Shown one piece after another: positions 1-33,091 of a stretch of 33,091 bases of DNA (the stretch's first letter is position 1; each line of letters starts with the position of its first letter). The DNA is from Bacteroidota bacterium (GTDB taxonomy: Bacteria; Bacteroidota; Bacteroidia; JABDFU01), in the NCBI GenBank assembly GCA_016183775.1, contig JACPDY010000056.1:1-33091 (forward strand), read 5' to 3'. A program made the translations under genes and the position numbers. Under the pieces are notes generated by a model, which was given only the letters and a program-made list of their open reading frames with translations, did not search any database and had not been told where the DNA came from.

Positions 1-55
1 CACACTCTCTTTGATGTGTATTGTTTTTGCGAATGACATATTGTTATATTTATAG

Positions 56-108
56 TTTAGTCCAAAAATAATAAAAAAATCTATTCTGCAAATATTGGAC
101 TGAATTTT
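56..108 (+). terminator. Possible intrinsic terminator at left edge
   Basis: A 10-bp stem with one G-U pair forms between 56-65 (TTTAGTCCAA) and 95-104 (TTGGACTGAA), followed by a short T run at 105-108. The loop is long (29 nt) and AT-rich, so this is only a plausible terminator for a gene lying left of the window. Confidence 0.3.
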
Positions 109-200
109 ATTTATAATTGGTATTAGAAGTTTGGAACACAGAAGCCGAAACCTGCAATAACAATAAGGTAAACAAATAATTTTCCATTGCATATAAATTT

Positions 201-226
201 AAAGCCCGGTTGATAGCCGGGTTTTT
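201..226 (+). terminator. Intrinsic terminator-like hairpin
   Basis: CCCGG at 205-209 pairs with CCGGG at 217-221 across a 7-nt loop. A/T pairs extend the stem outward, and TTTTT follows at 222-226. It would end a transcript coming from the left. The rest of 1-346 shows no coding potential that I can support. Confidence 0.5.
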
Positions 227-346
227 ATTGGATATAATTGAAAATGCATTTTCCTGATCTTTCCGTGTGATCGAAATGGCCTCTCTGGTATTTTTTACAA
301 AATAATCTGACAGTATATTTAAAACATTTCCCGAAATTGCATCAAT

Positions 347-1918
347 ATGCCCGGAAAGAAAATAGCTCTGATTATCGGTGCCGGTCCGGCCGGTTTAACT
401 GTCGCGTATGAGCTATTGCAACGCACGGAGATAAAACCCATTATCATTGAATTGACAGATGGTGTAGGAGGTATATGCAAAACGGTCAATTACAAAGGAA
501 ACCGAATAGATATAGGCGGCCATCGTTTTTTTTCCAAGTCCGACAGGGTTATGAACTGGTGGCTGAATATTTTGCCGCTTGAAAAACTTAATGATGCGCA
601 CGCAACAATAGCCTATCATAATAAAAGCCGGGAAATATCGGCTACTATTTTCGCACCCGATCCGGAAAAAGAAGATAAAGTGATGCTGTTGCGCAAACGC
701 AGCTCCCGCATTTATTTTCTGCGAAAGTTTTTTGATTACCCGATTACTTTGTCGCCAAAAACTCTTGCCCAGCTTGGTTTAGTAAGAGTGCTTAAGATCG
801 GAGCCGGTTATTTAAAAAGTATTTTGTTTCCGATAAAGCCAGAAAAGAACCTCGAAGATTTTTTTATTAATCGTTTCGGAAAAGAGTTATACCTTACTTT
901 TTTCAGATCATATACCGAAAAGGTCTGGGGTCGTTCCTGTACTGATATCAGTGCTGAATGGGGACATCAGCGCATAAAGGGATTATCAGTATCCAGATCA
1001 ATTGGGCACTTTCTGAAAAGCATACTCTCCTCTGAAAGTGATATCCGCCAAAAAGAAACAGAGACCTCACTCATCCAGCAATTTTTGTATCCTAAATATG
1101 GTCCCGGACAATTGTGGGATGAAGCAGCGGCACAGGTGAAGAGTAGGGGAGGAGAACTTTTGCTGAATCATACGATCACTAAAATCTCAACATCTGGCAA
1201 CCGGGTTGCATCCGTTGTTATTAAAGATCTTTTGACCAATATAACTACTGAACTAAAAACAGATCATTTGTTCTCAACAATGCCAGTGAAAGAGCTGGTT
1301 AAAATGGTAAACCCTGCTGCTTCTCCTGAGATCAGCAGAGCTGCTGAGGGATTGCATTACCGCGACTTTATTACTGTGGGCTTGCTTGTAAAAAAATTAA
1401 ATACGGCCAACCCTTCATTAAAAGATAAACTGGCCGATAACTGGATATATATACAGGAGCCTGATGTTAAGTTGGGACGATTGCAGGTGTTCAATAACTG
1501 GAGTCCTTATATGGTTGCGGATAGGAACAGCTATTGGCTGGGCCTCGAATATTTTTGTAATGAAGGGGATCCGCTTTGGCAAATGGATGATAAAGAAATG
1601 TATGCATTCGCCATTGAGGAATTGTGTAAAATCGGGATCATTAAAAAGGAGGATGTGCAGGATGGAACTGTGATACGCATGCCAAAAGCATATCCGGCTT
1701 ATTTCGGCACCTATCCTGATTTTGATGTGATCCGTAAATTTACGGATGGGTTTGAAAATCTCTTCCTTATTGGGCGCAATGGCATGCACAAATACAACAA
1801 CCAGGATCACTCTATGCTTACCGCTATGGTGGCCGTTGATAATATAGTTGGTGACATCACATCAAAGGAAAATATCTGGGCGGTGAATACGGAAGAAGAT
1901 TATCATGAAGAGAAATAG
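347..1918 (+). CDS. FAD-dependent oxidoreductase (amine oxidase / UDP-galactopyranose mutase-like)
   Basis: The 523-residue protein opens with a Rossmann dinucleotide-binding motif, GAGPAGL at about residues 12-18. An FAD-contact segment (GGICKTV, then GGHRFF) follows near residues 40-62, and the C-terminal region has [16 protein letters not shown]. This layout matches NAD(P)/FAD-dependent oxidoreductases related to protoporphyrinogen oxidase and UDP-galactopyranose mutase. The family is often found beside glycosyltransferases, and here the next gene is a GT-C-like membrane protein that overlaps it by 14 nt. A role in modifying a sugar nucleotide or lipid-linked precursor of a surface glycan is inferred from that context; the substrate is unknown. 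The protein appears cytoplasmic, with no signal peptide. The length is normal for the family. Confidence 0.8.
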
Positions 1919-3680
1919 CACCCAGCCGCTGGCACAAATGTTAAACCCACCGGATATAACACCAACTCAGTCATCAAATCAGCGCACAATGCAGCCGGGT
2001 TTGCTGACAACTTGGTATAAGTTTATAGAAACATTTACAAGGTATTGGTTTGTTTTTCTGCTCTACCTGGCAGTAGGTGTTGTGCTGATTCATTTCCTGC
2101 GATTTTATGTTGACGGTATCGATATGCTCAACTATATAACCGTTTCTGAAAAATATGTGAGCGGCAATTTTTACGATGCCATTAATGATTACTGGAGTCC
2201 GATGATCCCGTGGCTGCTCATCCCTTTTATTTCATTTGGTGTTGATCCATTCTTCGCTTTTCATATTCTGCAATTACTTATAGGGCTGTTTACAATAAAA
2301 GTTTGCATTGAATTGCTGGAGCCCACTCGAATTAATCAATGGATGAAACACGTACTTCGTTTTTCATTTATTCCTTTAATACTCAGTTATGGCCAGTTGT
2401 ATGGCAGTCCTGATCTGTTGTTCCTTACTGTGTTGCTGTATTATCTTAAAACACTTATCAGTGAAAATTATTCAGGTGATCATACTTATGGTTTAAAAGC
2501 CGGAACTCTGGGTGGATTTCTCTTTTTAACCAAGGCATTTGGCTTTCCCTTTTTTATTTTTCATTTTACCATTGTTAATGGTATCTATTGGTTCAAAAAT
2601 AGGAACGGTAACGGTAGAAAGATCATCGTAAGAAATTTTATCGGCGGGTTCTCGATGTTTATATTGATTGCTGGTATATGGGTCGCGTGCATGTCGTGGA
2701 AGAATGAGGCGTTTACAATAAGCGGAAGCGGTAAGTATAATTTTGCGCTTGTTGGTCCCGAATATTGTTTCAGGCCGGAGTGTTATTTGTGTCATCCCGC
2801 ACACGAGCAGGGCTTGTTTAACCCGGCCAATGCTACAGCGGTGAATAGTACAGAATCCCCTTCTCTTTTTCATATTCATACCTGGAGTCCGTTTGCATCC
2901 AACGATAATTTCAGGCATTGGCTCAAGGTTATTCGCACAAATATGGAAAGTGTTTATTATTTCGATTTCAGACGACAGATCGGGATTGTGTTGTTAATTA
3001 CATTTTTAATTTTTATAATTACCTCCGGCAAGTTCAGGGCGTTGCCTTTTCCGGCATTCATATTATTTGTATCCTGGATTTTGTACGATTTGGGATACAT
3101 TTTCGTGATCGTTAATCACCGGTATATATGGATGAACACCATAATTTTTATTCTGTTATTCGGTTTTCTGCTTGAAAGTTTATCGTTTAAAAATAAAAGG
3201 ATTTACATAGTGGGTACTGTATTGTTTTTTGGTTTCGTATTCTTCCTTGTAAAACGGCCGGTGAAAGAGGTGCTCCTGTTAAAGGACAGGGATTCCAGTA
3301 TAAAAAAGATGGCAGACTTGGTATTGCATCCTCTTAATACGATCAGGCATTCTGTCGCGCCGCACATTCATTTGTTCAAACTGATAAGTGCATTAAAGGA
3401 ACGGCAGGATATGATAGGCCGTATCGCTAATCAAAAGCGCGCATTGACAGAGGACTATAAAAACACAGCCATCATTTCATATTACCTCGGCAATAAACAT
3501 TATGGAGAACTTACGGACGCAATTATTCAGAGGGAAGGCTATACGCAATTGCGTGATTTTAATATTGACCTCTATTATTCCTGGAGAAATTTAACCAATG
3601 TGGACATGACGTTTATCAGGCCCCCGGTTTATACAGATACTATTTCCGGTTTGTATATTTACAGGGTTTCGACGAGGTAA
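1905..3680 (+). CDS. Polytopic membrane protein, GT-C / GT39-like glycosyltransferase candidate
   Basis: This 591-residue protein has about ten hydrophobic segments. The first transmembrane helix lies around residues 48-67 and is followed by an acidic loop (DGID) and a YWSPMIPW segment. This is the usual arrangement of GT-C enzymes that use polyprenyl-phosphate sugars, with a catalytic acidic residue in the first outer loop. The C-terminal third is a soluble, probably periplasmic domain. The ATG lies inside the last codons of the preceding oxidoreductase gene, so the two are probably translationally coupled. The assignment rests on topology and context rather than a diagnostic motif. It could instead be a GT87-like or otherwise uncharacterised membrane protein. 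Confidence 0.6.
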
Positions 3681-3686
3681 TGTTTC

Positions 3687-3749
3687 GGTGCGCTGCACCT
3701 TTTGAATTTGAACAGGTCGGTTTCTACAGATATTTTGGTGCGCTGCACC
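3687..3749 (-). repeat. Two REP-like hairpins, 50 bp apart
   Basis: GGTGC-GCT-GCACC hairpins (5-bp stem, 3-nt loop) lie at 3687-3699 and 3737-3749. They are in the opposite orientation to the GGTGC-AGA-GCACC copies at 4150 and 4730. The first also carries the flanking TTTC, the reverse complement of the GAAA that follows the plus-oriented copies. They belong to the hairpin family clustered around the RAYT gene at 4176. Confidence 0.7.
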
Positions 3750-3827
3750 TGTATTTTATATAAGAATATGATTTGGAATATTACGAGTGTTGCGAATCAA
3801 TAATATGAATATTTATACCGTAGAGCC

Positions 3828-4120
3828 ACGAAATGTTCGTTGGATCTGATTTTAAAAGATAGAATTTGGAATTTCCGTAATATGTGGATTAAGAACTGAG
3901 GGCATTAAAGCGTCAGAATGGCGAAATATTTGTTTGGATTAATTTTTTAAAAAATAGATTTTGAATTTGCATAGTTCGAGGATTGAGAAATAAAGACATT
4001 AAATCATGAGAGCGGCAAAATATTTGTTTGCAATTAATTTTTACAAGAGTGGATTTTGAATTTGCGCAGTACAAGAATTAAGAATAAAGACATTAAAGCG
4101 GCAGAGCCGCGAAATATTTG
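3828..4120 (+). repeat. Degenerate ~94-bp tandem repeat, three copies plus a partial fourth
   Basis: Units run 3828-3920, 3921-4014 and 4015-4108, with a partial fourth from 4109. Each begins with a version of GCGAAATATTTGTTTG and ends with a version of GACATTAAAGCGGCAGAGCC. The last junction contains a perfect hairpin GCGGC-AGA-GCCGC (4098-4110) followed by GAAATAT. That has the same 5-3-5 geometry and downstream GAAA as the GGTGC-AGA-GCACC hairpins. Earlier junctions are decayed. There is no open reading frame. Together with the hairpins this accounts for most of the gap 3681-4175. Confidence 0.7.
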
Positions 4121-4148
4121 TAGTAGGAAACAAACGTCTCATTAATGA

Positions 4149-4173
4149 AGGTGCAGAGCACCGAAACATAAAA
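4149..4173 (+). repeat. REP-like hairpin, left copy of a 25-bp direct repeat flanking the RAYT
   Basis: The hairpin GGTGC-AGA-GCACC at 4150-4162 is followed by GAAACATAAAA. The 25 bases 4149-4173 recur exactly at 4729-4753, so the RAYT coding region is bracketed by identical repeats. The repeat ends 2 nt before the RAYT ATG. Confidence 0.8.
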
Positions 4174-4175
4174 TA

Positions 4176-4655
4176 ATGGCAAACACATATACGCAACTAT
4201 ACATTCACATCATTTTTGCTGTTAAGAACCGAAGTACCCTGATTAAGAAGGTTTGGAAAGAGGACCTTGAAAAATACATTGCCGGAATTGTTCAAAACCA
4301 CAGACATAAATTATTGGCTATTGGGACAATGCCGGATCATATTCATATTTTTATCGGTTATAATGTGAATCAATTGATACCTGATCTTGTCGAAAATATA
4401 AAAACATCGAGTAATGATTGGATCAGGAAAAATGGATTGACAAAGTTTAAATTTGAATGGCAAAAGGGTTATGGTGCATTTTCACATTCTCGTTCCCAAT
4501 TAGATACGGTTGTCAGATATGTTTTGTCACAGGAACAGCATCATAAGAAGAATTCATTCCGGTCTGAGTATTTGGAACTGCTGCGTAAATATGAAATAGA
4601 ATTTAAAGAGGAGTATGTTTTTGAATTTATGAAGGGTGTAAATGGTTGGGAGTAA
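4176..4655 (+). CDS. REP-associated / IS200-like Y1 transposase (RAYT)
   Basis: The 159-residue Y1_Tnp-family HUH single-strand endonuclease has an HUH-type metal motif in MPDHIHIFI (H55, H57). The likely nucleophilic tyrosine is Y115 in the segment VVRYVLSQEQHH. Length and motif order fit intact IS200/IS605 TnpA and RAYT proteins. Such enzymes nick and rejoin at the foot of small hairpins. Here the gene sits among hairpins in both orientations and lies between exact 25-bp repeats. That favours a domesticated or REP-mobilising RAYT, or a short IS200-type unit. No TnpB partner is present. The frame is intact, so the protein is potentially active. Confidence 0.88.
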   Translation: MANTYTQLYIHIIFAVKNRSTLIKKVWKEDLEKYIAGIVQNHRHKLLAIGTMPDHIHIFIGYNVNQLIPDLVENIKTSSNDWIRKNGLTKFKFEWQKGYGAFSHSRSQLDTVVRYVLSQEQHHKKNSFRSEYLELLRKYEIEFKEEYVFEFMKGVNGWE

Positions 4656-4668
4656 TTTTGGATACTTC

Positions 4669-4753
4669 GGTGCGCCGTACCTTAATGTATTTTGTGAATA
4701 CCTGTAGAAAAGAGGTCTAAAATTAAAGAGGTGCAGAGCACCGAAACATAAAA
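4669..4753. repeat. Inverted pair of REP-like hairpins downstream of the RAYT
   Basis: A minus-oriented copy, GGTGC-GCC-GTACC (4669-4681, one G-T pair), faces a plus-oriented copy, GGTGC-AGA-GCACC (4730-4742). The latter lies inside the exact 25-bp repeat 4729-4753. A head-to-head pair of this kind resembles a REPIN/BIME unit. The right copy ends 12 nt before the kmo start codon, so it would lie in the kmo 5' leader if transcription starts upstream of it. Confidence 0.7.
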
Positions 4754-4765
4754 CAAACTAGGAAT

Positions 4766-6121
4766 ATGAACTCAAAAAGAACAACCATAATAGGAGCAGG
4801 ACTGGTAGGTTCATTACTATCGATCTATTTAGCCAAACGTGGCTATAAGGTTTCCGTTTTTGAACGCAGGCCCGACATGCGTAAAAATCGTATTTCGGCG
4901 GGGCGTTCGATCAATCTCGCTTTATCCGATCGTGGCTGGCGGGGGCTTGAAGGGGTTGGTATTTCCGATGAAATAAAAAAAGTGGCCATACCAATGAAGG
5001 GACGCATGATCCATGCTATTGATGGGAAAACAAATTTTCAGCCCTATGGAAAAGATGAACAAGCTATTTATTCTGTGTCGCGTGGTGGGTTGAATTGTGT
5101 TTTGATGGATCTGGCTGAAAGGAACGGAGTTGAAATTCATTTTAATGAAAGGTGTACAAGCATTGATCTCAAAGTGTCCGCTGCTCATTTTGAAAATGCG
5201 GAAACGAAAAAAGGTACTACCCAAAGCGACGGTAGAATATTCGGAACGGATGGCGCGTTTTCCGTGGCGCGTACTCAAATGCAATTGTCGACTGACAGGT
5301 TCAACTACCAACAGTTTTATCTTGAGCATGGGTATAAGGAGTTAACTATACCACCCACTGTTTCGGGCGATTTCGCGATGGAACAAAATGCGTTACACAT
5401 CTGGCCGCGCGGCAATTTTATGCTGATCGCTTTGCCAAATTTGGATAAGAGTTTTACCTGCACTTTGTTTTTTCCATTCGAGGGTGAATATTCTTTTGCA
5501 TCGCTGGATACGAAGGAAAAGATGCTAGCCTTTTTCAAAAGGACTTTTCCTGATGCGGTGGCTTTGATGCCCACACTTGAGCATGATTATTTTGCGAACC
5601 CTGCATCTTCGCTGGTTACGGTAAAATGTTTCCCCTGGAGTTATGGTGATAAGATGCTGCTGCTGGGTGATGCAGCCCATGCTATCGTCCCGTTTTATGG
5701 ACAGGGAATGAATTGTGGATTTGAGGATTGCGTTATTTTAAATGATCTGATGAGTAAGCATAAGGAAGATTGGCAAAGTATTTTCAAAAATTTCGAGGCG
5801 CAACGCAAGCCCGATGGTGATGCCATTGCCGATCTGGCCATTGCTAATTTTGTGGAAATGCGTGATAAAGTGGCGGACGCTAAATTTGTTCTTCAGAAAA
5901 AAATAGAAGCCCGTTTCGCGGGTAAATACCCCGATAAGTGGATCCCATTATATACAATGGTTACGTATAGTCCGCATATCCGTTATTCTACAGCGTTAAA
6001 AGAGGGCTACCGTCAGGAGGGAATCATGCAAAAGATCATGAGTATACCCGGAATTGAGAATAAGTGGGATAGTGAAGAAGTGGAAAGTATGATCTTAAAA
6101 CTTTGTGATAGTGTTAAATGA
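4766..6121 (+). CDS. kmo: Kynurenine 3-monooxygenase
   Basis: The 451-residue class A flavoprotein monooxygenase hydroxylates L-kynurenine to 3-hydroxykynurenine using NADPH and O2. Visible motifs are the N-terminal FAD site GAGLVGS (about residues 11-17), the KMO-typical RSINLALSDRGWRGLE, the TDGAFS segment near residue 160, and the second FAD motif GDAAHAIVPFYGQGMNCGFE starting at G301. KMO is distinguished from generic hydroxylases by the RSINLALS and YGQGMNCG segments together. The usual partners (kynureninase, tryptophan 2,3-dioxygenase, 3-hydroxyanthranilate dioxygenase) are not in this window. A small gene overlaps its stop codon. Its leader contains a RAYT-associated hairpin. Confidence 0.93.
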   Translation: MNSKRTTIIGAGLVGSLLSIYLAKRGYKVSVFERRPDMRKNRISAGRSINLALSDRGWRGLEGVGISDEIKKVAIPMKGRMIHAIDGKTNFQPYGKDEQAIYSVSRGGLNCVLMDLAERNGVEIHFNERCTSIDLKVSAAHFENAETKKGTTQSDGRIFGTDGAFSVARTQMQLSTDRFNYQQFYLEHGYKELTIPPTVSGDFAMEQNALHIWPRGNFMLIALPNLDKSFTCTLFFPFEGEYSFASLDTKEKMLAFFKRTFPDAVALMPTLEHDYFANPASSLVTVKCFPWSYGDKMLLLGDAAHAIVPFYGQGMNCGFEDCVILNDLMSKHKEDWQSIFKNFEAQRKPDGDAIADLAIANFVEMRDKVADAKFVLQKKIEARFAGKYPDKWIPLYTMVTYSPHIRYSTALKEGYRQEGIMQKIMSIPGIENKWDSEEVESMILKLCDSVK

Positions 6122-6438
6122 TCTACCAAAATAAACTGCTCGTTATCCGCATTCTTTTCGAAAGTACCCGGAAACAGCCGATCTATGGTGCGCTCAGGCC
6201 GCAGGCGTATATGCAGGAGACCGGTAATTATAGCAGCAACCTGCGTTTCAGTATTTTTAAAAAGGAAATAAAACAAGGACAGAAGGTTGTTTTTGAAACC
6301 ATACTTGAATCGCCCGTTGGATTTGGGGAGCATTTACGTGAAGGAGCTCTTCTTATTATAAAGGAAGGACTTGATACAATTGGTAAAGCTATTTTGCTGG
6401 AAGTGATCGGGTATTTTGATGAGGTGAATAAGAAATAA
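6118..6438 (+). CDS. Small protein resembling a stand-alone EF-Tu domain 3
   Basis: The ATG overlaps the kmo stop codon (ATGA), so the 106-residue product is probably translated from the same mRNA. The sequence has a centrally placed RPQAYM and then a GEHLREGALLIIKEG segment. These resemble the YRPQFYF and EEGLRFAIREGG segments of the C-terminal beta-barrel of EF-Tu. There is no GTPase domain, signal peptide or membrane segment. The resemblance is by eye and moderate. The function, and any relation to kynurenine metabolism, is unknown. Confidence 0.6.
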   Translation: MIYQNKLLVIRILFESTRKQPIYGALRPQAYMQETGNYSSNLRFSIFKKEIKQGQKVVFETILESPVGFGEHLREGALLIIKEGLDTIGKAILLEVIGYFDEVNKK

Positions 6439-6535
6439 GATTCTCTTACGCTCACGTGGACTTCGCTCAGTGTGCCATCGCACGTTTGTTAATAATAAGT
6501 GAGTTCGAATAAGTGTGGGATTAAATAATATTTAT

Positions 6536-6766
6536 CTACTCCACAAAAGTAAACCTTAAAACTTTTTTCCCTTCTACCTCAACATGTTCCCCGAACATTT
6601 TTTTGGGTCGCACCCACAGGTTTTCGCCTTCAGATTTATATAGTGCTTTATAAAGAATAAGTTCTTCAAGTGTTTCGCTGTGACGTACACTGCTGATTAC
6701 CTCATATAGGTTTCCTTTATAATGGCGGTATATTCCGGGTTTTATTACTTTGCTTTCTTTTTCCAT
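6536..6766 (-). CDS. DUF1653 family protein
   Basis: The 76-residue protein follows the DUF1653 pattern: KPGIYRHYKGNLYEV, then RHSETLEELILYKALY, then LWVRPKKMF, and a terminal KVLRFTFVE. These small soluble proteins are common in bacteria and have no established function. The length is normal. The gene is transcribed toward the convergent kmo operon. It lies 140 bp downstream of the MBL hydrolase gene on the same strand, with a large hairpin between them. Confidence 0.85.
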   Translation of the reverse strand: MEKESKVIKPGIYRHYKGNLYEVISSVRHSETLEELILYKALYKSEGENLWVRPKKMFGEHVEVEGKKVLRFTFVE

Positions 6767-6820
6767 TTTTGTTTTCTAAAAAACTAAAATTTCTGTATTG
6801 GGTTGGAAAATCTAACTAAT

Positions 6821-6901
6821 GGAACGCAGATTATTATGATCATTCTGATTTACGCTGATCAAATCTTAATTGATCATAACGATCATAATAATCTGTGTTC
6901 T
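6821..6901. repeat. Large nested intergenic hairpin
   Basis: The perfect 15-bp arms CAGATTATTATGATC (6827-6841) and 6881-6895 extend to about 21 bp (6821-6841 with 6881-6901) when two G-T pairs are allowed. Inside the loop is a second inverted repeat, TGATCAA (6856-6862) with TTGATCA (6870-6876). It ends 5 nt from the MBL gene's stop codon and could terminate or stabilise that transcript. The size and nesting suggest a dispersed palindromic repeat rather than a simple terminator. Confidence 0.7.
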
Positions 6902-6906
6902 GTTTT

Positions 6907-7548
6907 TTATTGTTGCAAAAACGGGTTGTTCATCCGCTCAAAACCGATTGTTGTTACCGGCCCATGCCCTGAGTGAACCGAAAAATCATCAGCCAATGGC
7001 ATCAGCTTGTTATTGATACTGTCTATAAGCGTTTGATGGTGTCCGCCTGGAAGGTCGGTACGGCCAATGCTTCCATAAAATAAAACATCACCCCCGATAA
7101 TAAATTTTTGTTTATGACTGACAAAACAAATGCTTCCGGGCGAGTGTCCCGGTGTAAATAATATATCCAACGCTGAACTGCCGAATTTCACTACATCGCC
7201 TTCTTCTAAAAATTTTTCAGGTTCCGGTGAAGCCTCGGCATTTAAACCATAAACTCTGGCAACAGTTTCAAGTGAATGTAAAGTCTGTAGGTCCTTTTTA
7301 TGAATTACCGGTAACAAACCAAATTTTTCAAAAACAAATTTATTCCCAACCACATGATCAATGTGTCCATGTGTGTTCAGCAAAAATTTTGGAATTAGTT
7401 TTTGCTTGCTGATAAAATCTGCCAGCATGTTTCGTTCCCGGTCATCATAACAACCCGGATCGATGATAACACATTCATTTGTTTCATCATACAACACATA
7501 GGTGTTCTCCTGGAAGGGCCCGAATGTAAATGCTTTAATGGTAATCAT
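6907..7548 (-). CDS. MBL-fold metallo-hydrolase (glyoxalase II-like)
   Basis: The 213-residue metallo-beta-lactamase-fold protein has a complete metal-binding set: THGHIDH (H60, H62, D64, H65), PGHSPGS (H135), GGD (D154) and GHGP (H195). Size and motif spacing match the YcbL-like branch of hydroxyacylglutathione hydrolase-related enzymes, which are shorter than true glyoxalase II. It is probably a cytosolic thioester hydrolase; the substrate cannot be told from sequence. The ATG is divergent from the TolB-like gene, with about 60 bp between them. Confidence 0.85.
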   Translation of the reverse strand: MITIKAFTFGPFQENTYVLYDETNECVIIDPGCYDDRERNMLADFISKQKLIPKFLLNTHGHIDHVVGNKFVFEKFGLLPVIHKKDLQTLHSLETVARVYGLNAEASPEPEKFLEEGDVVKFGSSALDILFTPGHSPGSICFVSHKQKFIIGGDVLFYGSIGRTDLPGGHHQTLIDSINNKLMPLADDFSVHSGHGPVTTIGFERMNNPFLQQ

Positions 7549-7608
7549 AACGCTATCAATAACTTATTGGGTGCTAAGTTACGCATTATGCCCTTTTATC
7601 TTATAAAG

Positions 7609-10600
7609 ATGTTTAGTATCTTAGTAAGCTTATATTTACATGAATTGAACTTTCTTATTAAATATTTTTCTGCCTCTTCCCGTCTGTATAAACTGCTTAT
7701 TTCAGGGGTTTTTGTCCTGTTTATTTCTGTTTCCGCTCTCGGTCAGTTTTATTATGGATCTCAAATGGATTTTGGGAAGAATCGCTTACAGTATAAAAAG
7801 GATCTGTATTGGACCTATTCGGCCTACAACCGCTATGAAGTATATTATTATGAAGGTGGTAAGGATATCGCTAATTATGTTGCCAAATCGGCTCAAAAAA
7901 ATCTTGTTGAATTGGAACGGATGTTCGATTACCAGTCCGATGAACGTATACAATTCATTGTTTACAATAAACAAAGTGAGTTCAAGCAAAGTAACCTGGG
8001 CCTTGCAAATGATGAGCAGTATAACATTGGAGGGGTAACCCGCATTGTCGGAACCAAGGTGGTTGTTTATTTTGAGGGCGATCACCAGAAACTTGAGGAG
8101 CAGATTAGGGGAGGAATTGCTGAGGTGCTCATCAATCAGATGATGTATGGAGGTAATTTAAAGGACATGTTTAAGAATGCCACATTACTTGCCCTGCCCG
8201 AGTGGTTCATGAAGGGGCTCGTGTCGCATGTGGCGAATAAATGGAATGCAGATGTTGACAACAAGGTTAGGGACGGGATATTGAACGGACGTTACAATAA
8301 ATTTAACAGGCTCACAGGTGCCGACGCACTTTATGCAGGACATTCTATATGGAACTATATTGCCGAAACATATGGCGATGGTGTTATTTCGAATGTATTG
8401 TATATGACGCGCGTCAGCCGTAATGTGGAAAGCGCTTTTCTTTTTGTACTTGGGGTTTCAATGAAAAGCCTCTCGCGCGACTACCTGGCCTATTACCAGC
8501 TCCATTACGATGATCAGGATAAAACAAAATCGTTGCCAACTCAGGTTCCTGTAGTTAAAAAGCCCAGGGTTACACGTGTTTATACGCAGGCTAAGATAAG
8601 CCCGGATGGCAATTACATGGTTTATGTTACCAATGAACTCGGGCAATATAAAGTGTGGCTGCAAAATTTAAAGGAGAGTAAAAAACCAAAACGAATTATT
8701 AAATCGGGCCACAAGCTTGATCGCATCAATGATTATTCATATCCCTTGCTCGCCTGGCATCCCACCGGTTTGCTGTTCTCAATTATTACCGAAGAGAAAG
8801 GCGAACTTTATTTAACTCAATACACATTGGAGACACGCGATAGAGCGAAACGCACTATCATCAATTTTGATAAAATACTTGATTTTTCGTATTCAGATGA
8901 CGGAAAGAAATTTGCCATGTCGGCTGTACAAAAGGGGCAGAGCGATATTTTTGTTTTTACTGCTGCGTCAAACGGGTTTGAGCAGATCACCAAAGATATT
9001 TATGATGACCTTAACCCGCGATTCGTCCATGGTTCAAAGGAAATTGTTTTCAGTTCCAATCGCCCCAATGATACGATTCGTTTTGAAACAGAAAACAATT
9101 ACAAGGCCAATATGCGGCCTACGAAAGATCTGTTCGTGTTCAATTATATTTCAAAAGCAAATACGCTTCGCCGGCTTACAGATACTCCGACAATCAATGA
9201 GACCAATCCTGCTGATTACGACAGCCTGAACTATTCTTTCGTAAGTGATCAGAGTGGTATCCGGAATAGGTACATCGCTCATTTCGACAGCGTGATAAGC
9301 TATGTGGATACATCGGCGCATTACCGTTTTGTGGTTAGTGGCCAACCCGTAACTAATTTTTCACGAAACATTATTGAGCAGGATATTAATGTCAAAGCGA
9401 ATAAGTATGTAGATATTATTTATTCGAATGGGAAGTACTGGATGTATTCCGGCAGTATAAGTCCTGTAACCGCTTTGGTGCCCCTTGAGTTGAAGAATAC
9501 AGCTTTCCGGGATGACAGGCTCAAGGAAGAGCGTAAGGGTCCGCAAAAAAAGACAGAGTCACAGTTAACTATAATCCCTGTGGAAACATCACCGGTAAAA
9601 ATATCCGAAACGCTGCCTGTGAAGAGAGATAGCGGATATGTAGACATTAATAATTATACGTTTGAAAACGAAAAGGGAAGATCGGTTCAAAAGAAAGAAG
9701 AGGTAAAAAAGGAAGAGCCTAAGCCTCCCCTTATTGTTGTTCCTCCCGCGGTTATGACGGATTCTATAAGGGCAATAGCAAAGCGCGATTCCCTCAAAAA
9801 GGAATTTAAATTGTCTCCGCAAAAGAATTATTATATCAACTTTGCCACTGATTATGTTGTAACCCAGCTCGATAATAGTTATCTGAACTCTTCGTATCAG
9901 AGGTTCACCGGCGGAGGAAGTCCTGTTTACCTGAATCCCGGTTTCAACGGTCTTTTTAAAATTGGACTCAGTGATCTGTTTGAGGATTATAGGATAGTAT
10001 CCGGTATTCGTTTAGGTACCAATCTCGACAATAATGAATATTTCATGAGTTATGAGAACCGCGTACATAACCTCGACAGGCAGCTTGTGTTGCATCGTCA
10101 GTCTTTTCAAACGGTTGCAGGGGGTTCAATGGTTAAGCTTTTAACACATGACGCAAAGTATTCGTGGAAATTGCCGTTCAGTGAAGTGGCCTGTATAAAG
10201 GGAACTGCCACTTTGCGTAATGATCGTACGGTTTACCTGGCAACAGACCAACCCGCACTTCAGAAAGATTACATTTATGAAACATGGGCTTCAGGTAAAG
10301 TTGAATATATATTCGATAATACGCTTAACAGGGGGTTAAATCTGTTCAACGGTACGAGGTTGAAAGTGTTCGCGGAGTATTACAGGAGAATTGATCGTTC
10401 AAGTTCTATTCTTCCTTCACCAGTGCTGGCCATGCTGGGTGAAAAAAATTCGGCAGCAGTGAAAGATGATGGTACCGACTTTGTTGTCGCGGGTTTTGAT
10501 GTGCGGCATTACCAGAAAATTCACCGTAATCTGATATGGGCAAGCCGTATAGCAGGTAGTACCTCTTTCGGAAAACAAAAGCTGGTTTATTATATGGGCG

Positions 10601-11082
10601 GAGTTGATAACTGGTTTTCGCCCCGCTTCGATAATTCCATTAACATTGCCACAGATCAAAACTACGCGTACCAGACACTGGCAACACCTGTTCGCGGCTT
10701 TTACCAGAATATCCGTAACGGGAATACCTTTGTTGTGCTGAATAATGAATTGCGTTGGCCCATCTTTAAATATTTCTTCAACCGTCCTATTCGTTCCGAC
10801 TTCATTAATAATTTTCAGATCATAGGCTTTGGTGATCTGGGTACAGCCTGGACCGGACCTGATCCATACTCTTCCACAAATTCATTGAATACCCGCATAG
10901 TTAACAGGGGGCCGATCACTGTTACAATATCATCGAAGCGGGAACCATTGGTGGGTGGATATGGTTTTGGTTTACGGAGCAGGATCTGGGGTTATTTTGT
11001 GCGTGTTGATTGGGCGTGGGGTGTGGAGGACAGGATAATATTGCCGCGCATACTTTACCTTTCATTTAGTCTGGATTTTTAA
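7609..11082 (+). CDS. TolB-like propeller protein fused to an outer-membrane beta-barrel
   Basis: The open frame extends back to 7402 but there overlaps the divergent MBL gene. The first reasonable starts are ATG at 7588 or 7609; I chose 7609 (1157 residues). A hydrophobic export signal ends near SVSALGQ (about residue 46). Residues ~50-320 resemble a peptidase-MA-like domain (LPEWFMKGL near residue 196), but no HExxH is visible. Residues ~330-560 hold PD40/TolB-like repeats (SPDGNYMVYV). Residues ~640-715 are a charged, proline-rich linker. The remainder looks like a surface-antigen-type barrel, with GFGDLGTAW near the end and a C-terminal aromatic (SFSLDF). It is likely anchored in the outer membrane with the propeller in the periplasm. 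The function is unknown. Confidence 0.75.
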   Translation: MFSILVSLYLHELNFLIKYFSASSRLYKLLISGVFVLFISVSALGQFYYGSQMDFGKNRLQYKKDLYWTYSAYNRYEVYYYEGGKDIANYVAKSAQKNLVELERMFDYQSDERIQFIVYNKQSEFKQSNLGLANDEQYNIGGVTRIVGTKVVVYFEGDHQKLEEQIRGGIAEVLINQMMYGGNLKDMFKNATLLALPEWFMKGLVSHVANKWNADVDNKVRDGILNGRYNKFNRLTGADALYAGHSIWNYIAETYGDGVISNVLYMTRVSRNVESAFLFVLGVSMKSLSRDYLAYYQLHYDDQDKTKSLPTQVPVVKKPRVTRVYTQAKISPDGNYMVYVTNELGQYKVWLQNLKESKKPKRIIKSGHKLDRINDYSYPLLAWHPTGLLFSIITEEKGELYLTQYTLETRDRAKRTIINFDKILDFSYSDDGKKFAMSAVQKGQSDIFVFTAASNGFEQITKDIYDDLNPRFVHGSKEIVFSSNRPNDTIRFETENNYKANMRPTKDLFVFNYISKANTLRRLTDTPTINETNPADYDSLNYSFVSDQSGIRNRYIAHFDSVISYVDTSAHYRFVVSGQPVTNFSRNIIEQDINVKANKYVDIIYSNGKYWMYSGSISPVTALVPLELKNTAFRDDRLKEERKGPQKKTESQLTIIPVETSPVKISETLPVKRDSGYVDINNYTFENEKGRSVQKKEEVKKEEPKPPLIVVPPAVMTDSIRAIAKRDSLKKEFKLSPQKNYYINFATDYVVTQLDNSYLNSSYQRFTGGGSPVYLNPGFNGLFKIGLSDLFEDYRIVSGIRLGTNLDNNEYFMSYENRVHNLDRQLVLHRQSFQTVAGGSMVKLLTHDAKYSWKLPFSEVACIKGTATLRNDRTVYLATDQPALQKDYIYETWASGKVEYIFDNTLNRGLNLFNGTRLKVFAEYYRRIDRSSSILPSPVLAMLGEKNSAAVKDDGTDFVVAGFDVRHYQKIHRNLIWASRIAGSTSFGKQKLVYYMGGVDNWFSPRFDNSINIATDQNYAYQTLATPVRGFYQNIRNGNTFVVLNNELRWPIFKYFFNRPIRSDFINNFQIIGFGDLGTAWTGPDPYSSTNSLNTRIVNRGPITVTISSKREPLVGGYGFGLRSRIWGYFVRVDWAWGVEDRIILPRILYLSFSLDF

Positions 11083-11112
11083 AAACACAATCTGTTGAAC
11101 AAATCTCTTAAT

Positions 11113-11475
11113 ATGAACACGATAATTATTTTATTATGTGTTGGCCTTCTTGCCGGCATACTAAGCGGTATGGTTGGTATTGGCGGCGGGATCATTATTG
11201 TTCCCGCATTGGTTTATTTTTTAGGAGTAAGTCAGCATACCGCGCAGGGAACAACCCTTGCCATGTTTTTAATGCCGATCGGGATTTTGGGCGTGTTCAA
11301 CTATTATAAGGCAGGGCATGTGGATGTTAAAACCGCATTGATCATTGCAATAACCTTTGTATTGGGAAGTTTTGTCGGCTCAAAAATTGCCATTGGTCTC
11401 GATCAAACTATGGTGAAAAGGATCTTCGGAGTTATTATCCTGATCATCTCCATTAAAATGATCTTAGGAAAATAG
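11113..11475 (+). CDS. Half-length TauE/SafE-family membrane protein
   Basis: The 120-residue protein (from ATG 11113; a TTG at 11095 would add six residues) has about four transmembrane helices. The family-typical glycine-rich GMVGIGGGIIIVPAL follows the first helix. TauE/SafE (sulfite exporter family) proteins are usually about 250 residues with two such halves. This is a single half, which probably works as a dimer. The substrate is unknown. It lies only 3 nt before the amidohydrolase gene. Confidence 0.8.
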   Translation: MNTIIILLCVGLLAGILSGMVGIGGGIIIVPALVYFLGVSQHTAQGTTLAMFLMPIGILGVFNYYKAGHVDVKTALIIAITFVLGSFVGSKIAIGLDQTMVKRIFGVIILIISIKMILGK

Positions 11476-11478
11476 TTT

Positions 11479-12678
11479 ATGTCTGATTTAAAAGAACGCG
11501 TCAGATCATTGGCTGCTCAATACTTCAAAGAAGTAGTTGAGATAAGGCGCCACCTGCATGCCAATCCCGAACTTTCGTTCGAAGAGTTTAAGACCTCCGC
11601 TTTTATTGCCTCCAGGTTAAAGGCATTCAATATTCCGTTTACGGACGGTTATGTTAAAACCGGGATCGTTGCATTAATAAAAGGAAAAAATCCGGACAAA
11701 AGGACGATTGCACTCCGTGCTGATATTGATGCGTTGCCGATCAAAGAAGAGAATAAAGTTCCTTACTGTTCAACCAATCCGGGTGTTATGCATGCCTGCG
11801 GACACGATGTACACACATCCTCTTTAATTGGTTCTGCAAAAATATTGAATGAGTTGAGAAATGAATTTGAAGGAACTGTTAAACTGATCTTTCAGCCTGG
11901 CGAGGAAAAACTTCCGGGTGGCGCTTCATTAATGATAAAGGAAGGAGTGCTTGAAGATCCAAGACCGAAAAGTATTTTGGCTCAGCATGTATTTACTTCT
12001 ATGGAAGCCGGGAAAGTGGGTTTCCGCAGCGGAATGTATATGGCATCTACGGATGAGTTATATGTAACTGTAAAGGGTAAAGGTGGTCATGCTGCAATGG
12101 TGCGTGCGTATATCAGTCCGCTCCTGATCACTTCTGAAATTTTGCTTGAGTTGAACAGGGAGTTTATGCTTACTCCGCAAAAGGATAATATTCCTACAGT
12201 TTTAGCTTTTGGAAGAATGATCGGGAATGGTGTAACAAATGTCATTCCTAATGAAGTTCAACTGGAAGGAACTTTTCGCACCATGAATGAGAATTGGAGA
12301 AAAGAAGCACATATAAAAATGAAGAATATTGCTGAAAGCATAGCGAAGAAATGGGGTGGAACATGTGATTTTAATATCGCTACGGGTTATCCGTTGTTGA
12401 CCAATGATGCGCAAACAACAATGCGGGCAAAGGAATCAGCAATTGCCTATTTAGGAGCGGAGAATGTGGAGGATCTTGATCTGCGCATGACCGGTGAAGA
12501 CTTCTCTTATTATACACAACATATACCTGCCTGTTTTTACAGATTGGGGACCGCCAATAAGTCAAAAGGAATTACTTCAGGAGTTCATACATCCACATTC
12601 GATATCGATGAGCGGGCCCTTGAAACGGGCATGGGACTAATGACCTGGATCGCGTTGAACGAATTAAAAGGCAACTGA
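11479..12678 (+). CDS. M20-family amidohydrolase (N-acyl-amino-acid / hippurate hydrolase type)
   Basis: The 399-residue cytosolic metallopeptidase-fold enzyme has RRHLHANPELSFEE near the N-terminus. Its metal ligands are in MHACGHDVH (C107, H109), QPGEE (E142, E143) and later MTGEDFSYY. The cysteine ligand and the HANPELSFEE motif place it with the IAA-amino acid / N-acyl-L-amino-acid amidohydrolases rather than with DapE or ArgE. It hydrolyses an N-acyl amino acid amide bond; the acyl group is unknown. The gene follows TauE/SafE by 3 nt, so the two are likely cotranscribed. Confidence 0.88.
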   Translation: MSDLKERVRSLAAQYFKEVVEIRRHLHANPELSFEEFKTSAFIASRLKAFNIPFTDGYVKTGIVALIKGKNPDKRTIALRADIDALPIKEENKVPYCSTNPGVMHACGHDVHTSSLIGSAKILNELRNEFEGTVKLIFQPGEEKLPGGASLMIKEGVLEDPRPKSILAQHVFTSMEAGKVGFRSGMYMASTDELYVTVKGKGGHAAMVRAYISPLLITSEILLELNREFMLTPQKDNIPTVLAFGRMIGNGVTNVIPNEVQLEGTFRTMNENWRKEAHIKMKNIAESIAKKWGGTCDFNIATGYPLLTNDAQTTMRAKESAIAYLGAENVEDLDLRMTGEDFSYYTQHIPACFYRLGTANKSKGITSGVHTSTFDIDERALETGMGLMTWIALNELKGN

Positions 12679-12704
12679 GTTTATTTGCCACCAATCAGCG
12701 AAGC

Positions 12705-12789
12705 TTAGGGTGCAGTCAGATTTACATTCACACTGCATCCCTGCCTACCGTAGCAAAGGCAAACGCGACGGCAGGCAGGCGTTTTTATC
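12705..12789 (-). pseudogene. Vestigial 3' end of a third giant-protein paralogue
   Basis: Read on the minus strand without bases 12741-12780, this stretch encodes DKNGCSVNVNLTAP followed by TAA (12705-12707). That is the same C-terminus that ends both giant surface proteins at 12809 and 17949. Its codons differ from the adjacent gene's, so it is not a sequencing duplication. A 40-bp palindrome splits the Gly codon region. No upstream part of this third copy remains. Confidence 0.75.
12740..12786. repeat. 40-bp palindromic insertion, also terminator-like
   Basis: CCTGCCTACCGT (12740-12751) pairs with ACGGCAGGCAGG (12768-12779) with one mismatch, and TTTTT follows at 12782-12786. Removing 12741-12780 restores the coding order seen in the paralogue ends. 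It therefore appears to be a mobile or copied palindromic element. The T run belongs to the older coding sequence, yet the combination may now terminate the M20 transcript. Confidence 0.7.
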
Positions 12790-12808
12790 TAAATTTAACA
12801 GAAGTCAT

Positions 12809-13711
12809 TTACGGCGCTGTTAAATTAACATTCACACTGCATCCGTTCTTATCTTTAATATTTATAGTGTAAGCTCCCGGACAAAGATGATTTTTGTACC
12901 TTCTGTCATATCCATCGGGCCACGAATAGGAGTAGGGGCTTGTGCCTCCGCTTGCGTTTACCATTGTCCATTCTTTACAGCCACAACTTATACAGGAGGC
13001 TGTGCCTTTGGAAAATAATGCCTTTAGTGGCGGAGGTGAAACTATTGATGCGGTAGAGATGGCTGAACATCCTTTAGAATCAGTAATTGTGACGGTGTAG
13101 ATTTGAGACGTGAGATTTGAAATTTGAGATGCTATACTGCCATTGCTCCAACTATATGCATAGCCCGGTGTGCCATTTCCGGGGTTGCCGGTTGCCGTTC
13201 CATTACTACTCCCGCTACAGGTAATATTGGTAACCGTTGTACTTGCAGTAACTGCAGGATTTACTGTTACGACAGCTGTTGAAGTTGAGCTGGTACCGTT
13301 TTTATCTTGTATTGTCACTGTGTAAGTAGTGGTTGTAGCCGGGCATGGATTGATATTCTGTGTTGAGCTGCCATTGCTCCATGAATAAGTGTATGGAGTA
13401 GTGCCACCTGTTCCTATAGAAGTTACAGTAGCGCATTCGCCCGGGCAAATTGGGGTGCCGGCTGCTGTTACAGTTGGGGCAGAACAATTAATTACAGTTA
13501 CTGTACTCGTTACAGTTGCTGTACAGCCCGCATTTGTAACAGTATGAGTAATGCTATAAGTACCTGCGCTTAAAAATGTATAAGACCAGTCAACTGTGGT
13601 GCCTGTTACCCCATAAATTTCTTTAATGGTCCAGGAGTGAGTTACGCCGGAACCAGAAGATCCTGTGTTTTTAAAATTTACAGTATTGTTTATGCACACG
13701 TTAGTTAAAGA
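12809..13711 (-). pseudogene. C-terminal part of giant surface protein 1 (frameshifted off)
   Basis: This frame encodes about 296 residues from a GTG at 13699: an Ig/PKD-like segment (NTVNFKNTGSSGSGVTHSW), a VTVNCS-type Ig repeat, a SprB-type repeat (TNITCSGSSNGTATG) and the C-terminus GCSVNVNLTAP. The paralogue at 17949-22031 carries the same domains in one uninterrupted frame. So this is almost certainly the displaced C-terminal part of the gene at 13701-16202, and the GTG is not a genuine start. No signal peptide is present. A pure reading-frame artefact of the assembly cannot be excluded. Confidence 0.75.
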
Positions 13712-16202
13712 TTTTAGTTTGACTACAGCCGTTACTTGAGTTTACTGTAAGCGTATAAGTACCGGCAATAAGTCCTCCAATGGAAGTGCCTGTCTGGCTG
13801 GTGCTCCATGTATAAGTATAGGGGGCGTTATTACTAATATACAAAGTTGCACTTCCTGTTGAAGAGCAGCTGTTATTGGTTGTTGCCAAGTTTGCTATCA
13901 AAGGATCGGGTTGATCAATGCCTACTATTTTAATGGCTTTACAACCATTTGCGTCAGTAACCGTAACTGTATAATTACCGGCAGTAAGATTATTTGCATT
14001 TGGACTTGTTCCGGCTCCACCTGACCAACTGTAAGTATAAGGTAACAAACCTCCGCTGACATTAACATTTGCATTCCCGGTATTGCCTGCATTGCAGGTT
14101 ACATTGGTTTGCGAACTTGTAACAGCAATATTGCCCGGTGCGGATATCATAACAGTATCCCGATAGTCCTTGCAGTTGTAATTCAATGTTATATTATGTA
14201 TGCCTGCACACAATCCTGTCGCGGTTTGGGTGGTTTGCCCGTTGCTCCATAAATAAGTTACGCCTGAAGTAAGGGGACTCCCACATTTTAAAAAAGTAGC
14301 TGTAGCCGTGCCATTGCAAGAGCAGGTGGCTTGAGTTGTAGCTTTTGTAATTGAGTCGGTGGCAGGACCACTTATTTCTATGGAAGTTACAAATGATGTT
14401 CCGCAAGCATATAGTGTTTTTCCTTTAACACCAATGGCTACATCATTGACCGTATCGAGGTTATTTGGAAGGGTAATAACATTTGTTTGTAGCAAAGAAG
14501 AATTGAATACTTTAATGGATGTTTGATAGCCTGCATATATTTTTTCGCATGCATCAACATCAATTCCTGCCCAACGTGTAGCAACATGTCCTGATAAAAC
14601 AACAGGAGTTTGAATTACATTGCTTGTAATTAAAGCCCCTGTTGCTTTGTTGAATTGCTTCAGCGTGTATCCATCCCACATATACACACCGTTATTGCCC
14701 GCAGCAATAACGTTCATGCCATTCGACGAAATACTGCCATAATAATTATGATTAAGTTCACCGAAAATATATCCGTTTGGCTGATTGTACGATGTAGGAC
14801 TAATAGCGGGACAGGGTAATTTAATTAAAGTATTCGTATTAAATGGGGATTGGCTGGAGTTAGCCATGTAGCAACTTGTTCCTGAGGGATCAATAGAAAC
14901 ACCAACCATATCATATCCCCCAAGAGTATTAATGGGGAGGTTCATCACATTTACAAGATTAAATTGAGTCAGATTAATATCTATTGTACCTGCCTGGTAA
15001 ATATCTTGTAAGCCACCCGCTCCAATAATTAATTGATTCGTACATTGGTTAAATGCTGCCCGCCAAAATTCACGCATAACACCAGGTTTGGCAGCGATTG
15101 AGTTGGATGCTATAAGTAATCCATTAGTTGAAATTTTTTGAACGATACCTAAACTGGGAGAAATACCGCCATCCCCAACAATAAATACATTCCCCGTTGC
15201 TCTGTCTACAGTTATTTCCCCATATATGATAAAAACAGGAGAAACTTGGTAAGTCCAAATAATTGAGCCTGAACTATTCAGTTTTACCAAACCATTTTGG
15301 GAGGCGGCATATACATTTCCGTTATAATCATAATCTACGTCCCATGGTCCTCTTTTTAAACCTGCCCCAGGGAAGATCGGAGTTGTTATCCATGGGTCTA
15401 TCACAAGAGTCTTGGTCTTGTCATACCCTTCTTCAAATAAAAAGGATTCTTCGTTATCGTTTAATTTGTATTTCGTTTGTATGTTTATTCCTTCCTCGCC
15501 TTCATAAAAACTATATGGTGTATGATCAATGAATTCACCTATTTCGCTCTGTATAGTCACATTTCCTCCGTCTTTTTTAATGTTTTTTGCACCTATGTAT
15601 TTCAACTTTACTTTTGAGGGATCTCCACCGGGGTGAACTATTATCGAATACTTTATTCCTTCTTTTCCGTCCGGGAAAATATATTCAATATCAATTCCAG
15701 GGTAAAGATTTCTATATATGATCTTTTTAAACAGATTGACCTGAACTGACGAAGTGAGACCGGTTGGATAAACATAGTAGTCGGATCGTTTTCCCAGAGC
15801 CTGAATAGTTACATTTGGGTTTGCGCCTTCCCATGTAAAAGCCAGGTAGTGTGTTTTGTGTTTTAGAAATGTTGCCGGTTCAAGCTCCTCTTTTTCTTCA
15901 TTTTCTTTCTTGCTTTCCGGGTATTCATCATAGCGATAAGTAAGTCCGTTTGCTGTGAAGAAGGCTTTTATTTGCCCAAGTTCCGCTCCGAACAACACCT
16001 TACCTTTGTTTGGTAAAACAACATCGAACTGCCCCTGATTCTCAATAAATATTTTTTGATCAAATGGATTTACATTCCATTTGACTTTGTACCCGTTTGA
16101 GGATGCATTTGTTGCCAAACCTGAAGCATGTGGGTTGTCTATTACCTGACACGATCCATGAGAAATAAACAGAGAGGCAATTAAAGCAAGTATATATTTC
16201 AT
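13701..16202 (-). CDS. Giant secreted repeat protein 1 (DUF7948 / propeller / SprB), truncated
   Basis: The 833-residue product starts at ATG 16202 (a TTG at 16208 would add two residues) and has a signal peptide, MKYILALIASLFISHGSCQ. Residues ~50-270 match the N-terminal DUF7948-like region of Bacteroidota SBBP proteins (FIENQGQF, then YPGIDIEY, HPGGDPSKVKLKY). Next comes a beta-propeller-like region (to about residue 605). Two or three SprB-like repeats follow (GGLLPYTYSW, AGNYTVTVTDANGC). The frame stops at TAA 13701 right after TKIFN. In the paralogue, TKTFN is followed by another 14 codons and then the NACIGSLVNF segment that corresponds to NVCINNTVNF in the neighbouring frame. The likely location is the cell surface or outside the cell. 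No type IX C-terminal signal is visible. Confidence 0.8.
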   Translation of the reverse strand: MKYILALIASLFISHGSCQVIDNPHASGLATNASSNGYKVKWNVNPFDQKIFIENQGQFDVVLPNKGKVLFGAELGQIKAFFTANGLTYRYDEYPESKKENEEKEELEPATFLKHKTHYLAFTWEGANPNVTIQALGKRSDYYVYPTGLTSSVQVNLFKKIIYRNLYPGIDIEYIFPDGKEGIKYSIIVHPGGDPSKVKLKYIGAKNIKKDGGNVTIQSEIGEFIDHTPYSFYEGEEGINIQTKYKLNDNEESFLFEEGYDKTKTLVIDPWITTPIFPGAGLKRGPWDVDYDYNGNVYAASQNGLVKLNSSGSIIWTYQVSPVFIIYGEITVDRATGNVFIVGDGGISPSLGIVQKISTNGLLIASNSIAAKPGVMREFWRAAFNQCTNQLIIGAGGLQDIYQAGTIDINLTQFNLVNVMNLPINTLGGYDMVGVSIDPSGTSCYMANSSQSPFNTNTLIKLPCPAISPTSYNQPNGYIFGELNHNYYGSISSNGMNVIAAGNNGVYMWDGYTLKQFNKATGALITSNVIQTPVVLSGHVATRWAGIDVDACEKIYAGYQTSIKVFNSSLLQTNVITLPNNLDTVNDVAIGVKGKTLYACGTSFVTSIEISGPATDSITKATTQATCSCNGTATATFLKCGSPLTSGVTYLWSNGQTTQTATGLCAGIHNITLNYNCKDYRDTVMISAPGNIAVTSSQTNVTCNAGNTGNANVNVSGGLLPYTYSWSGGAGTSPNANNLTAGNYTVTVTDANGCKAIKIVGIDQPDPLIANLATTNNSCSSTGSATLYISNNAPYTYTWSTSQTGTSIGGLIAGTYTLTVNSSNGCSQTKIFN

Positions 16203-16411
16203 CGTCAAATAATTTAAATAGAGCTATACTAAAATAACTTAAATAAAAGCTGATGTCAATTTAAAGTGTTTAATTTTTCAGTGTTTTGATTTATTAATTT
16301 ATTAATTAAAAATTTGACACAAAGCGACAAAAATAGCTATATTCAATGATTATTTTGTGCCAATCAGTAATTTATATGTTCTATATTTTATAGCTAATTT
16401 TCAGACTTTAG
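16203..16411. promoter_or_regulatory. Divergent promoter region of module 1
   Basis: The 209 bases between the giant gene (minus) and the helical-protein gene (plus) are very AT-rich and contain no gene. TGTCAA at 16254-16259 and TTGACA at 16314-16319 form a short inverted repeat. I could not fix a TAnnTTTG promoter box for either direction, so promoter activity is inferred from the divergent layout only. Confidence 0.4.
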
Positions 16412-17935
16412 ATGAAAGATTCTGACGACCTTTTTTTATTAATTCATGCGATGACAGGAGCCGAGAAAAGGTATTTCAAACTTTTTTCGGCGCTGTATGA
16501 CCGGGACAAGAATTATTTGAAATTGTTCGAACTCATTGCAAAGAATAAGGGTAGCTATAACGAAAAAGAGCTGATCAGTAAATTTAAAAAGGAAAAATGG
16601 GTAAAAAGCATATCAAATACAAAGTATGAACTTTTCAATGCTATTTTGAATTGCATGGAGGTGTATCATAAAAGGGATACAGTGGATGCGAGGTTGGGTT
16701 CATACATGAATCAGTTGAATCTGCTTCATGACAAAAGATTGTTCAGGGCTGCGAAGAAGATGATCGACAAGATCGAAAAGTTGGCTTTAAAGCACGAAAA
16801 GCATCATTATCTTCTTATGGCCAACTCTGTTAGAGTTATTATAATCACAAAGTTAATGAATGTTAAAGAGATCGATGAGTATGTTGACAATGGAGCTTAT
16901 GAAAAGGAAAAGTATTACCTGAAATGTCTTGAAAACAATTCGGAGTTTTTGAACATTAATTTAAAGATTTCCAAAGCCGCTGAACTATTTGTGAGAACTA
17001 ATGAGGCAAAAGAACTTCAGGAACTTTCAAATTCCGAGTTGTTAAAATCTCCTGATAGGGCGCTTACTTTTTATGCGCGGCGAAACTATTATTATATTAA
17101 TTATTTATGCAGGTCGAGACTCGGAAGGTTAGATGAAACGGCGTACTTGCAGCAGAAAGAGTGGATAGATTTTCTGGAAAGTGAAAAGGATATGCTTGTT
17201 TCAAGGTCGGGTATTTATTTGTCAGCGTTAATTCGATTTATAGGAACTGTAAATTGTACTAAGTTAAAGACTGAACTGGAGCCCATATTTATTAAAGCAA
17301 AAGAATTCTATCACAACCTTCCGGTTAAAATGAAAACGGACGATCTGAAGGCTGCATTTATAGGAGTTGCCGGCAATTATATGGAAGGACAGATCGCTTT
17401 GCACAAACCTCAAAAGGCGATAGAAGCGTGGGATAGTATAAGGCATCTCATTCCATATGAATCTCTTGGAGGAGAATCGAAAATGGTCACATCCGTGAAT
17501 CTCTCTTATGCTCACTTTCTCATGCAGGAATACCGTGTGGCAAATAGGTATCTGAATAACATAATAAATTATACTGAAGAAGCCAGGCCTGATATTCAGA
17601 GTTATGCCCGGATCTTTATACTATTTGTTAACTACGAAATGGGGAATTATGATTCTATAATATCGATATGCCAGTCGTCAAAACGTTATCTGCTTAAGAA
17701 CAAGCTTCTTGGTAAATATGAAAACAGATTAATCCGATTTTTTCAAAAGGATATTTTCAGGACTTCACAGATCGGGAAGTCAGGTGGATTGTTTGAGCAA
17801 TTGAAAAATGATCTTGCTAAATTGAAGGCAGATAGTAAAACTCCTGTTGCCCGAAGTTTTGATATTGTTTCATGGTTTGATAGTAAAATTGAAAAAAGAC
17901 TCTTTGTGGAAATTATGAAGGAAAGGGAAAAGTGA
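16412..17935 (+). CDS. Helical (TPR-like) protein of unrecognised family, module 1
   Basis: The 507-residue protein has no signal peptide or membrane segment and looks almost wholly alpha-helical, consistent with a TPR-like or superhelical fold. The N-terminal block DLFLLIHAMTGAEKRYFKLF and the C-terminal block FDIVSWFDSKIEKRLF are shared with the gene at 22247-23764; the middle is more divergent. This type of protein recurs in Bacteroidota genomes as an uncharacterised family. It is divergent from giant protein 1 and convergent with giant protein 2 (13 bp between stops). The position suggests a functional or regulatory link to the surface protein, but no catalytic or DNA-binding motif is visible. 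Confidence 0.8.
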   Translation: MKDSDDLFLLIHAMTGAEKRYFKLFSALYDRDKNYLKLFELIAKNKGSYNEKELISKFKKEKWVKSISNTKYELFNAILNCMEVYHKRDTVDARLGSYMNQLNLLHDKRLFRAAKKMIDKIEKLALKHEKHHYLLMANSVRVIIITKLMNVKEIDEYVDNGAYEKEKYYLKCLENNSEFLNINLKISKAAELFVRTNEAKELQELSNSELLKSPDRALTFYARRNYYYINYLCRSRLGRLDETAYLQQKEWIDFLESEKDMLVSRSGIYLSALIRFIGTVNCTKLKTELEPIFIKAKEFYHNLPVKMKTDDLKAAFIGVAGNYMEGQIALHKPQKAIEAWDSIRHLIPYESLGGESKMVTSVNLSYAHFLMQEYRVANRYLNNIINYTEEARPDIQSYARIFILFVNYEMGNYDSIISICQSSKRYLLKNKLLGKYENRLIRFFQKDIFRTSQIGKSGGLFEQLKNDLAKLKADSKTPVARSFDIVSWFDSKIEKRLFVEIMKEREK

Positions 17936-17948
17936 ATTAATCCCCACT

Positions 17949-20900
17949 TTAAGGAGCGGTCAGATTTACATTCACACTGCACCCATTTTTATCCTTTATA
18001 TTTATAGTGTATGTGCCCGGGCAAAGCTGATTCTTATATCTATTGATATACCCATCGGGCCAGGAGTAGGAGTAAGGATTTGTACCGCCCGCTGCATTCA
18101 GCATTATCCATTCTTTACAGCCACATCCGTTACAACCTGCAGTTCCTTTGGTAAATTGGCCGAGCAATGGTGGAGGTGAAATTACAGCAGATGTAGAAGT
18201 AGTTGTGCATCCTTTTGCGTCAGTAATAGTTATCGTATAATTGCCTGATGTAAGGCCGGTAATTGTTTGTGAAGTTTGTCCATTGTTCCAGGTGTATGTA
18301 AACGGAGAGGTACCCCCTGTGGGATTTGCAAGAACACTGCCATTCATACTGCCATTGCACGTTATGTTAGTGGATGTAGTCGTTACATTAATGGCAGGAT
18401 TAACAGTTACAATTGCGGTCGAGGTCGATGTATTGCCGCCTGAATCTTTGATGGTTACAGTATAAGTAGTGGTTGATGCCGGACAAGGGTTGATGTTTTG
18501 TGTTGTAGCGCCATTGCTCCATGTGTAGGTATACGGCGCCGTACCTCCAGTACCACTGGACGTTGCTGCTGCACAAAGTCCAGGACACACAGAACTGCCG
18601 GTGGCAGTTACTGTGGGTCCATTGCAGTTAATAACAGTTACAATATTCGTAACTTTATTGGTGCACCCGGCATTCGTAACTGTGTGATCTACGTTATATG
18701 AACCTGCAGTTAAAAATGTATAGGAGAAATTAGTAGTGGTTCCGCTTGTGTTCACAGGAGCACCAATATACCAGCTATGCGTTACCCCTGTACCACTCGA
18801 CCCCGTATTAGTAAAATTCACCAACGAGCCTATGCAGGCGTTTGATGATGTAAATGTTGCAGAAGCTGCACCCGTGCTTGTTATATTAAATGTTTTTGTA
18901 GCGGTACAACCATTGCTGAGATCGGTAACTGTAACTGTATACCCACCCGGAGCCAGGCCATTATGGCTATACCATGTACTATTGTTACTCCAGTTAAATT
19001 GATAATTCCAGGGAATTTGGCCGGCAGTACCTTGCGATGATGATTTGCCATTTACAGAATCAACATAAGCTTGTCCGCTTTGTGTACAGCTAATATTATA
19101 ACTATTTGTCCGCAGGGTTGGAGAACGGTTTACCGTTACTGATGTTGTAGTTGCTGCGTAATTTCCTGCAGCATCGGTAACCATTACAGTATAAACGGTT
19201 GTACCTATTGGCGGACAAACATTGATTGTTGAAGTGGTGGCTCCGGTATTCCAGCTGTATGTGTACGGACTTGTGCCGCTCGATCCTGCGGCAGTAATGT
19301 TTGTGCAGTTGCTTGCGGAACATAATGCCGCTCCCGTTGCTGTAGCGTTGATCGTGCAGGGGTTGACAATCACATAATTTGTTTTTGTTACCGAATCTTT
19401 TTTGCAGGGCGTTGTTACAACAAGCTTTACATTATAGTAACCGGGAGTAGAATAGCTGACCGAAGGATTTTGTGCGGTTGAAGTATTTGGCGTACCACCT
19501 GTAAAGGTCCATTTATATTTATAGCCACTTGTGTCGCAGGAATTACTTACGTTTGGTGTAAAATTAACAGGAGTGCCGGGGCAGGTTACAGCGTTCGCGG
19601 AAGGAGCGATTATTAAACTTTTGCCTTCACAAATATTAATACACAACTGAGCCACAAATGCGTTGGCGGTAGTTCCATCCTGAACAGCTCCGTAAGCTGT
19701 TTGATACGCGCCAGCAGTTACAGGATAACCTCCGGTGGTGTAGCCTGTAATATAAAGGAAACTGCCATTTACAGTAATTCCATTTGCACCTCCATTGTCC
19801 ATGTCATCTTCCCTGCTTCCCCCCATATAAGTTATGCAACGCTGTTGTCCATTAGGGTCATATTTGGCAATGAATTGATCCTCTCCTCCACCGGAAACAG
19901 GTTGATAGGCGCATGCGCTTATCTGATAATTTTTTGAATCGGTATCCTCCCATTCTCCGTAAACATAAATATTATTTGTGGCATCAGCAGCGAGAGCAAG
20001 AGCATATTCATCACTGCTTCCTCCAAGGTAAGTGGCCCACATCCTCGTTCCGCCGGAATTAAGTTTAACAATATTTCCCTCAAACAAACCTCCGCCATAA
20101 AGAGGCTGGTAAGCACCGGCAGATGAGCTGCCATCATTGGTAATTACATTGATGTTTCCTGAAATAGTATGGGCAAAGATCACATTGTTTAATCCATCTG
20201 TTACAATAGGTATTGGAAGATCGAACATGGTTTGATAGCTTCCACCATAATACGTAGCCCAAATGCGCGCGCCTGCCGGAGAGAACTTGAATAGAAAACC
20301 ATCACCACCGCCGCCGCCAAAGACTGGTTGGTAACATGCTCCTGAAACAGGAAAATTTGTTGACGCTGTTCCGCCTGTCAAATATATGTTCCCGGCAAGG
20401 TCACATGTTATACCGCTGCCTTTATCCTTGTTCGAGCCGCCTACATATGTACCCCAGATCACGGACCCATTAGGTGCAAACTTTACAGCGTATGCGTCGC
20501 ACATTGTAGTGCTTACTGTACCCGTACCATTTATAGCAGGCTGAAAAGCAGCTCCGTTGGATATCGCATTTCCGGAGTAAGTCGATCCTGATAAATAAAT
20601 ATTGTTTCCGTCAGTTGCTATGCCGCCGCCCATGTCATCCGAGCTGCCGCCATAATATGTTGCCCAAAGCCTTGTTCCCGCAGAGTTTAACGCGATCACA
20701 AACGCGTCACCTTTAAACCAGTTTTCACTGGCAACACCCCCGCCGCCATAAATGTTTTGGTGTACAACATTAGCTCCTGAAAATCCAATCGGAAAATTGG
20801 TTGATACTGTGTGCCCCGTTACAAAAATATTTCCGACGGCATCGCTGGCGATACAAATGCCTGTTTCATTGTCACTTCCGCCATAATAGGTGGCCCATAA

Positions 20901-22031
20901 ACCTGTGCCGGCGGCACTCATTTTAGCAATAAAAACATCGCCTTTTGTATTTAGAAATGAAGTGGGCCCGGCAAAAGATGTTTGAAAGCTGCCGGCGGTA
21001 TTCGGAAAATTAGTAGAAGTAGTATGGCCGCAAAAAACCAAATTGCCGGCGGGATCAGTATCTACAGCCGTGCCGCCATCGTATGTATTTCCGCCATAAT
21101 ACGATACCCAAGGGTCGATCACCAAAGGGAAGGAATGATTCCATTCTTCAAGCCGCATGCTTACTATTGTTCCGGTCAAAATATATGCTGCTTTTATATC
21201 AATAATTTCACCATTGACACGTTGATATACTTTTGGCATGGATTCAATAAGTTCACCTAAACTTGTTTTAATTAACAGTTTTCCATTCTCGACTTTTAGT
21301 TCTTCGGCACCCGAATAGTTTAATTTTATTTGTTCAGCATCACCGCCGGGGTTTACAATTATATCATACTTGAGACCTGCACTATTCTCTCCATAGAACG
21401 TTACATCTATATTGTTGTAAATATTTTTGGTTGTTACTTCGCCAAAGGAACGTACATTTAAAATGCCTTTGGTGCAATGTGGGTAGTAGTAATTATTATA
21501 TCCGCCAATTGGAGCTGAAGTATAGATATTGAGATTATGGTTTGCATCAACAAAATCAACATCCAGCCTGTGTATTTTCAGCAAAGATTTTTGCTCTAAC
21601 TCAAACCTTAATTTAATCAGGTCTTCTTTACTCTCTTTTTTTCCTGGCATTAACAAGTCGGCATGTTCCTTTTCTTCTATTTGTTCTTCAATTTCATGCA
21701 TTACTTTATTAATGTTGCTGTGCACATAACTTATTCCTGTTTTACGTAAATAAATATCCATACCGGAATTTTCTCCTTTATATAAAACATCAGGACGAAG
21801 GTCGCCTCTTATATCAACAATTTGTCCTTTGTTTTCGGTAAAACGGATGCTATTGCCGCGCATGCTTTGGGTAAATTGCGATAGATCTCCATTCCTCGTC
21901 GAATGTTTAGTGGTTTTTTCTGTATAAGAATTAACTATATCCTGCCCGTTGATACAAGAGGTATATAGCATGAACATTGTTCCTGTAAAATATAAGAACT
22001 GTTTTATATTCGATTTGTATTTATTCACCAT
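17949..22031 (-). CDS. Giant secreted repeat protein 2 (DUF7948 / SBBP / PKD / SprB), intact
   Basis: The 1360-residue protein has a signal peptide (to about residue 29, ending SCINGQ) and a DUF7948-like region at ~60-290 (FTENKGQIVD, PGGDAEQIKLNYSG). About eight SBBP propeller repeats follow at ~305-790, each with ATYYGGS plus DGxxxxxxTG-type elements. A PKD domain (~795-885) is followed by Ig-like and SprB repeats (TNITCNGSMNGSVLAN) and the C-terminus GCSVNVNLTAP. No membrane anchor or classical type IX sorting domain is visible, so how it is retained or secreted is open. It is likely a surface or extracellular adhesin-like protein. It is the full-length paralogue of the broken gene at 13701-16202. 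Confidence 0.87.
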   Translation of the reverse strand: MVNKYKSNIKQFLYFTGTMFMLYTSCINGQDIVNSYTEKTTKHSTRNGDLSQFTQSMRGNSIRFTENKGQIVDIRGDLRPDVLYKGENSGMDIYLRKTGISYVHSNINKVMHEIEEQIEEKEHADLLMPGKKESKEDLIKLRFELEQKSLLKIHRLDVDFVDANHNLNIYTSAPIGGYNNYYYPHCTKGILNVRSFGEVTTKNIYNNIDVTFYGENSAGLKYDIIVNPGGDAEQIKLNYSGAEELKVENGKLLIKTSLGELIESMPKVYQRVNGEIIDIKAAYILTGTIVSMRLEEWNHSFPLVIDPWVSYYGGNTYDGGTAVDTDPAGNLVFCGHTTSTNFPNTAGSFQTSFAGPTSFLNTKGDVFIAKMSAAGTGLWATYYGGSDNETGICIASDAVGNIFVTGHTVSTNFPIGFSGANVVHQNIYGGGGVASENWFKGDAFVIALNSAGTRLWATYYGGSSDDMGGGIATDGNNIYLSGSTYSGNAISNGAAFQPAINGTGTVSTTMCDAYAVKFAPNGSVIWGTYVGGSNKDKGSGITCDLAGNIYLTGGTASTNFPVSGACYQPVFGGGGGDGFLFKFSPAGARIWATYYGGSYQTMFDLPIPIVTDGLNNVIFAHTISGNINVITNDGSSSAGAYQPLYGGGLFEGNIVKLNSGGTRMWATYLGGSSDEYALALAADATNNIYVYGEWEDTDSKNYQISACAYQPVSGGGEDQFIAKYDPNGQQRCITYMGGSREDDMDNGGANGITVNGSFLYITGYTTGGYPVTAGAYQTAYGAVQDGTTANAFVAQLCINICEGKSLIIAPSANAVTCPGTPVNFTPNVSNSCDTSGYKYKWTFTGGTPNTSTAQNPSVSYSTPGYYNVKLVVTTPCKKDSVTKTNYVIVNPCTINATATGAALCSASNCTNITAAGSSGTSPYTYSWNTGATTSTINVCPPIGTTVYTVMVTDAAGNYAATTTSVTVNRSPTLRTNSYNISCTQSGQAYVDSVNGKSSSQGTAGQIPWNYQFNWSNNSTWYSHNGLAPGGYTVTVTDLSNGCTATKTFNITSTGAASATFTSSNACIGSLVNFTNTGSSGTGVTHSWYIGAPVNTSGTTTNFSYTFLTAGSYNVDHTVTNAGCTNKVTNIVTVINCNGPTVTATGSSVCPGLCAAATSSGTGGTAPYTYTWSNGATTQNINPCPASTTTYTVTIKDSGGNTSTSTAIVTVNPAINVTTTSTNITCNGSMNGSVLANPTGGTSPFTYTWNNGQTSQTITGLTSGNYTITITDAKGCTTTSTSAVISPPPLLGQFTKGTAGCNGCGCKEWIMLNAAGGTNPYSYSWPDGYINRYKNQLCPGTYTINIKDKNGCSVNVNLTAP

Positions 22032-22246
22032 AGCTGACTCTTTGTAAAACTACCCTGGCCGCATATCAGGCAAATTGCTAGGGTTAACGTACTTTGTTTG
22101 CCTAAAATAGAGAATCTATGCGGCATGTGCTAACTTATTATTTTATTTAATGACTTTTAACAGTATAGATATTAGTCATATTATTGCTTAATTTATTAAA
22201 TTTTATAATTATATTGCATTTTATAATGATTTTCTAACTGGTTAAC
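22032..22246. promoter_or_regulatory. Divergent promoter region of module 2 with nested inverted repeat
   Basis: No gene is present. On the giant-gene side, GCCGCATA (22058-22065) pairs with TATGCGGC (22117-22124), and inside it AGGCAAA (22068-22074) pairs with TTTGCCT (22097-22103). This could be a leader hairpin or an operator for the giant gene, whose ATG is at 22031. The half nearer the plus-strand gene is AT-rich without a clear promoter box. I see no matching structure in the module 1 intergenic region. Confidence 0.45.
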
Positions 22247-23764
22247 ATGAAACGAAATTCGGATAGTCTCTTTCATCTTATAAAGTCAATGAACAAGAGT
22301 GAAAAGAGATATTTTAAGCTTTATTCAGTTGCTTTCAAAAAGGACACCCAAATAATTAAGCTGTATGATATTATAGAAAAATTGATTGATTATACGAATG
22401 AAGGAAAGGTGTTTTTAGAGTTCAAATCAATTTGCAAAGGGAAAGATTTTTACGGGACTAAAAAGAAGCTCTATGAGCAACTGATGAGATCACTCAGGAT
22501 ATATCATTCCGGGATATCTGCGGAAAACCTGATCAATTCATATATCCATAATACGCAGTTACTATTACAAAAGAGATTGTTTGATGAGTGTGCCGTTGAA
22601 CTTGAGAAAGCAATTTTACTTGCTAAAGAAGGTGAATTTTTTCTTTTGTTACTTCAGACATTTGAGATAGAGGCAAGAATGAACCTTGGAAAGGAGTTGC
22701 CTGAGCAAGAGATTATTCAGAAAGAAGCCGCGAAAGAAGAGGCGATACTAAAATACCGGAACTATAGTAAATACTTATCTCTGGAATCTGCTTTTGCGGC
22801 AATGTATTATAAGCATTCCTTCATCAGGAACGAACAAACAGAATTTATTTATTCAGAAATAATAAGCGATCATTTTATAAAAGACAGCAGTATGGCTTTA
22901 TCCGCCAGGTCCAGGATGATAAGGAGCAATATTCTCTGCAGCTACTATTTCGCAAAATGCGATTTTGAGAACGGGTATTTACAGGCAAAAAATGTGATGC
23001 TTGAAATAGAATCACGGCCGGGTTTCGAGACCCTTTTTCAACGGAAATACGTTTCGGCGATCGGTAATGCAATTAAGTGTCTGCTCTATCTGAGGCAATA
23101 TGATAAAATGAAGATCATTATTGATAAGCTTAAGTTGGTGAAACCTGTTGACAAGGATATCGCTATCCGCAAATTTGAATTAAAAACAGTGGAGGTCTCG
23201 GCCCTTTTGGATGTTGGAGATTTTAAAGCGGCGCTTGCAATGATCCCTCAAATGGAGGAGGAGTTGAAAATCTATTTTGGAAAGGTAGAAATGAAGAACC
23301 ATGTCATTATTTTATTTCATGCCGCTCTCGCAAATTTTGGGTTGGAAAAATATTCGGAATCTATCAAATGGCTGAACAGGCTGCTGCATCTTCCCGGTGC
23401 TGAAAAAAACAGCGACATTTATTATTTTGCCCAGTTAATAAACCTTATTTTACATTATGAAAAGTCGAATATCGAACATGTTGAATATAAAATGAGGGGT
23501 ATCTATAAATATTTTTACACACGGCCGAGTTCACTTAAGTTTGAGTCATTGATACTTCAATTGATCAAAGAGGCTATATATGTTAATGATCAGAAGGAAC
23601 TTATTGCTTTATTTGTCAATTACAAAATAAAATTGGAGCATGTACTAAAGGATCCCTTCGAAAAAATTGCCATTGAGTATTTTGATATTATTTCCTGGTT
23701 GGAAAGTAAAATAACCGGAAAAAGTTTCGCGGAGGTCATAAAATTGAAATGGAAAAAGGTCTGA
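22247..23764 (+). CDS. Helical (TPR-like) protein of unrecognised family, module 2
   Basis: The 505-residue paralogue of the protein at 16412-17935 has N-terminal DSLFHLIKSMNKSEKRYFKL and C-terminal FDIISWLESKITGKSFAEVI. It is predominantly helical, charged and apparently cytoplasmic. The arrangement next to its giant partner repeats that of module 1: divergent, about 215 bp apart. The conserved ends with a variable centre suggest conserved contact sites and a pair-specific core, which is inference. No known function is recognised. Confidence 0.8.
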   Translation: MKRNSDSLFHLIKSMNKSEKRYFKLYSVAFKKDTQIIKLYDIIEKLIDYTNEGKVFLEFKSICKGKDFYGTKKKLYEQLMRSLRIYHSGISAENLINSYIHNTQLLLQKRLFDECAVELEKAILLAKEGEFFLLLLQTFEIEARMNLGKELPEQEIIQKEAAKEEAILKYRNYSKYLSLESAFAAMYYKHSFIRNEQTEFIYSEIISDHFIKDSSMALSARSRMIRSNILCSYYFAKCDFENGYLQAKNVMLEIESRPGFETLFQRKYVSAIGNAIKCLLYLRQYDKMKIIIDKLKLVKPVDKDIAIRKFELKTVEVSALLDVGDFKAALAMIPQMEEELKIYFGKVEMKNHVIILFHAALANFGLEKYSESIKWLNRLLHLPGAEKNSDIYYFAQLINLILHYEKSNIEHVEYKMRGIYKYFYTRPSSLKFESLILQLIKEAIYVNDQKELIALFVNYKIKLEHVLKDPFEKIAIEYFDIISWLESKITGKSFAEVIKLKWKKV

Positions 23765-23935
23765 TTATACCTGTTTCCCATCCGTAAGCTTTCAAAAGAT
23801 TGGAATTCTCTTTGACTTCGGGCCTGGTAAACGACTTTTCCGACCAGCTAAAACAAATTATTACCGCCAATCATTTAATTGAGCCATAATCCGGTCATTT
23901 CATTAATTTTATGCCTGTTTAAGAATGTGTTGTTT

Positions 23936-25387
23936 ATGGCCATAAAAATAGTTGCGTTTTTTTTATTGCTTTTTTTTGCACCCGCTGTTTTTTCACAAAA
24001 CACTGTTGCTCCTCAGGGGCCCTGGAGTTTACAACAGTGCATCGAATATGCGCTTAAAACTAATATTCAACTTAAGCAAACCCAGCTCAATGCGGAGTTG
24101 TCAAAAGTAAACCTTCTTCAAACCGAAGCAGGGGCTTTGCCCAGCGTGAATGGTATGATGCAGCATACTTACAACTACGGCCGTACCATCGATCAATACA
24201 CGAATACGTTTGCGAATAGCACAGTGCTTTCGCAGAATCTGTATGTAAGCGGAAGCCTTAATTTGTTCAATGGTTTGCAGCGTTATAATACGATCAGGCA
24301 GAACCAGTATAATTATCTCGCCAATAAATTTGATATTGAAAAGAACCGGAACGACATTTCATTGAATGTTGCGGGAGCTTACTTACAGATACTTTTTAAC
24401 CAGGAACTACTGGCAGTCGCGAACAACCAGCTTGAAATCACCATTAAACAATTAGACCGTACCCAGAAGTTATTTGATGCAGGCACTTTGGCCAAAGGCA
24501 GTTTGCTTGATATGCAGGCGCAGCAAGCCACTGATGAACTTACTCTTGCGAATGCCCGGAATCAACTCGATCTCGCATACCTCTCATTGATACAACTTTT
24601 AAACCTGGACTCGGTGAATGGATTTGAAATACAAAAACCCGAACTGGTTCTTCCGCTTGAAAATCTACTCATCAATTCTCCTTCCCAGATCTTTAACCAG
24701 GCTGTTAAAAATCTTCCTGAAGTAAAAAGCGCAGAACTTAAATTGCTTGGCGCCGAAAGGGGAGTGTCCGCAGCCAAAGGAGCCATAAGCCCACAGCTAA
24801 GTTTAAATGCGACCTATGGAACGGGTTATTCGGGATTAAGTAAATCAGTAACGTCGTATGGCATTTCTGGCGTTGATACTATTGGTTATACAAATGTTTT
24901 TGGTTCTACAACTACTTTTCAGCCTGTGTTCGCTCCTCATGTTGTTCCTGTATTTGAAAATAATTCTTTTTCAAAACAGTACAGGGATAATGTGAATCAA
25001 ACCTTGGGATTCCGTTTAACGGTTCCCTTGTTCAATGGTTTGCAAACACATTCATCAATAAGTAGGGCCAGGATATCGAAGATGAATGCTGATTTGGCGC
25101 TTGAACAAACCAAACAGCAGCTTCAGAAAAGTATACAGCAGGCGTATGCCGATGCCAATGCCGGTCTTAAAAAGTACATTGCATCAAAAAAGGCTGTTGA
25201 GGCAAATGAAGAATCGTTTAAATACAGTGAACAGAAATACAATGTTGGTGCGCTGAATGTGTTTGATTACAACCTGGCCAAAACAAAACTGGCCAAAGCG
25301 AAATCCGACCTTGTTCAGGCTAAATACGATTTTGTATTCAGATCAAAAGTGCTTGACTTTTACCAGGGCAAGCCCTTGACTTTATAA
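23936..25387 (+). CDS. TolC-family outer-membrane efflux protein
   Basis: The 483-residue protein starts at ATG 23936, with signal peptide MAIKIVAFFLLLFFAPAVFS. The upstream in-frame TTG at 23879 would place 19 non-hydrophobic-start residues before the signal and is less likely. GPWSLQQCIEYALKTNIQLK opens the first OEP repeat. The second repeat (KNLPEVKSAELKLLGAERG) and coiled-coil stretches (QTKQQLQKSIQQAYADA, YSEQKYNVGALNVFDY) are typical of TolC. It forms the outer-membrane exit duct of a tripartite exporter together with the adaptor encoded 10 nt downstream. The 23765-23935 stretch upstream contains no gene. Confidence 0.9.
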   Translation: MAIKIVAFFLLLFFAPAVFSQNTVAPQGPWSLQQCIEYALKTNIQLKQTQLNAELSKVNLLQTEAGALPSVNGMMQHTYNYGRTIDQYTNTFANSTVLSQNLYVSGSLNLFNGLQRYNTIRQNQYNYLANKFDIEKNRNDISLNVAGAYLQILFNQELLAVANNQLEITIKQLDRTQKLFDAGTLAKGSLLDMQAQQATDELTLANARNQLDLAYLSLIQLLNLDSVNGFEIQKPELVLPLENLLINSPSQIFNQAVKNLPEVKSAELKLLGAERGVSAAKGAISPQLSLNATYGTGYSGLSKSVTSYGISGVDTIGYTNVFGSTTTFQPVFAPHVVPVFENNSFSKQYRDNVNQTLGFRLTVPLFNGLQTHSSISRARISKMNADLALEQTKQQLQKSIQQAYADANAGLKKYIASKKAVEANEESFKYSEQKYNVGALNVFDYNLAKTKLAKAKSDLVQAKYDFVFRSKVLDFYQGKPLTL

Positions 25388-25397
25388 AACACTACAG

Positions 25398-26768
25398 ATG
25401 AAGAAACCTTGGGTACTTATTACAGGAGCGATCCTGCTCATTTCTATTCTGATCGGGGTAAAAAAATGCACATCTTCTGATAATACAGAGGTAGCCACTG
25501 AAAAGGCAGAGCGCAGAACCATTATTGAAACAGTTTCCGCCAATGGCAAGATACAGCCCGAAGTGGAAGTGAAGCTCAGCTCCGAAGTTTCGGGAGAGGT
25601 TGTGGAACTAAATGTGAAAGAAGGGGCGCATGTGAATAAAGGTGATCTGCTGGTTAAAATAAATCCTAATATTTATTTGTCGCAGCTGGAAGCGATTAAA
25701 GCGACCATGAATTCATCAAAAGCGAATTTGTCGAATGCGAGGGCGCGTTTGCTGCAGGTGCAATCGCAGTTCGCGAATACGGAAGCTGCCTATAACAGGA
25801 ATAAAAAATTGTTCGACCAGGGCGCTATTTCCGCATCTGATTTTGATATTTCAAAGGCTTCTTATGAAAGCGGAAAGGCCGATATAGAGGCTTCGAAACA
25901 AAGTGTAGCTGCCGCGGAGTTCAATGTTCAGAATGCGGAAGCCGCTTTGCAGGAATCGAGTGACAGGTTAGAAAAGACAAGCATATTCGCGCCGGTCAGT
26001 GGAACTGTTTCCAAGCTCAGTGTTGAAAAGGGTGAGCGTGTTGTAGGTACTTCACAAATGGCAGGAACCGAATTGATACGTATTGCGAATCTGAACGAAA
26101 TGGAAGCCAGTGTGGATGTAAACGAAAATGACATTACACGCGTGCATTTGAATGACACAGCATTGATACAGGTGGATGCCGTTTCGTATGAAAGAAAATT
26201 TAAGGGTATTGTTACTGAAATGGCCAACTCAGCTAATACTCTGGGCGTTTCGGCCGACCAGGTAACAAATTTTACAGTAAAGATCCGCGTGCTGCAGGAA
26301 TCATACAAGGACCTGATAAAAGGAGATGATATACGAACATCACCATTTCGTCCGGGTATGTCGGCCTCGGTAGACATACAAACTAAAACAATGAATAATG
26401 TTGTTGCCTTGCCCATTCAGGCTGTTACCACACGCAGCGATTCGGCGGTGAAGAAAGGAATGAATAATGATAGTGAGGACGAAAATGAAATTAAGATCGA
26501 GAACGAAAAGGAGAATAAAGTAAAAGAGAAGGAGGAGGGCCAGCCTAAAATACAGGAGTGTGTCTTTTTGTTGGAGGAGGGAAAAGCTAAACTGCAACTG
26601 GTGAAAACAGGTATACAGGATAATGACTACATTGAGATCGTTGAAGGAGTTAAAGAGGGCGATGAGGTAATTTCGGCGCCTTACTCGGTTGTTTCGAAAA
26701 CATTGAAGAATGGGACAAAAGTTACTGTAGTTGATAAATCCCAGCTTTTCAATGTTAAGAAGAAATAG
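25398..26768 (+). CDS. HlyD/MacA-type periplasmic adaptor of an efflux system
   Basis: The 456-residue membrane fusion protein has one N-terminal transmembrane segment (about residues 5-22). A biotinyl-lipoyl half-motif (VVELNVKEGAHVNKGDLLVKINP) follows, then a long coiled-coil hairpin (~90-190). The second lipoyl half (IFAPVSGTVSKLSVEKGERV) and beta-barrel domains come next. A 35-residue, highly charged Glu/Lys/Asn-rich insert (~355-390) lies in the membrane-proximal region. The overall shape resembles MacA. No inner-membrane ABC or RND transporter is encoded next to it, because tsaB follows at once, so its energy-coupling partner must lie elsewhere. Confidence 0.88.
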   Translation: MKKPWVLITGAILLISILIGVKKCTSSDNTEVATEKAERRTIIETVSANGKIQPEVEVKLSSEVSGEVVELNVKEGAHVNKGDLLVKINPNIYLSQLEAIKATMNSSKANLSNARARLLQVQSQFANTEAAYNRNKKLFDQGAISASDFDISKASYESGKADIEASKQSVAAAEFNVQNAEAALQESSDRLEKTSIFAPVSGTVSKLSVEKGERVVGTSQMAGTELIRIANLNEMEASVDVNENDITRVHLNDTALIQVDAVSYERKFKGIVTEMANSANTLGVSADQVTNFTVKIRVLQESYKDLIKGDDIRTSPFRPGMSASVDIQTKTMNNVVALPIQAVTTRSDSAVKKGMNNDSEDENEIKIENEKENKVKEKEEGQPKIQECVFLLEEGKAKLQLVKTGIQDNDYIEIVEGVKEGDEVISAPYSVVSKTLKNGTKVTVVDKSQLFNVKKK

Positions 26769-26770
26769 CG

Positions 26771-27502
26771 ATGGCATTGATACTGAATATTGAAACAGCT
26801 ACCACCGTTTGTTCTGTGGCGCTTGCAAAAGACGGTGAACTGCTTGCTCTGAAAGAAATCAACAACGGATACACCCACGCCGAAAATCTGACTGTTTTTA
26901 TTGAAGGACTTGTCAAAGAAGCTAACATAAAATTTAGTGATCTTGACGCCATTGCCATAAGTAAAGGGCCCGGTTCGTATACGGGTTTACGTATTGGGGT
27001 TTCGACTGCGAAGGGGTTGTGTTATGGGTTGGGGAAGGCGCTCATTGGTTTATCTACCCTCAAATGCCTCACATTTCTGGTTCAAAGTTCAAAGTTCAAA
27101 GTTCAAAGTCGAAATGAAAATATTTCCCTCGTCCCTCGTCCTTCGTCCCTCGTCCCTTTGCTTTGTCCCATGTTGGATGCAAGAAGGATGGAAGTATATT
27201 GTGCTTTGTATGATGAGAAATTAAACGAAATCGAACCCATACAAGCCAAAATAATTGATGAACACTCTTTTGAAGAACACTTGAAAAATAATGTAATTTA
27301 TTTTTTTGGCGATGGCGCTGCCAAATGCCGTGAAAAGCTCGGAACAAATGCTAACGCTGTTTTTATTGATAATGTATTTCCATCAGCTGCTGCTATGATC
27401 TCTTTTTCAGAGGCAGCCTTTAATACACAACAATTTGAAGATGTCGCTTATTTTGAACCGTACTACCTGAAAGACTTTGTGGCGGGGCCGAAGAAGGGTT
27501 AG
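26771..27502 (+). CDS. tsaB: TsaB, tRNA N6-threonylcarbamoyladenosine synthesis protein
   Basis: The 243-residue ASKHA-fold protein has LNIETATTVCSVAL at the N-terminus, the TsaB signature GPGSYTGLRIGVSTAKGL near residues 65-82, and later PMLDARRMEVY. TsaB is the partner of TsaD, TsaE and TsaC in making t6A37 on ANN-decoding tRNAs. It starts 2 nt after the adaptor stop codon, so it is probably cotranscribed with the efflux genes. Between LTFLV and CPMLDARR about 28 residues derive from two 7-nt tandem repeats (27080-27153). The frame stays open, but this segment is foreign to the family and may form a surface loop. Confidence 0.88.
   Translation: MALILNIETATTVCSVALAKDGELLALKEINNGYTHAENLTVFIEGLVKEANIKFSDLDAIAISKGPGSYTGLRIGVSTAKGLCYGLGKALIGLSTLKCLTFLVQSSKFKVQSRNENISLVPRPSSLVPLLCPMLDARRMEVYCALYDEKLNEIEPIQAKIIDEHSFEEHLKNNVIYFFGDGAAKCREKLGTNANAVFIDNVFPSAAAMISFSEAAFNTQQFEDVAYFEPYYLKDFVAGPKKG
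27080..27160 (+). repeat. Two adjacent 7-nt tandem repeats inside tsaB
   Basis: GTTCAAA is repeated four times at 27080-27107. After an 18-nt spacer, CCCTCGT is repeated at 27126-27153 (four units, one variant CCTTCGT), with a partial unit to 27160. Each array is 28 nt. Both look like low-complexity minisatellites that normally lie between genes, yet here they are within a coding frame. Confidence 0.85.
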
Positions 27503-27547
27503 TATATCCGTTAGGAATATAAAAATTGCTCTTTGATCTTTTATTAG

Positions 27548-27561
27548 TACCCAAACGGGTA
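27548..27561. terminator. Possible bidirectional terminator between tsaB and the HEPN-like gene
   Basis: A short hairpin TACCC-AAAC-GGGTA sits between convergent genes. A/T pairs extend it, but there is no clear T run. It is weak evidence for termination in either direction. Confidence 0.3.
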
Positions 27562-27565
27562 TATA

Positions 27566-28372
27566 TTAATAATCAACCCCACAACCGCATTCAATTATGT
27601 AATCTTTACGATAAAAGTTCATAAATGCAGCCACTGATTCAAGGGTTTTGTTGTAATCAAAATTTAATGCGGTTTTGATTAGTTTCTCATAGCGTAATGG
27701 ATTATCCTCATGTTTCGTATGGACAATATCATCACGAAAATTTTTAAGGTTCCATATCCTTTGATTGCTCGAAGTAGATTTTTGAAAGAAATTTTTCTTG
27801 GTAACATCTGGTAAGACCTCTGTTATTTTTGTTTTAAAATCAAGATGTTCCTGTATCTGAGATTTATTAAATATTTCAGTTTTCTTTGATTGTTCTTTTT
27901 TAAAAGAGTAATTATCGGGGATTAGCTGATTAATGAATGATTCAATTGATGTAAATAGATAGATAACGAACCCACTCGTAAGTCCATAATAGTTATACAT
28001 TTCATTAATAGCAGTTTCTGTTACTTTTTGTGAAAGATCAAGTTTGATTAAAAGATTATACTTGAACTCTTTAATGCGCGAAACACTAATTTGAGCATTA
28101 TGAAAATAAATTAATGTAGGATCAGGTACGGGGAATATATAGTTGTTGCCTTCTATTTTATGTGCAAATCCACCAATGGCTTTATCAGTACTTTTATCAG
28201 TGACAGCATAAAAAATGCAATTCTTCTTTGAATCTAACTTTTTTGAATCAAAATTTTCATCGATATGAAAAACTTCATAATTGTTTTTTGCTAATTCAAT
28301 TGATTTTGGATCCTTTTCAAGTAAAAATCTTTTTTTAATGTGCTCTTCACGGAAATTAAATATAATTAGTAT
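27566..28372 (-). CDS. HEPN-like protein, start codon unclear
   Basis: The minus-strand frame is open from 28378 to the stop at 27566, but the first ATG is at 28000 and no ATG, GTG or TTG occurs above it. A natural N-terminus would be ILIIFNFREEHIKKR from an ATA at 28372 (268 residues). Starting at 28000 would leave 144 residues. The C-terminal half is helical and contains NLKNFRDDIVHTKHED with R and H in an R-x4-H spacing (about residues 213 and 218 of the long form). This is the HEPN RNase-type signature, preceded by ESFINQLIP. HEPN proteins often act as toxins or defence nucleases, and the neighbouring genes are a restriction system. The HEPN call is by motif only. Confidence 0.55.
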   Translation of the reverse strand: MLIIFNFREEHIKKRFLLEKDPKSIELAKNNYEVFHIDENFDSKKLDSKKNCIFYAVTDKSTDKAIGGFAHKIEGNNYIFPVPDPTLIYFHNAQISVSRIKEFKYNLLIKLDLSQKVTETAINEMYNYYGLTSGFVIYLFTSIESFINQLIPDNYSFKKEQSKKTEIFNKSQIQEHLDFKTKITEVLPDVTKKNFFQKSTSSNQRIWNLKNFRDDIVHTKHEDNPLRYEKLIKTALNFDYNKTLESVAAFMNFYRKDYIIECGCGVDY

Positions 28373-28378
28373 CTCGAC

Positions 28379-28789
28379 CTAAAACAATGACAATTGACTG
28401 TCATCATCTGATTGAATTTGAGGTTTGGGCTGAGAATGTTGATCAGGCTTTGCCTCTATATATATTTCCTGCCGTTCTTCCGATTTAACCATTACAGTTT
28501 CAATATCTGCAATAGCTAATTCAATTTCATTGGGCGCATCGGGAATATTATTTTCTGCTTTGTAAATACGAGCATCTACTACTTGCCTCCACCAAATTTC
28601 AAGTAACTCAATTGAGGATGTTAGTTTCTTTTTATGAGCAATTGCTGATTGCATGTTAATTACATCCAGTTTTTCAGAAAGCCTTTTGTCAGGCATTGTT
28701 GCTAATATAGCAACATTGGCATCCCAATTTTCAAGAGCTTTTTGTATGCGTGGATCTCGTACTGAGCCTGTCGAAGGATCGTTACTCAC
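28379..28789 (-). CDS. Small acidic protein with C-terminal beta-clamp-binding motif
   Basis: The 136-residue protein starts at a GTG that overlaps the end of the restriction gene (GTGAGTAA). The body is helical (IQKALENWDANVAILATMP, then ELLEIWWRQVVDARIYKAE). An acidic, disordered-looking tail ends exactly in DDDSQLSLF. QL(S/D)LF is the consensus pentapeptide that binds the hydrophobic pocket of the DnaN sliding clamp, usually at a free C-terminus or in a flexible tail. I do not recognise the family. The first nine residues (NDPSTGSVRD) are encoded by a repeat-like sequence, so the original start may differ. Its stop TAG is directly followed in frame by the HEPN-like coding region. Confidence 0.7.
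   Translation of the reverse strand: MSNDPSTGSVRDPRIQKALENWDANVAILATMPDKRLSEKLDVINMQSAIAHKKKLTSSIELLEIWWRQVVDARIYKAENNIPDAPNEIELAIADIETVMVKSEERQEIYIEAKPDQHSQPKPQIQSDDDSQLSLF
28752..28784. repeat. Short repeat-like sequence at the restriction gene / small gene junction
   Basis: The core ACTGAGCCTGTCGAAGG matches my memory of a short sequence dispersed in many bacterial genomes, including Bacteroidota. It lies between GATC tetramers and overlaps the stop codon of the upstream gene and the first codons of the next one. Only this copy occurs in the window, so its repetitive nature is recalled and not shown here. Confidence 0.4.
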
Positions 28790-29333
28790 TTGACCCTCCT
28801 TCTACAATTTTAATTTCTTCATGGGTTAATTCATACAGCTCATAAACTAATTGATTTATTTTTTCTTCGCTGTATTCAATACGTTGTCTTATTTGGTCTG
28901 TTTTGGTTTGAAGTTTCTCGGTTTTTAATTCTTCATTTAATTTTAAAAGTAAATCAACATGCTTTATAACTTCAACTCTTGTAGTTGCTTTACCTTCCTG
29001 TATTGGCAAGTCCCTCAAATCTTGCAAAAGCATTTTTGGAAATGTTCCTTTGAATGCGTTAGGAGAAGTATTTAGATGATAGAAAGAAATTAATTTTGAA
29101 TTAATAAGTCCTAAGAGGTATTTAGGTTCTATTCTATTTCCAACAAGCCTTATCCCATCAACTGAATTGGAAAAAACGTAATCGCCATCAATGAAAGTAG
29201 CCTGAATTATTCCTTTTGCAGTAACTTCCCTTACAATAATTCTTTCACCATTAAACCATTCGGGCTTGCGCGGTGCAGCTAACCACCTTCCATAATCAAT
29301 ATACCCGCCTTTCCAGTTTAAAGAGTATCTCAA
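28782..29333 (-). CDS. Type IIG restriction-methylation enzyme, C-terminal specificity fragment
   Basis: The 183-residue frame from a TTG at 29333 is continuous upstream with codons giving HRPLLGGSEILRYSLNWKGG. That pattern is typical of the TaqI-like C-terminal target recognition domain of Eco57I-class enzymes (PLLxGxxIxRY, then GRWLAAPRKPEWF). The ending INQLVYELYELTHEEIKIVE is the usual C-terminus of such enzymes. It is therefore the end of the gene beginning at 31740, displaced by a frameshift near 29390. As it stands it could be made as a separate specificity polypeptide only if an internal start is used. Confidence 0.75.
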   Translation of the reverse strand: MRYSLNWKGGYIDYGRWLAAPRKPEWFNGERIIVREVTAKGIIQATFIDGDYVFSNSVDGIRLVGNRIEPKYLLGLINSKLISFYHLNTSPNAFKGTFPKMLLQDLRDLPIQEGKATTRVEVIKHVDLLLKLNEELKTEKLQTKTDQIRQRIEYSEEKINQLVYELYELTHEEIKIVEGGSSE

Positions 29334-29385
29334 AATTTCAGATCCTCCTAATAAAGGCCGGTGTGTAGATTTCGTCTTCTTTTCG

Positions 29386-29727
29386 CTATGGAAATTCGTT
29401 TCCTTTTTGTGGTGCTATGCCTTTCTCTTTTTCGTAAACTTTTACACCCCAAACTACTTCAGCAAAGTCGGACAACTGAGTTTTACATTGCCTAACAGTT
29501 TCAATAACTGACAAAGATTTTGGATTAGTATATATTGGGAAAAGAAAAGTTTGATTGTTTGTGATTGTACTTAATTTAAGAGTATAACTTTCTTTCAATT
29601 CAGTGTCCCATCTGTTAACTGAAAAAGAATCCGGTGGATTACCTGTTGAAAATAATATAATACAAGTTTCCACTGTTGCATCCTTAAATGTTTGTTTCGG
29701 TGTAATTACAATTTCATCTATACAAAC
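29386..29727 (-). CDS. Type IIG restriction-methylation enzyme, middle fragment
   Basis: This continues the frame of 29728-31740 directly after its TAG. The codons read VCIDEIVITPKQTFKDATVE and so on, which fits the region that follows motif VIII in Eco57I-type methyltransferases. A GTG at 29673 gives a 95-residue product. The frame ends in TAG at 29386. Removing one base from the TTTCC stretch near 29390 (minus strand) would instead read GNEFHSEKKTK and join the specificity fragment. Confidence 0.7.
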   Translation of the reverse strand, partial: VCIDEIVITPKQTFKDATVETCIILFSTGNPPDSFSVNRWDTELKESYTLKLSTITNNQTFLFPIYTNPKSLSVIETVRQCKTQLSDFAEVVWGVKVYEKEKGIAPQKGNEFP

Positions 29728-31740
29728 CTACTTTGAGAGAAATTTTCTGTATTTATCATCATAAACAGAAGCCGTCCATGCGGAAGGTATAATAAATCCA
29801 ATTTTTGCATTGCTATTTGCAATCTGTATAGCTCGTTCAGTAAAAAGATTGTACGTATCAAGCTGATAGTTTGAAACATTATATTTTTGTCTCAGATACA
29901 AATCTTCATCAGGTAATAATAACGCTCCATATGGAGGATTACCAATAACAATATCAAATCCACCGGTTTTGCCATAAAGCATAAACGGTTCTTCTACGCT
30001 ATCTGTAAAACCTTTCATCGCATCGTCTAACTCTTTTTCTGCTTCTGCCGATTTAACAAGCGCTTTTTTTAATCTTTCTTTGGGGTTCACTTTTTGAATA
30101 GGCGTATTTTTTACATTAAAAACATCAGGAAATGCATGTTTCCAATCGAAAGGTTTTATATGCTTCTCAAACCCCAACTCAAACTCATCGTAAAAGTCGG
30201 TATCAATTAAACTATTCCCATCTTTAATATTATTGTCGAGATCAGGTAGAACTCGCTCATGAAATAGGCTTATCTGCTGTTTAATAGAGGCTTCGGTTTC
30301 ACCTTCCATGCATTTAAGTAACAAACTTAGCTTACTTACTTCAACAGCATTGGCATCAAGATCAACACCAAAAATATTATTGGTCAGTATGCGCTTTTTT
30401 TCGTGTGTGGTTAAGGTGCCCTGCGGTGTAAAAGGATTGTCCTTTCCTTTCTTTGTAGCATATCCTTTTTCATGATACCAGTTAACGTGGTGATTGAGTA
30501 AATATTCAAATGCGCCCACTAAAAATGAACCGCTGCCGCATGCAGGGTCAACAATTTTTATTTTCTCAATTTCTTTTGGCGTTTTTCCGTCAATCAATTT
30601 CCCTACGGTATTTTTTACTATGTATTCAACAATATACTGAGGTGTGTAAAATACTCCACCGGCTTTACGTACTTCAGGCTTTTCTTCAATTTTAACACCT
30701 CGTGCGGGTGTAGTACGAATTACTTTCCCAAGGAATTGCTCATAAGCATTGCCCAATACTTCAATAGGCATTACACGAAAATCGTAATTGCATAAGGGGA
30801 AATATAATTCGTTAATGACAATTTTCAGAACCTTGTTGTCGATTTTAAGGTTGGGTGTGATAATATCTTTCTTAAAATCGAAAAGACCGGAATTGTATTT
30901 ATCGTCAGCCTGATTAAAAAGATCGAGCAGATTTTTATAGGAATCGCCCTTTGAAACAGCTTTTTGCAATTGAGCTTCAGGTTCTACTGCACGATCTTCG
31001 CAAAAGCGCAGGAATATTAAACGATCAAGTGTTTGCTGAACGGAAAAGTTTATTTCTTCATCTGTTAATTTGTGGTTATTTAACGCGATGCTTTTTGCAA
31101 GATACAAACGCCATTCATCAAGACTTTTAACAAATCGTTTATCAAGGGTGTCGGTTCCTTTTTTAGTGGCGGCACTTTTTACAAACGAATCGAAACGACC
31201 TTTTGTTATTGCATCATGAGAAAACGTGTCGTAAATAAAATCAAACTCTTTAACGTAATCTTCAAAAGAGATGTGCTTTAATTTTGCAACGCTTGCGCTG
31301 TCGTTTAAGTTAGGAACACGCGAGCAATCGTAAACTATAAAATCTTCAAAATTGGTAAGAATAGAAACGTGCGCTTGTGCACTGCTTCCATAACGCCTTA
31401 ATTGATACGATGCTTCTTTATTTGTTTTAAGGGGAACGGAAGGTTTTTTTGCTTCAACAAAGAACAGGCGTTGTTTTCCGCTGCCTGCTAAACGAAAACC
31501 GTAATCGGGTGCTTTGGCCTTTCCGCGCACTACAACTTTATCTTCATAGATCACCTCGCGGTATGCTTCGGAATCTCCTTTTTCGTTGTCAATATCCCAG
31601 CCAAGTGCCTTAAAAAGTGGGTTAATGAAGTCTTGCCGTGTTTTTGCTTCGTTGTAATCGGGCAAATGGTAATCTTTACGGTGTTCTGCAAACCGTTCAA
31701 CGAGTTTTTGAATGCTATTTTTGGCTTCTTCGCGGGTCAT
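29728..31740 (-). CDS. Type IIG restriction-methylation enzyme, nuclease and methyltransferase part
   Basis: The 670-residue N-terminal part combines a PD-(D/E)xK nuclease domain of HsdR-N type (D79, then E96-A-K98 in FFVEAKKPSV) with a helical connector. An N6-adenine methyltransferase follows: SAM motif DPACGSGSF at 398-406 and catalytic NPPY at 601-604. Such Eco57I-class enzymes are normally about 1000 residues in one chain, with a C-terminal target recognition domain. Here a TAG at 29728 cuts the chain after KYRKFLSK, and the matching rest follows in frame. The catalytic motifs are intact. Without the recognition domain the product is probably inactive, unless the TAG is read through. Confidence 0.85.
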   Translation of the reverse strand: MTREEAKNSIQKLVERFAEHRKDYHLPDYNEAKTRQDFINPLFKALGWDIDNEKGDSEAYREVIYEDKVVVRGKAKAPDYGFRLAGSGKQRLFFVEAKKPSVPLKTNKEASYQLRRYGSSAQAHVSILTNFEDFIVYDCSRVPNLNDSASVAKLKHISFEDYVKEFDFIYDTFSHDAITKGRFDSFVKSAATKKGTDTLDKRFVKSLDEWRLYLAKSIALNNHKLTDEEINFSVQQTLDRLIFLRFCEDRAVEPEAQLQKAVSKGDSYKNLLDLFNQADDKYNSGLFDFKKDIITPNLKIDNKVLKIVINELYFPLCNYDFRVMPIEVLGNAYEQFLGKVIRTTPARGVKIEEKPEVRKAGGVFYTPQYIVEYIVKNTVGKLIDGKTPKEIEKIKIVDPACGSGSFLVGAFEYLLNHHVNWYHEKGYATKKGKDNPFTPQGTLTTHEKKRILTNNIFGVDLDANAVEVSKLSLLLKCMEGETEASIKQQISLFHERVLPDLDNNIKDGNSLIDTDFYDEFELGFEKHIKPFDWKHAFPDVFNVKNTPIQKVNPKERLKKALVKSAEAEKELDDAMKGFTDSVEEPFMLYGKTGGFDIVIGNPPYGALLLPDEDLYLRQKYNVSNYQLDTYNLFTERAIQIANSNAKIGFIIPSAWTASVYDDKYRKFLSK

Positions 31741-31753
31741 TTTTTAAGGGAAC

Positions 31754-31761
31754 CAAATATA
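31754..31761 (-). promoter_or_regulatory. Bacteroidota-type -7 element upstream of the restriction gene
   Basis: On the minus strand this reads TATATTTG, an exact match to the TAnnTTTG -7 consensus, 13 nt before the ATG at 31740. No TTTG -33 box is evident at the expected distance, so the promoter call is moderate. It implies a very short 5' leader. Confidence 0.45.
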
Positions 31762-31952
31762 CAATTTAGGGTGGAGAATGGGTAGGCTTATTTAGCCTGA
31801 AATTTAGTGTGTTGAAAAGTATTTTAATGGAAACCATCCGTATTCCTAAATAGCTGAAATCTTCAAGCGGATGGGTATTATTTGCATTTAATTAAGTGCA
31901 AATATGGAATTTTATAATTGCACTTCCTGAATTCTCAATTTTCGCTGTTTGA
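31762..31952. other. Intergenic stretch with two inverted repeats
   Basis: No gene is present. ATTTGCA (31880-31886) and TGCAAAT (31897-31903) form a near-palindrome of operator size. CCATCCG (31835-31841) and CGGATGG (31868-31874) form a second, looser inverted repeat. They lie between the restriction gene promoter and the IS630 element and could be binding sites or remnants. Confidence 0.35.
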
Positions 31953-32011
31953 TACTAAACCGCTATCAAGATATATAAAATAATTTTGTAATATTGTGGA
32001 CAAAAAGCCAC

Positions 32012-32374
32012 ATGTTACAGTTAAAAGTAAAACCACATTTAAGCAAACAAGCTTTGCTGAAGAAATTGCAAGGACAAAAAGACGTAAGGCTTTTTCAATA
32101 CTGGCAGATTATTTATAGCGTAAGTACCAATCCAGGGAAGCAGGCTGAAGAGTACGCTTCTTTATTAGGAATAAATAAAGAGAAGGTTTATCGGCTCGTT
32201 CAGCTATATAATAAGGACGGAGCCGATTTTGATACGGGATTAGTTTGGGGTGGTAGACGTGAGCAACGTAGCCACATGTCTTTAAAGCAAGAATCCAGCT
32301 TGTTAAAAACTTTAGAACAGAAAGCAGTAAAAGGTCAGATACTTACTGTTAATGATATAAAAAAGTTGATATAA
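32012..32374 (+). CDS. IS630 transposase, N-terminal fragment
   Basis: The frame from ATG 32012 (a TTG at 31994 would add six residues) encodes the helix-turn-helix half of an IS630 transposase (AEEYASLLGINKEKVYRLVQ, WGGRREQRSHMS). It ends at TAA 32372. The same frame continues after the stop with codons giving SSLGKSVSDDYIWDLF and KKKAPRPEHPQKD, the expected next part of the protein, so the TAA looks like a nonsense mutation. That middle part runs to the A8 run at 32498-32505. Confidence 0.75.
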   Translation: MLQLKVKPHLSKQALLKKLQGQKDVRLFQYWQIIYSVSTNPGKQAEEYASLLGINKEKVYRLVQLYNKDGADFDTGLVWGGRREQRSHMSLKQESSLLKTLEQKAVKGQILTVNDIKKLI

Positions 32375-32517
32375 AGCAGTTTGGGCAAATCGGTATCAGA
32401 TGATTATATATGGGATTTATTTTCCCGACACAACTGGAAGAAAAAAGCTCCCCGTCCGGAACATCCTCAAAAAGACATAAAAAAACAGAAGGTGTTTAAA
32501 AAAAACTCCCGCAGTTA

Positions 32518-33066
32518 TTGGGCTCCTACTTCACAGAAGTAAAGGATAAAAGGCCGGAAAAATTATTTTTTCAAGATGAAGCCCGATTCGGAAGAATCAA
32601 CAATGTAAACAGATGTTGGGTTCCTAAAAAATACCGACCCCTAGTTACTCAACAATTTGTTCGAGAATACACTTATGCTTACAGTACTGTTTGTCCGGAA
32701 ACAGGAGAAACCTATTCCATCATTGCCCCTTGCAATAATACAGAGCTAATGAATGTTTTTCTGACAGAAGTATCAATACATTATAATCACTATCGAATTG
32801 TCATGATCTTGGATGGAGCAGGATGGCATATCAGCAAAGAACTTGCAGTTCCCCAAAACATAAGACTACTACATTTGCCACCATATTCTCCCGAATTAAA
32901 CCCTGTTGAGCATATATGGGACTATATCCGTGAACAAAAGGGATTCAAGAACTATACATTCAACTCATTGGATGCAGTTGATGATAAACTTGAAAAAGCC
33001 TTGAGGGAATTACATAATGAAAAGGAAAAAATGAAATCGCTTTGTAATTTTAACTGGATTTATTAA
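32518..33066 (+). CDS. IS630 transposase, C-terminal DDE fragment
   Basis: The 182 residues from a TTG contain the full DDE triad region: QDEARFGR (first D), ILDGAGWH (second D) and SPELNPVEHIWDYI (E). Upstream in the same frame, codons read KLPQLLGSYF, which joins the middle part by a -1 shift at the A-rich run 32498-32505. The run contains A AAA AAC in register with the upstream frame, a classical slippery heptamer. The TTG is thus probably not a real start. Confidence 0.8.
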   Translation: MGSYFTEVKDKRPEKLFFQDEARFGRINNVNRCWVPKKYRPLVTQQFVREYTYAYSTVCPETGETYSIIAPCNNTELMNVFLTEVSIHYNHYRIVMILDGAGWHISKELAVPQNIRLLHLPPYSPELNPVEHIWDYIREQKGFKNYTFNSLDAVDDKLEKALRELHNEKEKMKSLCNFNWIY

Positions 33067-33091
33067 GCATCTTGATAGCGGTTTGGTATTA

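Follow-up and report, generated by a model that had tools for sequence, protein, structure and literature searches.

Relatives of the BT2802/RusR family as putative local regulators of divergently encoded giant surface proteins in a Bacteroidota genome

Why should a gene for a giant surface repeat protein lie, twice in one stretch of DNA, back to back with a gene for a helical protein of about 505 residues? We address this question for a window of 33,091 nucleotides (contig JACPDY010000056.1 of assembly GCA_016183775.1, Bacteroidota bacterium), the whole stretch of DNA analyzed here, in which a sequence-only reading had reported the same helical/giant pair at two places. Both pairs were confirmed, with gaps of about 203 and 215 bp between the divergent genes.

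16412..17935, plus strand: helical protein A, 507 aa, putative BT2802/RusR-superfamily regulator, without signal peptide
16209..16411, no strand: putative intergenic control region A, divergent, 203 bp, from measurement of the gap
13701..16208, minus strand: giant A, N-terminal part, 835 aa, with signal peptide, DUF7948 and SprB repeats; in-frame stop at its end
12809..13699, minus strand: giant A, C-terminal part in a shifted frame, 296 aa, with PKD/SprB repeats and a CxxCGCKEW...NVNLTAP end module
22247..23764, plus strand: helical protein B, 505 aa, putative BT2802/RusR-superfamily regulator, modeled as an all-helical TPR-like solenoid
22032..22246, no strand: putative intergenic control region B, divergent, 215 bp, from measurement of the gap
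17949..22031, minus strand: giant B, 1360 aa, with signal peptide, DUF7948, SBBP propeller, PKD and SprB repeats and a CxxCGCKEW end module

The similarities first noticed between the two pairs were also recovered. Helical proteins A and B are homologs from end to end (25% identity, E = 5e-25) and have the EKRYFKL and FDI-SW--SKI blocks in common; the C termini of the giants are 67% identical across 295 aa and their DUF7948 domains 28% identical. The description of both giants as propeller proteins holds for giant B, in which Pfam SBBP repeats are found, but not for giant A, in which none were detected and which a stop or frameshift at about position 13700 divides into two frames (13701-16208 and 12809-13699); at this point, either the gene carries a lesion or the assembly is in error. 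Immediately downstream of helical B, positions 23879-27502 encode an outer-membrane efflux protein and an HlyD-type fusion protein without an adjoining inner-membrane pump gene, followed by a TsaD/TsaB-like gene. Farther along, at 28782-31740, lies a type II restriction-modification-like gene (HSDR_N, Eco57I methylase, TaqI_C), apparently in separate ORFs and perhaps broken.

Profile searches place the helical proteins in a named superfamily. Helical B matches NCBIfam NF058569, "BT2802 family ribose utilization protein", at E = 3.1e-47 (161.7 bits, profile positions 1-501 of 502), and helical A matches it at E = 1.5e-33 (116.6 bits, best stretch 1-154). We take BT2802 to be rusR, as reported by Glowacki et al. 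2020. The curated cutoff of the profile, 550 bits, is passed in just 2 of 396 genomes of the class; helicals A and B fall far below it and are thus superfamily relatives, neither RusR itself nor filed members of its family. RusR is reported to be a regulator of ribose scavenging in B. thetaiotaomicron that acts on BT2803-2809 (PMC12596196). The above-cutoff copy in the two genomes that carry one (G295 and G103) is a single gene divergent from a ribokinase operon, and helicals A and B have DUF7948 giants for neighbors in place of this ribose-utilization linkage. At scores of 162 and 117 against 550 bits, the function of RusR is carried over a long distance. The helical family, which had been called uncharacterized, thus belongs to the BT2802/RusR superfamily, although we found only one studied member of it.

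Structure prediction for helical B alone, based on 71 sequences, gave an entirely helical, TPR-like solenoid (pLDDT 94.5), as had been suggested for checking in the sequence-only reading. Among bacterial folds, Rap TPR regulators match it best, at nonsignificant E values of 0.003 to 0.02 and TM scores to the target of about 0.55 to 0.60, and scattered weak TPR Pfam matches occur in up to 10 of 71 members. In Pfam, helicals A and B have no match and no recognized DNA-binding domain, and a search of solved structures returned no sequence relatives. Across the paralogs, conservation peaks at the two ends (about 85 residues at the N terminus and about 25 at the C terminus), with a variable stretch between them. 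The N-terminal domain is basic (mean net charge, +6.6) and is modeled as helical (pLDDT 90), with no fold match at E ≤ 0.001. A winged-helix identity of this domain gained no significant support; its Fur/Mur matches were partial (probability ~0.33). The helical proteins have no hydrophobic N-terminal segment, whereas the giants do.

The two pairs of the window turned out to be a small part of a much larger set. In this genome (G000, 4.5 Mb), helical genes occupy 88 merged places and DUF7948 giants about 137. Neighbor statistics were gathered by simple ORF calling on 1.16 Mb of fetched stretches, in which a profile search found 90 helical ORFs, of which 74 are full length (at least 468 aa) and 16 are fragments of lesser length; with 74 full-length helicals and ~137 giants, the original count of two was far too low. 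About 16 helical genes are broken or cut by a contig end and giant A is interrupted, suggesting rapid birth and death. Of the 75 helicals that reach 380 aa and have a called neighbor upstream, 74 are divergent from that neighbor, against 73 of 301 other genes (Fisher P ~ 1e-35), and the gap is usually 100 to 350 bp. This near-uniform layout supports the proposal, made from the window alone, that the two products work or are regulated together, as a functional or regulatory pair.

The divergent neighbor is a DUF7948 giant in 55 cases. Most others are further secreted proteins, many with T9SS-type tails, and a few are cytosolic: an HMGL-type synthase, two GNATs and an HTH protein. The HMGL/isopropylmalate-synthase-like partner is retained beside its helical gene in G005. 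The two GNAT-like acyltransferases (G000:C2:61762-62382 and G000:C93:37017-37631), paralogs of ~205 aa that each lie divergent from a helical gene, are apparently cytosolic partners of the regulator family. As for the giants, 86 of 121 ORFs stand in same-strand runs, often tight operons, that are headed by a divergent helical gene; 27 lie in runs meeting the end of a contig or stretch, and 8 are headed otherwise. Tandem giants are separated by a median of ~37 bp and each has its own signal peptide; these peptides and the operon-like gaps rule out a model in which the tandem copies are silent donor cassettes. The 67 gaps searched contain no shared operator and no Bacteroidota -33/-7 promoter clearly above dinucleotide shuffles, an outcome to be anticipated with a separate site for every regulator and equally with no site at all.

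The giants also share an unusual end. Both giants of the window close with a CxxCGCK-W module of about 60 to 70 aa (in the giant C termini at 17949-18460 and 12809-13320), which has an invariant motif and more conserved cysteines, typically ends in NVNLTAP, and is common to ~110 genes in the fetched stretches. When 33 CxxCGCKEW ends were compared with the type A sorting tail TIGR04183, 17 matched, at E ≤ 0.1 only (best, 5e-4), and the member shown in full scored 19.6, short of the cutoff of 23. The type B tail TIGR04131 had zero matches among the 33 ends, though SprB repeats are present. With no type B match and weak similarity to type A, it may represent a novel T9SS module for sorting or anchoring. 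The type A tail itself occurs above cutoff in at least 150 proteins of G000, a large secreted repertoire for 4.5 Mb.

Matches to the helical superfamily extend to 174 of 396 genomes of the class (E ≤ 1e-25). Among fully scored genomes, G000 has 86 matches, less complete members of its genus have 44, 14, 7, 3 and 0, and three genomes of other families have 36, 36 and 21. When divergent pairing was counted in these families, all 19 helicals sampled in G310 were divergent and all 19 partners carried TIGR04183; in G162 and G049, 16 of 20 were divergent, with about half of the partners recognizable T9SS cargo and others including LytR-like response regulators and a FabH-like enzyme. The pairing is therefore not limited to a single place or a single strain. 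Across families, the divergent placement of helical gene and target stays constant and the kind of target changes: a giant specifically is the usual partner in G000, and other T9SS cargo usually takes its place in other families.

A scan of genome contigs yielded a sole match, the orthologue of a sibling species (MAG JAEUTS01). Comparison of sibling species covered 20 orthologous helicals (62 to 92% identity). Their partner is also orthologous in 16 of 20 comparisons and is replaced by a different giant (40 to 45%) in the other 4. In these four cases the DNA is orthologous from the helical start into the gap, and similarity ends near the start of the giant: at about -17, at -4 to -7, and at +198 (helical A of the window) relative to that start, and, in the fourth, near a giant start whose call differs between the species. 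Helical A is 84% identical to its sibling orthologue L194 (dN/dS, 0.11), which faces a different giant (45% amino acid identity); gap A is 78% identical to the sibling region, and giant A is replaced beyond its first ~198 bp. Helical B is 89% identical to its orthologue (L166/L202; dN/dS, 0.13), giant B has an 86% identical sibling orthologue behind the orthologous helical gene, and gap B is 61% identical to its counterpart in G004, with an 18-bp exact block. A further apparent swap (L175/C31) was rejected, as the partner matches and its giant is broken in G000. Divergent gaps are 58 to 88% identical in 14 of 14 sibling pairs, whereas the 150 bp past the stop of the helical gene mostly cannot be aligned, and the helical genes are under purifying selection (median dN/dS, 0.12).

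Divergence, a conserved gap and swapped giants are together consistent with a local regulator whose site of action is the gap. We therefore consider it probable that the helicals are cytoplasmic, RusR-like regulators, each acting on a promoter in the gap and switching the divergent secreted-protein operon, in which the bodies of the surface proteins are exchangeable. The computed support for this reading consists of RusR homology, a TPR-like fold, divergent pairing, operon-like runs, purifying selection, and promoters that are kept while giants swap; from it we infer transcriptional regulation, DNA contact, ligand sensing and the part played by the surface proteins. In such a mechanism, each helical protein would act on a promoter in the ~100- to 350-bp gap between its gene and the divergent one and would switch an operon encoding a single secreted surface protein or several, mostly DUF7948/SprB giants in this genus and cargo with T9SS tails elsewhere. 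The variable TPR-like middle may serve as receptor for the inducing signal, and contacts to DNA, RNA polymerase or another helical copy may be made by the conserved ends. The conserved unit would then be the regulator plus its promoter, with the surface-protein body behind it exchanged by recombination.

Regulation without DNA binding by the helical protein itself seems to us rather unlikely. It would act either after transcription (by RNA binding or translation control at the 5' leader) or as a sigma co-factor or anti-factor, which would accommodate the lack of a recognizable DNA-binding domain, the basic N-terminal domain and the conserved intergenic region; Rap-like TPR proteins, moreover, work by protein contact. 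However, near-universal divergence is typical of regulators that act on promoters, and in two of the replacements similarity ends shortly before the start codon of the giant, which places the target within the gap.

It is unlikely that the helical protein serves, through protein-protein contact, as a dedicated cytoplasmic chaperone or secretion pilot of the divergent giant. TPR solenoids commonly bind proteins, the partners are overwhelmingly secreted and the genes are tightly linked, but giants are abundant where helicals are few (30 giant versus 7 helical matches in G002 and 16 versus 3 in G001), and a single helical gene often heads several giants of unlike sequence. The partner is swapped while helical gene and promoter stay, and helicals and giants show no co-phylogeny. 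Cytosolic enzymes are among the partners, the gene opposite RusR proper is a ribokinase, and a chaperone gene is usually found within its client's operon rather than divergent from it. Of the regulatory, chaperone and secretion-related roles raised from the sequence of the window, regulation is thus favored.

The histories of the two partners are separate. In 47 intact pairs, distances between the helicals show no correlation with those between the DUF7948 domains (Mantel r = 0.04, P ~ 0.25), with control values of 0.61 for the N and C halves of the helicals and 0.82 for the halves of DUF7948. Uncorrelated trees in the face of strong signal within each protein indicate that old partners were not duplicated together, contrary to what had been supposed, and were assembled or exchanged independently; the exceptions are a few recent co-duplicates (C48_59457, C79_92096 and C79_98259; helicals 50 to 57%, DUF7948 64 to 71%). 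Mere segmental duplication of a linked pair without functional connection, which would suit those few recent paralogs, is very unlikely given the Mantel result, the recurrence of the divergent layout in unrelated families whose partners are of other kinds, the conserved gap and the purifying selection on the helical coding sequence. The giants are themselves mosaic, with uncorrelated distances in DUF7948 and the C-terminal module (r = -0.02). Widespread gene conversion among them was rejected, as just 6 long segments reach at least 88% identity, a number to which contig ends may hide additions.

The regulator reading offers a likely function for a large Bacteroidia protein family and a proposal for the individual control of T9SS surface cargo. 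Under this reading every surface coat gene would have a private switch; if this is true, ~75 private regulators in a 4.5-Mb genome, with the surface protein exchanged behind them, would amount to a new way of diversifying the surface. A bolder extension, possible but doubtful at present, is a Gram-negative surface-variation system built on TPR receptors, in which tens of fixed regulator-promoter "sockets" would respond to signals of their own, possibly peptides, and giants exchanged by recombination would form separately switched coats.

In the papers searched, we found nothing on DUF7948, no description of the helical-giant pairing and no regulator family specific to T9SS cargo, in keeping with the initial view that no described system accounts for the pair. 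The closest known system is RusR/BT2802 of Bacteroides thetaiotaomicron, which the helicals resemble in full-length homology, in size (~500 aa), in being cytoplasmic and in standing divergent from the presumed target operon. RusR, however, is a single copy facing ribose genes in the two above-cutoff genomes, whereas the helicals are ~75 diverged paralogs (~25% identical) that face giants or T9SS cargo and score below the cutoff. With the Rap/RRNPP TPR peptide receptors of Bacillota they share the predicted TPR-like solenoid (TM ~0.55 to 0.60), but with no significant E value, no recognizable HTH and no sequence relation. The giants resemble SprB/RemA gliding adhesins and other T9SS cargo in being long SprB/PKD/SBBP repeat proteins with signal peptides, and most differ in carrying the CxxCGCKEW end module, which stays under the type A cutoff in the member shown in full and has no type B match. 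Local regulators of polysaccharide utilization loci (PULs), namely HTCS, SusR and the ECF/anti-sigma pairs of SusCD systems, are dedicated one to each surface system, adjacent to it, and present as many paralogs per genome. The helicals likewise adjoin a surface system in many copies, but they belong to an unrelated family, and their target is giant adhesin-like or T9SS cargo, not SusCD and glycan enzymes. A dedicated regulator beside a surface system is thus of a known kind, as PUL regulators illustrate; new with respect to the papers searched are the helical family in this role, its coupling to T9SS cargo and giants, its scale, and the swapping of surface proteins while regulator and promoter are conserved as a unit.
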